Shown piece by piece: positions 1-64,000 of a stretch of 64,000 nt of DNA; the stretch's first letter is position 1, and every line of letters starts with the position of its first letter. The notes beneath the pieces are model-generated. The model saw only the letters and a list, made by a program, of their open reading frames with translations. It had not been told where the DNA came from and ran no database searches. Made by a program: the position numbers and the translations under genes. Source of the DNA: Oscillospiraceae bacterium (GTDB lineage: Bacteria; Bacillota; Clostridia; Oscillospirales; Oscillospiraceae); assembly GCA_017434755.1 (NCBI GenBank), contig JAFRER010000016.1:1-64000 (forward strand), in the 5' to 3' direction.

Positions 1-52
1 GCGCATTCAGCCATTTCATTCCGAGTATTTGATTCTGAATAAAAGTACCCAT
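1..52 (-). CDS. Permease N-terminus (ArsP/YraQ-like), partial
   Basis: An ATG at 52 reading leftwards, with AGAGGTG just upstream, gives MGTFIQNQILGMKWLNA before the window ends. This opening resembles the start of clostridial DUF318/ArsP-type permeases, which export organoarsenicals or other metal(loid)s through the membrane. Only 17 residues are visible, so the family call rests on that opening and on the ArsR gene directly upstream in the same direction. A short AT-rich dyad (73-78 with 91-96) precedes it and could be a second ArsR-type operator. The call is tentative. Confidence 0.4.
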   Translation of the reverse strand, partial: MGTFIQNQILGMKWLNA

Positions 53-110
53 AATTACACCTCTAAAGTTTGATATATTCAAATGCGTCGATATATAATG
101 CCTCTATAAA

Positions 111-131
111 GGCAGTCTGTAATGGACTGCC
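111..131 (-). terminator. Hairpin between arsR and the permease
   Basis: A perfect 7-bp stem (GGCAGTC / GACTGCC, loop 118-124) lies just past the arsR stop codon. The T-rich tail on the minus strand is weak (CTTTAT), so it may only attenuate read-through into the permease. Confidence 0.4.
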
Positions 132-149
132 TGTTTGATGGCGTTTTAA

Positions 150-476
150 TCAACCAGTTGTATTACAGCAACAGGTATCGCTCTCGTCTTCCTCGCATTC
201 GCAATCACAGCGGACATAGCCGGAAATCATTTCCCGGTATGATGAGATCCCCTCCGGTGAAAGGGAATAATGCATCCATTTTCCCTCTTTGCGGCTCGCC
301 ACAAGCCCGCTGTCACACAGGATCTTCATGTGATGGGATAACGTGGGCTGGGTGATATTCAGCTCTTCGAGAAGCACACAACCGCATTTCTCGCCATGCT
401 GCAGAGCCAGCATGATTGCGAGACGATTCTCATCTGCTAGAGCCTTAACTTTTCTGACATCTTCCCGGAATCCCAT
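150..476 (-). CDS. arsR: ArsR/SmtB-family metalloregulator
   Basis: A 108-residue winged-helix repressor of the ArsR/SmtB family, which releases its operator when As(III), Sb(III) or a soft metal binds. The start at 476 is preceded by AGGAGG; a longer frame reading upstream lacks a ribosome site and crosses the promoter. The recognition region is ITQPTLSHHMKILCDSGL (41-58). Cys31 and Cys33 lie in CGCVLLEEL, the position of the classical CVCDL arsenic site, and Cys54 is in the recognition helix. The tail is very Cys-rich (Cys90, 92, 94, 102-104), so extra metal ligands are likely. A permease follows in the same direction. The metal specificity is inferred, not shown. Confidence 0.9.
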   Translation of the reverse strand: MGFREDVRKVKALADENRLAIMLALQHGEKCGCVLLEELNITQPTLSHHMKILCDSGLVASRKEGKWMHYSLSPEGISSYREMISGYVRCDCECEEDESDTCCCNTTG

Positions 477-501
477 GTTCACCGCCTCCTTGGATAAAAG
501 A

Positions 502-541
502 ATAGTATCACATATATTTACGGTTGTCAATGTGTAAATAT
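502..541 (-). promoter_or_regulatory. arsR promoter with overlapping operator
   Basis: On the minus strand TTGACA (525-530), a 17-bp spacer and TACTAT (502-507) form a near-consensus sigma-A promoter 25 bases ahead of the start. A perfect inverted repeat ATATTTAC / GTAAATAT (514-521 and 534-541) straddles the -35 element. This is the usual place for an autorepressing ArsR operator. Confidence 0.75.
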
Positions 542-633
542 GTCTTCGGCATGCACAAATGGCGTTATTTGAATTGTCCTGTTTCGCCTTGTGCAGGTTG
601 ATAGCCTCCTGATGCGGCTCTAGCTGAGAAAAA

Positions 634-668
634 TGTGATATCATTCCCCTGTATCAAAAACGGGAAGG
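634..668. repeat. Dispersed element edge, copy 1
   Basis: This stretch (TGTGATATCATTC...CGGGAAGG) recurs at 22745-22782 with a few substitutions and a 3-base indel. In both places it sits at the edge of a truncated coding fragment, which suggests the upstream edge or promoter region of an insertion sequence. Here it leads into a transposase-like N-terminus. Confidence 0.55.
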
Positions 669-677
669 GTGGTATGC

Positions 678-755
678 ATGCATACAAAATTCACCGAAAT
701 ACAAAAGGCAGACGTAATTTCTCAGTATTGGAGAGGAAAACCAGTTACAGCTGCA
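678..755 (+). pseudogene. Truncated transposase N-terminus
   Basis: From the ATG at 678 the frame reads MHTKFTEIQKADVISQYW and then RGKPVTA before losing similarity. This looks like the helix-turn-helix opening of an IS3-type OrfA transposase. The frame runs to a stop at 813 but after about residue 25 it is antisense to the integrase remnant, so only the first ~75 bases are genuine. The rest of the gene is absent. Family assignment is from memory of such N-termini and should be treated as likely rather than certain. Confidence 0.4.
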
Positions 756-1128
756 TGGTATATGGTTTTTTATCGGCAGAGAAATCCTCCAGCCAGATAT
801 CGAACCATTCTTTGACCGTCAGCTTCTCAGGGTCGAAGAAGTCTCCTTCGTTCACTTCTACTGCAGCAGATTGTATCTTCTCACGGACTTCTTTGCCTGC
901 CTTGGATACCTGTCTCGGTATAATCTCGAATTCCGGATGCTCCTTCAGATCGGTGATCAGTCCTTTTCTCTCCATGATCCGCAGCTCGAGCCAGCGCTCG
1001 TACTCCGCGTTGGAGTCGAAGGTCCTCCCGTCCACAGTCTTCCTGTTGTGAGGCACCCGTCCGCTTTTATTTCCAAATTTCCTGAACTCGTAGTAGCTGA
1101 TCTCTCTGCACTCCTTCCCGTATACATT
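745..1128 (-). pseudogene. DUF1064-integrase chimeric remnant
   Basis: An open stretch on the minus strand bounded by stops at 1131 and 745. The first part (YYEFRKFGNKSGRVPHNR, then TVDGRTFDSNAEYERWLELR) matches phage DUF1064 proteins, predicted nucleases. The last ~40 residues (DPEKLTVKEWFDIWLEDF, then KKPYTMQL) match the N-terminal arm of Tn916-type tyrosine integrases, which would normally continue for 300 residues. The two halves belong to different genes, so this is a recombination scar and not a working protein. A GTG at 1056 could initiate translation, without a convincing ribosome site. Confidence 0.55.
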
Positions 1129-1183
1129 CTACCGCGGGAAAGTCAAATCACACTCGCCCAAACTTTAGCGTAATAAAGCAAAA

Positions 1184-1202
1184 AGCCTCCGTTCAGGAGG
1201 CT
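1184..1202 (-). terminator. Minus-strand terminator hairpin
   Basis: AGCCTCC / GGAGGCT with a 5-base loop is followed on the minus strand by TTTTGC and a T-rich stretch. It closes off transcription moving left into the integrase remnant and lies just ahead of the CPBP gene. Confidence 0.55.
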
Positions 1203-1262
1203 ATGCAGCAAGGGAGTAATGTGGTAGGATAAAATTCGCTAATTCGGGATTTGGAGAGATTT

Positions 1263-2117
1263 ATGAAAGAATCACTTCTTAAAAACACGGTTAAAACCTG
1301 CTGCCTGATCTTCTGTGTATTGATCGCGGTCCACGCGTTTGAAGCGATCGTTCTGCGTATGGATGAGACTTTCTTCGGAGAAAACTTCATCAACAAGCTG
1401 TTTGGTATATTCGTTCTATGGCTGACGCTGAGGGTCCTGCAGTGGAGATGGAGCGACATCGGTTTTAAGGGTGAAGGACTCGTGAGGAACATTGCTCTGG
1501 GCTTCTCACTTGCTGCCGTTGTTTTCTTAGTTGCCTATATCATAGAGATCATTATTCTGAAGGCGCAGGGAAACACCGTCCGGCTTGGGTTCTTCACAAT
1601 GGGATTTTCCCTGACCGGCACTGCAGAGATTCACCGGGGCGCCGGATTCATTCTGTTGTGCGTTTTCTTCAATATCATCAACGTCATCATGGAGGAAGGC
1701 ACATTCAGAGGATTGTTTTATGAAATCATCAGAACGGATCACTCCGCAAAGACTGCGCTCCTGATCCAGGCACTGCTTTTCGGGATTTGGCATGTTGTAA
1801 CGCCTTTGCACAATCTTATAGACGGAGACATCGATCTCTTCGGCTTTATCGGGTTGAGCATCGGGTATATCATCCTTGCAGGGATCATGGGAATAAAGTG
1901 GGCGCTCATGTACCGTATGACGGGAAGTCTGTATGCAGGAATGGCGGATCACTTCTTTAACAATTGCATCGCGACGAATCTTCTGCATCTGACCACGGAA
2001 AGCGGAACGGATGAACTGATGATCGTCCGCGTGCTGATAGCTCAGCTGCTGTCTTTCGCTGCTGTAATGGCATTCTGGACGAGATGGAAGAAACAGAATA
2101 AGCAACAAACTGAATGA
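1263..2117 (+). CDS. CPBP-family intramembrane metalloprotease
   Basis: A 284-residue polytopic membrane protein of the CPBP (CAAX protease and bacteriocin-processing, Rce1/Abi) family. The conserved active-site motifs are visible: EEGTFRG near residue 144, FGIWHVV near 175 and DHFFNN near 229, the glutamates and histidines that would hold the catalytic water or metal. About seven hydrophobic segments surround them. The ATG at 1263 is chosen over an in-frame TTG at 1251 because GGAGAG lies between the two. Bacterial members process or protect against peptides, or have unknown substrates. Nothing nearby names a substrate. Confidence 0.88.
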   Translation: MKESLLKNTVKTCCLIFCVLIAVHAFEAIVLRMDETFFGENFINKLFGIFVLWLTLRVLQWRWSDIGFKGEGLVRNIALGFSLAAVVFLVAYIIEIIILKAQGNTVRLGFFTMGFSLTGTAEIHRGAGFILLCVFFNIINVIMEEGTFRGLFYEIIRTDHSAKTALLIQALLFGIWHVVTPLHNLIDGDIDLFGFIGLSIGYIILAGIMGIKWALMYRMTGSLYAGMADHFFNNCIATNLLHLTTESGTDELMIVRVLIAQLLSFAAVMAFWTRWKKQNKQQTE

Positions 2118-2172
2118 ACGATTCCTAATAGGATAGAGGCAATCATAAGATAAACTGAAAGGAGCGATCACT

Positions 2173-2370
2173 ATGGCAAAAAATGAAAGATTTGAAAAGG
2201 TGTATTCACAGGGTACGCTGTGTGTTACTGAGATATGGGTGGACAAGGAGACCGGTGTGAATTATCTTTATCGTAAGGACGGCTATTCCGGTGGCCTGAC
2301 TCCGCTGCTGGACAGGGAAGGCAAGCCGGTCGTTTCTCCCGTCGTCAACGGCGGTTCGGGACTGGGCTGA
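2173..2370 (+). CDS. DUF6440-family small protein
   Basis: A 65-residue soluble protein with a good ribosome site (AAAGGAGC). It shows the compact pattern of DUF6440: an N-terminal RFEKVYSQG strand, a central VTEIWVDKETGVNYLY segment, and the conserved GYSGGLTPLLDREGKPVV ending. Proteins of this kind are common in Clostridia and phage-like regions and have no known biochemical role. It sits between the CPBP protease and a flavodoxin on the same strand, 55 and 37 bases away, so co-transcription is possible. Confidence 0.75.
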   Translation: MAKNERFEKVYSQGTLCVTEIWVDKETGVNYLYRKDGYSGGLTPLLDREGKPVVSPVVNGGSGLG

Positions 2371-2407
2371 TAAGTCCGGTTCAAAAAAACGTGAAAGAGG
2401 TTATATT

Positions 2408-2821
2408 ATGAAGTGCGCAGTCAGATACTACACGAAAACCGGCAATACGAAAAAGCTGGCAGAGGCCGCAGCCGCAGCCGTCGGCGTTGAAGCACTCCCG
2501 ATCAGCGAGCCTATCAGTGAAAAGGTCGATATTCTGTTTCTCGGGAACTCATATTACGCTTTCAGCATCGATCCGGAGGTGCGCGCTTTTATTCGTTCGC
2601 TGGATAAGAGCCTTGTCGGAAAGATCGCGAACTTCGGGTCCGCGGCTCTGCTCAATTCCACATACAAAAAGGTGAAGGCTGAAGCGGACAAGGTTGGAAT
2701 ACCTATGGTGGAAAAAGAATTCCATTGCCGCGGGGAATTCAAAGGCGCCCATAAGGGAAAACCAGATGAGAACGATCTGGCTGCAGCTGCGGCTTTTGCA
2801 GAGTCTCTGATTGGGGAATAA
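2408..2821 (+). CDS. Flavodoxin-family protein
   Basis: A 137-residue single-domain flavodoxin-like protein. The phosphate-binding loop that cradles FMN is YYTKTGNTKKLA (about 7-18), followed by the alternating strands and helices typical of the fold (VDILFLGNSYYAF, KIANFGSAA). It would act as a cytosolic one- or two-electron carrier. It ends 50 bases before a strong terminator hairpin. The redox partner cannot be told from context. Confidence 0.85.
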   Translation: MKCAVRYYTKTGNTKKLAEAAAAAVGVEALPISEPISEKVDILFLGNSYYAFSIDPEVRAFIRSLDKSLVGKIANFGSAALLNSTYKKVKAEADKVGIPMVEKEFHCRGEFKGAHKGKPDENDLAAAAAFAESLIGE

Positions 2822-2870
2822 ACATCACTGATCAATCATGTTGTGATAATACTAGCCAAATATAGCAAAA

Positions 2871-2900
2871 AAGCCTTAATTCTGAAACGAATTAAGGCTT
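2871..2900. terminator. Hairpin with shared ATAGCAAAAAAGCC flank
   Basis: A 12-bp perfect stem AAGCCTTAATTC / GAATTAAGGCTT with loop TGAAAC ends the flavodoxin transcript. The same upstream flank and the same overall hairpin recur at 19723-19756, with two stem base pairs changed on both sides. Confidence 0.7.
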
Positions 2901-2917
2901 GCGTCCCCTCCCGGAGA

Positions 2918-3178
2918 TAGAGCCGCTCGACGCGGAGAAGCTCCGGCAGAAGTATGTGTTTTCTGGAGGGAGGAAGGACCCTACGGCTGCTTCAGTCGGT
3001 GGTACGTCGCTCCGTTCACCGTTGAGGGGATAACGTATCAGACATGCGAGCAGTACATGATGGCGAAAAAGGCGCTGCTCTTCAAGATCTTTGTGAACTA
3101 CATCCTCAAAAATACAACGCAGTTCAAGACCTTGCAGAATTCAAGGATCTGTATGGCAATACCAAAAAAAGGAAATGA
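2918..3178 (+). pseudogene. Decayed NADAR-family gene fragment
   Basis: Reading forward, IEPLDAEKLRQKYVF, then after a frame change PYGCFSRWYVAPFTVEGITY and CEQYMMAKKALLF, matches the core of NADAR proteins (YbiA-like N-glycosidases acting on ADP-ribosyl or riboflavin-pathway intermediates). A further frame change leads into LHPQKYNAVQDLAEF and GNTKKRK with a stop at 3176. Both termini and the middle of the domain are missing. This explains most of the 490-base gap between the flavodoxin and the next gene. Confidence 0.55.
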
Positions 3179-3199
3179 CTGAGCGAACATGGCATAATC

Positions 3200-3241
3200 A
3201 GAAAAGCAAATCCCTCCAGGACGGGAGGGATTTGCTTTTCT
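3200..3241. terminator. Strong bidirectional terminator
   Basis: A perfect 18-bp stem (3200-3217 with 3224-3241, loop AGGACG) with A-rich start and T-rich end. It can terminate leftward transcription from the MmgE/PrpD gene and rightward read-through. Confidence 0.8.
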
Positions 3242-3309
3242 GGTGTATGGACTGTTTGGTTTTGTCATTTATCAGGGATAAACTGCAGATCCAATGCCTG
3301 AAGCAATGT

Positions 3310-4704
3310 TCATAGGGTTAGGCTGTTCATCAACGGCTCCAGAGAATCATATTCCTCTAGGTGCTTTATGATCTCCAGTGCCTCCCTGATTTTGTGGTTG
3401 GGCAGTATGACAGCTGCACAATTGCAGAATCTGGTCTCAAGTTCTTCATCGGTCAGGCGGGATTCGCCCTGAGCGGTACCTCTGGGACTGATAGTCATAT
3501 CCGAAACCGTCCGACCGTCCTTAAGATCGATCTCCACCCTTGCATAGAAGGACCAGGGATGGGTCTTTTTATATTCGGCATATTCAGGAGCCACGATCAT
3601 TTTTACCTTTTTGGCCAGCGCCAGGATCTTGGGGTCAGTCAAACGCAGATTATCCTGCCACTGCGGACCCGGAGTATAGTCAAAAGCAGCCAGTGCAATG
3701 TTATAGGGACCGGAGAACTGAGCGTCTACCTGGTTGTTGATGGCATACTGATCCGGATGGGCGGTGAAGGGACCTGTATTGCAGCGAACCTCCAGAATGT
3801 CGTTGGCAGAAAAGCCGTACTTTGCTTTCAACCGGTAAAAAACGTCCAGACTGGCATGCAGGAAACGGCAGCAGGGATAAGGCTTATACATGGTGTTGAG
3901 CACACCCCAGTCCTTCCCTAGATTCCTGGTCACCGTTTCCGGATCCCATTCCACATCTCTGGCATAAATGGCAGGGAAGCCGAATTTAGAATCCAGTGTA
4001 TAAGCATTGCCTGTATAGCCTTCAGCCGCCATCATTGCAGCCTGAACCGCACCCTGGGCACACCATGAAACCGGCACATACTTGATCATGCTCTTCGGGA
4101 TCGTAGACTCCCAGTCGCTGCAGGTGGGAAGCGGGCAGAGATATGCAGAAATGCCTAATGCGTGAGCAGTCTGCTCGCGGTCCAGATTCATCAGAAGTGC
4201 ATTGGCCACGGCTGCACCAAGCATGTGTTCATTGCTGTTGCCGTTGATATCCGGGGTTTTATTGTACTTGGTCAGAGAGATCATCATGGCCATTCCGAAC
4301 ACACGGTTCAAACGTAGTGCGATATCATGTCCGATAGTCAAAGCACGCAGAAATTCACGGCCGCTTGCTTTCTGCATCTCTGCTACGGCCAGCACTGCCG
4401 GCACCACAATGGGCGGGATATGCGGTATAGGGTCCATATCAAGGCCGTTGAGCAGTTCCGCATTGGTAAATGCGGCGATTGGTGCAGCAACCTTACCGCC
4501 CATACCCAGCACTGTTGCTTCCGGTGTCCCGCCGACACGGCGTGCAAAGCCCAATCCGAACTTGCCTTTATCCGAAGTAAGGCCTCCCAGGGCATTTCCG
4601 AGACCATCTATCAGGATTCGCTTCATCTCATGAATTACATTATCGGGAATGTCATCAAATGATGTGTTGAAGGCGAAATCCAGTAGTGCATCCGTGACTT
4701 TCAT
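3310..4704 (-). CDS. MmgE/PrpD-family protein (stand-alone)
   Basis: A 464-residue cytosolic protein of the MmgE/PrpD superfamily, which holds 2-methylcitrate dehydratase, cis-aconitate decarboxylase and iminodisuccinate epimerase. The usual framework is present: N-terminal all-helical domain with LIDGLGNALGGLTSDKG, then ELLNGLDMDPIPHIPPIV in place of the family's HALDFDD...HPS segment, and a C-terminal lid with EVRCNTGPF and MTISPRGTAQGE. Length is normal (about 450-480). The ATG at 4704 has AGGAGG 12 bases upstream. It is transcribed away from the transporter operon, so the two share the 392-base intergenic region. The substrate is unknown. Confidence 0.85.
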   Translation of the reverse strand: MKVTDALLDFAFNTSFDDIPDNVIHEMKRILIDGLGNALGGLTSDKGKFGLGFARRVGGTPEATVLGMGGKVAAPIAAFTNAELLNGLDMDPIPHIPPIVVPAVLAVAEMQKASGREFLRALTIGHDIALRLNRVFGMAMMISLTKYNKTPDINGNSNEHMLGAAVANALLMNLDREQTAHALGISAYLCPLPTCSDWESTIPKSMIKYVPVSWCAQGAVQAAMMAAEGYTGNAYTLDSKFGFPAIYARDVEWDPETVTRNLGKDWGVLNTMYKPYPCCRFLHASLDVFYRLKAKYGFSANDILEVRCNTGPFTAHPDQYAINNQVDAQFSGPYNIALAAFDYTPGPQWQDNLRLTDPKILALAKKVKMIVAPEYAEYKKTHPWSFYARVEIDLKDGRTVSDMTISPRGTAQGESRLTDEELETRFCNCAAVILPNHKIREALEIIKHLEEYDSLEPLMNSLTL

Positions 4705-4760
4705 CGTTCTGAAATACCTCCTTTTCAAATAGGTAGTAATTGTTTCTACGCTGAATCAAA

Positions 4761-4799
4761 GAAAATGCATACAGAAGATCCGGATCTGTATTCATTTTC
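4761..4799. promoter_or_regulatory. Long dyad in the MmgE/PrpD leader
   Basis: A 15-bp stem with one C/T mismatch (4761-4775 with 4785-4799) around AGATCCGGA lies about 60 bases ahead of the minus-strand gene. It could be an operator or a stop for antisense transcription. The 4705-5096 intergenic stretch otherwise holds only the divergent promoter. Confidence 0.4.
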
Positions 4800-4946
4800 C
4801 TAAATTTTATATGTGTTTAGCTTCACCTGTAAAGCACCAATCCCCGCACCCTTATGTAACAAAAAAGCTACATAAATTCAGCTCTCAGTGCTGCAGTTTT
4901 TGGAAGTGTTGCACAAAATGTGACATCACTGTACACATAATGTTTC

Positions 4947-4975
4947 TTTACCCGATTATGCTTCGCCCATATAAT
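4947..4975 (+). promoter_or_regulatory. Promoter of the peptide-type ABC operon
   Basis: TTTACC, a 17-base spacer and a perfect TATAAT point rightwards and predict an untranslated leader of about 115 bases before the binding-protein gene. No clear LysR dyad was found next to it. Confidence 0.6.
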
Positions 4976-5096
4976 GAAATCAGAAGAAGCATGCTGTCCA
5001 GGCGGCTTCAATACGGTATAAATCTTGATCCGGAAGTACATTTTGTCACTGCCCGGAACATAGATACAAACAATATCAATAAAGGAGGAACATGTC

Positions 5097-6725
5097 TTGA
5101 AAACGATGAAACGCATACTCCCCATCGTCCTTGTCCTGGTGCTGTGTCTCTCTATGGCAGCTTGTGGAGGAACAGCAGCAGCCCCCAGCGGCGGCGAGTC
5201 TCAGTCGAGCTCCGGGACTCAATCAACGACCGGTAATCAGCCAAGTGGTGCACCGCAGCCAAGCGTTGCCGGTGAAAAGTACGCCGATCATATCGAAGTC
5301 ATCATCGACAATACCCAGATCGCCGGTATTAACCCGATCGGGGCAGGCGGTCCCGGCAGTGCCACCGGATGGGTCTATCTGATGGTTTACAACAGCCTGG
5401 TCAGCTTTGATGATAACACGGGTGTATATTCCCCAAATCTGGCCACGTCTTGGGAAAGTGACGACTGGCAGACTGTCACATTCCATTTGAGAGACGACGT
5501 CGTGTTCTCCAACGGAGAAAAGTTTACGGCTGACGATGTGGTTTTCACCATTGAGCAGTCAATTGCCAATCCCGGCTCTGTTGCCGGCAGCACTTTCTCT
5601 TCCGTGGAATCTGCGGTGGCATTGGATCCCTATACTGTTGTGTTTACCTTGAAAGCTCCAAAGCCCCAGATTCTCTTTGACTGCTCTTCCGAGCTGGGAG
5701 GCATCATGTGCAAGAAGGCTGTGGAGGAGGATCCTGATAAGGGCGTCTGGATCGGGACCGGTCCGTTTATAATCACGGATTTCGGAACCAACGATTTCGT
5801 CAAACTAGAACGCAATGATCTCTATTGGGGTGACCCGGTCCCCACTAAGAGCATGACTCTTCGTTACATCCCAGAGATGAGCACCCGTCTTATGATGCTT
5901 CAGAACGGTGAAGCGGATATTTGCTTCAACCTGAGCGAGCAGGATATGGATCTGGTAGCAGCGGATCCGGAGCATTACGATGTATATGCCTACCTTGCAA
6001 ACAACTGCTCTGATATCGGATTCAACCTGAACGATCCCATATGCGGCGACATTAATTTCCGTATGGCGGTTGCCTGCGCTCTGAACAGGACGGATATCGC
6101 GCTCGGTGCTGCAGGAACCTACGCTGCCCCCGAAACCACAGGTACTTTCTGGGGCTCCGGTACTCCGTTCCGCAATAATGATATCCCCATAATTCCTTAT
6201 GATTTGCAGAAGGCAAAGGATTATCTGGCTGCATCACCCTATAAAGGTGAAGAAATCGAGCTTATCACAGCCATTCCTACCATGATCAATGCATCTACTG
6301 TAATTCAGAACCAACTGGCGGAGATCGGCATCAATATAAAGATCAAACAGACTGACCCAGGAAGTCTGATGTCCATATGCAGTTACGGTACAAGTGATTA
6401 TCAGATGTATGCCTTTGTTGGTGCCTTCGGCTATGAGCCATATTCCGCGATGAATGGTATCTACGGCCAGGCACACATGCAGAACAGGGCCACATATGAC
6501 GAGCCGCGGATCCTGGAGATCCTGGATATGGTGGCTACAGAGACTGACCCGGCCAAGTTGCAGGCATACTGCTATGAGGTTCAGGAGATAGAGGCTAAGG
6601 ATATCCCTTACATCAACCTTTTCTATGTAAAGCAGGCCATTGCCGCATCCAAGGCCATCGGAGGACTGGTTGTTGCCAATGACGGAGGCCACGACCTCAG
6701 ATATATGTACAAACTGGAAGGGTGA
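5097..6725 (+). CDS. Family 5 solute-binding lipoprotein
   Basis: A 542-residue extracytoplasmic binding protein (SBP_bac_5 family, DppA/OppA-like) that captures di/oligopeptides, opines or nickel complexes for import. The start is a TTG at 5097, 8 bases after AAAGGAGG; the ATG at 5092 is out of frame and stops at once. A signal peptide ends in the lipobox LSMAAC with Cys23 as the lipid anchor, followed by a Ser/Gly/Gln-rich linker. Family landmarks LATSWESDDWQTVTFHLRDD and VFSNGEKFTADDVVF follow. It opens an operon with two permeases and two ATPases. The ligand cannot be predicted, but the flanking MmgE/PrpD and flavoprotein genes suggest a carboxylated or amino-acid-like compound. Confidence 0.9.
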   Translation: MKTMKRILPIVLVLVLCLSMAACGGTAAAPSGGESQSSSGTQSTTGNQPSGAPQPSVAGEKYADHIEVIIDNTQIAGINPIGAGGPGSATGWVYLMVYNSLVSFDDNTGVYSPNLATSWESDDWQTVTFHLRDDVVFSNGEKFTADDVVFTIEQSIANPGSVAGSTFSSVESAVALDPYTVVFTLKAPKPQILFDCSSELGGIMCKKAVEEDPDKGVWIGTGPFIITDFGTNDFVKLERNDLYWGDPVPTKSMTLRYIPEMSTRLMMLQNGEADICFNLSEQDMDLVAADPEHYDVYAYLANNCSDIGFNLNDPICGDINFRMAVACALNRTDIALGAAGTYAAPETTGTFWGSGTPFRNNDIPIIPYDLQKAKDYLAASPYKGEEIELITAIPTMINASTVIQNQLAEIGINIKIKQTDPGSLMSICSYGTSDYQMYAFVGAFGYEPYSAMNGIYGQAHMQNRATYDEPRILEILDMVATETDPAKLQAYCYEVQEIEAKDIPYINLFYVKQAIAASKAIGGLVVANDGGHDLRYMYKLEG

Positions 6726-6768
6726 TACGGTTACGGAAGACTGATCCGCTGACATCACCGATATCAGG

Positions 6769-6798
6769 AAAGGAGGCGGTTTTCTTCCCGTCTCCTTT
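6769..6798 (+). terminator. Intra-operon hairpin after the binding-protein gene
   Basis: A stem of about 11 bp including one G-U (AAAGGAG...CTCCTTT outer arm, loop TTTTCTTC) in the 141-base gap before the first permease. Such hairpins usually let the binding protein be made in excess of the membrane parts. Confidence 0.5.
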
Positions 6799-6866
6799 TC
6801 ATAAAAGCTTTTGAAAGACGCAAATTTGCGTTTTCCAGATGATTATCAGAAGAGAGGCGCATTCCT

Positions 6867-7826
6867 ATGATTCGATATATTATCAAAAGACTGCTCTATC
6901 TGATTCCGGTTATATTGTGCGTATCCTTTATAATCTTCGCTCTAATGGATCTTACTCCCGGTACCGTTGTAGACAGCATGATCCCAAGCGATGCCACCCC
7001 TGAGCTGATTGCTGCTATCCGGGCACAATACGACATGGACAAACCGATGATCTACCGCTATGGAAAGTATATGCTCAACTTCATTCAGGGGGATTTGGGC
7101 AGATCAGATCTCTCCGGAGAGAGCATCATGAAGATGTATTTGACACGTCTTCCGAACACGATCGTTCTGGCACTGACATCCATAGTGATAGCTGCTCTGA
7201 TGGCTATTCCCATGGGTATCCGTGCAGCACGGCATGCGGGGACTCTGACAGATACCATGACCACTGTGGTAACACTGATCGGCATGTCGATGCCGGCTTT
7301 CTGGCTTGGCCTGATGTTGCTTTTTGCTTTCTCATACAAGCTCGGCTGGTTCCCAGCAAGTGTAAACGGAGGTTTTAAGAGCCTTATTCTGCCGGCTTTT
7401 TGCAACGGTCTTTCCATGATGGCTGGAACGACCCGCCAAACCCGTTCAGCGATGCTGGAAGTGCTGAACTCCGATTATTTGCGCACCGCACGCGCAAAAG
7501 GTGTGCCTGAGCGCAGGGTCATATGGAAACATGCCCTGGGCAATGCGATGATTCCGATCCTGACTACTTTGGGAGGAAATCTGAGCCATGCCATGGCCGG
7601 TTCCGTGGTCATAGAGTCCGTGTTTGCCTGGCCGGGCGTCGGCAGACTCACTGCAGAGGCTATCATGTCCAGAGATACCAAGATGGCCTGCGGTTGTGTA
7701 ATTATGACCACAATCCTTTATGTCGTAATGATCCTGCTGGTGGATTTGGCTTATGCATTTGTGGACCCGCGTATCAAAGCACGGTACATACGATCCAAAA
7801 AACCAAGAAAGCAGGTGGAAGCATGA
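6867..7826 (+). CDS. ABC transporter permease, DppB-type
   Basis: A 319-residue integral membrane permease of the BPD_transp_1 family. It has the DppB/OppB hallmarks: an N-terminal membrane helix (LIPVILCVSFIIFALMDL), the DMDKPMIYRYGKYM segment and a large outer loop, then five further helices. The coupling EAA loop that docks on the ATPases is ARAKGVPERRVIWKHAL near residue 210. Its stop overlaps the next permease start (ATGA). Length is standard for the family. Confidence 0.92.
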   Translation: MIRYIIKRLLYLIPVILCVSFIIFALMDLTPGTVVDSMIPSDATPELIAAIRAQYDMDKPMIYRYGKYMLNFIQGDLGRSDLSGESIMKMYLTRLPNTIVLALTSIVIAALMAIPMGIRAARHAGTLTDTMTTVVTLIGMSMPAFWLGLMLLFAFSYKLGWFPASVNGGFKSLILPAFCNGLSMMAGTTRQTRSAMLEVLNSDYLRTARAKGVPERRVIWKHALGNAMIPILTTLGGNLSHAMAGSVVIESVFAWPGVGRLTAEAIMSRDTKMACGCVIMTTILYVVMILLVDLAYAFVDPRIKARYIRSKKPRKQVEA

Positions 7827-8701
7827 GCAGAAATACTTTGACCAGCCGTCGGTATAAACGCCGCAGTCCGGTACGGGATTTCTTTCATCGTCTGACCCGT
7901 AACAAAGGAGCCTGTGTGGGGCTGGTAATAATCGGTATCCTTATAGTTATTCTCATTTTCTCATTTTTTATAGATTATAAAGACGTAACGAAACAGGATC
8001 TGAGCAACCGCTTTCTCAAGCCATCCTGGGAGCATCCGTTCGGTACGGATGATACAGGCCGCGACCTGTTTCTGCGGACACTTTACGGTACACGCTACTC
8101 TCTCTCCATTGGCTTCGGTGCGACCTTCCTTGCAGCATTGCTCGGGGTCATTATTGGCTCATTCGCCGGTTATTACGGTGGCTGGGTAGATGATGTGATT
8201 ATGCGTCTTACGGACATTCTGGCATCTATCCCTGCCATGCTTTTGGGGATGGTCATAGTCTCAATACTGGGAGGAAGCGTGCGAAATCTGATCATTGCCG
8301 TAGGTATATGCTCCGTTCAGTATTATATACGGATCACCCGCGCCTCAATCATGGCTATACGCGGACAGGAGTATGTGGAGGCGGCCAAGGTCATCGGCAT
8401 GTCGGATACCAAAATAATCTTCACTCAAATCCTTCCTAATGCTTTTTCGCCGATCATCGTTACATTCTCAGCGACCATCGGTATCGCCATCCTCGTTTCT
8501 GCCAGCCTTTCCTTCATAGGATTGGGAGTGTCTGTTCCCATGCCCGAATGGGGTGCCTTGGTTTCTTCAGGACGTAATGTCCTGCGCACGGCGCCGTATC
8601 TGTCGGCTTTCCCGGGCTTGTTTATAATGATAACTGTGCTGGCGTTCAATATCATCGGTGACGGCCTGAGGGATGCGCTGGATCCCAAGATGAAACGATA
8701 G
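7823..8701 (+). CDS. ABC transporter permease, DppC-type
   Basis: A 292-residue second permease. Start 7823 overlaps the end of the first permease by four bases and is preceded by AGGTGG; a longer in-frame open stretch upstream lies inside the DppB-type gene. The N-terminal region SPVRDFFHRLTRNKGACVG is the OppC_N signature. HPFGTDDTGRDLFLRTLYG and the EAA loop VEAAKVIGMSDTKIIFTQIL mark it as the DppC partner, expected to heterodimerise with the upstream permease. Confidence 0.92.
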   Translation: MSRNTLTSRRYKRRSPVRDFFHRLTRNKGACVGLVIIGILIVILIFSFFIDYKDVTKQDLSNRFLKPSWEHPFGTDDTGRDLFLRTLYGTRYSLSIGFGATFLAALLGVIIGSFAGYYGGWVDDVIMRLTDILASIPAMLLGMVIVSILGGSVRNLIIAVGICSVQYYIRITRASIMAIRGQEYVEAAKVIGMSDTKIIFTQILPNAFSPIIVTFSATIGIAILVSASLSFIGLGVSVPMPEWGALVSSGRNVLRTAPYLSAFPGLFIMITVLAFNIIGDGLRDALDPKMKR

Positions 8702-8716
8702 GGGGCGAATTAGCAG

Positions 8717-9796
8717 ATGTTCAGGAAAAAAAGACAGGATACGGCTGAGCTGGCTAAGAGCACGGAAGAGTCAGTACAGAGCAGTGAATATGTTCTGGAG
8801 GTCAGTGATCTTGTTGTTCATTATGAGATGGAAAACGAGACTGTGGAGGCGGTCAACGGCATCAGCTTCAAGCTGAAAGAGGGCGAGACCATCGGTCTGG
8901 TGGGCGAGACCGGAGCCGGAAAGACCTCCACGGCATTGGCTATCCTGAATATGATACAGTCGCCTCCGGGGAAGATAAAGCAGGGGAATATTCTGGTCAA
9001 CGGCAAGGATATTCTCCAGATGAAGCCGTAGCAGCTGGAAAAGGTGCGCGGAAAAGATATTTCCATTATATTTCAGGACCCGATGACCTCCCTGAATCCG
9101 GTAATGACTGTGGGCGAGCAGATTGCTGAGAGCGTCATGCTCCACGAACATGTTTCTAAAGCGCAGGCGGAGGAGCGGGCGCGGGAAATGCTGGAAATGG
9201 TCGGTATACCTGGAGCAAGGGCGACAGAGTACCCGCACCAGTTTTCCGGCGGCATGAAGCAGCGTGTGGTGATCGCAATTGCGCTGTCCTGCAATCCGAA
9301 ATGCCTTTTAGCCGATGAACCCACCACCGCGCTTGATGTTACCATCCAGGCGCAGGTGCTGGAGATGATGAATGAACTTAAAACGAATCTGGGTACCTCC
9401 CTGGTTATGATTACCCATGATCTTGGCGTTGTGGCGGCGATCTGCGACACAGTTGCCGTGGTTTACGCGGGTAAGATCGTGGAATACGGCACGCTGGAGG
9501 AGGTATTCAACCAGACTATGCATCCTTATACGGAAGGCCTGTTTAACTCTCTTCCGAAGATAAACAGCAAGGGAGAAAAACTTCAGCCGATTCCCGGTCT
9601 TATGCCGGATCCGACAAAGCTTCCGCAGGGCTGCGCCTTTGAGCCGCGCTGCAAATATGCGACAGAGGCTTGCCGGACGAAACAGCAGGTCAGCCGTCAG
9701 GTCAGCCCTACGCATACTGTGCTTTGCTGTGCTTATGATGATCCGGAATTCATGCTGGATAAGCGGAAGGAGGTAAAGGATACCGATGCAAGATGA
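8717..9796 (+). pseudogene. ABC ATPase DppD-type, interrupted by in-frame TAG
   Basis: One continuous reading frame for a 359-codon ATPase is broken by a single TAG at 9029-9031 (codon 105). Before it lies the Walker A loop GETGAGKT; after it, in the same frame, the Q-loop [12 protein letters not shown], signature FSGGMKQR, Walker B CLLADEP and the C-terminal oligopeptide region with Cys-rich [14 protein letters not shown]. Nothing else is damaged and no frame shift exists. The stop falls in the variable MKP-x-QLEKVRG stretch where relatives have K, E or Q, each one base from TAG. Options are a fresh nonsense mutation, a sequence error, or suppression. Translation could restart at the GTG at 9044, but that product lacks Walker A. 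Confidence 0.8.
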
Positions 9797-10754
9797 TGTT
9801 ATCCTCGAGGTCCGGAACCTCAAAAAGTATTTTAAGACCAACAGCGGGATAGTCCATGCGGTTGATGACTGCAGCTTTACAATAAATAAAGGAAGGACCC
9901 TCGGCGTCGTCGGTGAGTCCGGCTGCGGCAAATCCACCACCGGGCGCTGCATCCTGCGCCTGATTGAACCCACTTCCGGCAGCATTCGCTTCAAGGGGCA
10001 GGAGATCACCACTATGAACCGCCGGCAGATGCTCAAGGTGCGCAAGAATATGCAGATCATCTTCCAGGACCCCTACTATTCTCTTAATCCGAGAAACACG
10101 GTGTATCAGAGCATTGTAGCACCGATCAAGCAGAATAACCTTATGCCCGGTGCCTCACGGGCCCAGATAGAGGAACGTGTGCTGGAACTGATGAGTACTG
10201 TCGGACTTGCGGAACGCATGATAAACAGCTATCCCCATGAACTTGATGGAGGCCGCCGGCAGCGCATAGGTATTGCCCGTGCACTGGCAATGGAACCGGA
10301 GTTCATCGTCTGTGATGAACCGGTGTCGGCTTTGGATGTCTCTATTCAGGCACAGATCCTCAATCTTCTTCAGGAACTCCAGGAAAAGCGCAATCTGACC
10401 TATATGTTTATCACACACGACCTTTCTGTTGTTAATTATTTTTCCGACGACATTGTGGTCATGTATCTTGGTCAGATAGTTGAGAAGGCTCCTGCCAGAG
10501 AGTTGTTTGACAATCCGCTCCATCCTTATACCCGGGCTTTGCTTTCGGCGGCGCTGGAACCTGTGGCAGGTGCAAATAAAAAAAGGATCCAGTTGAAAGG
10601 AGAACTCTCCTCACCTCTGGATCCCGGCGATGAGTGCCGCTTTGCCAAGCGCTGTACGCATCACTGTCCCGAATGCAACTGTGGCACACCCAAACTGGTC
10701 GAAGTATCTCCGGACCACTTCGTGGCATGCCACCTTGTAAAGCAACTTACCTGA
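9786..10754 (+). CDS. ABC ATPase, DppF-type
   Basis: A 322-residue intact ATPase overlapping the DppD-type gene by 11 bases. Motifs in order: Walker [11 protein letters not shown]-loop [12 protein letters not shown], signature [15 protein letters not shown], Walker B FIVCDEP and the switch histidine in MFITHDLS. The signature is LDGGR instead of LSGGQ, a variant seen in a subset of clostridial Opp/Dpp ATPases. The oligo_HPY tail has [14 protein letters not shown], a Cys cluster often binding iron-sulfur or zinc in DppF proteins. With the partner ATPase interrupted, this subunit may have to act alone. Confidence 0.92.
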
Positions 10755-10818
10755 TATTAAAGATTTCCCGCCCGGCATTCCCTGCTTGTAACTGAGGCGC
10801 ACTGATGCATAGGGGTGT

Positions 10819-11727
10819 TCATCCCCGCATGAGCAGATGCAGGTTTTCCCGGGTATACTGCTGAAAGATACGTTGAGCCTCTGAGTAATCGTCACGCTTT
10901 TCCCAGATCATCTGGACATTGACCTTGATTGGAGGTGTGAAGGATGTCAAAGCAACATCCTTCCAATTCTCCGCGATCTCCCGGGAGATGACGATGTTGG
11001 CAAAGCCGCCGGTTATGGCTTTGTGAAGCAGATCCTGTTGACTGGTCTGAAGAATCATTTCTTTTTCTTCATTCCCGTTCGCTATAAGGTTGAACTGGTC
11101 ATCAGTCATACCGATAGACAGAGGAGTGAGCAAAGAAGCACGATCAGTTGTCTCAAGATCCGCCAGCGTAACATGATCCCGTTGCGTCAGGGGGTGCGAC
11201 AGTGAACTGCAGAGGACAAGTTCAGTTTCGTATAAAGGGAGCCGTTCCAGAATATCTTTGTAGATCTTTTCGTTAACGATATGCGGGGTTATAAAGAAAT
11301 CACTGTTTCTTTCCAGCACGGAGGAGACACTTTCTATAGCCGGACGTTCCGTGAGCAGCAGCCGGATCTCCGGATAACGCCGGCGGAATTCACAGAAAAA
11401 CTCCGGGAAGAAACGGGACCCGGTGGTAGTAGTGATGCCTATCCGCAATTCAGGGGCCTTCTGAGATCGCCTGCTGTCGTTAATGCTTTTCTTCAGCTCC
11501 ATATAAGCCTTGTTGAATTCAACGAACATTTTGCGTACTCTCTCACCGTCCTCGGTAAGCTTCACACCGGTCCGGGAACGTTTGAACAGGACCAGACCCC
11601 ATTCATTCTCCATATCCTTGAGAGCACGGGACACAGCGGTTCGGGAAACGTACAGCGCGCTTGCTGCCTTGGTCACATTTTTGTATTCGCATACAGCTTC
11701 AAAATATGTGATTTGGGTCAAAGTCAT
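10819..11727 (-). CDS. LysR-family transcriptional regulator
   Basis: A 302-residue LysR-type regulator. The N-terminal winged helix is plain (ITYFEAVCEYKNVTKAASAL, VSRTAVSRALKDME) and the rest is a two-lobed effector-binding domain. The ATG at 11727 follows GGAGGT at 7 bases; upstream in-frame ATGs have no ribosome site. It is encoded between, and opposite to, the transporter operon and the flavoprotein-fusion pair, so it is the obvious regulator of the locus. LysR proteins usually activate the divergent gene in response to a pathway compound. Confidence 0.9.
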   Translation of the reverse strand: MTLTQITYFEAVCEYKNVTKAASALYVSRTAVSRALKDMENEWGLVLFKRSRTGVKLTEDGERVRKMFVEFNKAYMELKKSINDSRRSQKAPELRIGITTTTGSRFFPEFFCEFRRRYPEIRLLLTERPAIESVSSVLERNSDFFITPHIVNEKIYKDILERLPLYETELVLCSSLSHPLTQRDHVTLADLETTDRASLLTPLSIGMTDDQFNLIANGNEEKEMILQTSQQDLLHKAITGGFANIVISREIAENWKDVALTSFTPPIKVNVQMIWEKRDDYSEAQRIFQQYTRENLHLLMRG

Positions 11728-11838
11728 AATCGCTACCTCCATGTGCGATTCCGCAGACACAACATATCCCGGTTGATTATCCTGACCGCAGTCCGTGATG
11801 CAAAGCGTCCGTTATCCAAGGTCCGGATACCGATCTTT

Positions 11839-11867
11839 TTGATACAGTTTACACAAATTATTGTCAA
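11839..11867. promoter_or_regulatory. lysR promoter with dyad
   Basis: On the minus strand TTGACA (11862-11867), 17 bases, TATCAA (11839-11844) fit a lysR promoter. The same span carries the dyad TTGATAC / TTGTCAA (6 of 7 positions symmetric), a plausible LysR site controlling both lysR and the divergent flavoprotein gene. Confidence 0.45.
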
Positions 11868-11901
11868 AATGCAATCACTCATTTAGAAAGGAACGAGAAA
11901 C

Positions 11902-13398
11902 ATGTATACGGTAATTGAAGCCCAAAGAGAAATACCTGTCTATGATTCGTGCGACATCCTTGTGGTAGGTGGAGGAGCTGCCGGTCACTCAGCTGCTATC
12001 GCAGCAGCCCGGGCCGGGGCAAAAAATGTCATTCTTATGGAACGATACGGTTACATGGGCGGTGACGCCACCGGCGGCTATGTCATCATGGTGCCTAAGC
12101 TCTCCTGGTATGACAAATCCTTTGTCCGTGGGATTCAGGAGGAATGGTTCACCCGCATGAAGGATATCCCCGGAGCGGTAATGGGACCGTCTCTGGATAA
12201 AATCGGCTGGACGGATCCGATTTATATCAACCAATGGAAGAGTATCCATGACTGCGTGAGCCGTCGGGATTTCGGCGGCACACAGGAGCCTTGCCTTGTG
12301 CGCTCTGTATATTTTGAACCTAACCAGCTGAAGATCGAAATGGACAATATGCTCCGCGAGCATGCGGACAGCATCAAGGTGATGTACCATACCTGGGGCG
12401 TACGTCCGATTATGGAGGGCAGCGAAGTCAAGGGAGTCTTTTTTGAGAGCAAGGAAGGGCGCAAAGCGATTCTTGCAAAAACCGTTATTGATGCTACAGG
12501 TGACGGCGACATATATTCCCAGGCTGGAGCACCGCATCACAATCTGACCGAAGCAGGACTTCGTTCCAGCGCCACGGCTCTGGTATGGCGTATCGGTGGG
12601 ATCAGTTGGGATGCTTATACCCACTGGATGAACTCTACGGAAGGAGCTTTCAAAATGGTCTTTGAAGGCTTGCAGAAGATTGCAGGGTACCGGACCATGC
12701 CGCTTCCTTCCAATCAGAATGACATCTGTTGGATGAACAACTGGCTCTACGAGATGAACAGCGCGAACGTCGCCGATCTGACCCAGACGGAGATGAAGGT
12801 GAGAGAATCTATACGCAGAGTATTGGATTTCCTTAAGGAAACTATTCCCTGTGCATTCAGAGATGCCTTCCTGTACGACATCGCACCGCAGCTCGGAGCC
12901 CGCTGCAGCCGCCGCCTGATCGGTGAATATGTGATGTCGGCCAATGACTTTGCCTTTGCAAATCAGTTTGAAGATGTTATTGCCTGGCATTCTACGATCT
13001 GTCAGATCAACGACTGCGGACCCGTAGAGATACCGTATCGTGCGATCTTGCCGCAGAAGATCGAGAACCTGCTGGCTCCCGGCAGACATTTGTCAGCTGA
13101 TAAGGCGTCGATCGACTGGTTGAATCTGATACCCCAGTGTGTCGGTACAGGACAGGCTGCCGGAGTGGCCGCCGCGGTCGCGGTTGAGGAAGGCACAACA
13201 GTGCGAAATGTAAACATTAAAAAGGTTCAGGACATTCTGGTGGAGCAGGATGTGCCGCTGCCCAGAAATGATAAGTTCCGTGCCAAAGATCCTACCTATG
13301 AAGAGATGGTGAAGGCGCACAATTACGGACTGGATACGGAAATGGCCAGAAAAGCGCGCGAAGGTGCCAAGGGTGTCCAGGGTTACCGCCAGTGGTAA
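11902..13398 (+). CDS. FAD-dependent oxidoreductase
   Basis: A 498-residue flavoprotein of the FAD_oxidored (PF12831) group. The dinucleotide-binding loop is VVGGGAAGHSAAIAAARAGA (about 19-38), followed by the acidic end of strand 2 in LMERYGYMGGDATGG, and the second FAD contact VIDATGDGDIYSQAGAP near residue 200. No Fe-S cysteine cluster or membrane segment is visible, so it is probably cytosolic. Members are mostly uncharacterised; some oxidise or reduce alpha/beta carbon bonds of carboxylates. It lies 19 bases before the fusion gene and is likely translated with it. Ribosome site AAAGGAACG precedes the ATG. Confidence 0.88.
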   Translation: MYTVIEAQREIPVYDSCDILVVGGGAAGHSAAIAAARAGAKNVILMERYGYMGGDATGGYVIMVPKLSWYDKSFVRGIQEEWFTRMKDIPGAVMGPSLDKIGWTDPIYINQWKSIHDCVSRRDFGGTQEPCLVRSVYFEPNQLKIEMDNMLREHADSIKVMYHTWGVRPIMEGSEVKGVFFESKEGRKAILAKTVIDATGDGDIYSQAGAPHHNLTEAGLRSSATALVWRIGGISWDAYTHWMNSTEGAFKMVFEGLQKIAGYRTMPLPSNQNDICWMNNWLYEMNSANVADLTQTEMKVRESIRRVLDFLKETIPCAFRDAFLYDIAPQLGARCSRRLIGEYVMSANDFAFANQFEDVIAWHSTICQINDCGPVEIPYRAILPQKIENLLAPGRHLSADKASIDWLNLIPQCVGTGQAAGVAAAVAVEEGTTVRNVNIKKVQDILVEQDVPLPRNDKFRAKDPTYEEMVKAHNYGLDTEMARKAREGAKGVQGYRQW

Positions 13399-13417
13399 TG
13401 ATCCGGAGGTACCGGCC

Positions 13418-15823
13418 ATGCTGACAAAAAGAGAAAACCTCACCGAAGTGATGAAACGTGGAAAACCCGACCGCTTTGTTAATCAGTACGAAGCCTTTGC
13501 TCTGCTGTTCGGGGCACCTGTCTCCCCATGGGTACAGACAGTTAAAGGCGGAGGCCCCTCAAAAGATGGCTGGGGTGTTACAAAAATATGGCCGGATAAT
13601 ACTCCCGGAGCGTTCCCGCTCCAGGATGAAGAACATCTGGTCTGTCCGGATATAACAGAGTGGCGCAAATATGTACATGCACCGGAAACCGCTTTCCCGG
13701 ATAAAGACTGGGCCATGATAAGGCAGATGGCCGCACGGGTCGATCGAAAGGAACAGTTCAGCCTTGTATTGATGACTTCGGGTCTGTTTGAGACCTGTCA
13801 TAACCTGCTGGGCATGGAGGAATGTCTGATTAGCTTCTATGAAGAGCCGGAAGCGATGCATGAACTGATCGACTATATCACTGAGTATCACCTTGCGGCC
13901 GCCGGAGAGATCTGCAATCATGTAGAAGCAGACGGGATATTCCTGCATGATGACTGGGGCCACCAGAATTCCACGTTCATTTCGCCGGAGATGTTCAAAG
14001 AATTCTTCGTTCCGGCATACAAACGTATTTACGCTTATTACAAATCCCGGGGATTTTCATTGGTGGTGCATCACAGCGACTCGTATGCAGCCACATTGGT
14101 CCCTTATATGATAGACATGGGAATTGATATATGGCAGGGCGTTCTCTCATGCAATAATATCCCGGAGCTGATCCGGCAGTATGGCGGACAGATGTCTTTC
14201 ATGGGCGGGATTGACGAAGGACGCATTGACGTTCCTGATTGGACCCCGGATATGATCAGGGAGGAAGTGGCACGCGCCTGTAACGAAAACGGATGTCTGT
14301 CCTATATACCTTCCATGTGCCAGGGCTTGCCGGGCAGCACTTTCCCAGGGGTGCACGAGGAGGTGACAAAGGCCATCTCCGAAATGAGCCGGATGGTCTT
14401 TCCCGATTCGGAGAAGAGCTTAAAGCCGCCTGCAGGAACGCTTCGGCTTTGTCGAAATCTTTTGGATACTCGTATCGAAGATCTGGAAGAGGAGCAGATA
14501 CACGTCTTTAAAGACCGACTGCTGGATATGACCGGATGTATTTTCGGCGGGGCTATCGTTACAGAGGACCGGTTTTTCTATGATATGCTGAAACAGCAGG
14601 GCGGTGCCCCGGAGGCTCCTGTTTTTGCTGATTCTGCGAATATCCGGCTGCCGGTGGTCAGTGCGGTCATGCATAATGCGCTGCACGCCCGAGCCAACGA
14701 CTTCGGCAATATGGCAATGGTGGTATTCGGAGATCCTATTGCCAGCCATTACGGCGAGACCATACTTCCCATGAACCTGACGTTGGCCGATGTTTATGGT
14801 GTCAGCGGACAGACTTTTATCGCTAACAATATTGCGGCGGAGGACACCGTCGGACGGCTCCTTTACACGCTACCGGTGCGCTTTCCGACAGATATGAAGC
14901 TGGGCTCAACAGCAGCAGCGGCTTTAGCCATCCGCTACGAGAGAGAAATGGATGCCGAAACAGCAATGGCTGCTCTGAGTTACGCTGCTGTGAATTCGAC
15001 GGATCCTGGAAACGCCTACTATGACTACAGCCAGGAGTTTAAATACCACAATGCCGAAAGTGCCAGGATGGGAATCATGGCGGTTGCCTTGGCTAAAGGC
15101 GGATGGCGGGGAATGGAAGACCCCTTTTTCGGTCAGGACGGTCTGATATCCCGGCAGGTTCCAGACGGCGGCCTTCCCGAAAGGTATGAGAAAGCTTTTG
15201 ATGATTTGGGGAAAACATACTTTACGGAAGTGCGCTTCAAACGAGGCCCCGGTGGAATGCCCACTATAGCTCCGGCTATGATGGGACTGAGACTTCGTGA
15301 GCAGATCGTCACTGACAGGGGTCGCTTTGATGCAAAGGAGATCAGGAAGGTAAGGATCTTCCAGCCGGAGGGCATGGGAATCAGTTACTATGCCAATCCA
15401 TTCCGCCTTCGGGATCACACCAACGCTCTTTTCTCCTATGCGTTCGCTTGCTGCTGCAGCCTGTACCACGGAGACCGCCGTGCGGATTTGGTACAGACAG
15501 CATCGATCCTGTCCAATCCGGAGCTAATCCGGCTTGCAGAAGAAACAGTCATCGATACATGGCGCTGTACGTCGAAGATGCCTGTTTTTAAAGCACAGGC
15601 TGAAATGACGGACGGGCATATCTATGAAGCTGAGGCAGATTTTGTAGCTGAGATGTTTGTCTATCCTGATCGTGAAATGCTGGAAAAGAAGTTCTGGGAT
15701 CAGTTTAATGCTTTTGGCAGGCTTCCAAGATCCACCGGAGAGAAAATAATCGAGCTGGCATACAGGATCGATACCCTTTCGGACATGCGAGAATACACAA
15801 GCCTTTTGTGTGTGCCGGGATAA
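13418..15823 (+). CDS. URO-D-like / MmgE-PrpD fusion protein
   Basis: An 801-residue two-domain protein. Residues 1 to about 335 follow the URO-D/MtaA barrel family (NLTEVMKRGKPDRFVNQYEA, DGIFLHDDWGHQNSTFISPE, VVHHSDSYAATLVPYMIDMG, SFMGGIDEGRID). The URO-D position that carries Zn-binding HxC in corrinoid methyltransferases reads HSD here, so zinc-thiol chemistry is doubtful. From about 345 to the end it is MmgE/PrpD-like: RLLDMTGCIFGGAIV, NALHARANDFGNM, ASHYGETILPMNLTLADVYG, VSGQTFIANNIAAEDTVGRL. Start 13418 has GGAGG eight bases upstream; an earlier in-frame ATG lies inside the previous gene. The frame is continuous, with no stop or shift at the joint. I know of no characterised enzyme with this architecture; the reaction is unknown. 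Confidence 0.85.
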   Translation: MLTKRENLTEVMKRGKPDRFVNQYEAFALLFGAPVSPWVQTVKGGGPSKDGWGVTKIWPDNTPGAFPLQDEEHLVCPDITEWRKYVHAPETAFPDKDWAMIRQMAARVDRKEQFSLVLMTSGLFETCHNLLGMEECLISFYEEPEAMHELIDYITEYHLAAAGEICNHVEADGIFLHDDWGHQNSTFISPEMFKEFFVPAYKRIYAYYKSRGFSLVVHHSDSYAATLVPYMIDMGIDIWQGVLSCNNIPELIRQYGGQMSFMGGIDEGRIDVPDWTPDMIREEVARACNENGCLSYIPSMCQGLPGSTFPGVHEEVTKAISEMSRMVFPDSEKSLKPPAGTLRLCRNLLDTRIEDLEEEQIHVFKDRLLDMTGCIFGGAIVTEDRFFYDMLKQQGGAPEAPVFADSANIRLPVVSAVMHNALHARANDFGNMAMVVFGDPIASHYGETILPMNLTLADVYGVSGQTFIANNIAAEDTVGRLLYTLPVRFPTDMKLGSTAAAALAIRYEREMDAETAMAALSYAAVNSTDPGNAYYDYSQEFKYHNAESARMGIMAVALAKGGWRGMEDPFFGQDGLISRQVPDGGLPERYEKAFDDLGKTYFTEVRFKRGPGGMPTIAPAMMGLRLREQIVTDRGRFDAKEIRKVRIFQPEGMGISYYANPFRLRDHTNALFSYAFACCCSLYHGDRRADLVQTASILSNPELIRLAEETVIDTWRCTSKMPVFKAQAEMTDGHIYEAEADFVAEMFVYPDREMLEKKFWDQFNAFGRLPRSTGEKIIELAYRIDTLSDMREYTSLLCVPG

Positions 15824-15950
15824 TACATGCGCCTTATAAGCACATACAACGGCGAAGAACGTATGGAATCACAGAATCTGTGTTGTTCTTGTGAATTCCA
15901 GTCGTATAAGAAGGTATCTTTTTGACGTTACAGCTATATTGAAATATGAA

Positions 15951-15982
15951 AAAAGTCCTCCCGTATAACAGGGAGGATTTTT
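15951..15982 (+). terminator. Terminator of the flavoprotein-fusion operon
   Basis: AAAAGTCCTCCC pairs with GGGAGGATTTTT around an 8-base loop, about 130 bases after the fusion gene. The rest of the 15824-16193 gap holds the structured leader described next. Confidence 0.75.
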
Positions 15983-16053
15983 ACTCCTGGCTCTTTAGAA
16001 GCAAAGGACCACCAGCTTGGATGATAGGGAAAAGGGCTTATAGCAAAAAGAAA

Positions 16054-16144
16054 CCTCCAATGATAGGATAGTGCAGGTTCGCCAACCGCACTACATCAAA
16101 GGAGGAATGTCCTGAAAGATGACATAAACAGTCCGATCCTGTAT
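16054..16144 (+). ncRNA. Candidate structured 5' leader
   Basis: Upstream of the P-loop/2-oxoacid oxidoreductase operon the RNA can fold into a three-way junction: a closing stem (16063-16068 with 16137-16142, one G-U), a long hairpin TAGTGC-a-GGTT / AACC-GCACTA (16069-16079 with 16084-16093) and a small hairpin ATGTC / GACAT (16107-16111 with 16121-16125). An alternative pairing CCTCC / GGAGG (16054-16058 with 16101-16105) competes. It matches no riboswitch consensus I recognise (not TPP, THF or cobalamin). Function is inferred only from position and pairing. Confidence 0.3.
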
Positions 16145-16193
16145 TCTTTACATTAAACGAATCCCCTACGAAAATCAAGTTGGAGGGGAAGCC

Positions 16194-16880
16194 ATGACAT
16201 CCTTTTCGGAACTTCTCAAAACGAGAAAAAACTTCGTGTTCATCGGTGAAAGCGGAAGCGGGAAAAGCGAGATCGCGCTGAATACCGCCGTGCTCCTGCG
16301 GAAACACGGGAAAAACGTGCATGTTTTCGATCTGGATCAGACAAAAGCACTGTTTCGAGCCAGAGACGCGGAAGGAGACATGAAGGAGCTGGGGATAGAA
16401 CTGCACTATATGCCACAGCTGCTCGATACTCCGGTCCTTGTAAACGGGATCGTTCCGCATCTGAAATGTGAGGACAGCGTGAGTATTCTGGATGTCGGCG
16501 GAAATGATAATGCAGCCCGTATGATTGGGTGTTTATCCGAATACCTCAATGAGGAGAATACCGCCGCGATCTATGTCATCAACCCATACCGTCCGTGGTC
16601 CGGGAATGCCTGCGTGATACGTGCGACGATGGAAACAGTGCTCAATGCATGCCATATTGAGCGGGTCTTTTTCGTTGCGAATCCGACTCTGGGCTCAGAT
16701 ACGGAAGATAGTGACGTTTCCTCAGCTTTGCATCAACTGGATAATGATTTCCCGCTGGGAGAATTCTCAGGTGTCTTTATAAGGGAAGATCTGTTTCCTT
16801 ATTTTTGTGGAAAGAACGGCCCTGAATACATCCCCCTGCATCCCTATCTCAGATATCCCTGGATCAAATCCGGTAAATAA
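16194..16880 (+). CDS. P-loop NTPase linked to 2-oxoacid oxidoreductase
   Basis: A 228-residue cytosolic P-loop ATPase/GTPase of the ParA/MinD/CobQ-like (SIMIBI) type. The nucleotide loop is FIGESGSGKSEIAL (about 16-29); DLDQTKALFRARD gives the switch aspartates and SILDVGGNDNAARM resembles Walker B. There is no membrane segment or DNA-binding domain. It is the first gene of the operon encoding the ferredoxin-like subunit and three catalytic subunits of a 2-oxoacid oxidoreductase, 20 bases apart. A role in assembling or activating that enzyme is an inference from this context. Start chosen from GTTGGAGGGG seven bases upstream. Confidence 0.7.
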   Translation: MTSFSELLKTRKNFVFIGESGSGKSEIALNTAVLLRKHGKNVHVFDLDQTKALFRARDAEGDMKELGIELHYMPQLLDTPVLVNGIVPHLKCEDSVSILDVGGNDNAARMIGCLSEYLNEENTAAIYVINPYRPWSGNACVIRATMETVLNACHIERVFFVANPTLGSDTEDSDVSSALHQLDNDFPLGEFSGVFIREDLFPYFCGKNGPEYIPLHPYLRYPWIKSGK

Positions 16881-16900
16881 TCATACTGAAGGAGGACAAT

Positions 16901-17104
16901 ATGCCCGAACTTGCAATAAACACGGATTTCTGCAAATCCTGCGGTTACTGCGTGCTTTTCTGCCCGAAGAAGATTTTGAAAATCGGCGAGGTCGTAAATG
17001 CCAACGGATACCCCTTTGTTGTGCAGACCGAGCCGGAAAAATGTATAGGCTGCGCGATCTGCTGCTCCATGTGTCCCGAGGGGGCCATTGAACTCTATAA
17101 ATAG
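16901..17104 (+). CDS. 2-oxoacid:ferredoxin oxidoreductase, 2x4Fe-4S subunit
   Basis: A 67-residue ferredoxin-like delta subunit. Two complete CxxCxxCxxxC[P] clusters are visible: CKSCGYCVLFCPK near residues 9-19 and CIGCAICCSMCPEG near 48-60, enough for two 4Fe-4S centres. It carries electrons from the TPP-linked radical intermediate to external ferredoxin. AAGGAGG precedes the start; the alpha subunit begins 12 bases after its stop. Confidence 0.93.
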   Translation: MPELAINTDFCKSCGYCVLFCPKKILKIGEVVNANGYPFVVQTEPEKCIGCAICCSMCPEGAIELYK

Positions 17105-17116
17105 GGAGGACGGGAC

Positions 17117-18208
17117 ATGAGTAAGAAATTGTTTTTGAAGGGCGGCGAAGCCATTGCAGAAGCTGCCGTCCGTGCGGGCTGCAGGTTTTATGCCGGCTAT
17201 CCCATAACCCCCCAGAATGAGATCCCTGAGTATATGGCCCGCCGACAGCCTCAGGTGGGAGGAGTGTTCGTTCAGGGCGAGAGCGAGATCGCGTCCGTAA
17301 ACATGGTTTATGGCGCGGGAGCCAGCGGCACGCGGTCAATGACCTCCTCCTCAAGCGTCGGCATCAGTCTCAAAAGTGAGGGGATATCCTACTGCGCGAG
17401 TGCGCGCGTCCCTATGGTTTATGTCAATATGCAGCGCGGAGGTCCCGGCGTAGGTACTATCCAGGCTTCACAGCAGGACTATTTCCAGGCGACTAAAGCC
17501 AGCGGCAATGGCGGATTCAGGATGATCGTTCTGGCTCCCTCAACGGTGCAGGAAGCAGTGGATATGACCTATCAGGCCTTTGATCTGGCCGATCGTGACC
17601 GCAATCCCGTGCTCATTCTCGGAGACGGTGTCATCGGAACCATCATGGAGCCGGTGGTACTTCCTGAGATGAAGAGCGATGAAGAAGTTGCAGCTCTGAA
17701 GGCAAAGCACCACGGATGGGCGATCGTCGGCCACAGCCGTGAGGAGAAGCGGGGATTCCTCACTCCAGGCTTCTGGTCAACGGATTCGCTTGAAGCGCAC
17801 TGTCTGGAATTGGAGAAGCTTTACAGCAGCTGGGAAGAAAATGACGTGCAGGTCGAAGAACTGTATCTGGAGGATGCTGAAGTGGTCCTGGTCGCCTACG
17901 GCACTTCCGCCCGTATCGCTAAAAGCACCATGGAGATAATGCGCGACGAAGGCTGCAGGATCGGCATGATCCGTCCAAAAACAGTTTCCCCGTTCCCGGC
18001 AAGATCCTTTGATAGGATCAATTACGATACCTGTAGGTGTGTGCTCGATGTGGAGATGAGCATTCCCGCCCAGATGCTTTATGACGTCAGACTTGGCGTT
18101 AAAGATCGGGCCCCGGTGGAGTGCTGTCTACGCAGCGGAGGTAATCTTATTGAGCGCGAAGATGTCGTAAAGGAGATAAAGAAGATACTTGAAGGAGGCG
18201 GCAGATAA
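17117..18208 (+). CDS. 2-oxoacid:ferredoxin oxidoreductase alpha subunit
   Basis: A 363-residue alpha subunit of the Kor/Vor type (often annotated VorB). It opens with the expected LKGGEAIAEAAVRAGCRFYA and YPITPQNEIPEYMA, the pyrimidine-binding domain that completes the TPP site. GPGVGTIQASQQDYFQATKA is the domain linker that contacts the substrate. These enzymes oxidatively decarboxylate 2-oxoglutarate or branched-chain 2-oxoacids to the acyl-CoA, reducing ferredoxin, or run in reverse. Sequence alone does not separate the Kor and Vor specificities. Stop overlaps the beta start by one base. Confidence 0.92.
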   Translation: MSKKLFLKGGEAIAEAAVRAGCRFYAGYPITPQNEIPEYMARRQPQVGGVFVQGESEIASVNMVYGAGASGTRSMTSSSSVGISLKSEGISYCASARVPMVYVNMQRGGPGVGTIQASQQDYFQATKASGNGGFRMIVLAPSTVQEAVDMTYQAFDLADRDRNPVLILGDGVIGTIMEPVVLPEMKSDEEVAALKAKHHGWAIVGHSREEKRGFLTPGFWSTDSLEAHCLELEKLYSSWEENDVQVEELYLEDAEVVLVAYGTSARIAKSTMEIMRDEGCRIGMIRPKTVSPFPARSFDRINYDTCRCVLDVEMSIPAQMLYDVRLGVKDRAPVECCLRSGGNLIEREDVVKEIKKILEGGGR

Positions 18209-18954
18209 TGGAAGCGGTATATAGCAGAACAAAAACACTAAACGGAAATCTGCTGGGTTTCTGCCCCGGGTGCATGCACGGAACAGTCTTTAAGCTGATC
18301 GGTGAAGTGCTGGAAGAGATGAATATCGACAGCAGTACCACCGCCATACTCGGTATCGGCTGCTGCGGTCTTGCTCAGGAGGTTGTCAGCTACGATCTTG
18401 CCACGGCTCCCCACGGACGTGCCTGCGCAGTGGCGACCGGGCTCAAGCGTGCAAATCCTGACACTATCGTGTTTACCTATCAGGGCGACGGCGATCTGGC
18501 CTCCATAGGTCTTGCTGAGACGATCCATGCTGCCAACCGAGGTGAAAACATTACCACAATTTTCATCAACAACGGCATCTACGGAATGACCGGCGGCCAG
18601 ATGGCGCCTACCACACTTGTCGGTATGAAGGCCACTACCGCTCCGGGTGGACGCGATCCCGGGCAGCACGGGTATCCTCTTCATATGGCCGAGATCATCG
18701 ATCAGCTTATAGCTCCCGTATATATTGAACGTGTCAGCTGCAACAATCCCGCCAATGTCCGCAGGACGAAAAACGCTATACGCAAGGCCTTCCGGAATCA
18801 GATCGAGTGCAGGGGATATTCTCTGGTGGAGGTCGTTACCAGTTGCCCCACCAACTGGGGACTCAACCCGGGGAAGAGCCTCGGATTCCTTGAAGAGAAT
18901 ATGTTCAAAGAATTTCCGCTTGGCGTTCTGCGGGACAATACGGAGGTAAAGTAA
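18208..18954 (+). CDS. 2-oxoacid:ferredoxin oxidoreductase beta subunit (TPP-binding)
   Basis: A 248-residue catalytic subunit. The TPP pyrophosphate/Mg motif is YQGDGDLASIGLAETIHAAN near residues 92-111, closing with INNGIYGMTGGQMAPTT. CPGCMHG near residue 19 and GCCGLAQE near 51 supply conserved cysteines near the active site. It pairs with the alpha and gamma subunits encoded on either side, overlapping by one base each, so expression is translationally coupled. Confidence 0.93.
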   Translation: MEAVYSRTKTLNGNLLGFCPGCMHGTVFKLIGEVLEEMNIDSSTTAILGIGCCGLAQEVVSYDLATAPHGRACAVATGLKRANPDTIVFTYQGDGDLASIGLAETIHAANRGENITTIFINNGIYGMTGGQMAPTTLVGMKATTAPGGRDPGQHGYPLHMAEIIDQLIAPVYIERVSCNNPANVRRTKNAIRKAFRNQIECRGYSLVEVVTSCPTNWGLNPGKSLGFLEENMFKEFPLGVLRDNTEVK

Positions 18955-19508
18955 TGGAACTGAATCTTATGGTGGCAGGGTTCGGAGGACAGGGCGTCAT
19001 GATGATCGGAAAACTGCTCAGTCAGGCTGTATGCGATTCCACTGACTATAACGTGACCTTTTTTCCTTCTTATGGCGCACAGCAGCGCGGCGGCACGGCA
19101 AACTGCTATGTCGTGATCGCAGACGGTGATGTCGGATCGCCTAAACCTGCCCTTGTCGATCAGTTGATCGTGATGAATGATGTGTCCATGGTGAGGTACC
19201 GCAATAACGTCAGATCCAGCGGCATCATTTTTACCAACAGTTCCCTTGTCCAAAGCAGTGCGGAACGCGGCGATGTGACCGTGGTCCCGATACCTGTCAC
19301 CGAGATGGCGCTGGAACTCGGAAGCCTCAAAGTGCTGAATATCATCATGCTGGGCGTCTATATCGGTTTCAGCGGACTGATCGACGAGGATCTGGTGCTC
19401 GACTGCATCCTTCGTCTTCTAGGTAAAAAGCCGGAATTTATTGAACTCAACAGGAAGGCTTTTTCACTGGGACTCGAAGCGGGGAGGAAAGCAAAAGAAA
19501 AGGTATAG
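18954..19508 (+). CDS. 2-oxoacid:ferredoxin oxidoreductase gamma subunit
   Basis: A 184-residue gamma subunit (POR domain). The diagnostic start MVAGFGGQGVMMIGKLLSQA and the PSYGAQQRGGTANCYVVIAD segment, which binds CoA and closes the active site in related enzymes, are both present. It completes the four-subunit set in the order delta-alpha-beta-gamma usual for Kor/Vor operons. A double-hairpin terminator follows 70 bases later. Confidence 0.92.
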   Translation: MELNLMVAGFGGQGVMMIGKLLSQAVCDSTDYNVTFFPSYGAQQRGGTANCYVVIADGDVGSPKPALVDQLIVMNDVSMVRYRNNVRSSGIIFTNSSLVQSSAERGDVTVVPIPVTEMALELGSLKVLNIIMLGVYIGFSGLIDEDLVLDCILRLLGKKPEFIELNRKAFSLGLEAGRKAKEKV

Positions 19509-19577
19509 CTTGTCTAGCAACTTTGTGCCTGAGAAAATGTCAAAATTGGCACATCTGGAGGTGCACAGCAATAGTTT

Positions 19578-19627
19578 AACCCGCAGCGCCGACAGGCCGC
19601 CTCTGCGGCCAATCCCCGCTGCGGGTT
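19578..19627 (+). terminator. Nested double-hairpin terminator
   Basis: Outer arm AACCCGCAGCG / CGCTGCGGGTT encloses an inner GGCCGC-CTCT-GCGGCC, followed by TTGTATTTTG. It ends the 2-oxoacid oxidoreductase operon. The rest of the 19509-19902 gap is filled by the hairpin and repeat listed next. Confidence 0.75.
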
Positions 19628-19722
19628 GTATTTTGTGTCCAGTTGTCGGAAAAATTGTCGGAAAAAGATTTTTGCTATTTTTGTTAGAACTTATTCAGCA
19701 CAGAAATAGCCATATATAGCAA

Positions 19723-19756
19723 AAAAGCCTGGATTCTTTAACGAATCCAGGCTTTT
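19723..19756. terminator. Hairpin, second copy of the ATAGCAAAAAAGCC type
   Basis: AAAAGCCTGGATTC / GAATCCAGGCTTTT with loop TTTAAC. It shares the ATAGCAAAAAAGCC flank with the hairpin at 2871-2900. The two differ at two stem pairs (GG/CC here, TA/TA there) while base pairing is kept. Confidence 0.7.
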
Positions 19757-19777
19757 GCATTGCGTTAGGACACCAGT

Positions 19778-19860
19778 AATCATACAATTCGGCGTTTCTT
19801 ACCTCCAAGAGGGGGGTGGGTGCAAAGTGGGTGCAGATTATGTAAACCATATCTGCACCC
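19778..19860. repeat. Dispersed GTGGGTGCA repeat, copy A
   Basis: Starts with AATCATACAATTCGGCG and contains two direct GTGGGTGCA motifs (19816-19824, 19827-19835). The second one pairs with a downstream inverted copy to give a 10-bp hairpin (19829-19838 with 19851-19860) followed by CATCTTTTT. Copy B lies at 25895-25970 and a partial copy C at 30036. On the minus strand it sits just after the csaA stop. Confidence 0.65.
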
Positions 19861-19902
19861 ATCTTTTTCCCGAATACATCCAATTGGACGTTTCATGTTA
19901 TT

Positions 19903-20232
19903 TCAGAACACCTTGTCCCCGTTTCTTACCAGCTCGGTTGGCCTGAGCAGTACAACACCCTGCTCCGATTCTGTCCCGAGGATACGGACTTCACTTTTCA
20001 CAGAACCGATGTAGATCGGCGTCAGATTCACGCAGCAAATCACCTGTGTGCCGACCAAATCCTCCGGTTTGTAGAGCGTCGTGATCTGCGCGGAGGACTT
20101 TTTGACGCCAATCTTCTCGCCGAAGTCGATCGTCACTACATAGGCGGGATTGCGGGATTTCTTGTTATCCTTCACGTCGATCACGGTCCCGGCCCGCATT
20201 TCGACCTTGTCGAAATCTTCGATGCTGATCAT
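19903..20232 (-). CDS. csaA: CsaA-like tRNA-binding-domain protein
   Basis: A 109-residue OB-fold protein of the CsaA/tRNA-binding (EMAP-II) family, proposed as a chaperone or tRNA-binding factor in Bacillus. FDKVEMRAGTVIDVKDNKKS begins the OB fold, IDFGEKIGVKKSSAQIT forms its core and VICCVNLTP closes it. Start 20232 follows AAGGAGAG. Longer in-frame starts run into the HxlR gene upstream, whose stop is 17 bases away; the two are probably one transcript. Confidence 0.88.
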   Translation of the reverse strand: MISIEDFDKVEMRAGTVIDVKDNKKSRNPAYVVTIDFGEKIGVKKSSAQITTLYKPEDLVGTQVICCVNLTPIYIGSVKSEVRILGTESEQGVVLLRPTELVRNGDKVF

Positions 20233-20249
20233 ATCCGCTCTCCTTACCA

Positions 20250-20597
20250 TCAATCGCAGGGCACCGGTACGCCTGCCAGCTCGAAATAGTGCTCTCCCCA
20301 TTTGCAGAGGGCTTCCACGATCGGAACCAGCGTGCTTCCGAATTCCGTCAGCGAATACTCTGTCCGAGGAGGGACGACAGGATACAGCACCCGGTTAATC
20401 ACATCGTCCTCTTCCAGTTCCTTGAGCTGCTTCGACAGCATGCGCGGCGTCGCCTGCGGGATCGCCTTCTGGATCTCGTTGTAGCGCCGTGTGCCGCCGA
20501 TCAGTTCATAGATGATCTGCGCCTTGTATTTCCCGCCGACCACGTCCATGGCCGCTTCCACAGGACACTGATAGCTTTTGATCTTCTCCAGATTCAT
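20250..20597 (-). CDS. HxlR-family transcriptional regulator
   Basis: A 115-residue winged-helix regulator. It has the HxlR hallmarks: an N-terminal Cys in YQCPVEAAMDVVGGKYKAQI (Cys11), TRRYNEIQKAIPQATPRMLS as helix-turn-helix and RTEYSLTEFGSTLVPI as wing. HxlR proteins respond to electrophiles or redox stress through that cysteine. It is divergent from a nitroreductase/FMN-reductase operon, the classic target arrangement (compare YodB/CatR). The intergenic ATACT...AGTAT dyad just upstream is a likely operator. Confidence 0.9.
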   Translation of the reverse strand: MNLEKIKSYQCPVEAAMDVVGGKYKAQIIYELIGGTRRYNEIQKAIPQATPRMLSKQLKELEEDDVINRVLYPVVPPRTEYSLTEFGSTLVPIVEALCKWGEHYFELAGVPVPCD

Positions 20598-20649
20598 GCC
20601 TGCGCTCCTAACTATACTTTTTTATAGTATATCACAAAAAAGTGCGTTC

Positions 20650-20677
20650 TTGTGTTTTGGATAATTCCGGCTATAAT
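20650..20677 (+). promoter_or_regulatory. Promoter of the nitroreductase operon
   Basis: TTGTGT, a 16-base spacer and a perfect TATAAT lie 50 bases ahead of the nitroreductase start, facing away from hxlR. Confidence 0.55.
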
Positions 20678-20727
20678 TATATCCGCAGGAAGCAAAATGT
20701 CAAGAACTTGTATTCGGAGGACAGAAG

Positions 20728-21246
20728 ATGGATTTCCTGGAACTTGCCGCAGCGCGGTATTCCGTACGTTCTTATTCGGATAAGCCTGTCGAGCAGGAAA
20801 AGATCGACTGGATCCTGAAAGCCGCGCAATTGGCGCCTACGGCGGTCAATTTTCAGCCACAGAAGATCTATGTGCTGAAGAGCGACACGGCCATGGCGAA
20901 GATCAATCGCCTGTGCCGCTGCATCTACGGCGCGCCGCTGGTGTTCCTGATCTGCAGCGACGAGCGGAAAACCTGGAAGAGCCAGACGGAGCGGGGCTAC
21001 AGCTCCGGCGAAATGGACTGCAGCATCGTCTGCACCTACATGATGCTGGAAGCCTGGGAGCAGGGGCTTGGCTCGGTATGGGTACGCCTGTTCGACGTGA
21101 ACGCCGCGGCGAAGGCCTTTGACCTTCCGGAGTATATCAAGCCGATCTGCCTGCTGCCGGTGGGCTATGCCTCTGAGGATGCGGTTCCCTATGCTCCCTG
21201 GCATGACGTATACCGTCCGATCGAATCTTTCTGTGAGGAGCTCTGA
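20728..21246 (+). CDS. Nitroreductase-family FMN protein
   Basis: A 172-residue short nitroreductase-fold protein. Landmarks are RYSVRSYSDKPVEQEKIDWI (FMN phosphate contact), KAAQLAPTAVNFQPQKIYVL and SSGEMDCSIVCTYMMLEAWE (dimer interface). Short members use NAD(P)H to reduce nitroaromatics, quinones or flavin. GGAGGACAGAAG precedes the start. It heads a four-gene unit with an HhH protein and two flavodoxin-type reductases, opposite an HxlR regulator, which suggests an electrophile-response cluster. Confidence 0.9.
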   Translation: MDFLELAAARYSVRSYSDKPVEQEKIDWILKAAQLAPTAVNFQPQKIYVLKSDTAMAKINRLCRCIYGAPLVFLICSDERKTWKSQTERGYSSGEMDCSIVCTYMMLEAWEQGLGSVWVRLFDVNAAAKAFDLPEYIKPICLLPVGYASEDAVPYAPWHDVYRPIESFCEEL

Positions 21247-21249
21247 AGC

Positions 21250-21507
21250 ATGAGCGATTTACGAAAGGTCCCCGGTATCGGGGCGAAGAAAGAGGCCGAG
21301 CTGATTGCGCTGGGCTATCCCACGCTGGATGCGCTCAAGGGAGCTGATCCGGACGATCTATATCTCCGGGCATCCCTGAATGCGGGCGAGACTCTGGACA
21401 AATGCGTTCTGTACGCCTTCCGCTGTGCGGTGGCCTACGCGAAGGATCCCGCGCCCGATCCGATGAAATACCGCTGGTGGTATTTCTGCGACAAGGACAA
21501 GAAGTAA
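21250..21507 (+). CDS. Cdd1-like helix-hairpin-helix protein
   Basis: An 85-residue protein matching the Cdd1 / pathogenicity-locus family: LRKVPGIGAKKEAELIALGY is a helix-hairpin-helix of the DNA-binding kind, followed by DALKGADPDDLYLRAS and the conserved CVLYAFRCAVAYA and MKYRWWYF ending. No function is established. It starts three bases after the nitroreductase stop. Confidence 0.82.
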   Translation: MSDLRKVPGIGAKKEAELIALGYPTLDALKGADPDDLYLRASLNAGETLDKCVLYAFRCAVAYAKDPAPDPMKYRWWYFCDKDKK

Positions 21508-21521
21508 AGGAGCATACCGTT

Positions 21522-22070
21522 ATGGCAAAGAAGATCGTCATTCTCAACGGCAGTCACCGCCGGAACGGCAACACCTCTGCGCTGACCGCTCAGTTCAAGC
21601 GCGGCGCGGAGGAGGCCGGGAACACGGTCACCGAGTTTCATCTCGGCAGCATGAAGATCAGCGGTTGCCTCGGCTGCTGGCACGGCGGCAAGGACGCCGC
21701 TTGCCCCTGCGTCCAGAAGGATGACATGGCGAAGATCTACCCCGTCTATCGGGAGGCAGACGTCGTGGTACTGGCTTCGCCGCTGTATTACTGGTTCATC
21801 TCCGGCCAGCTAAAGACGGCCTTCGACCGACTCTTTGCCGTGGCGGAGTGCGATCCCGGCTACCGCAATCCCAAGAAAGAGAGTGTGCTGCTCATGGCGG
21901 CCGAGGGCGCCGGCTTTGAGGAGAGCGAGCACTGGTACGACCATCTGGAAAAGCACATCGGCTGGAAGAGCCTCGGCAAAGTCCTCTGCGGCTGGGTGAC
22001 ACAGCCGGGAGATATCGAAGGAAAACCGGAGCTGCAGCAGGCCTATGAGCTTGGCCGCTCCATCAAATAA
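21522..22070 (+). CDS. NADPH-dependent FMN reductase / flavodoxin family
   Basis: A 182-residue flavodoxin-like reductase. NGSHRRNGNTSALTAQF holds the FMN phosphate; CLGCWHGGKDAACPCVQKDD carries the Cys-rich loop typical of this iron-sulfur-flavoprotein-like subfamily, though a full 4Fe-4S set is not evident. SPLYYWFISGQLKTAFDRL is the flavin-isoalloxazine contact. The ATG at 21522 follows AAAGGAG; the longer frame upstream overlaps the HhH gene. It is a paralogue of the next gene. Confidence 0.88.
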   Translation: MAKKIVILNGSHRRNGNTSALTAQFKRGAEEAGNTVTEFHLGSMKISGCLGCWHGGKDAACPCVQKDDMAKIYPVYREADVVVLASPLYYWFISGQLKTAFDRLFAVAECDPGYRNPKKESVLLMAAEGAGFEESEHWYDHLEKHIGWKSLGKVLCGWVTQPGDIEGKPELQQAYELGRSIK

Positions 22071-22085
22071 CAGGAGGAAAACACC

Positions 22086-22634
22086 ATGGGTAAGAAAATC
22101 GTTGTTCTGACCGGCAGTCCCCGCAGAAAGGGCAACAGCTTTGCCATGACTGAGGCCTTCATCAAGGCTGCCGAGGCCAGGGGCCACAGCGTCAAACGCT
22201 TCGACACCGCGTTCATGGACATCGGCTATTGCCACGCCTGCATGACCTGCTACAAGAAGGGGCAGCCTTGCTCCTTCAAGAGCGACTTTAACGGCGCTAT
22301 GGCCGACGCCATTCTGGAGGCGGACGTCATCGTATTCACCACGCCTGTGTACTGGTATTCCATCCCCGCCCAGCTGAAGGCAGCCATCGACAAGATGTTC
22401 GCATTCGTGGTCGGTGAAAAGGACTTTTCCGGCAAGGAATGTGCACTGATTGCCTGCTGCGAAGAGGACGATCAGGCCGTGCTGGACGGTGTCCGGCTCC
22501 CAATCGAACGCACGGCAGCACTCAACGGTTGGACGATGGTGGGTTCGGTCTGCGTCGGCGGCGTGATGGAGATCGGCGATATCGACAAGACCGACGGCTG
22601 TGCACAGGCTGCTGCCCTGGCAGAAAAGTTCTGA
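22086..22634 (+). CDS. NADPH-dependent FMN reductase / flavodoxin family
   Basis: A 182-residue paralogue of the preceding gene, 15 bases downstream with CAGGAGGAAA as ribosome site. TGSPRRKGNSFAMTEAF is the phosphate loop, CHACMTCYKKGQPCSFKSDF the Cys-rich segment and TPVYWYSIPAQLKAAIDKM the flavin contact. Tandem duplication and divergence seem likely. It ends the nitroreductase operon. Confidence 0.88.
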   Translation: MGKKIVVLTGSPRRKGNSFAMTEAFIKAAEARGHSVKRFDTAFMDIGYCHACMTCYKKGQPCSFKSDFNGAMADAILEADVIVFTTPVYWYSIPAQLKAAIDKMFAFVVGEKDFSGKECALIACCEEDDQAVLDGVRLPIERTAALNGWTMVGSVCVGGVMEIGDIDKTDGCAQAAALAEKF

Positions 22635-22685
22635 GGTGAATTCTCAGAGCTTTCCATATCTTGAGCGGCTAGCGTGAGAAAACGG

Positions 22686-22716
22686 AGAATCGAGAGGAAA
22701 AACACCTCTCGGTTCT
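22686..22716 (+). terminator. Terminator of the nitroreductase operon
   Basis: AGAATCGAGAGG pairs with CCTCTCGGTTCT (one T-G) around AAAAACA, 50 bases after the last reductase gene. Confidence 0.6.
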
Positions 22717-22744
22717 TTGTCTATTCAGCCTGTGTCCTTGTGGA

Positions 22745-22782
22745 TGTGATATCATTCTCCTGAATCATAAAAAACGGGAAGG
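22745..22782. repeat. Dispersed element edge, copy 2
   Basis: Near-copy of 634-668 (TGTGATATCATTC...CGGGAAGG). Here it is joined directly to a truncated restriction-like coding fragment. The whole 22635-23689 stretch has no intact gene: it holds this repeat, two gene fragments, and repeat L. Confidence 0.55.
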
Positions 22783-23045
22783 ATACAACCGCAATTAAGC
22801 ATTGCGATAAATCGTTTTTTAACTACAACGGCTCTGGTATTCCTAAGGAAATATGCTGGTTTTTTGATGCACAAGATCTTGCCCCAGGAGGAAAAATCGC
22901 GATAACGCTTCAATACCAACAGAAAACATATGACGCGCGAATTATCAATGAGTCTACCGATCGACGGAGGACAAGGATTTTCTGGGGTAGTGAACTGGGA
23001 GCATGTTTTAATCAATACAGAGGCTCCGAGCAAAAACTATCCTGA
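22779..23045 (+). pseudogene. Restriction/nuclease-like gene fragment
   Basis: An open fragment without start reads TAIKHCDKSFFNYNGSGIPK, WFFDAQDLAPGGKIAITLQY, TRIFWGSELGACFNQY to a TGA at 23043. The GSGIP...ITL.Y...TRIFW pattern reminds me of C-terminal domains in HNH/Mrr-type restriction nucleases, but I cannot name the family with certainty. The N-terminal part of the gene is missing at the repeat junction and the frame is AT-richer than its neighbours. Confidence 0.35.
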
Positions 23046-23265
23046 GTGATGAAGACTTGCAAAAAATCGTCCCGCTGCATCCATATGCTGCATTAATGCT
23101 AAAGCATATATCACGCGTTTTCACAGCTAGCCAAAGAAGTATGTTCGACTTTATTGTGGCGCGTGACCCTGATGCAGATGGTGTCAAGGATGCTGATGGA
23201 AATATTCTTGCCTGTCGGGCATGCTCTGATAAAAGTTGTGCAATAGTTTCAAGTAGAAGGACTTC
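23045..23265 (+). pseudogene. ATPase-like gene fragment
   Basis: In a different frame starting at the stop of the previous fragment: LSDEDLQKIVPLHPYAALML, KHISRVFTASQRSMFDFIVA, then DPDADGVKDADG. The LHPYAALxLKHIS...SNQRSMFDF-like pattern occurs in large ATPases of phage-defence operons; which system is not clear. Both ends are missing. A TTG at 23057 opens the frame but nothing suggests a functional product. Confidence 0.35.
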
Positions 23266-23317
23266 TGAGTTTCCTTTTGAACGTCCGCTACCTGTACGAA
23301 GAGCACTAGGACAAACT

Positions 23318-23582
23318 GAACGAAATGCCGAGTTATGTAAACTAATTGAACGAAAGCCCGGCAAAGTGAACGAAATCTCCCTGAAAGTGAACGATTACTC
23401 GGGGTGCGGGAGCGAGAAAAACGCCCCAGAAAGCAAAAAATCGGCCGCCCGAAATGAAGAGCGACCGAGAGTAATTTGAATTTTTAAGTGAAAAATGAGA
23501 GGAAATAGCTGGATTTCGGCTATTTCTTCGCATTTATGGGCAAAAAGTTTAGGACGGCAATTCTATCAAAATTACCGTCCTA
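23318..23582. repeat. Multi-hairpin repeat, copy L
   Basis: Four GAACGA motifs at 23318, 23348, 23368 and 23389, then three hairpins: one around CCGAAATGAAGA (about 23438-23467), GAAATAGC / GCTATTTC around a TGGATTTCG loop (about 23504-23528), and TAGGACGG / CCGTCCTA (23550-23557 with 23575-23582) around CAATTCTATCAAAATTA. Copy R at 25645-25876 has the same order and loops with different, still complementary stems. Together the copies bracket the acyl-CoA ligase gene. No protein is encoded. Confidence 0.75.
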
Positions 23583-23689
23583 ATATGGAAAAGGTATCGC
23601 GTTTTGATAGAATTTCCCGGAGGGGGGGTTCACCTGCCCTTTAGGGGGGGGTCAACCGGGGTCAAGGGGGGGCAAATTTCAGAGGGGAT

Positions 23690-25417
23690 TCAACGCGGTA
23701 TTTTCTCCAAGGCACGATAGTCGATCTTCCCGCGCGGCGTTCTTGGTAAGTCCGCGCGATACTCGATCTCGTCCGGCACCATATAGCCGGGGAGTTTATC
23801 CTGGCAAAGGCGAAGGAGTTCTTCGGTCAAGGCCTCATCCTCAGTCACGCCAGCTTTCGTCACAATACATGCCTTGGGATAGTTGATTCGTTCCTCGTCG
23901 GGGATTCCGACCACGCAGCAGAGCTCGACCGCCGGATGCTGGTTCAATACTGCCTCGATCCGATCGGGGAACATCTTGGTTACATTGCCGTCGGCTCCCT
24001 TTGTCATAACAAGCCGCTTAATTCTTCCTGTCACAAAAATAGCTCCGTCCTCATTGATATAACCCAGATCTCCAGTGTGCAGCCAATGACGTCCATCCTT
24101 GTGAGTTTTGACAATCGCATCTGTTGCAGCTTGGTTTTTATAATAACCCAACATGAGCGACGGGCCAGTCATGCAGATTTCTCCTTGCTGGTTGTAGGTC
24201 ACTTCCTGATATGTCTCAGGATCCACAATCTTGCAAACAATTTTGACCAAGGGGATTCCTGAGCTTTCCGGCAAGTTTATTTCTTCATAGGTCACGGTAG
24301 CCGCGCTGACCATTTCTGTGGAACCCAACCCTTTCGCCAATGGGTACTGTGCCCCGCGGGATTTGAGCAGCTTATTGATGGCCTGTTCTGTATCTGCCCC
24401 CATTTTATCGCCACCATAGTAAATATGTTTCAGACAAGATAAATCCATTGTTGCCAGTCTCTCGTTATGCAGCAAGGGCTCATAATACGCAGGGATGGAA
24501 GCCATCAAGTGATTGGGCCTGTATGTTTTGATATATTGGTCAAACTTCTCCGGCCGATAATCTGGAATAAGAACAAGCTGAAACCCAAACGCCAGCGGGG
24601 CCAGCATACCATCAACAAGACTGTAATTCACAAAGGGCGGCAACACGGCCATGTTGATTTCCTGCCTGTCGTATTCCAATTCACATGCTATCTGCCAAAT
24701 GACAGAATTGATATTATAATCCGAACACATCACGCCCTTCGGTTCGCCGGTGGTGCCGCCGGTGTGGGAAATCAGCGCCATAGCGTGGGGATCCTTTTGA
24801 ACCGACGGAGCCGCTGTGTTCGCACCTGCGTCCAGAAAGTCCTTCCAGCTTTGAAAAACAGAAGGCTTTGGCAGTCTGGCACGGGGCGTTTTCAAAAAGT
24901 ACAACTGCTTGACCCCAAAGGGCAGCGATTCCCCGGCAGAGACAACGATTGCGTGCTTCACCATTGTCTGACCGATGCTGTCTTTGATGATGTTGTAGGT
25001 GCCTTCAAAAAGAATAGCGACCTCGCTCTGGACTTCGTTCAGATAATGCAGGATTTCCTGTTCCCCGGCCAGAGGGTGGATCATGTTGGAGACCGCGCCG
25101 ATCTTGTTGAGCGCGTATACCACATACAGCGCCTCGGGGATGCTTGGCAACGCCACCGTAACGATCTCGCCCGGTTTCACCCCGAGAGAACAAAAGGCGG
25201 CAGCTGTGAGGTCGATCTGCCTGAACAGCTTACTGTATTTGATTTTCCGTCCCAAATATAAAATTGCAATATCGTCCGGAAAATCCCGGTTGTTTTCCAT
25301 CAAGTATTCATAGATGGTGCATTCGGGCAGCGGTGCGTTGATGGTCTCTTCGCTGTAGTATTTCAGCCACGGCTTGTCGATGGATGGATAACCGGTTAAC
25401 TTCTTTTCTTCTGCCAT
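23690..25417 (-). CDS. Class I acyl-CoA synthetase (AMP-forming)
   Basis: A 575-residue ANL-superfamily ligase that would activate a carboxylic acid to its acyl-CoA through an acyl-adenylate. Motifs in order: P-loop-like ISHTGGTTGEPKGV near 215-230, YYGGDKMG and GLGSTEMVSAAT (adenine site), WLHTGDLGYINEDGAIFVTG, and the catalytic lysine in PRTPRGKIDYRAL near the C-terminus. Length is normal. GGGGGAAG precedes the ATG. It stands alone between two copies of a hairpin repeat and upstream (in transcription order) of nothing; the neighbouring 2-hydroxyacyl-CoA dehydratase-type operon on the same strand could use its product. Substrate unknown. Confidence 0.93.
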   Translation of the reverse strand: MAEEKKLTGYPSIDKPWLKYYSEETINAPLPECTIYEYLMENNRDFPDDIAILYLGRKIKYSKLFRQIDLTAAAFCSLGVKPGEIVTVALPSIPEALYVVYALNKIGAVSNMIHPLAGEQEILHYLNEVQSEVAILFEGTYNIIKDSIGQTMVKHAIVVSAGESLPFGVKQLYFLKTPRARLPKPSVFQSWKDFLDAGANTAAPSVQKDPHAMALISHTGGTTGEPKGVMCSDYNINSVIWQIACELEYDRQEINMAVLPPFVNYSLVDGMLAPLAFGFQLVLIPDYRPEKFDQYIKTYRPNHLMASIPAYYEPLLHNERLATMDLSCLKHIYYGGDKMGADTEQAINKLLKSRGAQYPLAKGLGSTEMVSAATVTYEEINLPESSGIPLVKIVCKIVDPETYQEVTYNQQGEICMTGPSLMLGYYKNQAATDAIVKTHKDGRHWLHTGDLGYINEDGAIFVTGRIKRLVMTKGADGNVTKMFPDRIEAVLNQHPAVELCCVVGIPDEERINYPKACIVTKAGVTEDEALTEELLRLCQDKLPGYMVPDEIEYRADLPRTPRGKIDYRALEKIPR

Positions 25418-25436
25418 TCTTGCTTCCCCCGGAAAA

Positions 25437-25464
25437 TAAAAAGTGCGCAGCCGGAGCCGCGCAC
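25437..25464 (-). terminator. Terminator-like hairpin in the ligase leader
   Basis: On the minus strand GTGCGC-N10-GCGCAC is followed by TTTTTATTTT, only about 20 bases ahead of the ligase ATG. It could be an attenuator, or simply stop transcription from upstream repeats, in which case the ligase promoter is not evident. Confidence 0.6.
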
Positions 25465-25489
25465 GAAAAACGCAGTGCTCCTTTTGCTG

Positions 25490-25592
25490 CCACGCAATTC
25501 TTTAACATCCCAAGAGAATGCAAAGATGGAGAATGCGTTTTTACCGGAAGTAAAAACTCCATTCTCTTGGGACATAATATTGAATTGCGTGG
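25490..25592. repeat. Nested inverted repeat (cruciform)
   Basis: Three nested perfect arms: CCACGCAATTC / GAATTGCGTGG (25490-25500, 25582-25592), TCCCAAGAGAATG / CATTCTCTTGGGA (25508-25520, 25560-25572), and GTTTTTAC / GTAAAAAC (25537-25544, 25550-25557). No coding capacity. It lies between the ligase leader and copy R of the multi-hairpin repeat. Confidence 0.85.
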
Positions 25593-25644
25593 CGAAGATA
25601 GTTTACCAGATTAACGGAAGAAAAACAAGACGAAACCTCAAATT

Positions 25645-25876
25645 GAACGATTGCCCTCGGTGAGAACGATACCCCTCAAATTGAACAATACCCCTCTGTG
25701 AGAACGATTTGTCCGGGAGAGGGGTGCCGGGAACACCCGAAAAAGCAAAAACGCCGCTGCGGAAATGACCCCGTAGCGGCTGCTTTTTTATGTCTGGACA
25801 GCGGAAAAGCCCTGAAATCAAGGGCTTTCTGGCAAAACAAAAAGGTAGGCAATTCTATCAAAATTACCTACCTTTT
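25645..25876. repeat. Multi-hairpin repeat, copy R
   Basis: Four GAACGA/GAACAA motifs at 25645, 25664, 25683 and 25702 (regular 19-base period), then hairpins GCCGCT / AGCGGC around GCGGAAATGACCCCGT, AAAGCCC / GGGCTTT around a TGAAATCAA loop, and AAAGGTAGG / CCTACCTTT (25841-25849 with 25867-25875) around CAATTCTATCAAAATTA. It matches copy L in order and loop sequence while the stems differ on both sides. Confidence 0.75.
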
Positions 25877-25894
25877 ATGCGTTTGGGCGCCGGC

Positions 25895-25970
25895 AATCAT
25901 ACAATTCGGCGATTCCTCTCTCGGGGAGGGGGGGTGGGTGCAAAGGTGGGTGCAGATTATGCAAACTGGC
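25895..25970. repeat. Dispersed GTGGGTGCA repeat, copy B
   Basis: Begins with AATCATACAATTCGGCG (identical to copy A) and carries two GTGGGTGCA motifs (25934-25942, 25946-25954). The second can pair with CTGCATCC downstream, before TCTTTTT. It follows copy R of the multi-hairpin repeat by 20 bases. The remainder up to 26180 shows nothing I can support. Confidence 0.65.
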
Positions 25971-26180
25971 CTGCATCCTCTTTTTCGCGAAATACATCCG
26001 CTTGGACCTTGTGGTGGTATTACAGTTTTGCGAAACTTCCAGAGCGTGCGGATCAGATCGAAAGCGCAGTCATGGCAGGCGTCAAATTGCATTCCCCCGG
26101 TTTCGGCTTTTGGAAAACCTGAAAAAGCATCCGCATACTCCGCAGAGAAGGGCGGGCGTTGGTCCTCTTTTTCCGTCGCC

Positions 26181-26723
26181 TTACGGCTCGCGCCACTTGA
26201 TGACCTTAGGGGGCTCGGTGAGCGCGACCGCCCAGTCGACGACCTCGAGCACACCGTCCCAGGTAGCGGGTTCGCCCTTGCCGTTCCTGGCCATCTCAAG
26301 CGTGGCCTTCTCGGCGTCGCTGAGCGCGTCCTTGGCTTCGAGCCTTGCGACGATCCCGCGGTTGATCTTTTTCATGATCAGCCGCAGCGGGGCGGAGAGC
26401 TTGCTCATATCAAAGCCGCCCTGCAGGGTGAACACCGGGATGTCGGAAGCAAGGCTGTGGTTCTTCCTGCAAGTTTCTCCCATGGCCGCGCCGGGAGGAG
26501 ACATGCCCACCTGCACGACGCCGCAGACCTTATAGTTTTTGAGCGCCTTGTCCAGGCCGGAGACCCTTCCGGCCATAATCCAGCCGACATACACGACCTC
26601 GATCCCCTTCGGCAGCGGGCAGCGGTCGGCGGGATAGGCGGGAATGGCGAGCATCCTCGACATGACTCTCGCGTAGCGCTCACAGGAGCCGGTGGCGGAT
26701 TTATAGATGACAGCACGAATCAT
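26181..26723 (-). CDS. Flavodoxin-domain protein
   Basis: A 180-residue protein with a flavodoxin-like fold: IYKSATGSCERYARVMSRML replaces the usual TGNT phosphate loop, VVYVGWIMAGRVSGLDKAL and VCGVVQVGMSPPG follow in the expected strand-loop positions. The C-terminal half (LRLIMKKINRGIVARLEAKD) is helical and common to clostridial flavodoxin_5-type proteins. It is the last gene of the dehydratase operon and might supply electrons to it. The FMN loop is atypical, so cofactor binding is uncertain. Confidence 0.75.
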   Translation of the reverse strand: MIRAVIYKSATGSCERYARVMSRMLAIPAYPADRCPLPKGIEVVYVGWIMAGRVSGLDKALKNYKVCGVVQVGMSPPGAAMGETCRKNHSLASDIPVFTLQGGFDMSKLSAPLRLIMKKINRGIVARLEAKDALSDAEKATLEMARNGKGEPATWDGVLEVVDWAVALTEPPKVIKWREP

Positions 26724-26743
26724 AAGTCTTCCTCCCTTGAAAA

Positions 26744-26941
26744 TCAGACGATGCGCCTGTCGCGGACCTGCGAATCGTAGTGTTTGTTGAGGAACGGCCG
26801 GACAACGTAATAGATGAGCTTGTTCTCAAAGTTGCCCATGTAAATGACAAAGGTGACGACGAAGAACAGCAGCCCGATCAGCCCGAGCTTGCCAAGCAGC
26901 TTCAGCAGCGCCTTTGCGATCTCTTTCTTGTTGCATTTCAT
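26744..26941 (-). CDS. Small single-pass membrane protein
   Basis: A 65-residue protein with a basic N-terminus (MKCNKKEIAKALLKLLGK), one hydrophobic helix (LIGLLFFVVTFVIYMG, about 22-37) and a basic tail (YDSQVRDRRIV). I do not recognise the family. It lies 18 bases after the larger dehydratase-type gene and 20 before the flavodoxin, so it belongs to the operon. It might anchor the soluble complex to the membrane; that is speculation from position. Confidence 0.6.
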   Translation of the reverse strand: MKCNKKEIAKALLKLLGKLGLIGLLFFVVTFVIYMGNFENKLIYYVVRPFLNKHYDSQVRDRRIV

Positions 26942-26959
26942 CTTGCCTTACCGCCTTTC

Positions 26960-28564
26960 TTAATACGCGTCGGAGTCGTCGAAGTTGAGGAGCGTGGGAT
27001 CGAGAGGCTCCTCGTTGAGGACGATGGACATGTACTGGTTGACGCAGTCGCGCATGTTCTGCCGCGAGACGGTGCGGCTGTCCTCCAAGTCGTGCTCGAT
27101 GAAAATAAAGCGGAAGCCCAGATCGCGCGCCTGCTCCTCCATGATCGCGTGCACGCCGAGCATGCCTTTGCAGGCGATGTTGTCGTTCATCAGGACCATG
27201 TCGCAGTTGAAGTTGTGCGCCCATTCCCACACGGCGTTGACGTTGTCCCAGCCGCCGACGGCCATGTGGCGCATCGTCGCCTTCTGCGTGAGCCGCGCGA
27301 GGTCGTCGATGGCCTTGTCGGGGTCCTCGGTGTCGATCATATTGAAGCCCATGGTCGAGTCCATGTTCAGCACGATCGCGATGCCCCAGCAGTTCTGCAC
27401 CCAGGTCGGGAAGTCGGTGTAATACACGGCCGAGGGGCCCCAGAGGAAGGCGCGGTGGCGGGTCTTGCCGCCGAAGGGCTGATACTTCTTTTCATAGCAC
27501 TTGCGCAGGCGCTTCATGACCTTGCGGTCGACCTTGTTGAAATAGGGATCCGCGCCGTTGACGGACTGCCACTCATAGAGCTTGTAGAGGGTCTCGGACA
27601 CGCCGACCTCGGCGGTGTAGCCGGTCTTCATGTAATCCCACTTCTCAAGCTCAAAGTTGTTCTGCTCGTTGATGCGCCTGGCGGCCTTGAAGAAGGCGTC
27701 CCAGTTGAACTTGACGCCGTACTGCTCCTCGACGAAGGCGATGGTCTCCTTCATGATCTGCCGCGAGAAGGGCAGGGCGAGCTCGTCGTCGTTGTGGATC
27801 ATGGCGAGCGTGGCCTGGTAGTCGGGCAGGCCGACGCGGCGGCGCTGGAACATTGAGGTAGCCTCAGACGCGTTGCAGGGCATATTGGTGGTGATGAGCG
27901 CCTTGCCCACCAGCGGGAAGGCGTCGTCGAGGGCGACGCCGGTCTCCGCCGCGCAGCGCGAGCACACGTCCGCCGGCAGGCCGAAGGACTCGGCCACGTC
28001 GATGTAATAGGGCTCGATGTGCTGGTCCACGTCGCAGATGATGAATTCCGGCAGCGTCTGCAGCGGCACGGGGTACAGTCCCGGGAAGCCGGTCATGAAC
28101 AGCTCCGGCAGCACCTCGTCCATGGGGACGAGCTTCTCGCTCTTCGCCTGGCTGGCGCCGAGACGGCGGTCATGCGAGAGGATGTATCCGATACGGCCGG
28201 TGAGGCTGCGGACGATGGCGTGCATCTGCGCGTGCGCGACGCGCAGCTCCTCGCCGCGGTAGCCCTCGAACAGGCGGTCGATGAACATGAAGGTGCCGAG
28301 GTACGAGCCCATCCAGCGGTATTCCCAAAAGCCCTTCATGATGGACACCGGCGCGGAGCCGACCATCTTCACCATGGCCAGAACGTTGTTCAGCCAGGAC
28401 GCGTAATCGAACATCGTGTCCTTGACGCCGCGCCACTCCCTGTACTTCGCGACGCCGGTCACATCGTGATAGCGCGAGCGCTGGCCGCCTTTCCCGTTCT
28501 CAGCGCGCCATACCGGGTCGAATCTTTTCAGCTTATCGTCGATGAAGCCAATGAGTTTTCCCAT
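26960..28564 (-). CDS. 2-hydroxyacyl-CoA dehydratase-family subunit (large)
   Basis: A 534-residue protein of the HgdB/FldC/BcrB superfamily, whose members hold a 4Fe-4S cluster and use ATP-driven single-electron reduction to remove water from 2-hydroxyacyl-CoA or to reduce aromatic rings. Characteristic stretches: MTGFPGLYPVPLQTLPEFII, ITTNMPCNASEATSMFQRR (cluster-ligand Cys), ICDVDQHIEP, NFNCDMVLMNDNIACKGM. It is longer than typical subunits (about 380-430), with extra N-terminal sequence. The ATG at 28564 follows TAGGAGG. It lies 12 bases after the smaller partner. No activator ATPase (HgdC type) is in the window. Visibly GC-richer than its surroundings. Confidence 0.85.
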   Translation of the reverse strand: MGKLIGFIDDKLKRFDPVWRAENGKGGQRSRYHDVTGVAKYREWRGVKDTMFDYASWLNNVLAMVKMVGSAPVSIMKGFWEYRWMGSYLGTFMFIDRLFEGYRGEELRVAHAQMHAIVRSLTGRIGYILSHDRRLGASQAKSEKLVPMDEVLPELFMTGFPGLYPVPLQTLPEFIICDVDQHIEPYYIDVAESFGLPADVCSRCAAETGVALDDAFPLVGKALITTNMPCNASEATSMFQRRRVGLPDYQATLAMIHNDDELALPFSRQIMKETIAFVEEQYGVKFNWDAFFKAARRINEQNNFELEKWDYMKTGYTAEVGVSETLYKLYEWQSVNGADPYFNKVDRKVMKRLRKCYEKKYQPFGGKTRHRAFLWGPSAVYYTDFPTWVQNCWGIAIVLNMDSTMGFNMIDTEDPDKAIDDLARLTQKATMRHMAVGGWDNVNAVWEWAHNFNCDMVLMNDNIACKGMLGVHAIMEEQARDLGFRFIFIEHDLEDSRTVSRQNMRDCVNQYMSIVLNEEPLDPTLLNFDDSDAY

Positions 28565-28576
28565 GTTCTTAGCCTC

Positions 28577-29758
28577 CTATTCGTTGATCTTCTTGATCTC
28601 CAGGCTCTCCACAAAGGCCTGGAACCGCGTGCGGAGCTGGCCGACCGAGCCGAGAGCGTACTCTTTCTCGATCGTGCAGCAGGGGATGCCGTTCTCGGCG
28701 CTCATGATATGGGAGGCGAGCACCTTCTCATAGCTCCAGAACTCGCAGAACTTCATGTTCTCGTAGATGATGCCGTCGGCCTTGTACTCGCGCGCGAGGC
28801 GCAGCAGCTCGCTGTGGCGCTGGTCGATCTTCATGCCGTCCATGAAGCGGGCGCACTGGTTCCAGTGCAGATAGTGGCGGCAGATCGCGTCGAAGGCGCT
28901 CTCGCCGTCCAGGATCTCGATCTTCTCACGGCTCGGCAGGCTGCCGAAGCAGTAGCGGTCGGCCACGACCATCGCCCCGCAGGTCTCGATGAGTTTGGTA
29001 AAGTCGGGGTCGTCGACCTCCGAACCGGCGAGCACGACGCGCGCGCGGAACGGGAAGCTCGGCTCCGGCTCTCGGGTCTTGATCTCCTCGAGCGTTTCCT
29101 TGAGATAGGGCAGGATCAGCTCGTGCGGGCAGACCTCGCTGACGACCTGGATCACGTGGAACTCATAGCCGGTGATGGGCGGATTGTCCAGCTTCCTGAA
29201 CTCCCCGATCTGCGTGATCACCTCGCAGAGCTCGTTGAAGCGCTCGATGGCGCGGCGCATCGCCTCGTCCGAGGTGTCCGCCTTCAGGACCTTCTCCATC
29301 GGAGCCAGCACATGCTTGCGCAGCTGTGCCTTGTAGTAGTCGAGATGCGTTTTGTCGCCGCGCATCGGCGGATCGATGATGGTGACGAAGAAGTTCTCGT
29401 GCTTGATGGGATTGAGCAGATAAAGATGCTCCTCCATCCGTTCCATGGCCGCGCAGCTCTCCGATCCGAAGACCGCGGAGAGATAGTTGTAGCCGCCCTC
29501 GATCGCGCGCTCAAGGATCGAGCGGACGTAGGGGCAGGTGCGGCCTGTCATGTAGTAGGTCGCCACATCCGTGGACGTGCAGCGCGGCGCGCGGAGCCTC
29601 GTGGAGAAGCAGCCGTCGAGATTCAAAAGTACCTCGGGCAGATAATAGCAGTTGTAGCCCAGCGCGTGCTTTCCCTCTTCTACGGCTTTCGTCACAAGCT
29701 CGTTCTGCGCATCCTGCAGAAGGTTTTCAAAAAAGATCAGATGCTTTAGATCCTTCAA
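28577..29758 (-). CDS. 2-hydroxyacyl-CoA dehydratase-family subunit (small)
   Basis: A 393-residue partner of the preceding protein, same superfamily. Markers are APRCTSTDVATYYMTGRTCP, YLSAVFGSESCAAMERMEEH, VVLAGSEVDDPDFTKLIETC and GIIYENMKFCEFWSYEKVLA with conserved cysteines that would ligate the 4Fe-4S cluster. The start is probably TTG at 29758 (AAAGGGTG upstream); no ATG in frame fits. A clear promoter lies at 29883-29911, so this is the first gene of the operon. Whether the complex acts as a dehydratase or a reductase is not decidable from sequence. Confidence 0.85.
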   Translation of the reverse strand: MKDLKHLIFFENLLQDAQNELVTKAVEEGKHALGYNCYYLPEVLLNLDGCFSTRLRAPRCTSTDVATYYMTGRTCPYVRSILERAIEGGYNYLSAVFGSESCAAMERMEEHLYLLNPIKHENFFVTIIDPPMRGDKTHLDYYKAQLRKHVLAPMEKVLKADTSDEAMRRAIERFNELCEVITQIGEFRKLDNPPITGYEFHVIQVVSEVCPHELILPYLKETLEEIKTREPEPSFPFRARVVLAGSEVDDPDFTKLIETCGAMVVADRYCFGSLPSREKIEILDGESAFDAICRHYLHWNQCARFMDGMKIDQRHSELLRLAREYKADGIIYENMKFCEFWSYEKVLASHIMSAENGIPCCTIEKEYALGSVGQLRTRFQAFVESLEIKKINE

Positions 29759-29882
29759 ATCAGATACACCCTTTCAAAAGACTTGTTTTCTCTCATGTCG
29801 TCTGATTGCTGTTTTTCTCCGTTGGCCACGCCCGCCCGCGTTCCGCTTCCGGACGGCGTATCCACGGATCCCTTGCAATAAA

Positions 29883-29911
29883 ACTATAACAAAAAACCGA
29901 TATCCGGTCAA
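29883..29911 (-). promoter_or_regulatory. Promoter of the dehydratase-type operon
   Basis: Minus-strand TTGACC (29906-29911), 17 bases, TATAGT (29883-29888), about 125 bases before the TTG start. The rest of the 29759-30212 gap contains repeat C and the tRNA terminator. Confidence 0.7.
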
Positions 29912-29994
29912 GGCATGCGATCAATTATGCAAAAATATAAATGTTTGCGATTGTTTGGCGCGATAGATGATTGATCTCTTTTGATCCGCGATAA

Positions 29995-30134
29995 ACTTTT
30001 TGGCGAAACTCGAGAAACGCCAAAAAGTATAGGGGGTGGGTGCAGATTCGTAATTGCCCCAATCCTCGAAATAATATAAAAAACAGAAAAAGCGAGACGG
30101 GCAGATGCATGGTTGCACCCACCTGTCTCGCTTT
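29995..30134. repeat. Repeat copy C with two hairpins
   Basis: ACTTTTTGGCG / CGCCAAAAAGT (29995-30005 with 30018-30028) is followed by GGGGGTGGGTGCAGATT, the core of the dispersed repeat (GTGGGTGCA at 30036-30044). An inverted copy (TGCACCCAC, 30114-30122) lies inside a second hairpin AAAGCGAGAC / GTCTCGCTTT (30089-30098 with 30125-30134). It marks the outer edge of the dehydratase operon opposite copy B. Confidence 0.6.
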
Positions 30135-30169
30135 GCCCTTGTATCAAGGGTTTTCCCGGGGAGATACGC

Positions 30170-30207
30170 AAAAAAGTACACAGGCTATTGTATCATAGCC
30201 TGTGTAC
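30170..30207 (-). terminator. Terminator of tRNA-fMet
   Basis: A 13-bp stem GTACACAGGCTAT / ATAGCCTGTGTAC (30176-30188 with 30195-30207) and, on the minus strand, a run of six T. It begins six bases after the tRNA CCA end. Confidence 0.85.
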
Positions 30208-30212
30208 CAATG

Positions 30213-30288
<76 letters not shown>

Positions 30289-30426
30289 ATATGTTGCTCA
30301 ATGGAGAGCTTATACAGACTATCACATGCGCGGAGGAAAGTCAAGAAAAAAATAAAAACCGCGGAAGATAGCGAATAACAACGGCAATATGTATGATACC
30401 GGACAGAAAAGGCGGCGTAAAAACAG

Positions 30427-30456
30427 TTGGATGTCTGATTTAACATATGTTATGAT
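30427..30456 (+). promoter_or_regulatory. Promoter of the MATE gene
   Basis: TTGGAT, an 18-base spacer and TATGAT lie about 50 bases ahead of the MATE start. Confidence 0.45.
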
Positions 30457-30508
30457 AATATTAGTGAAAAGCGAATGGGCTTACTTTTTCAGAATGAGAA
30501 AGACTGCT

Positions 30509-31858
30509 ATGACAAGAGATCTCACAAAAGGTTCCATACTGAAATGCATCCTGTCCTTCGCGATACCGATCCTGCTGGGAGCCATGTTCCAGCAGGTCTA
30601 TAACGTTGTGGACACGGCGATCGTCGGGCGGTATCTGGGAGTGGACCAGCTTGCGGGCATGGGTTCCGCCGGGGCGGTGTTCTTTCTGATGGTGTCGCCG
30701 GTGATTGGATTGTGCAACGGTTTTTCCATTCCGGTGGCCCAGCGCTTCGGATCGGGGGAGGAAAAGGAGCTTCGGCGCTATGTGGCGAACACGGCGTGGC
30801 TGTGCATAGCCATAGCGGCTGGCCTCGTCATCGTTACCATGGTGCTCTGCCGTCCGCTGCTGCGTCTGGTGAACACGCCGGAAGCGGCGTTTGAATACGC
30901 TTACAGCTATCTGATCGTCATCTTTGCAGGCATACCCTTCACGTTTCTGTATAACATGACATCCGGGATCATGCGCTCCCTCGGCAACAGCCGCACCCCG
31001 GTCTTTTTCCTGATCCTCGCGTCAATCCTGAACGTGTTTCTTGACCTGCTCTTTATGATCACGTTCAAGATGGGAACGGCGGGGGCGGCGCTGGCGACCG
31101 TTGTCGCCCAGGCCTCGTCGGGCATCGCTTGCTTCCTGAGCCTGCGGAGATATCCGGTGCTGAAAATGCAGCAGGATGAAAAGAAGGCGGATCTGGCCGT
31201 AATGAAGGAGCTTTCCCGTTACGGGATCCCCATGATGCTGAATCTGTTCATTACGGCGATCGGCGCCATGTTCGTCCAGTGGGCCGTGAACAGCTTCGGA
31301 ACATCGGTGGCAGCGGGCGTTGCCTCCGGACAGAAGATCCACGGCGTTCTGGGCAGCCCGATGGAGGCCCTCGGCCAAACGATGGCATCGTATACCGGAC
31401 AGAACACCGGCGCCCGCAGGATGGACAGGGTGAAGAAAGGCATGTGGACAGCCCTGCTGCTCTGCGCGGTGTGGTGGGTCATCTCGAACATCATCGTCCG
31501 CACGGGGGGATCCTCGCTTGTGGGACTGTTCATCGATCCGGCGGAGACGACGGCCACGGAGAGCGCCCTGCACTTTGTCTTCATCACCGTCTCGGCCAAT
31601 GTACTCCTCGGCTCGATCTACACGCTCCGTTCCGCGCTGCTGGGCTTAGGCTATCCCGGCATATCTGTGATCTGCGGGGTCATAGAGATGTTCGGCCGGA
31701 CATTCGTGGCGGTGTTTCTGGCGCAGCGCTTCGGCTTCGCGGGATTGTGCTATATCCACATCGTGCCGTGGATCCTGGCTACGCTGCTGCTCCTGCCGGG
31801 ATTCATCATCCTGCTGAGAAGAAAGACGGCGGAGCTTGCCCCTCCGGCGGAAGCATAA
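30509..31858 (+). CDS. MATE-family efflux transporter
   Basis: A 449-residue, 12-helix MATE exporter (NorM/DinF group) driven by Na+ or H+ and exporting cationic drugs or metabolites. Family signatures: IPILLGAMFQQVYNVVDTAI near the N-terminus, IPFTFLYNMTSGIMRSLGNS in the first half and the matching MASYTGQNTGARRMDRVKKG in the second. Starts at 30494 and 30509 are both possible, with only weak ribosome sites; the family's usual MT(R/K)DLTKGS opening favours 30509. Terminated by the hairpin at 31864-31899. Confidence 0.92.
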   Translation: MTRDLTKGSILKCILSFAIPILLGAMFQQVYNVVDTAIVGRYLGVDQLAGMGSAGAVFFLMVSPVIGLCNGFSIPVAQRFGSGEEKELRRYVANTAWLCIAIAAGLVIVTMVLCRPLLRLVNTPEAAFEYAYSYLIVIFAGIPFTFLYNMTSGIMRSLGNSRTPVFFLILASILNVFLDLLFMITFKMGTAGAALATVVAQASSGIACFLSLRRYPVLKMQQDEKKADLAVMKELSRYGIPMMLNLFITAIGAMFVQWAVNSFGTSVAAGVASGQKIHGVLGSPMEALGQTMASYTGQNTGARRMDRVKKGMWTALLLCAVWWVISNIIVRTGGSSLVGLFIDPAETTATESALHFVFITVSANVLLGSIYTLRSALLGLGYPGISVICGVIEMFGRTFVAVFLAQRFGFAGLCYIHIVPWILATLLLLPGFIILLRRKTAELAPPAEA

Positions 31859-31863
31859 AAAAG

Positions 31864-31899
31864 ACTCCCCGGGAAGTCTTCCATGGACTTTCGGGGAGT
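31864..31899. terminator. Bidirectional terminator
   Basis: ACTCCCCG / CGGGGAGT outer stem plus AAGTC / GACTT inner stem, between two convergent genes, with A-run before and TTATTTTTCC after. Confidence 0.8.
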
Positions 31900-32165
31900 T
31901 ATTTTTCCTTTGCCAGCTCTGCGAGTTGTTTGAATTTTCCGATAATGATCTCATATCCGCCGCGTGAATGAGGCAGAAGACAGTGCGAGCAGTCCTTGAT
32001 CCCGCTGTCCAGATACCGGAAGCTGCCGCCGCATGATGAACCGAGGGCATAGAGCGGGCAGTAGCAGAAAAGACAGTTGAAATGCTCGGGATCCGCGCCC
32101 TGATGGCAGGGGAAATACGCACAGGCGCTGTTGCAGAAGTATTCGGATGAGTTTTCCGTCTTCAT
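31899..32165 (-). CDS. Cysteine-rich small domain protein
   Basis: An 88-residue protein with eleven cysteines and few other features: FCNSACAYFPCH near the N-terminus, NCLFCYCPLYALG in the middle and IKDCSHCLLPHS later. This is the cysteine-rich small domain (PF04071), expected to bind zinc or an Fe-S cluster and often found near cobalamin genes. Its ATG overlaps the stop of the racemase gene (ATGA), so they are coupled. The biochemical role is unknown. Confidence 0.8.
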   Translation of the reverse strand: MKTENSSEYFCNSACAYFPCHQGADPEHFNCLFCYCPLYALGSSCGGSFRYLDSGIKDCSHCLLPHSRGGYEIIIGKFKQLAELAKEK

Positions 32166-32962
32166 GCGTTCTCCCATTCCGGGATGCAGACCACATCGCC
32201 TATGTGGTAGCCGAGGATGATGGAGGCTGTCTTCCGGAAGGTCTCCGGATCGCCGCTGGTGAAGAAGCGCACATCCCCGCTGCCGCCGGTGGCGCCGGAA
32301 CCGGTGAGCTGTCTGGCAAGGGCGTCCGCCCCGCAGGCGGAGGCGGAGACGATCTCAACGCCGTCCCCGAGATATTCCCGCAGAGAGGGCTCTATGATGC
32401 CGTAGTGCGTGCAGCCGAGAAGAAGGGCGGTGGCGCCGGCGGACCGGATCGGCGCGAGGTATTCGGCCACGGCCTTTTTCACCCGTTCGTCCGAATAGGG
32501 AATGCCCGCCTCGATCAGCGTCACGAAATCCGGGCAAGGGACAGAGATGATGTCCCGCTTTAAGCCCGCATTGCGAAGCGCCGTTTCAAAGCCGCGGGAG
32601 TTTATCGAGGCCTGCGTGGCGATGATGCCGAGGGGCCCGTCCTCCGGGAGAGAGCGTATCAGCTCGACCGAGGGGGAGAGCACGTCAAAGCCCGGCACGG
32701 AACAGCCGGCTATGACATCTCCCGCGATCAGGGAGCAGGTGCCGCAGGCGGCCAGGACCGCCTTCGCGCCGGAGCGGACGAGGAAGGACACGTTGTTCCG
32801 CGCGCAGGTCCGGAGCTCGTTTCTCGCTTTGGAGCCGTACGGGACACGGCCGTTGTCGCCGAAATACAGTATGTTTTCCTCCGGAAGCTTTTTGCGGAAC
32901 TCCGCCAGCGCGGACAGACCGCCGAATCCGGAATCGAATATGCCTACGGGCCTGTTGTCCAT
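32162..32962 (-). CDS. murI: Glutamate racemase
   Basis: A 266-residue cofactor-independent Asp/Glu racemase making D-glutamate for peptidoglycan. Substrate and catalytic motifs are FDSGFGGLSALAEF near the N-terminus, the first catalytic cysteine in AACGTCS (Cys73) and the second in LLLGCTHYG near residue 183. The first motif reads CGT where most MurI have CNT, a variant known in clostridial paralogues, so a second, canonical racemase elsewhere in the genome is possible. FGDNGRVPYG replaces the usual YxGDxxRxPYG. Confidence 0.88.
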   Translation of the reverse strand: MDNRPVGIFDSGFGGLSALAEFRKKLPEENILYFGDNGRVPYGSKARNELRTCARNNVSFLVRSGAKAVLAACGTCSLIAGDVIAGCSVPGFDVLSPSVELIRSLPEDGPLGIIATQASINSRGFETALRNAGLKRDIISVPCPDFVTLIEAGIPYSDERVKKAVAEYLAPIRSAGATALLLGCTHYGIIEPSLREYLGDGVEIVSASACGADALARQLTGSGATGGSGDVRFFTSGDPETFRKTASIILGYHIGDVVCIPEWENA

Positions 32963-33109
32963 GATACACTCCTGCCTGAACTGAGATATTGATACTATAC
33001 AGCAGAACGGGCCGTTTTACAACAGCTTCGTTGCCGGGCGGGAAAGGATATGGTTTGAAGAAAGCGGCCGCTTGATATATAATGGACAAAAAAGGCGGGT
33101 GAGGTCGGA

Positions 33110-33781
33110 ATGAAAGAGTGCACGGAAAAATACAGGCGGCTGCTTGCCGGGACAACGCTGTTCGCCGGGATGCCGGAGGAAAAGCTGGAGCAGGGGCTGC
33201 AGGCGATGAAGGCTTCCTGCACCGACTATCCCAAGGGGGCGTTCCTCTGCCACCTCGGGCAGCCGGTCCGCCGCTTCGGACTCGTACTGGCGGGAAAGAT
33301 CCAGGTCTGCATGGATGATATCGACGGAAACCGGATGATCATGGCGAACGTGACGGCAGGGGGCACCTTCGGCGAATCGCTCTGCTTCCTGCACGCAGAG
33401 GAATCACCGGTATATATCGTGGCGACGGAGGACGCGGAGATCCTGTGGCTCAGTCCGGACGAACTGTTTACGGCGGGAAACGATGCGCTGTCCGCGGATC
33501 TGCGCAGCCGGTTCACTGCCATGATCGCCGAGAGGGCCCTGTCCATGAACACCCGCATCCAGATCCTCTCCAAGCGCACCCTGCGGGAGAAGCTGATCAC
33601 CCTGTTCAGCTCCTTTTCCATCAGCGGCTGCAGCTCCTTCGAGGTGCCTTTCAACCGGGAGGATATGGCTGCCTATATCGGGGCGGACAGAAGCGCGCTG
33701 TCCAGGGAGCTTTCGAAGATGAAAGCGGAGGGCCTGATCGATTATCATAAGGAGACCTTCCGTATTCTGAAAAATGATTGA
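33110..33781 (+). CDS. Crp/Fnr-family transcriptional regulator
   Basis: A 223-residue regulator: N-terminal cyclic-nucleotide-type beta barrel (GAFLCHLGQPVRRFGLVLAG, GGTFGESLCFLHAEESP), dimer helix and C-terminal winged helix (FNREDMAAYIGADRSALSRE). The N-terminus lacks the FNR four-cysteine Fe-S set, so a small-molecule or haem signal is more likely than oxygen sensing by Fe-S. The gene ends 95 bases before an ABC transporter operon whose promoter carries a perfect CRP-like palindrome, its probable target. Confidence 0.9.
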   Translation: MKECTEKYRRLLAGTTLFAGMPEEKLEQGLQAMKASCTDYPKGAFLCHLGQPVRRFGLVLAGKIQVCMDDIDGNRMIMANVTAGGTFGESLCFLHAEESPVYIVATEDAEILWLSPDELFTAGNDALSADLRSRFTAMIAERALSMNTRIQILSKRTLREKLITLFSSFSISGCSSFEVPFNREDMAAYIGADRSALSRELSKMKAEGLIDYHKETFRILKND

Positions 33782-33800
33782 GAAACAGACGGCACATTTT

Positions 33801-33842
33801 GTTGCATATGCAACCAAGAGTGCCGCTTACTTGTGGTATACT
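33801..33842 (+). promoter_or_regulatory. Crp/Fnr operator and class II-type promoter
   Basis: The perfect palindrome GTTGCATATGCAAC (33801-33814, centre 33807.5) precedes a -10 TATACT (33837-33842). With a start near 33849 the centre lies at about -41.5, the class II activation position, and no good -35 box exists. The regulator is encoded immediately upstream. Confidence 0.75.
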
Positions 33843-33876
33843 CCTTTAGAAAACAAGAATAAAGGAGTGAAACAAA

Positions 33877-34944
33877 ATGAAAAGATTAATGGCAATTCTG
33901 GTCGCGGTCCTGCTGATGGCCGCGCTGTTCAGCGGCTGCGGCTCTGCCGCCGCGCCCGCCGCGGAAAAGACGGAGGAACCGGCTGCCGCGCCGAAAGTCA
34001 CGGCTGAAGAGCCCGCAGCGACGGAAGCACCGGCGGAGACACCGGAGCCGGTGACGATCCGCATCGGTGCCCTGAAAGGTGCCACCACCATCGGCATGGT
34101 CAAGCTGATCGACGATATGGAAAACGGCCTCACTGCTGGCAACTATGAATTTACCATGGCCGCCGCTGCCGATGAGCTTACCCCCAAGCTCCTGAAGGGA
34201 GAGCTGGACTTACTCGCACTGCCCGTAAATGCCGCCGCCAACCTGTATAACAAATCCAACGGCGGCGTGGAGATTGCCGCGATCAATACCCTCGGCGTCA
34301 TCTACATCGTGGAAAAGGGCGGAGAGAGCGTAAACTCCCTGGCGGATCTCAAAGGGAAGACGATCTACGCCACCGGCAAGGGCAATACCCCTGAATTTGC
34401 TCTGCGGTACCTTCTTGCGCAGAACGGCCTCGACATGGATCAGGATGTCACCATGGAATGGAAGAGCGAGCCTTCGGAAGTGGTCGCCACGATGACCACG
34501 ATGGACAGCGCGGTCGCCATGCTGCCGCAGCCCTTCGTTACCGTCGCGGGCATGCAGGTCGAAGGCCTGCGCACGGCCCTCGATCTCACCGAGGAGTGGA
34601 ACAGGCTTGATAACGGAAGTACCTTCATCACGGCCGGGCTTGTGGTGCGCACGGCATTTGCCGACGAAAATCCCGAAGCGCTGAAGGCGTTCCTGGAAGA
34701 GTACGCCGCTTCCACCGACTATGTCAACGCCAGCCCGGCCGAAGCCGCTGTGATCGTTGAGAGGCTCGGTATTGTTGCCAAGGCCGCTGTGGCCGAAAAG
34801 GCGATCCCATACTGCAACATCGTGTGCATAACCGGAGAAGAGATGAAGAGCATACTCCCCGGCTATCTGCAGGTCCTTTATGATCTCAAGCCGGAATCCG
34901 TGGGCGGTGCCATGCCCGGTGATGACTTTTACTGGATGGGATAA
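33877..34944 (+). CDS. ABC substrate-binding lipoprotein (SsuA/TauA/NMT1-like)
   Basis: A 355-residue lipoprotein. The signal peptide ends in LFSGC (Cys22), followed by an Ala/Glu/Pro linker and a two-lobed binding domain (IRIGALKGATTIGMVKLIDD, LADLKGKTIYATGKGNTPEF, MLPQPFVTVAG) like those for nitrate, sulfonate, taurine or pyrimidine precursors. AAAGGAG precedes the ATG. It heads an operon with one permease and one small ATPase, likely activated by the upstream Crp/Fnr protein. The ligand is not evident. Confidence 0.88.
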   Translation: MKRLMAILVAVLLMAALFSGCGSAAAPAAEKTEEPAAAPKVTAEEPAATEAPAETPEPVTIRIGALKGATTIGMVKLIDDMENGLTAGNYEFTMAAAADELTPKLLKGELDLLALPVNAAANLYNKSNGGVEIAAINTLGVIYIVEKGGESVNSLADLKGKTIYATGKGNTPEFALRYLLAQNGLDMDQDVTMEWKSEPSEVVATMTTMDSAVAMLPQPFVTVAGMQVEGLRTALDLTEEWNRLDNGSTFITAGLVVRTAFADENPEALKAFLEEYAASTDYVNASPAEAAVIVERLGIVAKAAVAEKAIPYCNIVCITGEEMKSILPGYLQVLYDLKPESVGGAMPGDDFYWMG

Positions 34945-34954
34945 CGGATAACAT

Positions 34955-35704
34955 ATGAAAAGATCGACCGTCTTCAAGTTCATAGCGGTTGTCGCAGCTT
35001 TGCTGATCTGGCAGATCGCAGCTATGGCTGTGGGACTCGACATGCTTCTTGCCTCGCCGCTGCAGGTGGCGGGCAGGATGCTGTCAGTATGGCGTGAAGA
35101 CGGTTTCCTCAGTACGGTCGTGTTCTCGCTGGGGCGTGTGTTTGCGGGTTTCCTGCTGGCCTTCGTCGCAGGGATCGTTCTCGGGGTGCTCTCGGGCAGA
35201 TTCAAGGCCGTGGAGTATATGCTCTGGCCTTATGTCGTCACGTTCCGGGCGGTGCCCGTGGCGTCGTTTATCATATTGTGCCTGATCTGGCTTTCCTCCC
35301 GGCAGCTGACGGTGTTCATCGCGTTCCTGATAGTCTTTCCCGTGATCTACGGCAACGTCCTTCAAGGCATAAAGAGCACAGACCCTGCCATGAAGGAGAT
35401 GAGCGCGCTTTTCAAAGTGCCGTGGGGGAGAAGGTTCCTGTATATCTACCTGCCGTCGATCAAGCCCTATCTGCTCTCGGCGTGCTCAACGGCGGCGGGG
35501 ATGGCCTGGAAGGCCGGCGTCGCGGCGGAGATCATCGGCGTGGTGAAGGGCTCCATAGGGGAAAAGCTCTATGAGGCGAAGATCTATTTGCAAAGCGCGG
35601 ATCTGTTCGCCTGGACAATCATCATTATCATCCTGAGCGTGATCATGGAGAAAGCGTTTCTGTTCCTGCTGAAACGGGCGTTCGCCGGGGTGGAGAAACT
35701 GTGA
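34955..35704 (+). CDS. ABC transporter permease (SsuC/TauC-like)
   Basis: A 249-residue permease with about six helices. The conserved coupling loop (EMSALFKVPWGRRFLYIYLP near residues 146-165) and GMAWKAGVAAEIIGVVKGSI near 185 are the SsuC-type signatures. It starts 10 bases after the binding protein and overlaps the ATPase gene by four bases. Confidence 0.9.
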   Translation: MKRSTVFKFIAVVAALLIWQIAAMAVGLDMLLASPLQVAGRMLSVWREDGFLSTVVFSLGRVFAGFLLAFVAGIVLGVLSGRFKAVEYMLWPYVVTFRAVPVASFIILCLIWLSSRQLTVFIAFLIVFPVIYGNVLQGIKSTDPAMKEMSALFKVPWGRRFLYIYLPSIKPYLLSACSTAAGMAWKAGVAAEIIGVVKGSIGEKLYEAKIYLQSADLFAWTIIIIILSVIMEKAFLFLLKRAFAGVEKL

Positions 35705-36285
35705 ACAACATCGTACTTACCGGGGTATCCAAAAGCTTCGACGGCAGGGAGATCCTGAAAAATGTGTCCATGCGCTTCGAGGCGGGACAGACCGTCTGCA
35801 TCCGCGGCCGTTCGGGGATCGGCAAGACTACGCTCCTGCGGATCATCGCGGGACTGATGGCGCCGGATTCCGGCGCGGTCAGCGCTGTCCCGGAGCGCAT
35901 CGGCTTCGTCTTTCAGGAGGACAGGCTGTGTGAGGATTTCTCCGCGCTCAGCAATATCCGCCTTGTAACGGGCAGGGCGCTTCCGAAAGAGGACATCCTG
36001 CGGCATCTGGAAGAGCTGGAGCTGGCGGAGAGCGCGCTGCAGCCCGTGAGGGACTTCAGCGGCGGCATGAAGAGGCGGGTCGCGCTGGCAAGAGCGGTCT
36101 GCGCGGACCCGAATCTGCTCATCCTGGACGAGCCCTTCAAAGGCCTTGACCCGGAGTTGCGGATGAAAGTGATTGCCTATATAAAAAGGCACGTAGAAGG
36201 AAAGACGGTGCTGTGCGTCACCCATGACGTTTCGGAGGCCCTGTACATGGGCGGCACGATCATAGATCTTGATGATCTTTTTTGA
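35701..36285 (+). CDS. ABC transporter ATPase, short (SsuB-like)
   Basis: A 194-residue ATPase, shorter than the usual 240-260 because little follows the switch region. Motifs: Walker A GRSGIGKTT, Q-loop FVFQEDRLCEDFSA, signature FSGGMKRR, Walker B LLILDEPFKGLD and switch CVTHDVSEA. The start is GTG overlapping the permease stop. All catalytic residues are kept, so it should be active. Confidence 0.9.
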   Translation: MNNIVLTGVSKSFDGREILKNVSMRFEAGQTVCIRGRSGIGKTTLLRIIAGLMAPDSGAVSAVPERIGFVFQEDRLCEDFSALSNIRLVTGRALPKEDILRHLEELELAESALQPVRDFSGGMKRRVALARAVCADPNLLILDEPFKGLDPELRMKVIAYIKRHVEGKTVLCVTHDVSEALYMGGTIIDLDDLF

Positions 36286-36298
36286 TACTGTATTTCTA

Positions 36299-36345
36299 GT
36301 AAAAAGGAACGGGGACTGCATGTTGCAGTCCCCGTTCCTTTTTAC
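36299..36345. terminator. Very strong terminator
   Basis: A perfect 22-bp stem with a 3-base loop (TGT at 36321-36323), A-run on one side and T-run on the other. It separates two convergent operons. Confidence 0.85.
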
Positions 36346-36354
36346 GTTGTCAGA

Positions 36355-37839
36355 TCATGAGAATGCGGACATCTCCGCGGCGTACCAGTTTCTCCCTTCC
36401 TTCACGAAGAGCATCTCATAGCCGTTCTTCAGCCCGTATGAGTATTTCTCATACCATGATTGAGCGGTGAAGTTTGCTTTATACTGTATCGTGCAGTAGA
36501 AAGCGTCCTCGCCGACCGGATAGAAGTCCGAGAAAGACAGTTCTTCATAGTCTACCTGCGTATCGGATGCCCAGTACATTCCCTCTGCAGAATCTCTTAT
36601 ATATCTGTTCAGCCTTGTTCCGAACAGAGTACACTCCAGAAGAGCCTGGATCTTCGGACGGTTCACCTGTGAAGATGAGTAGTCCATGTAGCGGTTGAAG
36701 AATGTTTCGACCACGTCATGGACTTCTTCCATCAGCTGCTCGTCATTGGGATGGAAAAAGATGAATTTTCCGCTGTCCGTTATTACGGGGACTAGTTCGA
36801 CGCCGGAACGGTCATAGGCCTTGATGACAGGTTCCGTAAACAGTCCGGAGTGAGAGTATTCAACAGTCTTCCATTCATTTCCCGCTGTGTATCCGCCGAA
36901 GCCTTCGAATATTCCGATACTGCTCGAGGTCACATCCTGCGGGAGCAGTTCTGTCCCACATACCGTAACCCGTACATCTTCCGGGGCCTCTATTACGATA
37001 GAATAGAGATCCTCCGGAATATAGAAGTATCTGTAAACGTTGGTTATCTCATCATATTCCGGATGGATTTCATTGCCTTTGCCGTCCGTTACGACCACGT
37101 TCCCGTACATTGTCCCGACACTGTAGCACTTATAGGTCGGGGCGGGGACGAACCGAGTCTCGAGCTCGGTCAGGCCGGGAACAGATATCTCGCCGGAATA
37201 ATAAGTGTCTGTCACAGGAACCGAGTTTATACTCAGAATTACGTTTTCCGGAGCATTGACTTCTACGTTGATATGCTCGAGGTTGGAGGTGAAGTCACAT
37301 ACAGAAACGGAATCAAGTTTCCAGTAGTGCCTGCCGAAACCGGCGAATTTGTCGGCTCTTGCCTTGAAGACCACATTGTAAAGATTTGTATTCTTGGCCA
37401 TGACTACAAATGTGGTGGTGGTTTTATCCGAACCGGAAATACTTCTGCGGAAAGAGAGATCATAGTCTCTGAGAGTACCGTCGTAATAGCTCCTGAAAAG
37501 AGCTTCGGCGTCTTCAAATTCACTTATATAGCTGCTTGCTGAGGGAGCTGCCAGATCGAGCCACTCGTCCTTGCTCATGGAAGAGAGCATTTCCTCCATT
37601 GGAAGCTCCGGGCGGGTAACCTCATAGACTGCCGCATATCGGTACAGTACAATGCATGTCACGGCGCCGACAGCGAGCAGGACGGCTGCCCATATGATCA
37701 GAAAAGTACGCCATCCGTGGGACGTCAGTTTCTTTGCTTTTTTCTCTTCATCCGGGTTTCCGGATGCTTCATCAACTGCAGAAGGCTCAGCGGGAACCTC
37801 GTTTTCCGTCATATAATCCCGGTTCTCATTCTCATTCAT
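36355..37839 (-). CDS. Membrane-anchored hypothetical protein
   Basis: A 494-residue protein with an acidic cytoplasmic N-terminus (about 45 residues), one membrane helix (FLIIWAAVLLAVGAVTCIVL) and a large extracellular part rich in aromatic and acidic residues. The layout recalls TcaA-like cell-envelope proteins, but I do not recognise the family. The ATG at 37839 overlaps the upstream glycosidase-family gene by eight bases (ATGAATGA), after AAGGAAGG. Last gene of the CotH operon. Confidence 0.7.
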   Translation of the reverse strand: MNENENRDYMTENEVPAEPSAVDEASGNPDEEKKAKKLTSHGWRTFLIIWAAVLLAVGAVTCIVLYRYAAVYEVTRPELPMEEMLSSMSKDEWLDLAAPSASSYISEFEDAEALFRSYYDGTLRDYDLSFRRSISGSDKTTTTFVVMAKNTNLYNVVFKARADKFAGFGRHYWKLDSVSVCDFTSNLEHINVEVNAPENVILSINSVPVTDTYYSGEISVPGLTELETRFVPAPTYKCYSVGTMYGNVVVTDGKGNEIHPEYDEITNVYRYFYIPEDLYSIVIEAPEDVRVTVCGTELLPQDVTSSSIGIFEGFGGYTAGNEWKTVEYSHSGLFTEPVIKAYDRSGVELVPVITDSGKFIFFHPNDEQLMEEVHDVVETFFNRYMDYSSSQVNRPKIQALLECTLFGTRLNRYIRDSAEGMYWASDTQVDYEELSFSDFYPVGEDAFYCTIQYKANFTAQSWYEKYSYGLKNGYEMLFVKEGRNWYAAEMSAFS

Positions 37840-38866
37840 TGCTTTCACCTTCCTTTAATACGATAAAGCCTGTCGGGATTCTTCTGGGACCTGTGACAGA
37901 GGCACAGTTATTGATTATCTCTCCGCCGTAAACCATAACAGATGAAGAGCCTCCGTCAAGGTTCCCGGCGTTGACGGCCCCATATTCCAGCATGACGTTG
38001 ACGATGTCTTCCATGGTTGCACCGAGAGTGTTTATGCTCCTGCCGTCAAGAACGAGAAGCAGCAGAGATCCGTCTTCCCGCTGGCCTATGGCAGTTCTGG
38101 GGTTGACACCGCTGCCCAGGTTTTGTGACTGAACTTCTCCGTTGATTATAAGCGCGGAGGCAAGCCCGTCGTGTGTTACGAAACTCACGCCCCATCTGAT
38201 GCCGAGCTCCATCGCCTTGTTTCCTGTCATCGTGCCGATCCGCAGGACACCGTCCTTGTCGATGCCGACCACATTGTATTTATAGTCCGGGTTGCCCCAC
38301 GTGATCTTGCAGTCGGCTATCACAAGGCCTTGCGGACGCCCGCCGTCACCAAGACCGCTCTGATCATTGAAGCCGCCTGCATTGATCCCCGCGATCCCGT
38401 CATATTTTGCTACCAAATCCGTAAGCTGAAGGCCCGGAGCCATGCCGAAATCTTCAGAGGTCCCGAGAATGACGCTTTTGGGATCACGCACGATCAGAAG
38501 CTTTCCCTTGCAGGTACCCATTGCGATATCGATGAGCTGGAGATAGTCCTGCTGTTTCTCTTTTGCGTCAGTTGCCGCGTCTGCGATGTGGATAAGGGAA
38601 GCATTGACGGGTTCCGTCTCGACCTGCTCGGTATTCTCACTGATATAGCCGGACAGCTCCTCTTCCGAGAGAAAAATGCTGGGGATCCATCTTATGGCGC
38701 TGGTCTCTCTCATCGACCGGGTGAAGCTCCCGGTAAGAGTGGGGGAGGGTCCCTTTTCCATGACCCAGATGATGCCGAGCAGTACTATGAGTATGGAAAG
38801 GATACTGATACCGAGAAAAGATAAAAGACGTTTCAGAAAGTTTGAATTGTTTTCTCTATTTTTCAC
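37832..38866 (-). CDS. Phosphodiester glycosidase (NAGPA)-family protein, copy 2
   Basis: A 344-residue protein with an N-terminal membrane helix (GISILSILIVLLGIIWVM) and an extracellular NAGPA-type domain (PF09992): KYDGIAGINAGGFND, WGVSFVTHDGLASALIINGE, GVNPRTAIGQREDGSLLLLV and the NLDGGSSSVMVYGGEI ending. The human relative uncovers mannose-6-phosphate by cleaving GlcNAc from a sugar phosphodiester; bacterial ones act on exopolysaccharide or teichoic-type phosphodiesters. GTG start at 38866 after AGGTG. Paralogue of the gene at 39095. Confidence 0.85.
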   Translation of the reverse strand: MKNRENNSNFLKRLLSFLGISILSILIVLLGIIWVMEKGPSPTLTGSFTRSMRETSAIRWIPSIFLSEEELSGYISENTEQVETEPVNASLIHIADAATDAKEKQQDYLQLIDIAMGTCKGKLLIVRDPKSVILGTSEDFGMAPGLQLTDLVAKYDGIAGINAGGFNDQSGLGDGGRPQGLVIADCKITWGNPDYKYNVVGIDKDGVLRIGTMTGNKAMELGIRWGVSFVTHDGLASALIINGEVQSQNLGSGVNPRTAIGQREDGSLLLLVLDGRSINTLGATMEDIVNVMLEYGAVNAGNLDGGSSSVMVYGGEIINNCASVTGPRRIPTGFIVLKEGESNE

Positions 38867-38909
38867 TGAATTACACCTGCTTGAGCAAGAATATGATGAG
38901 AGAATAATG

Positions 38910-39098
38910 CTATTCCTTTCTCTGGGAAACGATTAACACGACAGATTCGATGATGACCAGAAGCAGAAAAACAAGAAGCGGGATCTTGAATGTTTCTCTG
39001 GACAGGATCTGGATCATAAACCTGTCCATAATCCACAGTATTATGAATATAACAGCCATATCCAGACAGATATGCGGAAGGATGCGCTTGAACATCAT
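38910..39098 (-). CDS. Small two-helix membrane protein
   Basis: A 62-residue protein, almost entirely two hydrophobic helices (HICLDMAVIFIILWIM and IPLLVFLLLVIIESVVLIV) with a basic link and a charged tail (SQRKE). ATG at 39098 overlaps the stop of the upstream gene (ATGA) after GGGGAGG; a second ATG follows directly. No family recognised. Placed between the two NAGPA-family genes. Confidence 0.65.
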   Translation of the reverse strand: MMFKRILPHICLDMAVIFIILWIMDRFMIQILSRETFKIPLLVFLLLVIIESVVLIVSQRKE

Positions 39099-40108
39099 TC
39101 GTCCTCCCCGATATATATCATATCCCATACCGGTCTCCCGTACGGGTAGCTGAGCAGGCTGCCGTTCCACCAGAAGCCGGATGTCTGTCCACCGTCGAGA
39201 TTGTAAGCGGAGACGCAGCCGAGATCATAGAAAAGATTTGAGAGCTGCTCCATGGTCATTCCGGCAGAAGCTGCGGTTCTGCCGTCTACTTCTACAAAAT
39301 AATAGTGCCCCGGCTCCACACAGCCAATGGCTGAACGGGGATTTGCCCTTTTAACATTACTGTTGAAACTTGTTTTGACATTGCCGGAATCGAGTAGTTC
39401 CGGACCGAAACACCATGCCTGCCAGGCGCCGTATCCCGCAAGTGCGTCCGGATTGTATTCAGATGCGGGAACGGTGATCAGTTCTCCTTTGTTCGTAATT
39501 ATACCAATGTCTTCAAATCCCGTGTTCCTGTACAGGATCCCGTTTCTGATCACAACGCCTTTCGCACGCGCCCCGTAATGGTCACCTGATATCGCAACGA
39601 CGGCACCGTGGCGTTCGGCAATATCCGCAAGCATTTCAGTGGACTTTTTGAAACCGTCTCCGCCAAACGCGGTCTTCAGATACTTCAGATCGCGGATATA
39701 GATATCGGCTATGTTGTAAATAATCCCGTTTTCCGTGATATGAGAGACGGAAACGCTGATGTTCCGGCTCCGGTAAGTATCTTCGGTCCGTATGATCTCA
39801 CCGTCAGTAAACTTATCGGCAAATTGCTGCCCGAACATTCCGGATACGGTGCGATCCGTTTCGGAGCCGGATGATTCAGCCTCATTTTCAGGTGTTGAAC
39901 CGTCACCGGCAGGGCTTCCTGACAAATCGGGATCCGGATCCGGGAGCGTCGCTGAAGAGTCTGCGGCAAGAAGACTCACGGGTTCGGGATCTTCAGAGAG
40001 ATCGAAAACGAAATGGAACAGGCAGAAAAGACCGAATCCGAAGCATATGCATAAAAGATCGATTAATATAAGGGTGGATACTTTTTGCTTTTTGATCTGT
40101 ATCACCAC
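39095..40108 (-). CDS. Phosphodiester glycosidase (NAGPA)-family protein, copy 1
   Basis: A 337-residue protein: short basic start, membrane helix (LILIDLLCICFGFGLFCLF), a Ser/Pro/Asp-rich spacer, then the NAGPA domain with HGAVVAISGDHYGARAKGVV, SNVKRANPRSAIGCVEPGHY and the closing AYNLDGGQTSGFWWNG. GTG start (40108 or the next codon) with a poor ribosome site, five bases after the CotH-family stop, so translation is probably coupled. Similar in layout to copy 2 but clearly diverged. Confidence 0.83.
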   Translation of the reverse strand: MVIQIKKQKVSTLILIDLLCICFGFGLFCLFHFVFDLSEDPEPVSLLAADSSATLPDPDPDLSGSPAGDGSTPENEAESSGSETDRTVSGMFGQQFADKFTDGEIIRTEDTYRSRNISVSVSHITENGIIYNIADIYIRDLKYLKTAFGGDGFKKSTEMLADIAERHGAVVAISGDHYGARAKGVVIRNGILYRNTGFEDIGIITNKGELITVPASEYNPDALAGYGAWQAWCFGPELLDSGNVKTSFNSNVKRANPRSAIGCVEPGHYYFVEVDGRTAASAGMTMEQLSNLFYDLGCVSAYNLDGGQTSGFWWNGSLLSYPYGRPVWDMIYIGEDE

Positions 40109-40115
40109 CGTGTGA

Positions 40116-42566
40116 TCAATAGTAATTGGGGAAATACAAAGCCATCAGCTCGTCATTCGCATCAACAAGTGATTGGAGACCCACAAGCCAGGAACTGAGC
40201 CGCTCGCCGGAAAAGGCTTTTGACATGTTGGCTTTGTATTGCTCATAGGTAAGACGACGCTCACCCCACTTCAAAAGGTTTCTTGTCGATTCCGGTTCGA
40301 GTTCGGCAAATATGGAGCTGACCTGTTCAAGGCAGTATTCATCATTCAGACCGTTTTCAATGAGCTGAGCGGCGGTCTCAAGAAGGAGCGTCCGGAATTC
40401 ACAGCTTATGAGCATTGCTCTGCAGATACTGCTTATCTGCGTCTGAGAATTCGTCATTTTAGTCCAACGGGCATGGTCATTACCGAGAGTGTTGTCAAAA
40501 TCGAACAGCATGATCTTCCATTTCGAATTGACCGATACATCATCTCTGAAATACCGGATATTCCCGGTAGGGTCCGCATTATTGAAATAGGATTCCAGGC
40601 ACATCCAGAGAGCAAGGGAATCCAGATCCAGACGCTCATCAACGTATGAGTAACAGTGTTCATCGCTCATGTCGTTTGAGCATATATACTGGATAAGAGA
40701 ATACAGATCCGCAGACTGATTGCCGAGTTCCGGAGCTCTGACTATAACAGCCGCATCGCGGTCAATATCCGTGTGGGTCTCAACATATGTACCGGAAAAA
40801 GCCTCCCGCAATGCGTAGATCCCCCAGTATTGTCCGTTTAAATACAAAATGCAGTAACGGGTATCCAAAGCATAAGGATCCGTCGGGCTGACCTCATTTG
40901 CAATCATGGCTGCCAGTGAGTCTTTCACGAGACGCAGATTATCCATTTCACCTCCGCGGAGGGTAAACGAATGGAGACCGACGAATTTTTCTGAGCCGAA
41001 CAGATTATACCGGAGATCTCCTCCGTATCTGCCGCTGAAGATAAGTTTGAAGTGCTTTTTCAACAGGACTATCCTTGCGCTCGATCCGTGCAGCTTCATA
41101 GCGCAGTCGGCTGTGAAGGTCCCGTCATCTCCGAAATAAGATATGGTGGCGTCGCAATATTTGCTGTGGTCGTTTGGAGAATAGTAAACGTGCCTGAACT
41201 GTATAGGTTCACATGACACGCTCACCACCGGGAGCGTATGATGCTCGTTTATGATATAGCTGAACGTCACGCATTTGCTGATCATCCTGCCGTTTTCGAC
41301 AGCAGCAGCCCTTATCACCGTTGTCCGGTCTAGGATTATGGGACCGGTGTATACCATGCTGTATTCAGTAGGAACAGAACCGTTAGTGGTGTAGTAAATG
41401 GTGCCGTTTCCTTTGAGTTCCACGGACAGGGAAGCGATATCATCATATATGCCCGGAGCGGTCAGTGTTTCGGGCTCTTCTGTACGAGATCGGAAACCGT
41501 TGTAATTCTGATTTCCCGGTGTGGCTTTCCGGAAAAGGAAAAAACCGGCCTGCCCGTCAAGTCTTCCTATGCTTCCTCTGAGCGGCACATTGTAAATACC
41601 GGCCTTGTCCGAAAGATTGCCGTCGGAATCGAAAATGTATACGGTGTCCCCTGCGGTGTCGAGGGCAAACCCATACCAGCAGACATTATTGCGGGAAAGA
41701 TCCGTGTCACCTGAACACAGCACCACGTACTTTCCCCCGGCACGAAGAGTGACATCCGGAAGACGATACTTCATCGGTTCGTCCGGATCATCCGTAAGAT
41801 AGTAATCGCTGAGGTTTATGGAAGAGGAAGAGAGGTTCCTTAATTCTATCCAGTCATAGTATCCGCCGTGCAGAAATCTGTAGGTTTCATTAAAAGGACA
41901 TGCCTCGTTAATTACCAGATCGCCGTGTTTATCATCTGCTTCTATAAAGGCAAGACGGCCCTCTTCCGAGTTCGGATAGCCGGGAGTGGCATCATATGTC
42001 GTATAGCAGGTATCACCGTCGATACAAAGGGAAACATCACTGTCCAGCTTCCCAGGCGGAATAACAGCTGTCCTGACAATGCCGGAGGGATAGGAGAAAT
42101 AAATAGTTTCACCTTCCTTTGAAAGCGAAAACCCGGTATGGAGTTCATCTCCCGAACTTTCATTCCCGGAGCAGAAAACGATCAGGCGTTCTCCGGGCTC
42201 AACAGATACATCGGGAAAGCGCCATTTCATCAGTTCGTCGTTGCTGTCGGAAAGCCAGAACCCCTCAAGACTGCATGTTTCCGTCCCTTTATTCTCGAAC
42301 TCTATCCAGTCTGAGAAACAGCCGTAAGAATCACGGATGGAAGTTTTGTTGGAATACATCACTTCCGTTATCTCCATACTGATCTTTCTGTCCGTTACAG
42401 CAGGGGAGGAGCTCTCTGCTCCATCCGGGGCCGGCCGGAGTATCTCTGCCGGGCCGGCATTCTTATCCGCGGTATCAAAACCGGTATCACCGCAGGCAGA
42501 AAGGAGAACTGAAAGTATTATTATGAAAAGAATCGCTGTTTCGGCAAATTGATTTCTTTTCTTCAT
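40116..42566 (-). CDS. CotH-kinase-family lipoprotein with lamin-tail domains
   Basis: An 816-residue surface protein. Signal peptide with lipobox LLSAC; then two lamin-tail (LTD) domains (MYSNKTSIRDSYGCFSDWIE..., and NEACPFNETYRFLHGGYYDW...), a chitobiase/HEX C-terminal-type fold (GNGTIYYTTNGSVPTEYSMV) and a CotH domain (MKLHGSSARIVLLKKHFKLI, YLNGQYWGIYALREAFSGTY, WKIMLFDFDNTLGNDHARW). CotH proteins are atypical kinases that phosphorylate spore-coat proteins in Bacillus; many extracellular relatives have unknown targets. The ATG at 42566 is preferred over an upstream TTG since it starts a proper signal peptide. First gene of the surface operon. Confidence 0.88.
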   Translation of the reverse strand: MKKRNQFAETAILFIIILSVLLSACGDTGFDTADKNAGPAEILRPAPDGAESSSPAVTDRKISMEITEVMYSNKTSIRDSYGCFSDWIEFENKGTETCSLEGFWLSDSNDELMKWRFPDVSVEPGERLIVFCSGNESSGDELHTGFSLSKEGETIYFSYPSGIVRTAVIPPGKLDSDVSLCIDGDTCYTTYDATPGYPNSEEGRLAFIEADDKHGDLVINEACPFNETYRFLHGGYYDWIELRNLSSSSINLSDYYLTDDPDEPMKYRLPDVTLRAGGKYVVLCSGDTDLSRNNVCWYGFALDTAGDTVYIFDSDGNLSDKAGIYNVPLRGSIGRLDGQAGFFLFRKATPGNQNYNGFRSRTEEPETLTAPGIYDDIASLSVELKGNGTIYYTTNGSVPTEYSMVYTGPIILDRTTVIRAAAVENGRMISKCVTFSYIINEHHTLPVVSVSCEPIQFRHVYYSPNDHSKYCDATISYFGDDGTFTADCAMKLHGSSARIVLLKKHFKLIFSGRYGGDLRYNLFGSEKFVGLHSFTLRGGEMDNLRLVKDSLAAMIANEVSPTDPYALDTRYCILYLNGQYWGIYALREAFSGTYVETHTDIDRDAAVIVRAPELGNQSADLYSLIQYICSNDMSDEHCYSYVDERLDLDSLALWMCLESYFNNADPTGNIRYFRDDVSVNSKWKIMLFDFDNTLGNDHARWTKMTNSQTQISSICRAMLISCEFRTLLLETAAQLIENGLNDEYCLEQVSSIFAELEPESTRNLLKWGERRLTYEQYKANMSKAFSGERLSSWLVGLQSLVDANDELMALYFPNYY

Positions 42567-42677
42567 CCTAAACAGTTTCCATAAACACAAATCATATTAT
42601 TCTATCATGGGTCATGACTGAGTGTCAATAAAACGAAAACGGCCGGGATATCGTATCCGAGAAGGTGATACAGCGGA

Positions 42678-43673
42678 TTATCCGATTATAAAGCCGCCTC
42701 CCAGAACACGTTCTCCGTCATATAAAACGGCCGACTGGCCGGGAGCAGGCGCTCTAACAGGTGTGTCACAAATGATCCGGACGGTATCGCCTTCCGGAAC
42801 GGCTGTGCAGAACGGCATCTCCCATTTTGTGTGCCTCACCCTGACCTGTGCTCTCACAGGGCCGGAAGGAATGTCACAGATCCAATTGAATTCGGATGCC
42901 GTGACTACCGACCGGAACAGTTCCTCCCACAGGGCAAGCTCGATGCTGTTGGTCTTCGCATCTATACGGGAGATATACAGTTTTCTGCCGTCGTACAGGC
43001 CAGGTCTGCGCTGGCCTACGGTATACCGATAGATCCCCTCGTGCCTGCCGAGGGGGGCGCCGTGGAAGAGGAAGTCGCCATCTCCGGGGACTTCAGCCCT
43101 GCCACGGATCCAGCCGATGTGATCGTTGTCCGGGATAAAGCAGATCTCCATGCTGTCCGGCTTGTGGGCAACGGGCAGCCGGAAATACTCTGCCATTGCG
43201 CGCACCTGCTGCTTTTCAAAGGCGCCCAGCGGGAAAACGGCTCTTGCCACCTGTTCCCGCGTGAGCCTGCAGAGCATATAGCTCTGGTCGTTGGCGGGTC
43301 TGCCCTTGAAAAGCATACCGTTTTCGGAAACGGTATAATGGCCGGTCGCCACTTTTTCGGCGCCGATGCTGTCGGCATAGGAGACGAGCTCCTTAAATTT
43401 TACGGCGGGATTGCAGAGGATGCAGGGGTTGGGCGTTTTCCCGCCGAGATACGCCTCCGTAAACGGCCGGCAGACCTTTTCCTCGAGCTCGTCCCGGATG
43501 TCGAGCACTTTCAGTGGCAACCCGATCAGCCGGGCTGTTGCGGCTGCGCTTTCTCTCGCTTCCTCCCCGGAGATGTCCAGATACAGGCCGAAAACCTCAT
43601 GGCCCGCCTGTTTCAGAAGCATAGCACTAACGCTCGAATCGACGCCTCCGGAAAAACCCAAAACGATCTTCAT
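42678..43673 (-). CDS. mnmA: tRNA-specific 2-thiouridylase
   Basis: A 331-residue MnmA that thiolates C2 of wobble U34 in tRNA-Lys/Glu/Gln. PP-loop FSGGVDSSVSAMLL (7-20) binds ATP; the catalytic cysteines are in PNPCILCN (Cys87) and SMEICFIPD (near residue 185). YTVGQRRPG and the C-terminal barrel are present. Slightly shorter than the usual 350-370. Its ATG overlaps the mnmG stop by four bases, so the two U34 modification enzymes are made together, which is not the usual gene arrangement. Confidence 0.95.
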   Translation of the reverse strand: MKIVLGFSGGVDSSVSAMLLKQAGHEVFGLYLDISGEEARESAAATARLIGLPLKVLDIRDELEEKVCRPFTEAYLGGKTPNPCILCNPAVKFKELVSYADSIGAEKVATGHYTVSENGMLFKGRPANDQSYMLCRLTREQVARAVFPLGAFEKQQVRAMAEYFRLPVAHKPDSMEICFIPDNDHIGWIRGRAEVPGDGDFLFHGAPLGRHEGIYRYTVGQRRPGLYDGRKLYISRIDAKTNSIELALWEELFRSVVTASEFNWICDIPSGPVRAQVRVRHTKWEMPFCTAVPEGDTVRIICDTPVRAPAPGQSAVLYDGERVLGGGFIIG

Positions 43674-45553
43674 CTGTTCTGCTCCGTATAGATCATCAGG
43701 ACCGAGATGTCGGCGGGAGAGACTCCGGATATTCTTCCGGCCCGCCCGAAATTCTCGGGCCGTATCTTTGACAGCTTCTCGCGGGCCTCCAGCCTGAGAC
43801 CGGTGACTTTGGAATAGTCTATGTCCTCGGGGATGAGCCGGCTTTCCATTCTGGCAAACTCGTCTATCTGTCTGAGCTGTCTCTTTATATATCCCTCATA
43901 TTTCAGCCTTATTTCCACCTGTTCCGTCACGGCTGGCGAAAGCGAGGGACGGGAACGGTCAAATTCCGCTATGTCCGCGTAGCCCACCTGCGGCCGGCGC
44001 AGCAGATCCGCAAGAGAAGTCCCGCTCTGGGGAGCAGCGGTCCCGAGGGAATCCAGCACGTCGGCAAGCCGCTGAGACGGCGCGATGTGGGTGCTCTCCA
44101 GCCGGCGGATTTCCGCGTCCACCGCGGCGTATTTTGCTCTGACCGCGTCGAGTCGCTCCCGGCTGATGAGGCCTATGGCAAAGCCTTTTTCCGTGAGACG
44201 CTCATCCGCATTGTCCTGCCTGTGCAGAAGCCTGTATTCGCTGCGGGAGGTCATCATGCGGTATGGCTCATTGGTGCCCTTGGTGACAAGGTCGTCTATG
44301 AGCGCGCCGATATAGCCGTCGCTGCGGCGCAGGATGAACGGTTCTCTGTCCAGAAGCTTCAGGGCGGCATTGACTCCGGCAACAAAGCCCTGGACGGCCG
44401 CCTCCTCATAGCCGGACGAGCCGTTGAACTGCCCGGCTCCGTACAGGCCCCGTATCTGCTTGCATTCCAGCGTGGGGCGCAGGGCGGTGGGGTCGATGCA
44501 GTCATATTCTATGGCATAGGCGCAGCGGGTCATCTCGGCATGCTCAAGGCCGGGGAGCGTATGGAGCATCCGAATCTGGATTTCCTCCGGCATGGATGAG
44601 GAAAAGCCCTGAATATAGAGCTCCTCGGTATTCAGGCCCATGGGTTCCACAAACAGCTGATGGCGCTGCTTGTCGGGGAAGGTCATGACTTTCGTCTCGA
44701 TGCTGGGGCAGTAGCGCGGCCCCGTTCCTTCGATGACACCGGCGTATATCGGGCTCCTCCCGAGATTTTCGCGGATGATCGCATGGGTCTGTTCGTTGGT
44801 ATAGGTCAGGTAACAGACGGCGCGGTTTTCCACGGGTTCGGCCGTGGAGAAGGAGAAGGGCTCGGTCTTTTCGTCCCCGCGCTGGATCTCCATTTTGGAA
44901 AAATCCACGCTGCGTGCATTTACTCTCGGAGGTGTGCCGGTCTTGAACCTTCTCATGGGAAGGCCCATCTCCCGCAGCCGCAGGCCAAGAGGAACGGACG
45001 CTGCAAGCCCGTCGGGCCCGGATGAGCGGATCGCTTCGCCCGTTATCGTCCGTCCGGCAAGATAGGTCCCGGTCGCAAGGATCACGGCCCTGCACGCGTA
45101 TACGGCGCCGGTGGCGGTCACCACGGCGGACACGGTCCCGTTTTCGGTGATGATGTCTGTGATCTCGGCCTGCTTTACGCGGAGATTTTCCTGCAGCTCC
45201 AGCGTGTGCTTCATGACTTCCTGGTAGCGCCGTCTGTCAGCCTGAGCACGGAGAGAATGAACTGCCGGTCCTTTGCCGGTATTCAGCATGCGGTACTGTA
45301 TGCATGCTTTGTCCGCCGCTTTTGCCATTTCACCGCCGAGAGCGTCGAGCTCGCGGACCAGATGTCCCTTGCCGGTGCCGCCTATGGCCGGGTTGCACGG
45401 CATGTTGCCGACACTGTCGAGATTGATGGTAAAGCAGATCGTATCCAGCCCGAGCCTTGCCGGAGCGAGAGAGGCCTCTATCCCCGCATGGCCCGCGCCG
45501 ATCACCGCCACATCGCAGCGCCCGGCGTCAAATTGGATGATTCCTTCATTCAT
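43670..45553 (-). CDS. mnmG: tRNA uridine-5-carboxymethylaminomethyl modification enzyme, FAD subunit
   Basis: A 627-residue MnmG/GidA which, with MnmE, adds the aminomethyl group to C5 of U34. FAD-binding loop VIGAGHAGIEASLAPARLGL; NPAIGGTGKGHLVRELDALG and the signature GLYGAGQFNGSSGYEEAAVQ near residue 365 (family: GQINGTTGYEEAAAQG) are clear. GGAGAG precedes the ATG. The loop reads GAGHAG where most have GGGHAG. MnmE is not in the window. Directly upstream of and overlapping mnmA. Confidence 0.95.
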   Translation of the reverse strand: MNEGIIQFDAGRCDVAVIGAGHAGIEASLAPARLGLDTICFTINLDSVGNMPCNPAIGGTGKGHLVRELDALGGEMAKAADKACIQYRMLNTGKGPAVHSLRAQADRRRYQEVMKHTLELQENLRVKQAEITDIITENGTVSAVVTATGAVYACRAVILATGTYLAGRTITGEAIRSSGPDGLAASVPLGLRLREMGLPMRRFKTGTPPRVNARSVDFSKMEIQRGDEKTEPFSFSTAEPVENRAVCYLTYTNEQTHAIIRENLGRSPIYAGVIEGTGPRYCPSIETKVMTFPDKQRHQLFVEPMGLNTEELYIQGFSSSMPEEIQIRMLHTLPGLEHAEMTRCAYAIEYDCIDPTALRPTLECKQIRGLYGAGQFNGSSGYEEAAVQGFVAGVNAALKLLDREPFILRRSDGYIGALIDDLVTKGTNEPYRMMTSRSEYRLLHRQDNADERLTEKGFAIGLISRERLDAVRAKYAAVDAEIRRLESTHIAPSQRLADVLDSLGTAAPQSGTSLADLLRRPQVGYADIAEFDRSRPSLSPAVTEQVEIRLKYEGYIKRQLRQIDEFARMESRLIPEDIDYSKVTGLRLEAREKLSKIRPENFGRAGRISGVSPADISVLMIYTEQNR

Positions 45554-45674
45554 GAGACCGCTCTCCGGGTTCCTTTCTAATTTGCCGTTCTAAAACTTTA
45601 TTATTTTAATTGATTTCCTGTCGTTATGCAAGTTTAACTTGCCGCTTCGATGGGCCGTTCCGCAGAAAAAAACA

Positions 45675-45703
45675 ACCGGCCGGCAGATTCTCTGCCGACC
45701 GGT
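45675..45703 (-). terminator. Terminator of the SH3-repeat gene
   Basis: ACCGGCCGGCAGA / TCTGCCGACCGGT (one mismatch) with loop TTC, followed on the minus strand by TTGTTTTTTTC. Confidence 0.8.
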
Positions 45704-45732
45704 GGATCCGTGATGGACCGGATCGTATGCGA

Positions 45733-46908
45733 CTATGAGATATAAGCGCCGTAGATGCATCCGAGAACACCGTTTACCATGACCTGGCAATAACCGTTGG
45801 AGTAATCGCCGATAACGGTAACAGGCGTGCCGGCGTTAACGGTGTTTATGACGGGGGCTCCTGAGCCGGGCATTGAGTGGACAGGGACCATGTTAGTGTT
45901 GATGGTACCCGTTCTGTTCGCAGCCACGACCGACGTTGCGACATCTTTCGCTTCGGGTTCAGCGGTGTAGGTGCCCGTGCTGATAAACACGCCGTAGACA
46001 AAGCCGGGAATGCTGTTGACCGTCACGCCGTACCAGCCGTTGGACGTCTGGCTGACGAGCTGGACTTCCGTTCCCTTGGGAAGGGAAATCATGTTCGCGG
46101 CGGCCGTGCTCGGCGCTACGCGGAACGCCGTTCCTTCCGTGTTGATGTAGCCGGTTCCGCTGGCCGCGGACAGCGTGATGTTGAAGGAGTCCATGGGCTG
46201 GCCGTTGGAAAGATACGAGCTGTAAATAAAGCCAGGAATCCCGTTGATGAGAACACCGTCCCATCCGTTGCTCAACTCCATGATGACGTTGACTTCGGTT
46301 CCGTAGGGCAGCGCCATCATGGAAGCGAAAGCTGCATCGGGACCGACGCGGATGGCAGTGCCGGCCGTATTAACATATGCGGTATAGTTGACGTTGTTAC
46401 TTGTAGGCGGCCTGTATGTGTCGGGAGTTACGTAAGAACCGTAAACAAAGCCCGGAATGCTGTTAACCAGAACACCGCACCAGCCGCTGGAGTGTTCCTC
46501 AACAACCGTCACTTCCTGGCCCTTGGCGAGTGTTGCCAAGGCGGGATACGCATTTGAAGGTGCAATACGCATGGCCACACCATTTGTATTAATAGTAGCG
46601 GTAAAGTTGGCCGGCGTGATTGTATAAGGCTCAGGATTCAGACTCCAGCAATGGATGTAGGCCGTATTTCCGCCGATGCGGACTTTGCACCAGCCGGTCG
46701 AGTTGTTCATCTCCACTACGGTCACTTTAGTACCGCTGTTGAGAACGACAAAAATGGAATAGGTGGTTCCGGGACCTGTGCGCGCGATCGTACCGTCACT
46801 CACGACATAGGCGGTATACTCTGCCGAAGCGGAGATCGATGCCACGGAAAAAAGCAGAACCACGACCAGAACCAGGGAAGAAAAAGTTCTGAAAAAATGT
46901 TTGCGCAT
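45733..46908 (-). CDS. Secreted protein with five SH3-like repeats
   Basis: A 391-residue exported protein: signal peptide (SLVLVVVLLFSVASISASAE) then five bacterial SH3 repeats of about 65 residues, each with the ...(T/N)xGTxxRxGP/AP...G...V...GW..V.(V)NG(I)PG(F/Y)IY pattern. SH3b domains bind peptidoglycan, so it probably sits in the wall. There is no catalytic domain. AAAGGAGG precedes the ATG. Monocistronic, with its own promoter (47001-47029) and terminator. Confidence 0.88.
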   Translation of the reverse strand: MRKHFFRTFSSLVLVVVLLFSVASISASAEYTAYVVSDGTIARTGPGTTYSIFVVLNSGTKVTVVEMNNSTGWCKVRIGGNTAYIHCWSLNPEPYTITPANFTATINTNGVAMRIAPSNAYPALATLAKGQEVTVVEEHSSGWCGVLVNSIPGFVYGSYVTPDTYRPPTSNNVNYTAYVNTAGTAIRVGPDAAFASMMALPYGTEVNVIMELSNGWDGVLINGIPGFIYSSYLSNGQPMDSFNITLSAASGTGYINTEGTAFRVAPSTAAANMISLPKGTEVQLVSQTSNGWYGVTVNSIPGFVYGVFISTGTYTAEPEAKDVATSVVAANRTGTINTNMVPVHSMPGSGAPVINTVNAGTPVTVIGDYSNGYCQVMVNGVLGCIYGAYIS

Positions 46909-47000
46909 CTAGTATTCCTCCTTTCCCTGCGATTTCCGCCATCGGATCATAACGGACGCCGATGCCAGATTACAAAGTATCACCCTAACGATACAAATAA

Positions 47001-47029
47001 AATGTAATATTCTGACACCAATTTGTCAA
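47001..47029 (-). promoter_or_regulatory. Promoter of the SH3-repeat gene
   Basis: Minus-strand TTGACA (47024-47029), 17 bases, TACATT (47001-47006), about 90 bases before the start. The 46909-47327 gap holds this promoter, an AT-rich stretch and the terminator below; I see no further gene. Confidence 0.65.
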
Positions 47030-47294
47030 GAGTTTTTCTAAAAAATGAAAATATTTTTTATTTGCCTGACAGGCTGCCGTTTCCTGACGGACCGCTGAGC
47101 TGATCTCACAGGGCTTTTTGCTTAAGTGGATTATATCATATTCTATGCTGACGGGAAGTATTGGAATTTAAAGAAAGTATTAATAATTGCCTCTGCGGTT
47201 TCCATAATTACAGCGTTTTGCGCCTCTGCGAGACGATTTCCGGCCTCCCTGCGGGAGGGGAGACTCCCAGATAAAGAGGACGGCCCGCGGAAAA

Positions 47295-47328
47295 AAAAGA
47301 ACAGTCCGCTGCTGCGGACTGTTCTTTT
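47295..47328. terminator. Perfect 15-bp terminator hairpin
   Basis: AAAAGAACAGTCCGC / GCGGACTGTTCTTTT with loop TGCT, right at the stop of the Lar-like gene; it works for leftward transcription. Confidence 0.85.
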
Positions 47329-47552
47329 CAGTCACCGGGAGTTTCTCTGATTATTTTTCCTATATTCCAGAGATGTGCCGCACTTTTTGCCGTTTTCAGG
47401 CGATCTGATTCCGAAGTGTAATTGAAAGCAGCCGTACGGGACCCGCAGTCCATGCAGATCACGTACCAGCTCATGCCGCTTTCCTCTTCCAGCAGGCCGG
47501 CCCCTCCGCAGTAGGGACAGTCCTGGAGATGTATCTCGTCAAATATTTCCAA
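47328..47552 (-). CDS. Lar-like zinc-ribbon protein
   Basis: A 74-residue protein with two CxxC pairs (CPYCGG near 12 and CMDCGS near 33) and the WYVICMDCG...AHLWN pattern of Lar restriction-alleviation proteins (PF14354). Phage Lar moderates type I restriction; the small zinc ribbon alone is widespread in phages and genomes, so the role here is open. Start is TTG after AAGGAGG. It is the last gene of a unit with a lipoprotein and an Mbeg1-like hydrolase. Confidence 0.75.
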   Translation of the reverse strand: MEIFDEIHLQDCPYCGGAGLLEEESGMSWYVICMDCGSRTAAFNYTSESDRLKTAKSAAHLWNIGKIIRETPGD

Positions 47553-47572
47553 AGTGTTTTCCTCCTTGCTGC

Positions 47573-48739
47573 TCAGTTCAGCCAGGGAATCTTGCTTGCA
47601 TATCCGCCGCTTCGTTCATGGAATATAATAGCGGTGATGCCGCCGTCATTGCCCATGATTTCCTCCGTTACCCACCTGTCCGAGACAAAGCGCACGACTC
47701 TGCTGAACCCGTTGTACGCGTCGTCCCCGATCTCCCGCCAGTTTTCAAGGGCAGTCGGCTGCGCACCGTTCATGGCGCGGATCGTTCCGGCGGAAATATA
47801 GAACTCACCGCCGAAGAGCTTATCTCCGAACTCCACGGTGAACACCGGGACGTAGCATTTTTCGTCTTCGTCGTATCTTTCACCGAAAGAACTCAGATCC
47901 AAACATGCCAATCGGAAGGCCGTGCTGTTTTCATTATCCGGAAAAGAGAAGAAAAGGGCAGTTCCGCTGATCACGGGGAAGAATGCCGGCCCGTCGTTCA
48001 GCCTGATATCGATATTGTCAGATATCCGAAGCAGGTGCAGGCTCTCGTTGTCGCCGTCATCCTGATAAATCAGCCAGTCCTCATCAAGTGCAAACAGGTA
48101 AAACGTTTCGCGATCAGAAAGGATCCGCAGATCTCTGCCGTTTTGATCGATGCTGGCGGGGTGCCGGTCACCGTCTGTGAAGAAAAGCCGCCCGCCGGCT
48201 GCACTGAGGTAATCGCAGACGCCTTCATACAGCACTTTCTTCCCGCTCCCGTCCGTACAGACCTTTGCGATGCCGCAGCTTTTGCCCGTGTCCCTGTCAA
48301 GCATGATGTAATAGAGCATATCACCCTGCTTTATCAGATACTTCGGACTGTGTTCGCCGTCCAGGATACGGCACTGTCCGGCGTAAACATCCCGGGTTCT
48401 GCTTATCAGCTCTATCGAGCAGAGCATGGGGGCGGGATCTCCCTTCCGGAAGAAACGGCCGTAGTAGATATCGTTGTCAACGATGCCGAAGCCATATTCG
48501 GCCCAGAGGCTCATGGCTTCCGTCCGGTCCGCCGGGATCTCCGGGAACTCAGCCATGGCGTCGGTCAGTTCGGTCGGGGTCTTGTGACCGGGCTCCGGAT
48601 CGACTCTGTCATCCGGTTCCGGGGTAGTCTCCATGACGGGCGAGGGCTCCGTCACGGGCGGCATTTCCGGGACGCCGCACGCACTCATCGCCAGCAGGAG
48701 GACCGTCAGCAGGAACAGGGCACATATGTGTCGTTTCAT
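47573..48739 (-). CDS. Lipoprotein with beta-propeller-like repeats
   Basis: A 388-residue lipoprotein: lipobox LAMSAC (Cys19), a Pro/Glu-rich linker and a domain with repeated ...(G/N)..LYYI.......I.K...DG...K.L motifs (YLIKQGDMLYYIML, LSAAGGRLFFTDGDRHPASI, YLFALDEDWLIYQDDGD), as in DUF5050 propeller-type proteins. ATG at 48739 lies just after the stop of the upstream gene. Extracytoplasmic; function unknown. Confidence 0.75.
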   Translation of the reverse strand: MKRHICALFLLTVLLLAMSACGVPEMPPVTEPSPVMETTPEPDDRVDPEPGHKTPTELTDAMAEFPEIPADRTEAMSLWAEYGFGIVDNDIYYGRFFRKGDPAPMLCSIELISRTRDVYAGQCRILDGEHSPKYLIKQGDMLYYIMLDRDTGKSCGIAKVCTDGSGKKVLYEGVCDYLSAAGGRLFFTDGDRHPASIDQNGRDLRILSDRETFYLFALDEDWLIYQDDGDNESLHLLRISDNIDIRLNDGPAFFPVISGTALFFSFPDNENSTAFRLACLDLSSFGERYDEDEKCYVPVFTVEFGDKLFGGEFYISAGTIRAMNGAQPTALENWREIGDDAYNGFSRVVRFVSDRWVTEEIMGNDGGITAIIFHERSGGYASKIPWLN

Positions 48740-48743
48740 CGGA

Positions 48744-49871
48744 TCACTTCTTTTCCTCATTCGGATGTTCGGCGGAATGATCCGCTTTTTCCTTTCGGCG
48801 GAAAAAGGGAAGAAAACTGCTGGCGAAGGCCTGCTTCGCCAGGTCGGAGAGGATGTGTCTTGTTGTTTCGCTGAGGTTTTTCAGCTGCGGGGCCAGCTTT
48901 TCAATGTCTTCTAGCCCGTCGTCCGTGAGTTCATCCAGCGTCCGGGCGCCGCCCGTTCCGAGGACGGTAAACAGTTCGTCGACAAAGTGCACGCGTTCCT
49001 CCATAGAGATGTTGCCGATCCATTTATCCACGACCTCGTTGATCCACTTGCTCGCGGAGGCGTTGTCCTCCGCGGCGGCAAGCCTGCCGTGATCGATCTC
49101 CCAAGAGATAAGACCGTGCTGCATCATGCCGCTCTCGGAGGAGTGCACGATCCGGGTGTCGGTGACTTTCGGCTCGAACAGTTTCCCAATCACGGAAAAC
49201 TCCGGGATGATACGGGTCGTTTTGCTGTCGATCCGCTGCATGCGGCTGATATTCATGACTTCATCACAAAGTCCGGGTCCGTCAAGACAGTAGATCCGCT
49301 CCACGCAGGCGAGTTTCTCGTCGGAAAGCATACAGGCAGCGTAAAGCACCTCATTGCCTCCTTTGGAGTGCCCGCCCATGAACCATTTCCGACCCGGACT
49401 GATATGCCTGTCGGCATATTCGGCAGCCATTTCCTGTGCCTTCGAGAGTGTGAAGCTTATCATACAGTCTTCCCTCCATCCGGCAAGACTGTTGTCGGTG
49501 CCGCGGTAGGCAATGAAAGACAGATCCTTGTCATTGTGAAAAGTTACCGCGGAAAACTGCAGCGGAGGATCGTCGCAGAGGATATCCACATAATTTGTCA
49601 TGATCAGATCACCGAAGCGTCTGGAAGCCGCCGCGGCTTTAAGAAGCTCGACGTATCCGTCATCCTTGCCGGTGATCTCCACCTGCACGTTTCCCTCATC
49701 TATCATGCGGCGGCAGTCACACACTCTGGCCTCCTGAACTCCTCCGCCGAATACCGGGGACAGGTCAAAGTAGGATAGCAGACAAAGCACCAGCGCGTCC
49801 GCATCACGGAAACCGGTGGCTGAAACGGGAAAATCTCCCATCCACAGGATATAATCTTTTAAGCTGTCCAT
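48744..49871 (-). CDS. Mbeg1-like alpha/beta-hydrolase (DUF2974)
   Basis: A 375-residue cytosolic protein of the Mbeg1-like/DUF2974 family, a lipase-fold group. LSFIAYRGTDNSLAGWREDC and the nucleophile elbow FMGGHSKGGNEVLYA (Ser near 166) are the key motifs; YCLDGPGLCDEV likely provides the acid. No signal peptide. The C-terminal 80 residues are helical and charged. Substrate unknown. It has its own promoter (49948-49976) and leads a three-gene unit. Confidence 0.85.
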   Translation of the reverse strand: MDSLKDYILWMGDFPVSATGFRDADALVLCLLSYFDLSPVFGGGVQEARVCDCRRMIDEGNVQVEITGKDDGYVELLKAAAASRRFGDLIMTNYVDILCDDPPLQFSAVTFHNDKDLSFIAYRGTDNSLAGWREDCMISFTLSKAQEMAAEYADRHISPGRKWFMGGHSKGGNEVLYAACMLSDEKLACVERIYCLDGPGLCDEVMNISRMQRIDSKTTRIIPEFSVIGKLFEPKVTDTRIVHSSESGMMQHGLISWEIDHGRLAAAEDNASASKWINEVVDKWIGNISMEERVHFVDELFTVLGTGGARTLDELTDDGLEDIEKLAPQLKNLSETTRHILSDLAKQAFASSFLPFFRRKEKADHSAEHPNEEKK

Positions 49872-49947
49872 GTCATTCCTCCGTGTAAATAAAAAGAATA
49901 GAGTTCGATGTCAGTATGCCGTCACATGCTTTTGTATTATGTATAAA

Positions 49948-49976
49948 ACTATAGACTTATCTGATATCGGAGTCAA
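49948..49976 (-). promoter_or_regulatory. Promoter of the Mbeg1-like operon
   Basis: Minus-strand TTGACT (49971-49976), 17 bases, TATAGT (49948-49953). The 49872-50262 gap holds this and the divergent livJ promoter. Confidence 0.65.
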
Positions 49977-50157
49977 GAAGCGAATGTATCTGCCGTACGG
50001 AATAGCATTCCGTCGTTTATGGAAAAAGGATAAGCATCACCGTGGAACGGGGCATTTTATGGATATTTGCACCGGCCTTTCCGGGAAAACGTCCCGTAAT
50101 TGTTCAATTGACACAAAAGGAGCAGCTTTGATCCGTTTATTTTAGTAAGAAAAAAGC

Positions 50158-50186
50158 TTGCATTTTTATGTGGTTTAGTTTATATT
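50158..50186 (+). promoter_or_regulatory. livJ promoter
   Basis: TTGCAT, 17 bases, TATATT, about 75 bases ahead of the livJ start. Confidence 0.6.
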
Positions 50187-50262
50187 CGATGCATATTTGC
50201 CAAATACAGGTGTCCTCAGAACAGAGACATGTGTATAAGGACTATCATAGGAGGATTTATAA

Positions 50263-51432
50263 ATGAAAAAGGTACTCGCACTGGTACTGGCTCTGGCTCT
50301 CGTTTTTGCACTGACTGCCTGCGGCGGTTCCAAGGGCTCTGACAACACCATCACCATCGGTGTTTTCGAGCCAGCTTCCGGCGATAACGGCGCCGGCGGC
50401 AAGCAGGAGACTCTCGGCGTCCAGTACGCCAACTCCGTCCAGCCCACCGTGGAAATCGGCGGCAAGACGTACAATGTCGTATTAAAGATCGTTGACAATG
50501 AGTCTTCCAACGACAAGGCCCCATCCGCTGCGGCTGAACTCGTGAACGCAGGCTGCTCCGTCGTTCTCGGCTCCTACGGCTCCGGCGTCTCCATCGCCGG
50601 TGGCCCCACCTTCGAGGCGGCAGGCATTCCCGCAGTCGGCATCACCTGCACCAATCCCGCCGTTACAGAGGGCAACGGCTATTACTTCCGCATCTGCTTC
50701 CTGGATCCCTTCCAGGGCACCGTTCTGGCAAACTATGCCTACAACGAGCTGGGTGTGACCAAGGCATACTGCCTCAACAAGCTGGGCGATGACTACTCCG
50801 GCGGTCTTGTCAACTACTTCATTGAAGCCTTCGAGGGACTCGGCGGCGAGTGTGTCCACGAAGAGTTCCCGGACGGCAACTCCGACTTTACCTCTTATGT
50901 TGCCAACGCCAAGGCGGCTGACTGCGGCGTCTTCTTCAGCCCTGTTTCCACTGAGGCTGCGCAGCTGATCATCGACCAGACCGTCGCACAGGGCGCGACC
51001 TTCCCGCTTCTTGCCGGCGACACCTGGGATTCCAACGTCATCCTGCAGGCTGCCAAGGGCAAGGATGTCAACATCACCGTCACCACCTTCTATCCCGAAG
51101 GCGCTGATGCGAGCTTCGACAGCAGCATCAAGGCCTGGATCAACGGCGACAGCACCAACCTCGCCAACAACGGCGGCGACGATACGGTAGCGGCTGTTAC
51201 CGCTATGGGCTATGACGCCTACTTCTTCGCTCTTGCTGCACTGCAGAAGGCCGGCTCCGCCGATCCCGCCAAGGTCATGGAGGCGATCTGGAGCACCACG
51301 ATAGACGGCGTTACCGGACCCATCGCACTGGATCAGACCAACGGCGACGCAATCCGCGACACCGCATTCGTCAAGCAGGCTGATACCGCCACCGGAACCT
51401 GGATCGCACTCGATCCTGTTACGATCAAGTAA
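50263..51432 (+). CDS. livJ: Branched-chain amino-acid ABC binding protein
   Basis: A 389-residue periplasmic-type binding lipoprotein (Peripla_BP_6). Signal peptide with LTAC (Cys19), then ITIGVFEPASGDNGAGGKQE, the ligand segment GSYGSGVSIAGGPTFEAAGI and AADCGVFFSPVSTEAAQLII. TAGGAGG precedes the start. Strong codon bias (almost only C/G-ending codons) suggests high expression. It heads a complete Liv operon; exact ligand (Leu/Ile/Val, or another amide) is not provable from sequence. Confidence 0.93.
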   Translation: MKKVLALVLALALVFALTACGGSKGSDNTITIGVFEPASGDNGAGGKQETLGVQYANSVQPTVEIGGKTYNVVLKIVDNESSNDKAPSAAAELVNAGCSVVLGSYGSGVSIAGGPTFEAAGIPAVGITCTNPAVTEGNGYYFRICFLDPFQGTVLANYAYNELGVTKAYCLNKLGDDYSGGLVNYFIEAFEGLGGECVHEEFPDGNSDFTSYVANAKAADCGVFFSPVSTEAAQLIIDQTVAQGATFPLLAGDTWDSNVILQAAKGKDVNITVTTFYPEGADASFDSSIKAWINGDSTNLANNGGDDTVAAVTAMGYDAYFFALAALQKAGSADPAKVMEAIWSTTIDGVTGPIALDQTNGDAIRDTAFVKQADTATGTWIALDPVTIK

Positions 51433-51447
51433 TCTGTTCATGACCTG

Positions 51448-51504
51448 AAAAGCGGCGGGGCTCTCTCCGCCGCTTTTTGCGGGAGAAGACTGTTCTTCTC
51501 CCGC
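51448..51504 (+). terminator. Tandem hairpins between livJ and livH
   Basis: AAAAGCGGCGG / CCGCCGCTTTT (51448-51458 with 51467-51477) and then GCGGGAGAAG / CTTCTCCCGC (51479-51488 with 51495-51504). The first is a full intrinsic terminator, so livJ is probably transcribed in excess of the rest. Confidence 0.8.
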
Positions 51505-51595
51505 GCGTGTGTTTCCGGGGGCAGAGCGATGCCCGTTCATCCGTGAGCGGGTGTCGCTCCGCCTCCGGCCAAAACCTCAACAAGGAGGCAATCCG

Positions 51596-52480
51596 ATGTC
51601 CTTTCTGCAGAACAGTCTGCCGTACATCCTCGCCGGCATCTCCGTCGGCGGGCAGTACGCACTGATCGCCATCGGCTATACGATGGTATACGGCATCCTG
51701 CGCCTGATCAACTTTGCCCACGGTGATGTCTTCATGGCCGCGGGCATGTTCATGGTCTTTCTTTCGGCGAGCATGCCTCTCGGCGCGGCCATTCCGCTCG
51801 TGCTGCTGCTTACCGTCCTTCTCGGGTTCCTGATCGAGCGGGCAGCCTATAAGCCGCTGCGATCGGCGCCGAGAATGTCAGTCATGATCTCTGCCATCGG
51901 CGTGAGTTATCTGATCCAGAACTGCGCCCTGTATTTCACGGGGGGACTTGCCAAGGTCTATCCGCAGCTCCCGTGGCTGAGCGACACAGTCACCGTATTC
52001 GGGGCGGTGACCAAGAGGGTGACCCTGATCACCCCGGTCCTGACAATCCTGCTGGTGATCGGGCTTTCCCTTTTCATCAAGCACACCAAGGTCGGCATCG
52101 CCATGCGCGCGGTGTCCAAGGATTTTGAGACCGCCCGTCTGATGGGGATCAAGGTCAATTCGGTGATCTCGGCCACCTTTATCATCGGCTCGCTGCTGGC
52201 AGCGGTGGGAAGCCTGCTCTATTTCACCAACTATGCCTCGGTCACCCCGACCTCCGGCGGTATGCCGGGCCTCAAGTGCTTCGTGGCGGCGGTCTTCGGC
52301 GGGATCGGCTCCATTCCCGGAGCCGTCATCGGAGCCTTTATAATCGGGATATGTGAGAACATCATAAAGGGCCTCGGCTGGACCACTTTCTCAGATGCGT
52401 TCACATTCGCTCTGCTTATAATCATCCTGCTCGTCAAGCCCACCGGACTCTTCGGCGAGAAGGCCACGGACAAGGTGTGA
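51596..52480 (+). CDS. livH: Branched-chain amino-acid ABC permease LivH
   Basis: A 294-residue permease with about eight helices. Opening LPYILAGISVGGQYALIAIG and MVYGILRLINFAHGDVFMAA are standard LivH. The coupling motif is AVSKDFETARLMGIKVNSVI near residue 180. ATG at 51596 follows AAGGAGG; the longer frame upstream crosses the intergenic hairpins. Confidence 0.93.
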   Translation: MSFLQNSLPYILAGISVGGQYALIAIGYTMVYGILRLINFAHGDVFMAAGMFMVFLSASMPLGAAIPLVLLLTVLLGFLIERAAYKPLRSAPRMSVMISAIGVSYLIQNCALYFTGGLAKVYPQLPWLSDTVTVFGAVTKRVTLITPVLTILLVIGLSLFIKHTKVGIAMRAVSKDFETARLMGIKVNSVISATFIIGSLLAAVGSLLYFTNYASVTPTSGGMPGLKCFVAAVFGGIGSIPGAVIGAFIIGICENIIKGLGWTTFSDAFTFALLIIILLVKPTGLFGEKATDKV

Positions 52481-52490
52481 GGTGAGCGGA

Positions 52491-53609
52491 ATGGATCTGA
52501 GAAAGAATAAAAAGAGGGACGCCCTTCTTACCTTCATCGCGATCGCCGCGATGCTCACCGTTCTCCTTGTCATGGAGCTCACCATGAAGAGCACGTCCAT
52601 CCTGTTCACCGTGCTGAAAAAGGGCATGATCTATGCCCTCGTCGCCGTGTCGATGAACCTGCTCAACGGGTTTACGGGCCTGTTTTCTCTCGGGCAGGCG
52701 GGCTTCATGCTCATCGGCGCCTATACCTATGCCATTCTCTCCATGCCCACCTCCGTGAAACTTGGGGATACGGTATACAAATATTACGACTGCGCCATTA
52801 ACCTGGAGCTGGGGATCTTCCCGTCCCTGCTTCTGGCGGGACTGTTTGCGGCGGTGTTTGCCGCGCTGATTGGTTTTCCGGTGCTGCGCCTGAAGAGCGA
52901 CTATCTTGCCATCGCCACGCTGGGCTTCGCGGAGATCCTCCGGGCTGTCTTCCAGTGGGACAAAATGGGGCCGGTGACCAACGGCGCGAACGTTCTGCGC
53001 CAGTACAAGGACCTCACGAAGCTGAGGATCCCGTTCACGGACATCAAATTCCCGCCAACGCTGTTCTGTTTTCTGGTGGCGGGACTCTGCATCGCGATCA
53101 TCGTGCTGCTGATCAACTCCTCCTACGGCCGGGCCTTCAAGGCCATCCGGGACGATGAAATCGCCGCGGAAGCCATGGGCATCAATCTCTTCAAGCACAA
53201 GGAGATGAGCTTCGTAATCAGCTCCTTCTTCGCAGGGGTCTCGGGTGCGCTGCTGGCCATGTATCAGTACACGGTGCAGGCGGCGCAGTTCAAGACGGCC
53301 ATGACCTATGAGATCCTGCTGATCGTGGTCATCGGAGGCATCGGGTCCGTCACGGGCTCCTGCATCGCCTCCTTCCTGTTCATTGCCTGCAACGAGTGGT
53401 GGCTGCGCTTCCTGGATGAGTCGTCCAACAACATTCTGGGACTCAACATCCTGCGCTCCGGTTTCCGCAAGGTGGTCTTTTCCGTGATCATCATGATCAT
53501 CGTGCTCTTCTTCTCCAAGGGGATCATGGGCGAGCGCGAGTTCTCCTGGAACTGGCTGCACAAAAGGAAAAAGACCGCCGCAACCGAGGAGGTGAGCGGC
53601 GATGGCTGA
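52491..53609 (+). CDS. livM: Branched-chain amino-acid ABC permease LivM
   Basis: A 372-residue permease. NLLNGFTGLFSLGQAGFMLI is the LivM signature; coupling motif AIRDDEIAAEAMGINLFKHK near residue 225; C-terminal helix KVVFSVIIMIIVLFFSKGI. The ATG at 52491 is chosen over the in-frame GTG at 52482, which lies inside the ribosome site. Overlaps livG by eight bases. Confidence 0.92.
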   Translation: MDLRKNKKRDALLTFIAIAAMLTVLLVMELTMKSTSILFTVLKKGMIYALVAVSMNLLNGFTGLFSLGQAGFMLIGAYTYAILSMPTSVKLGDTVYKYYDCAINLELGIFPSLLLAGLFAAVFAALIGFPVLRLKSDYLAIATLGFAEILRAVFQWDKMGPVTNGANVLRQYKDLTKLRIPFTDIKFPPTLFCFLVAGLCIAIIVLLINSSYGRAFKAIRDDEIAAEAMGINLFKHKEMSFVISSFFAGVSGALLAMYQYTVQAAQFKTAMTYEILLIVVIGGIGSVTGSCIASFLFIACNEWWLRFLDESSNNILGLNILRSGFRKVVFSVIIMIIVLFFSKGIMGEREFSWNWLHKRKKTAATEEVSGDG

Positions 53610-54450
53610 AAACGTGCTGCGTCTGGAGGACGTGACGATGCAGTTCGGCGGCGTCGTTGCGGTAAACAACCTCTCTCTCGAAGTGAACCGTGGCGAGATC
53701 GTGGCGCTGATCGGGCCGAACGGCGCGGGCAAGACTACGGCGTTCAACTGCATCACCGGCGTTTATGAGCCCACAAACGGCCTTGTCCGGTATGAGGATC
53801 AGATCATTGTGGCAAACCACCCGAGAGGCAAGATGAAAAACGCCTATCAGGGTTCGAATTCAGAGAAGTATCTCAAAATCAAGCCCGTGGATCCCACGCC
53901 GGACCACATCACGAAGCTGGGGATCGCCCGCACGTTCCAGAACATCCGTCTGTGGAAGAGCATGACGGTGTTCGAGAACGTTCTCACGGCCAAGCACATG
54001 CGGGCAAAGCAGAATGTGTTCACCGCGACCTTCCGCCTCAACGCGGCGGAGGAGCGCCGCATGCGGGAGGAGACCCTTGCCCTGCTGGAGGAGCAGAACC
54101 TTCTCCGCTTCAAGGATGACCTCGCCGTCTCGCTCCCGTACGGTCTCCAGCGCCGTCTGGAGATCGCCAGGGCCCTTGCCACGGAACCCAAACTCCTGCT
54201 CCTGGATGAGCCGGCGGCCGGCATGAACCCGCAGGAGACCGAGGAGCTCGGACAGTTCATCGTGCAGATCAAGGAAAAATATAACCTGACGATCTTCATG
54301 ATCGAGCACCACATGGATCTGGTCATGCGGTTTTCCGACAGGATCTATGTCATCGATTTCGGAAAACTGATAGCTACCGGAACTCCGGCTGAAGTTCAGG
54401 CAAATCCGAAGGTCATCGAAGCATATCTGGGGGTGGCGGAAGATGAGTGA
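53602..54450 (+). CDS. livG: Branched-chain amino-acid ABC ATPase LivG
   Basis: A 282-residue ATPase. Walker A GPNGAGKTT, then a long family-specific insert, FQNIRLWKSMTVFENVLTAK, signature LPYGLQRRLEIARAL, Walker B LLLLDEPAAGMNP and switch MIEHHMDLVM. Complete. Overlaps livF by eight bases. Confidence 0.95.
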   Translation: MAENVLRLEDVTMQFGGVVAVNNLSLEVNRGEIVALIGPNGAGKTTAFNCITGVYEPTNGLVRYEDQIIVANHPRGKMKNAYQGSNSEKYLKIKPVDPTPDHITKLGIARTFQNIRLWKSMTVFENVLTAKHMRAKQNVFTATFRLNAAEERRMREETLALLEEQNLLRFKDDLAVSLPYGLQRRLEIARALATEPKLLLLDEPAAGMNPQETEELGQFIVQIKEKYNLTIFMIEHHMDLVMRFSDRIYVIDFGKLIATGTPAEVQANPKVIEAYLGVAEDE

Positions 54451-55153
54451 ACCGATACTCTCCATAAAGGACCTGAAGGTCAATTACGGCGGCATCGAAG
54501 CCGTTAAGGGCATCTCCTTCGACGTGGAGGAGGGCAGCATCGTCACGCTGATCGGCGCTAACGGCGCGGGAAAAAGCTCCACGCTGCGCACCATAGCCGG
54601 TCTTGTAAAACCTGCCGCGGGCAGCATTGTCTTCCGCGGGGACGACATCACCGGCTACGACACTAACGTGATCGTGCGCAAGGGCATCACGCTGGTCCCC
54701 GAAGGCCGCCGCATTTTCCCGGACCTCACGGTACAGGAGAACCTGCGCGTCGGCGCGTATCTGCGCAGCGACGATATTTCCGGGGATTTCCAGTGGGTAT
54801 ACGATCTGTTCCCGCGTCTGAAGGAACGGACCTGGCAGGCAGGAGGCACGCTCTCCGGCGGTGAGCAGCAGATGCTTGCGGTCGCCCGCGCGCTGATGAG
54901 CAAGCCGAAACTCATCATGATGGATGAGCCTTCCCTCGGTCTGGCCCCGCTGGTCGTGCGCGGCATCTTCGACATCATCCGCGAGATCAACGCGCAGGGG
55001 GTCACGGTCCTGCTCATCGAGCAGAATGCCAACATGGCCCTGAAGGTCGCGGATTATGCCTATGTCCTTGAGACCGGGCGCATCGGTCTATCGGGAACGG
55101 GAAAGGAACTCCTCACCAACGACGATGTCAAAAAAGCTTATCTCGGAAGCTGA
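54443..55153 (+). CDS. livF: Branched-chain amino-acid ABC ATPase LivF
   Basis: A 236-residue ATPase. Walker A GANGAGKSS, VPEGRRIFPDLTVQENLRVG, signature LSGGEQQMLAVARAL, Walker B LIMMDEPSLGLAP and LLIEQNANMALKVADYAYVL, all typical. Last gene of the operon, closed by the terminator at 55167-55200. Confidence 0.95.
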   Translation: MSEPILSIKDLKVNYGGIEAVKGISFDVEEGSIVTLIGANGAGKSSTLRTIAGLVKPAAGSIVFRGDDITGYDTNVIVRKGITLVPEGRRIFPDLTVQENLRVGAYLRSDDISGDFQWVYDLFPRLKERTWQAGGTLSGGEQQMLAVARALMSKPKLIMMDEPSLGLAPLVVRGIFDIIREINAQGVTVLLIEQNANMALKVADYAYVLETGRIGLSGTGKELLTNDDVKKAYLGS

Positions 55154-55166
55154 ATACGGATCGGGA

Positions 55167-55200
55167 AAAACAGGGAGCCGCCTATGCGGCTCCCTGTTTT
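55167..55200 (+). terminator. liv operon terminator
   Basis: AAAACAGGGAGCCGC / GCGGCTCCCTGTTTT with loop CTAT, 14 bases after the livF stop. Confidence 0.88.
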
Positions 55201-55284
55201 CTCCAGCGGGAAAAGTGCGCGCTTTGCCCTAAATCGGCATCGGGAGAAGCGCTATTTTTAGTTATGTTTGCAGGTCCGGAATAC

Positions 55285-55314
55285 TTGACTAACCTGCACG
55301 TCGGCCGTTATACT
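55285..55314 (+). promoter_or_regulatory. Promoter of the Na/Pi transporter gene
   Basis: TTGACT, 18 bases, TATACT, 45 bases before the start. Confidence 0.6.
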
Positions 55315-55359
55315 GCAAAATGCGATATTGTATACTTCGGTTTTAAATGAGGAACCTGT

Positions 55360-57219
55360 ATGAATGTTTTTGATGTGATCTCCCTTCTCGGCGGACTTGC
55401 CATGTTCCTGTACGGCATGCGTCTAATGGGTGATTCACTGAAAGAAAACTCCTCCGGAGCTTTTCAGCGTGCCATGGAAAAGGTGACGAACAGTCACCTC
55501 AAGGCTTTCATCCTCGGCGTGCTCGTCACGGCGCTGATCCAGTCATCCACGGCCACCATCGTGATCACGGCCGGCCTTGTCGGCGCCGGCATCCTTACAC
55601 TTCACCAGTCGCTCGGCATCATCGTCGGCGCAAACGTCGGCACAACAGTCACCGGCCAGATCATCCGGCTGCTGGACATCGATTCCAACGCAGCCTCCTG
55701 GCTGCGGTTCTTCCAGCCCTCCACCCTTGCGCCGATTGCGCTGGTTCTGGGCATGGTGCTGATCATGGGCAAGCTGGTGAAGAACTCGAAGTCCGTCGGC
55801 AGCATCGCCATCGGATTCGGCATTTTGTTTTCCGGTCTTCTGAACATGACCGGGGCGGTCGATGCCCTTTCAAAGTCGGGTATGGTGGAGCGCCTGTTCG
55901 CCGGCCTGGGAGAAAACCCGTTCCTCGGGTACGTCACCGGCGCGGGAGTTGCCTTCATGCTGCAGAGCTCTTCGGCCACGGTCGGTATCCTGCAGGCCTT
56001 CTCCGCCTCCGGCATGCTGACCTTCAAATCCATTTATGCGGTCATCGTCGGCATCTACCTCGGAGACTGCGTGACGACCGCCATCGTCTGCTCTATCGGC
56101 GCCAAGGCGGAAGCCAAGCGTGTCGGCCTGGTGAACATCCTGTTCAACCTCAGTGAGACGGTGCTTGTCCTGATCGGCGTTACCGTCGCCCATCACCTCG
56201 GCCTGCTGGACGGGCTGTGGGATCGGACGGTGAATTCCGGCATGATCGCGAACACAAACACGATCTTCAATCTCACATGTTCTCTGTGCCTTTTCCCAAT
56301 GCTGAACGTCTATGAGAAGCAAAGCCGGCGCATCATCAAAGACGATGCGGAACCGGAAGAGAAATACAAGGCCATTCTTGACGGTCTGAACCCGAGCTTC
56401 TTCAATACGCCCGCCCTGGCTCTCCGCAGCTGCTACCAGGTCCTGCTGACCATGTTCCTCGCCGCCCGCTCGAATCTTGAAAAAGCGGGGACCCTCCTTG
56501 AGAAATACGATGAGGAGGTCCATAAGGAGATCCTGGACGAGGAGGAGAACATCGACAAGCTGACGGACCGCGTCAGCCGGTACACCGTGGAACTGCTTCC
56601 GCATCTGCGGCTCGAGCAGCACGTTGCAATATTGAACCAGTACTATAAGGTCACCACGGAATTCGAACGCCTCGGAGACCATGCCGTGAACATTGCCGAG
56701 ATCGGGGGAAACCTGTCCAATACCGGAACATCCTTTTCACAGACGGCCAAAGATGAACTCAAGGTCGTGGAGGAAGCTATCAATCAGATCCTCGATGAGA
56801 CGGAGCAGGCTTTCCGCAAGCGGGATGTGAAGGCTGCGCGGGAGATAGAGCCGCTCGTTCAGATCGTCAGCGAGCTCATCGTCGCGCTCAAGCGCAACCA
56901 TCTTCGCCGCATGAGCCTTGGTCAGTGCTCCATGTACGCGGATATAAGCTTTACCAACCTGCTTGTGGAGATCCGCCGTGTCGCCGCGGTCTGCTCGAAT
57001 GTGGGCGTGGCTACGGTGGTGCGTGTGAATCCGGAGCTTGCCGACCATGAGCATCTCTATTTCGAGAGCCTGCATGACAGCAGGGATGAAGAATTCAACA
57101 CAGCCTATGAGGCGGCGCATTCACGGTATTTTTCCCGTCTTGCCGTCGCGCAGCATATGATACCGGAGAAAATGCCGGGCGTGATCCCTGCGGAACCGGA
57201 ACCGGAAGAAGATTTATAA
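55360..57219 (+). CDS. Na/Pi cotransporter (NptA-like) with PhoU-type domain
   Basis: A 619-residue sodium-phosphate symporter. The inverted-repeat transport domain carries the two QSS motifs (TALIQSSTATIVITAGLVGA near 50 and FMLQSSSATVGILQAFSASG near 205). From about residue 350 a soluble helical PhoU-like domain follows (NQYYKVTTEFERLGDHAVNI), expected to regulate the pore with phosphate state. Length and domain order are standard for this bacterial subfamily. No phosphate-regulon genes are adjacent. Confidence 0.93.
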   Translation: MNVFDVISLLGGLAMFLYGMRLMGDSLKENSSGAFQRAMEKVTNSHLKAFILGVLVTALIQSSTATIVITAGLVGAGILTLHQSLGIIVGANVGTTVTGQIIRLLDIDSNAASWLRFFQPSTLAPIALVLGMVLIMGKLVKNSKSVGSIAIGFGILFSGLLNMTGAVDALSKSGMVERLFAGLGENPFLGYVTGAGVAFMLQSSSATVGILQAFSASGMLTFKSIYAVIVGIYLGDCVTTAIVCSIGAKAEAKRVGLVNILFNLSETVLVLIGVTVAHHLGLLDGLWDRTVNSGMIANTNTIFNLTCSLCLFPMLNVYEKQSRRIIKDDAEPEEKYKAILDGLNPSFFNTPALALRSCYQVLLTMFLAARSNLEKAGTLLEKYDEEVHKEILDEEENIDKLTDRVSRYTVELLPHLRLEQHVAILNQYYKVTTEFERLGDHAVNIAEIGGNLSNTGTSFSQTAKDELKVVEEAINQILDETEQAFRKRDVKAAREIEPLVQIVSELIVALKRNHLRRMSLGQCSMYADISFTNLLVEIRRVAAVCSNVGVATVVRVNPELADHEHLYFESLHDSRDEEFNTAYEAAHSRYFSRLAVAQHMIPEKMPGVIPAEPEPEEDL

Positions 57220-57230
57220 AAAAGAAAGTC

Positions 57231-57272
57231 AAAAAAACCACAGTCCCCGTGATGCGGGAACTGTGGTTTTTT
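57231..57272. terminator. Terminator after the Na/Pi transporter
   Basis: AAAAAACCACAGTNCCCG-type stem pairing with GCGGGNACTGTGGTTTTTT around TGAT; one C/A mismatch. Confidence 0.82.
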
Positions 57273-57337
57273 GATCTGCTGCCTGTCGGCATCCGGGCCG
57301 GAAATGACGGTCAGAGCCCGGACGGCTTTTTTGCTTT

Positions 57338-58048
57338 TCAGCGCATTCCGGCCAGCATGCCCATAACGATCCTGCAGGAATTGTCCGCGGCTGTACCGGC
57401 CATCTTTTCGAAGGATTCGGTTGCGTTCCCGTCCGCTTTGTCGGACATGCAGCGGATCACGACAAAAGGAACACCGTATTGTTCGCAGACCGCCGCCACT
57501 GCAGCGCCTTCCATCTCGCAGGCAATGGCATCGAACTGTTCCTGAAGATACTTCACATAGGCCTCGGATGCCACGAACTGGTCCCCGGTGGCGATCCGCC
57601 CTGTGAAAACATGACCGGGGCCGACGGTTTCGGCGGCGGCCTCACAGGCCAGTCTGACCAGAGCCCCGTCGCAGACCGAATACCCGTCTGTCCCGCTGAA
57701 TTCGGGAGACCAGCGAAAGCCGTTCTGCTCCTGAAATCCGTAATCATGCTGGACCAGATCCGTGGCGATGACCACATCCAGCACACGGGTCCTGTCACCG
57801 ACGCCTCCGGCGATGCCAGTGAAGATCACCGAGGAGACGGGGTACCGGCAGAGCATAGCCGCGGCTCCCGCCGCAGAAAGAGCTTTGCCTATGCCGGCCT
57901 GCGCGATCACGACGTCCGCCCCGCAGAGCCTGCCCACGTGGAAGTCCGTGCCGCCTATCCTGTCCGTACGGCTGATCGAGGCTTTCCCGAGCATAGACGC
58001 CACCTCGACCGGCATCGCGGAAATGATCCCTATGGTTCCCGTTTCCAT
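57338..58048 (-). CDS. mtnN: 5'-methylthioadenosine/S-adenosylhomocysteine nucleosidase
   Basis: A 236-residue nucleoside phosphorylase-fold hydrolase that cleaves adenine from MTA and SAH. IGIISAMPVEVASMLG at the start, SSVIFTGIAGGVGDRTRVLD, CEMEGAAVAAVCEQYGVPFV (ribose and Glu base) and VIRCMSDKADGNA with the catalytic Asp are all present. Its start overlaps the flavodoxin stop by one base (TGATG). Confidence 0.94.
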   Translation of the reverse strand: METGTIGIISAMPVEVASMLGKASISRTDRIGGTDFHVGRLCGADVVIAQAGIGKALSAAGAAAMLCRYPVSSVIFTGIAGGVGDRTRVLDVVIATDLVQHDYGFQEQNGFRWSPEFSGTDGYSVCDGALVRLACEAAAETVGPGHVFTGRIATGDQFVASEAYVKYLQEQFDAIACEMEGAAVAAVCEQYGVPFVVIRCMSDKADGNATESFEKMAGTAADNSCRIVMGMLAGMR

Positions 58049-58527
58049 CAGCAGACCCCCAGTCCGGCGATCCAGGACTTCAGTTCATCTTCCGATGCGC
58101 GTGACCGGAAGCGCTTTCCCTTCAGGACACGGGCACCTTTCGCAAGCGATTCGATGCGGATCTGGCCCTCTCCGAGATCGCTCCCGCCGGAGGTGAAGAA
58201 GGGGATCACGGTCTTGCCGGTAAGATCGGTGCTGTCCAGAAAACTGTCGATGATGCTCGGCTCCCGGTACCACCAGATGGGAAAACCGAGGAATATTACG
58301 TCGGCGCCGGAAACCGGCGCGTTGGTGTCCGCCAGCGCGGGGCGGCAGTTTTTATCTTGCATCTCAAGGGTCGTGCGACTTCTTTTGTCCATCCAGTTCA
58401 GGTCTCTGCGTTCATATGGCATCGCCGGACGGATCTCATAAATCTCCGCGCCCGCAGCGGCGGCAAGGGTCTTCGCAAGCTTCGCGGTGCTTCCGCTTGC
58501 ACTGAAATAGGCGACCAGGGCGTTCAT
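58048..58527 (-). CDS. Flavodoxin-family protein
   Basis: A 159-residue long-chain-type flavodoxin: YFSASGSTAKLAKTLAAAAG binds the FMN phosphate, GADVIFLGFPIWWYREPSII gives the Trp/Tyr flavin stack and TVIPFFTSGGSDLGEGQIRI the last strand-loop, as in flavodoxin_4 proteins. GGAGAAAACG precedes the start. Coupled to mtnN downstream; the metabolic link is not obvious. Confidence 0.88.
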   Translation of the reverse strand: MNALVAYFSASGSTAKLAKTLAAAAGAEIYEIRPAMPYERRDLNWMDKRSRTTLEMQDKNCRPALADTNAPVSGADVIFLGFPIWWYREPSIIDSFLDSTDLTGKTVIPFFTSGGSDLGEGQIRIESLAKGARVLKGKRFRSRASEDELKSWIAGLGVC

Positions 58528-58632
58528 GTCGTTTTCTCCTTATCCTTTACTTTGAAAAGCGCTTTGGATATACTATATACAAAGACGAGGAAACATGCAA
58601 GCTTCGGACGGCCGGTGACGGCGAAAGGATAG

Positions 58633-58941
58633 ATGGGATTCATGCTGGTTTTTCAAATAATACCTCTGGCGGCGCTCGGGATCTATTTCCTGTATATCAT
58701 CTATTATGTCGCGGTCCCCATGGCCCGGCTCAGATTCCTCATGCATGTAGGCTATAAAAAGTATCACTGCACGGACATACGCATCGACGATACCGGGGTC
58801 ATCGTCCGGATCATGGAAAACGGGCGGGAGCGGGTACTATGGCGCCCGATGGAGATTGGCCTTGATATGCAGTATATGGCGATGACGGCGGCCACGGAGC
58901 TCAGGAGCATCTTCCGGGAGATCCGGAAGGGCAGAGTCTGA
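58633..58941 (+). CDS. Hypothetical membrane-anchored protein
   Basis: A 102-residue protein with one N-terminal membrane helix (FQIIPLAALGIYFLYIIYYV) and a short soluble part (CTDIRIDDTGVIVRIMENGR). AAAGGAT precedes the ATG at 58633; an ATG at 58642 is an alternative. Family not recognised. Divergent from the flavodoxin gene and ended by a strong terminator. Confidence 0.6.
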   Translation: MGFMLVFQIIPLAALGIYFLYIIYYVAVPMARLRFLMHVGYKKYHCTDIRIDDTGVIVRIMENGRERVLWRPMEIGLDMQYMAMTAATELRSIFREIRKGRV

Positions 58942-58965
58942 CGGCGGCAGCGGGTCCGGTTGTCG

Positions 58966-59016
58966 GAAGAAAACAAAGGAGCAGGAACATTAGGTCCCCG
59001 CTCCTTTGTTTTCTTC
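58966..59016. terminator. Bidirectional 17-bp terminator
   Basis: GAAGAAAACAAAGGAGC / GCTCCTTTGTTTTCTTC between convergent genes; the right arm is inside the 3' end of the HAD gene. Confidence 0.85.
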
Positions 59017-59700
59017 TTCCAGGATGCCCGTCAGCTCGTGCAGATCGTATATCACATGGTCCACGATGTAGTCTTCGGGCACGGGTTTCCGCTCCGGATC
59101 ATACCAGCATGTTTTGATCCCAGCGTTCATGCCGCCCCGGATGTCGCTTGTCAGCGAATCGCCGACGATCATCACGGACAACGGATCGACTGGCTGGATC
59201 GCCTCGAACACTTTTTCAAAAAAAGCGCTGTTCGGCTTTTCAACGCCCAGCTTCTCCGAGAGGAACACACCGTCCATCTGCTCGCCGAATCCCGACCGTT
59301 CCAGCTTCTTCGTCTGGGCGGCGACCGTGCCGTTGGAGACGACGTACTGTTTCACGATCCCTTTCAGCGACCGGACGATGTTCAGACTATCGTCCCGGTA
59401 GACGATGGTGTCGCCGAGGGTGAGCTGGTAGCGTTCGTTGAAGGCGGGCGCGATACCGGGATCGATGCCGTATTCTCCGAAAAACAATTCAAAACGGCCG
59501 AGCAGGACCTGCGGTTTTGTCAGTTCGTTCCGTTCAAGACGCTCCCAAAAGCGGATATTGATCGTCGAATATTGCGCGAGCATGGCGTCGGTGCACGCGC
59601 CGAGACCAAATTCCGAAAAAAGCGTCCGGATCGCGGCGCTCTCCGCTGCCTTGAAATCCAGCAGGGTCCCATCAACGTCCCATAAAACCGTGGTGATCAT
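58990..59700 (-). CDS. HAD-family hydrolase (YjjG-like 5'-nucleotidase)
   Basis: A 236-residue HAD phosphatase with an alpha-helical cap. Motif I DVDGTLLDF (both catalytic Asp), motif II VVSNGT, motif III lysine in LGVEKPNSAFFEKV and motif IV MIVGDSLTSDIRGG. The pattern and FKAAESAAIRTLFSEFGL opening fit YjjG-type nucleotidases that clean non-canonical pyrimidine nucleotides. ATG at 59700 lies one base after the GNAT stop; an upstream in-frame start overlaps that gene. Confidence 0.9.
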   Translation of the reverse strand: MITTVLWDVDGTLLDFKAAESAAIRTLFSEFGLGACTDAMLAQYSTINIRFWERLERNELTKPQVLLGRFELFFGEYGIDPGIAPAFNERYQLTLGDTIVYRDDSLNIVRSLKGIVKQYVVSNGTVAAQTKKLERSGFGEQMDGVFLSEKLGVEKPNSAFFEKVFEAIQPVDPLSVMIVGDSLTSDIRGGMNAGIKTCWYDPERKPVPEDYIVDHVIYDLHELTGILEEENKGAGT

Positions 59701-59701
59701 G

Positions 59702-60334
59702 TCAGAAGATCTGGCCGGGCAGCCGGAGCTTTTCCTTCGGCGGGAAGCCTTTGTCAAACTCTTCTACGTCCGCTTCATCCACGTAATAGCCGGCAGGGGT
59801 CTGATACACGCCGGTGATCCCGTCCAGATAGCCGGGGATGAGCTCTTTGCATAGGAAGAAGGACTGATCCGCGTCCGCGGGCATGTCGTGGTAGCGGATG
59901 CCGAAACTGCTGGCATAGTCGAAGCCGCTCTTGCCGTAAAAGCCGATGTTTCCCTCGAAAAGGACGGCGCCGAAGCCCATTTCCGCCGCTTTTTCCATTG
60001 AGTAATCCAGCAGGGCCTTTCCGTAGCCTTTGCGTTTGAGTTCGGGCGTAATGCAGATCGGGCCCATCGTCAGGACCGGGACCGTCCGTCCGTCATCGGC
60101 TTCGATCACGGTCTTCATGAACATGTTCTGTCCGATCAGACGCCCGTCCCGCTCCAGCACGATGTCCAGATCCCTCACGAAAACCGGATCGTCCCGGAGC
60201 ACATGGATCACGTAGTGCTCGCTGCATCCGGGGCGGTAAACGTTCCAGAACGCCTCCCGCACCAGGTTTTCCACATCCCGGTATTCCTCTTTTCTCTCCG
60301 GGCGGATGGTATAGTCAGGTGTATTCATTGTCAT
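59702..60334 (-). CDS. GNAT-family N-acetyltransferase
   Basis: A 210-residue acetyltransferase. GNAT core: TIRPERKEEYRDVENLVREA at the start, VLTMGPICITPELKRKGYGK with the acetyl-CoA pyrophosphate loop (RKGYGKALL) and GAVLFEGNIGFYGKSGFDYA. The C-terminal ~60 residues carry an added segment (PGYLDGITGVYQTPAGYYVD) usual in this clostridial subgroup. Substrate unknown. ATG overlaps the YwaF-like stop (ATGA). Confidence 0.88.
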   Translation of the reverse strand: MTMNTPDYTIRPERKEEYRDVENLVREAFWNVYRPGCSEHYVIHVLRDDPVFVRDLDIVLERDGRLIGQNMFMKTVIEADDGRTVPVLTMGPICITPELKRKGYGKALLDYSMEKAAEMGFGAVLFEGNIGFYGKSGFDYASSFGIRYHDMPADADQSFFLCKELIPGYLDGITGVYQTPAGYYVDEADVEEFDKGFPPKEKLRLPGQIF

Positions 60335-61137
60335 ACTGGTTTGCAGTCCTTATACGGTCTCGGATTATTTTTGCGACGGCTGCGGTCCGACAGCGCGAAA
60401 GGCGTGGTGACCAGCAGCATGTAGGGCAGCAGGATCAGGATGCTGGGGAGAAGATACAGATAGGGGAGCGGGATCCAGCTGTGGAAGATCTCCAGCAGAA
60501 AGTTGCCCTCGGTCTCCACGGAGAAGAAATAGTTCGCCTTGGGGTGCAGGCCGGTCCAGCGCAGCACCATGCTGAACAGGAAGATCACGAAGGAGACGAT
60601 CAGGATAGTCAGGAGCGTGCCGGGCAGATCGCGGAACTTCGGACGGTACAGGCCGAAGGTGACGATCGCCAGCCCTTCGATGAACACCATGAAGTGGGTC
60701 CCGTAGTATCCGAGCATGCGCGGAAGAAGCAAGGAATAGCCGTCAAAGCCGTTTCCGGGCATGATCAGCGCCATCAGCGCGCCGAGAGGCCCAATGAAAA
60801 AGCAGAAGCTCATCATTGGACGGCTCTTTTTCAGCACCGCGATAGGAATCAGAAGCATATTGATGTTACACAGCTGCAGGGGAAGCTCGCCCCACCAGTT
60901 GAAACCGCCCATGTTCGCGGTGATCTCGTTGAAGCTGCTGTCGCGGGAGAGGAAGATCTTGTAGAAGACGAAGCCGATCAGGGTAAGGACGCAGGCGCAG
61001 ACGAGCACCGTGTTTTTTATCCTGTAGCTCTTTCCCCGCAGGAGCAGGCTCGCGACGATGAGAAGAAGAAGGAAAGCGCCGGAGGTGAGAAGAAAGACCG
61101 TGTTGAACGGCGTTATGATCCAGGCGTCGGATTGCAT
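60331..61137 (-). CDS. YwaF/TMEM164-family membrane protein
   Basis: A 268-residue polytopic protein with seven predicted helices, matching the TIGR02206/YwaF group: WWGELPLQLCNINMLLIPIA, GALMALIMPG and YGTHFMVFIEGLAIVTFGLY carry the conserved polar residues. The eukaryotic relative TMEM164 is a lipid acyltransferase; bacterial function is unknown. ATG 61137 follows GGGAGG; the longer frame has no ribosome site. Confidence 0.85.
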   Translation of the reverse strand: MQSDAWIITPFNTVFLLTSGAFLLLLIVASLLLRGKSYRIKNTVLVCACVLTLIGFVFYKIFLSRDSSFNEITANMGGFNWWGELPLQLCNINMLLIPIAVLKKSRPMMSFCFFIGPLGALMALIMPGNGFDGYSLLLPRMLGYYGTHFMVFIEGLAIVTFGLYRPKFRDLPGTLLTILIVSFVIFLFSMVLRWTGLHPKANYFFSVETEGNFLLEIFHSWIPLPYLYLLPSILILLPYMLLVTTPFALSDRSRRKNNPRPYKDCKPV

Positions 61138-61292
61138 GGGGTACCTCCCTTGAGTTTGGACGATAAGGGGATTATAGCACGGGAGAGCGGTTTTCGGAAG
61201 AGACTTTTGATAGCTGCGTTTATAGCGGCCGGAAAGACAGGTAGGCATGTCATTCACTCCCGAGCCCGTTCAAGTCCCCGCTGATCAAAAGA

Positions 61293-61330
61293 AAAGAGAT
61301 GAGATACCCAATAGAATGTCTCATCTCTTT
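61293..61330 (-). terminator. Terminator of tRNA-Pro
   Basis: AAAGAGATGAGA / TCTCATCTCTTT (61293-61304 with 61319-61330), then TCTTTTG on the minus strand. Confidence 0.75.
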
Positions 61331-61405
61331 GGTCCGAGTGGAGGGACTTGAACCCCCGGCCTGATGGTCCCAAACCACCCGCGCTACCAACTGCGCTACA
61401 CCCGG
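61330..61405 (-). tRNA. tRNA-Pro (TGG)
   Basis: A 76-base cloverleaf with encoded CCA. Acceptor CCGGGTG / CACTCGG (one G-U), anticodon loop TTTGGGA with anticodon TGG, T-arm GGGGG-TTCAAGT-CCCTC. All arms fold. Confidence 0.95.
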
Positions 61406-61543
61406 ATCTGCGGCCTCGCCATTATACAACATCGGCTAAGGCCGCGCAAGATTTTTCTTGATTGATGTTTACCGGTGCCTGTGTTATTTTATACTAAGCT
61501 GAAAAAACGGATACAAAGCTGAAAAACCGGAGTGTGCCGCAAG

Positions 61544-62296
61544 ATGAGAATGAGAAAACGCCGCAATCTCGCGCCGCGCATGGAACGCTGCGCAGAGCTG
61601 CTGATATCGGAGCCCGAACAGATGAAAGGAAAATGGAAGGACCTGCTGCCCGGCTGCGGCGTGCTCTGGCTGGAGCTCGGCTGCGGGAAGGGACGGTTCA
61701 CCGCGGAGCTGGCGGAGACGGAGCCGCAGGTGCTCCTCGTCGCCCTCGAGCGCGTGCCCGACGCGATGATCATCGCGATGGAGCGGGCGAAGAACAGAGG
61801 CCTTCCGAACGTGCGCTTCATCGACGGCAACGCCTCCCTGCTCGATACCTTTTTCGGCGCGGGAGAAGTCGACAGGATCTTCATCAATTTCTGCGATCCC
61901 TGGCCCAAGAGCCGCGACGCGAAGCTCAGGCTCACCTCGCCGGCCTTCCTCCGGCAGTACTGCGACGTGCTTCCCGTCGGCGGGCAGATCTGCTTCAAAA
62001 CGGACAACACGCCGCTGTTCGACTGGTCCGTATCCGTCTTCAAAGACGAGAAGTGGCAGCTGTCCGAGCTCACCCACGACCTGCACGCGGACGGCCCCCT
62101 CGGAATCATGACGGACTACGAGGCGAAATTTTACGCGGAGGGCATGAAGATCAACCGCCTCGTCGCGACGAAGACCGCGGCCACCCTCGGCACCGCCGCC
62201 GGCCCCGTGGCCAGACTGAAGGACGCCTCCCTCACGGACGCGAGGGGCTATGCGGAGAGCAGGGCCGCCTTTGAGAACAGAAAGGAACAGGAATGA
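61544..62296 (+). CDS. trmB: tRNA (guanine-N7-)-methyltransferase
   Basis: A 250-residue Rossmann methyltransferase making m7G46 in tRNA. SAM loop LELGCGKGRFTAELAE, ALERVPDAMIIAMERAKNRG, the TrmB signature FCDPWPKSRDAKLRL (family: DPWPKKRH...) and TDNTPLFDWSVSVF are present. Start 61544 has GGAG 11 bases upstream. Overlaps xthA by four bases (ATGA). The third base is almost always G or C here. Confidence 0.95.
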   Translation: MRMRKRRNLAPRMERCAELLISEPEQMKGKWKDLLPGCGVLWLELGCGKGRFTAELAETEPQVLLVALERVPDAMIIAMERAKNRGLPNVRFIDGNASLLDTFFGAGEVDRIFINFCDPWPKSRDAKLRLTSPAFLRQYCDVLPVGGQICFKTDNTPLFDWSVSVFKDEKWQLSELTHDLHADGPLGIMTDYEAKFYAEGMKINRLVATKTAATLGTAAGPVARLKDASLTDARGYAESRAAFENRKEQE

Positions 62297-63048
62297 GATT
62301 CATATCATGGAACGTCAACGGTCTGCGGGCCGTTATGAAAAAAGGCTTTGAGGACATCTTCTGGTCCCTCGGCGCGGATTTCTTCTGCATCCAGGAGACC
62401 AAGCTGCAGGATGGTCAGATCGAGCTCGATCTGCCGGGATACGAGAGCTACTGGGCGTACGCCGAGAAGAAGGGCTACTCGGGAACCGCCGTGTTTACGA
62501 AGCATACGCCCCTTTCCGTGCGCTACAACCTCGGCATCGAGCGGCACGACACGGAGGGCAGAGCGGTCACGCTGGAATATGAGGATTTCTTCCTCGTCTG
62601 CGTCTACACGCCGAACGCCCAGGACGGTCTCAAACGAATCGATTACCGGATGGACTGGGAGGACGAGTTCCGCAACTACCTGTGTGAACTCGACGCCGTG
62701 AAGCCCGTGATCGCCTGCGGCGACATGAACGTTGCCCACAGCGAGATCGATCTGAAAAACCCTCAGGCCAACATCGGCAACGCGGGCTTCTCCTATGAGG
62801 AGCGCGGAAAGTTCACCGAGCTTCTCGAGGCGGGCTTTACCGACAGCTTCCGGTACCTCTATCCCGACCGGCGCGACGCCTACTCTTGGTGGAGTTACCG
62901 GGCGGCCGCGCGGGAGCGGAACGTGGGCTGGCGGATCGACTATTTCGTCGTGTCCGACAGGCTGCGGGACAACATAAAGGACGCCTACATCCTGCCGGAG
63001 ATCACCGGCTCCGACCACTGCCCCGTGGGGCTGGACATGACATGGTGA
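62293..63048 (+). CDS. xthA: Exodeoxyribonuclease III / AP endonuclease
   Basis: A 251-residue EEP-fold nuclease of base-excision repair. Motifs in order: ISWNVNGLRAVMKKGF, FFCIQETKLQ (metal Glu), AVTLEYEDFFLVCVYTPNAQ, VIACGDMNVAHSEIDL (Asp/Asn), WWSYRAAARERNVGWRIDYF and the catalytic GSDHCPVGLDM. All active-site residues are intact. Its stop overlaps the dusB start by seven bases. Confidence 0.96.
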   Translation: MRFISWNVNGLRAVMKKGFEDIFWSLGADFFCIQETKLQDGQIELDLPGYESYWAYAEKKGYSGTAVFTKHTPLSVRYNLGIERHDTEGRAVTLEYEDFFLVCVYTPNAQDGLKRIDYRMDWEDEFRNYLCELDAVKPVIACGDMNVAHSEIDLKNPQANIGNAGFSYEERGKFTELLEAGFTDSFRYLYPDRRDAYSWWSYRAAARERNVGWRIDYFVVSDRLRDNIKDAYILPEITGSDHCPVGLDMTW

Positions 63049-64000
63049 GGATTGGAGACCTCGAACTGAAGGGCAGGGTGGCCCTTGCCCCCATGGCGGG
63101 GACGAGCGACTTCGCCTTCCGGCATATGTGCTTCCGCTTCGGAGCGGCTTACGCGGTCACCGAGATGGTCAGCGCGAAGGCGCTGGTCTATAACGACGAA
63201 AAGACGAAGGACCTTCTCTGCATCCCCGAGGACGACCGGCCCTGCGCCGCCCAGATCTTCGGACACGAGCCGGAGGTGATGGGCGAGGCGGCCGCGCTGG
63301 CGCTGGCAATCTCCGGCGCGGACGCGATCGACATCAACATGGGCTGCCCCGTGGGGAAGATCGTAAAGAGCGGGGACGGATCCGCGCTGATGAAGGACCC
63401 GGAACTGGCGGGAGCAATCGTGGAAGCGGTCGTGAAAGCGGTGGGCGTCCCCGTCACGGTGAAGTTCCGCAAAGGCTATGACGGCGGCAGCGTGAACGCC
63501 GTGGAGTTCGCGAAGGTCTGTCAGCAGGCGGGCGCGTCGGCCCTCACGGTCCACGGCCGCACCCGCGCGCAGATGTATGCGGGCAGGGCGGACTGGGACA
63601 TTATCCGGGACGTGAAGCAGAGCGTTGGCATCCCGGTTTTTGCCAACGGCGACGTCTTCTCTGCGGAGGACGCGGCGCATAGCCTCCGTTACACGGGCTG
63701 CGACGGGGTGATGATCGGCCGGGGGGCCTTCGGAAATCCTTGGATCTTCCTGCAGGCCAACGCCGCGCTGGCGGGGGAGGAGATCCCGCCGCTGCCGCCG
63801 CTGGCCGAGCGGATGGACGTGGCGGAGGAGCAGATCCGTCTGCTGGCCTCCCGTATGGGCGAGAGGAAGGCCTGCGTCGAGGCGCGGCATCAGCTGCCCT
63901 GGTATCTCCACGGGGTGGCCCACGCAGGCTATTACAGGCAGCAGCTGGTGCGGCTGGAAACCCTCGAGCAGCTGCATGAGATCTGCAGGGGCATAAAAAA
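63042..64000 (+). CDS. dusB: tRNA-dihydrouridine synthase (DusB-like), 3'-truncated by window
   Basis: From ATG 63042 about 319 codons are open to the window edge; the C-terminal few residues are missing. FMN-dependent reductase of uridine in the tRNA D-loop. Opening LKGRVALAPMAGTSDFAFRH, VTEMVSAKALVYN, the catalytic cysteine in NMGCPVGKIVKSGDGSALMK, VHGRTRAQMYAGRADW and GVMIGRGAFGNPWIF are diagnostic. It forms a tRNA/DNA maintenance unit with trmB and xthA. Confidence 0.93.
   Translation, partial: MVRIGDLELKGRVALAPMAGTSDFAFRHMCFRFGAAYAVTEMVSAKALVYNDEKTKDLLCIPEDDRPCAAQIFGHEPEVMGEAAALALAISGADAIDINMGCPVGKIVKSGDGSALMKDPELAGAIVEAVVKAVGVPVTVKFRKGYDGGSVNAVEFAKVCQQAGASALTVHGRTRAQMYAGRADWDIIRDVKQSVGIPVFANGDVFSAEDAAHSLRYTGCDGVMIGRGAFGNPWIFLQANAALAGEEIPPLPPLAERMDVAEEQIRLLASRMGERKACVEARHQLPWYLHGVAHAGYYRQQLVRLETLEQLHEICRGIK

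Follow-up and report, generated by a model that had tools for sequence, protein, structure and literature searches.

URO-D and MmgE/PrpD Genes, Fused in an Oscillospiraceae Bacterium and Neighboring in a Relative, Point to a Possible Organic-Acid Breakdown Route Still to Be Described

The DNA studied here (the window, a stretch of 64,000 nucleotides from an Oscillospiraceae bacterium) carries a gene in which the coding sequences for a URO-D-type barrel and an MmgE/PrpD-type domain follow one another in a single frame of 801 codons (Table 1). This is the arrangement that an initial annotation of the sequence had described, and it was borne out: both halves are complete and are joined by a linker of about five residues. 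As judged by alignment with stand-alone relatives, the URO-D part reaches its normal C-terminus (MSRMVF) and continues through PDSEK into a PrpD part, here called PrpD1, that begins at about residue 10 relative to the typical length of 475. Of the two domains named by the annotation, PF01208 matched the URO-D half (59.7 bits, against a gathering score of 23.9) and PF03972 matched the PrpD half, also above its gathering score. Predicted structures were made per half (a joint alignment was dropped, having forced URO-D rows onto the PrpD half); the predicted fold of the URO-D half matched too, and that of the PrpD half was full length. Two in-frame ATGs (14384 and 14393) were considered as a separate start for PrpD1 inside the fusion, which is unlikely in light of the spacing: the Shine–Dalgarno-like sequence GGAGGTGA lies 17 nt upstream of the first of them.

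Table 1. Features of the fusion gene and its neighborhood (positions in the window)
Feature	Position	Strand	Remarks
PrpD2, canonical MmgE/PrpD, N and C domains	3310..4728	-	accompanies PrpD1 in relatives
ABC transporter solute-binding protein, family 5	5097..6725	+	domain match
Two ABC permeases	6867..8701	+	6867-7826 and ORF 7523-8701
ABC ATPase gene with in-frame TAG (9029-9031)	8717..9796	+	both sides align with intact relative
Second ABC ATPase	9786..10754	+	domain match
LysR-type regulator	10819..11760	-	divergent from FAD oxidoreductase gene
FAD-dependent oxidoreductase (PF12831)	11902..13398	+	19 nt upstream of fusion; linked in L023, L024, L135
GGAGG ribosome-binding site of fusion	13405..13409	+	directly behind FAD oxidoreductase stop
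Fused URO-D::PrpD1 gene	13418..15823	+	801 codons plus stop
URO-D half, residues 1-328	13418..14401	+	full length relative to stand-alone relatives
H219-S220-D221 codons	14072..14080	+	H-S-C in URO-Ds of L037 and L135
Junction PDSEK, residues 329-333	14402..14416	+	URO-D C-terminus to PrpD1 N-terminal region
PrpD1 half, residues 334-801, diverged MmgE/PrpD	14417..15820	+	alignment with stand-alone relatives

Among the ABC transporter genes upstream, the N-terminal extension of ORF 7523-8701 is probably non-coding. The interrupted ATPase gene is continuous on both flanks of its TAG with L136:6828-7895 (80% identity overall), and the stop codon may be an error in the sequence or a sign that the cluster is decaying in this strain. 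Downstream of the fusion (16194-22634) are genes for a ParA/CbiA-like ATPase, a 2-oxoacid:ferredoxin oxidoreductase set (17117-19508), and two FMN reductases. A scan of the window for promoters and terminators returned counts near those of shuffled sequences.

A search of 5.8 billion proteins with the fusion gave 140 matches, 120 of which were listed. Among these 120, a single protein cluster, of eight members, has both domains; the other 119 carry a URO-D or a PrpD domain, never both. The restriction of the fusion to one cluster might be taken to mean that an assembly or sequencing artefact had joined two genes. The representative of the cluster, however, which comes from an 11,106-nt contig, has the identical junction and differs from the window protein at three residues (M234L, N246H, and P569T), so that the hunt for the same fusion elsewhere, also called for by the annotation, turned up a second, non-identical sequence. 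Moreover, the junction in the window is 51 nt shorter than that of the split genes at a related locus (L023, below), in frame and without a stop. An artefact is therefore very improbable, and we conclude that the fusion is real but rare.

The annotation had further suggested looking for the two halves as adjacent, split genes. These were found as a split pair at L023, a locus from a Eubacteriales metagenome-assembled genome (MAG), and as tandem neighbors at L037 and L135. L023 has separate genes, in the same order as in the window, for the FAD oxidoreductase, a URO-D of 339 aa, and, after 3 nt, a PrpD1 of 476 aa; the respective identities to the window are 76%, 67%, and 67%. In G438 (L037) and in Parasporobacterium RGIG5915 (L135), PrpD2, PrpD1, and URO-D stand in tandem together with TRAP genes. 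Given the split genes and the tandems in these relatives, the pairing of URO-D with PrpD1 is a gene module, of which the window holds the fused form. The L135 genes belong to a seven-gene run (956-9453) for an FAD oxidoreductase, TRAP DctQ, DctM, and DctP, PrpD2, PrpD1, and a URO-D of the HSCG type.

Altogether, we compared seven PrpD1 loci (the window, L023, L024, L025, L037, L135, and L137), of which L135 and L137 were reached via PrpD2; for the genomes of L023–L025, the comparison covers these loci. PrpD2 shares the contig of PrpD1 at six of the seven and, in the case of L024, lies on another contig (L136) of the same genome. L024 and L136 are likely one cluster, since the ends of both contain part of the FAD gene. 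A URO-D gene is present at four loci (fused in the window, and at L023, L037, and L135), and none was seen at L024, L025, and L137 within the sequenced stretches examined. L024 is a close relative of the window, with a PrpD1 that is 78% identical and in the same six-row clade, and because its FAD gene and PrpD1 have no URO-D in between, URO-D looks dispensable. The FAD enzyme occurs in the window and at L023, L024/L136, and L135. Importers are of ABC family 5 in the window and L136 and of the TRAP type at L037 and L135; L025 has a weakly matching DASS-like symporter, which scores 23.2 bits where the cut-off is 198.6, and L137 has ABC-like genes as judged by the frame list alone. The L137 stretch (510-9321) combines a far-diverged PrpD1, identical to P0083, and PrpD2 with these ABC-like genes; it also encodes an iron-containing alcohol dehydrogenase, and no URO-D was seen in it.

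PrpD1 is a rare protein, present in one of 390 other genomes in a sample of the class, in none of 393 other genomes in a sample of the order, and in one of 188 genomes (G438 itself) in the order of G438; judged by match ranges, none of 59 further relatives, among which 36 belong to the same genus, matched the PrpD1 half. Candidates from two genomes of the phylum sample, G1294 and G1227, reached profile values of 1e-56 to 1e-66 but were only 23–27% identical to PrpD1 and scored better as PrpD2; they were set aside as other MmgE/PrpD proteins. No relative was found in viral contigs. Contigs of equal size from the same source, paired by eye, hint at further linkage of PrpD1 with URO-D (17,642 and 14,446 nt) and with the FAD enzyme (15,538, 14,475, 19,285, and 225,641 nt); for a size match at 12,287 nt (P0171 and P0290) the sources differ, and it may be chance.

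The best NCBIfam matches of the URO-D half are MtaA/CmuA-type methyltransferases, far under cut-off: with TIGR01463 (MtaA/CmuA) it scores 40.5 bits against a curated cut-off of 235.4, which leaves it outside that family. A profile of the URO-D half matched no PDB sequence at 0.001. With the UroD-superfamily corrinoid methyltransferases (the MTI proteins MtvB, OdmB, VdmB, MtoB, and CdmB; MtaA/MtbA; and the Mlps) the fusion shares the barrel and a conserved His. CdmB, MtvB, and similar MTIs were absent from the fold match lists, an absence that carries no weight against kinship. The initial annotation had pointed to the lack of an HxC motif, the site reading HSD. The motif was read correctly, but it is no oddity of this protein: H-H-S-D is the motif of the subfamily, and all 32 aligned sequences (30 of the 120 proteins listed in a separate search, together with the window and L023) share H218, H219, and D221. 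Meanwhile, the URO-Ds of L037 and L135 carry H-S-C at the aligned site and are 21–22% identical to the URO-D half, so that two distinct URO-D types adjoin PrpD1. In the superfamily, according to one study, S-methyltransferases bind zinc by His-Cys-Cys, and O-methyltransferases have carboxylates or non-ligands in place of one or both Cys (PMC10418091). The HxD of the fusion agrees with this carboxylate-for-Cys rule and so would fit O- rather than S-demethylation, though the motif alone is not decisive; because CdmB, as described in another paper, is an MTI without zinc (PMC13222342), H-S-D does not decide for or against MTI membership. Two other relatives have unusual architectures. P0098 (704 aa) is a tandem URO-D–URO-D protein with HSD at the metal place of its first unit and HSCG in its second, and P0105 (506 aa, 91 member sequences) has a partial LysR-type substrate-binding domain (27.4 bits, against a Pfam cut-off of 28) ahead of URO-D, which is either a real fusion or a mis-joined frame.

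The PrpD half has the same fold as iminodisuccinate epimerase and 2-methylcitrate dehydratase but, unlike these MmgE/PrpD enzymes, lacks the C-terminal Cys/His stretch. In the window it gave no match to PF19305 (MmgE/PrpD C-terminal) at an E-value of 0.01; its counterparts at L037 and L135 score 25.7 and 20.9 bits, under the cut-off of 32.1, and many PrpD1 relatives among the 120 listed matches are labeled with PF19305 in precomputed domains. PrpD1 retains an N-terminal His (H118 of alignment A2) and a Tyr near NYYSNPF. It is 20% identical to cis-aconitate decarboxylase (IRG1/CAD), whose FKRFPAH ends in PGG throughout the PrpD1 alignment, the catalytic His being replaced by Gly; likewise, the K-x-x-P-x-C-x-x-x-H of PrpD2 is K-x-x-P-G-G in PrpD1, and its His is gone. 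We take the His of the C-terminal lobe and the related residues that PrpD1 is missing to be catalytic in cis-aconitate decarboxylase. PrpD2, for its part, has iminodisuccinate epimerase as its nearest solved structure (E-value of 1.1e-19). As the usual catalytic residues are absent, the PrpD half may serve as a subunit alongside PrpD2 rather than as an independent enzyme. That a paralogue so diverged is nevertheless strongly conserved, and stands beside a canonical PrpD2, suggests that it has either a new specificity or the role of partner subunit.

We also asked how relatives of the URO-D half are linked to corrinoid proteins, using 28 related URO-D loci from a phylum sample of 396 genomes (the window's own genome excluded, and no more than five candidates scored in each genome). 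A corrinoid-protein gene directly adjoins URO-D at 11 of these loci, and one further locus has a URO-D–B12 fusion, a type of protein that also occurs among the URO-D relatives in the 120 listed matches; at the remaining 16, no corrinoid gene was detected at 50 bits within the fetched stretch, which on some contigs was short. None of the 28 has PrpD1, PrpD2, or the FAD enzyme at the same threshold. The window's genome, which is 97.9% complete, contains one match to the B12-binding domain PF02310 and two to URO-D, in searches for which 12 and 8, respectively, of 14 control genomes were positive. The two URO-Ds are the fusion and a URO-D–B12 protein on contig C3 that holds the sole PF02310 match. 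The gene for this protein is divergent from those for a RACo-type activase and a homocysteine S-methyltransferase (L038, 4455-9553), and the protein recurs in several genomes from this genus (L009–L012 and L014), beside the activase or the methyltransferase. No match to the C3 corrinoid domain, activase, or homocysteine methyltransferase was obtained in the window, L023, L037, or L135 (tblastn, E-value of 0.001), and no cognate corrinoid gene, the neighbor by which an MTI would be recognized, adjoins the fusion within the window; the genomes of L023, L037, and L135 have corrinoid proteins away from these loci. In this respect, and in being joined to PrpD, the fusion differs from the MTIs. CmuA (PMC13222342) and the URO-D–B12 fusions likewise join URO-D to a partner in one chain, but there the partner is a corrinoid domain and here it is an MmgE/PrpD domain. 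Thus, the corrinoid link holds for the URO-D relatives and not for the fusion cluster itself, and for the fusion to act in a corrinoid-dependent way, a corrinoid protein would have to be supplied in trans.

In a leave-one-out comparison, the URO-D half keeps 65 of 67 columns that are invariant in the other 31 aligned sequences, departing by G14R and H69Q, the latter at an otherwise invariant His, and the PrpD half keeps 84 of 85 columns that are invariant in the other 32. N246H, in the second fusion sequence, is a change at a column invariant in the 32-sequence URO-D alignment. In a quick URO-D tree, the window set comprises 15 rows, or 14 without L037, an outlier on a very long branch; with L037 set aside, the end branch of the URO-D half measures 0.45 and exceeds those of its 13 clade mates (the placing of 16 of 24 URO-D–B12 rows, which had been trimmed wrongly and fill less than half of the columns, was ignored). 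The end branch of the PrpD half is 0.2, against 0.11–0.14 for the three sisters with end branches of their own. Since invariant columns are kept and yet the URO-D end branch is longer, both halves are under constraint, with the URO-D half having evolved faster.

How might these proteins work together? The explanation that we tentatively prefer is that the fusion is a genuine one within a conserved catabolic module, in which URO-D would demethylate an acid, PrpD1 and PrpD2 would process it, and the FAD enzyme would contribute redox chemistry. TRAP and DASS carriers transport mostly organic acids, and these carriers together with the two MmgE/PrpD proteins suggest that the substrate shared by the methyltransferase-type domain and the diverged lyase/isomerase subunit is a small, possibly O-methylated, carboxylic acid. 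We infer this substrate class, methyl transfer by the fusion, use of the C3 corrinoid protein, a PrpD1–PrpD2 complex, and the following order of steps. The importer would take up the acid, and the URO-D half would bind it via a metal at the His-x-Asp site, which would suit an oxygen ligand, and would move the methyl group to a corrinoid protein, a candidate for which is the B12 domain of the C3 URO-D–B12 protein, encoded beside the activase and the homocysteine methyltransferase. The PrpD1 half, in a pair with PrpD2, would then dehydrate, isomerize, or epimerize the hydroxy acid so formed; a redox step would fall to the FAD enzyme; and the fusion would hold demethylation and lyase/isomerase chemistry on one acid together. 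The consecutive steps on one substrate, or the channeling, that the annotation had suggested are likewise hypothetical. Several findings weigh against this scheme: the cluster has no corrinoid gene, and 16 of the 28 related URO-D loci show none in the fetched stretch; L024 does without URO-D; the URO-D half has a long end branch and the H69Q change, with N246H in the second fusion sequence; the ABC ATPase gene is interrupted; and PrpD1 lacks residues taken to be catalytic. In a bolder and rather speculative form, the protein would be a bifunctional enzyme from an anaerobic pathway not yet described, made up of a corrinoid-type O-demethylase and a new class of MmgE/PrpD subunit, that would pass the freed hydroxy acid straight to PrpD1/PrpD2 while the methyl group would go to homocysteine via the single corrinoid protein.

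Three other explanations were weighed. One, which overlaps with the explanation that we prefer and which we consider possible if somewhat unlikely, is that PrpD1 is a catalytically silent partner of PrpD2 and that a docked or fused URO-D hands its product to the PrpD2 site. The company that PrpD1 keeps with PrpD2 at seven of seven loci and the loss of His from its K-x-x-P-G-G stretch are as this proposal would have it, but PrpD1 has a large set of invariant residues of its own, unlike a decayed subunit, and in the window and L023 PrpD1 and PrpD2 are not encoded on the same strand. It is also conceivable, though we think it unlikely, that the fusion is accidental and nearly neutral: a deletion would have joined two neighbors in the course of the cluster's gradual loss of parts, with URO-D a passenger and PrpD1 working as before. 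The absence of URO-D between the FAD gene and PrpD1 at L024, the TAG in the ABC ATPase gene, the longer branch of the URO-D half, the N246H change, and the confinement of the fusion to one protein cluster among the 120 listed matches are all in keeping with such an accident; it accords poorly with the full length of both halves, with their retention of nearly all invariant columns, and with the presence of URO-D next to PrpD1 at distant loci as well.

More doubtful still is the idea that the URO-D half is no corrinoid methyltransferase but a decarboxylase, or another enzyme of the same fold, that shares a polycarboxylate with both PrpDs. Its best NCBIfam matches are to methyltransferases of the MtaA/CmuA type, though far under cut-off, its relatives have corrinoid neighbors and corrinoid fusions, and the URO-Ds of L037 and L135 have an H-S-C site, all of which argue against it.

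Finally, we note that the annotation knew of no characterized enzyme with this pairing of domains, and a search of the open-licence literature agreed: no paper was found there that pairs MmgE or PrpD with uroporphyrinogen decarboxylase, or that joins MmgE, PrpD, and the rumen. Papers that name both MmgE and corrinoid somewhere in their text do exist. The fusion and its split neighbors thus connect two families with no prior link in the literature searched. The fused and neighboring URO-D and PrpD1 genes point to a still undescribed route of organic-acid breakdown, and the module offers a testable way into an organic-acid pathway of anaerobes, for which the L135 run in Parasporobacterium RGIG5915 is a cleaner experimental system than the window. 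If the URO-D half does demethylate, corrinoid methyl chemistry would be extended to small acids, beyond aromatic ethers and halomethanes.
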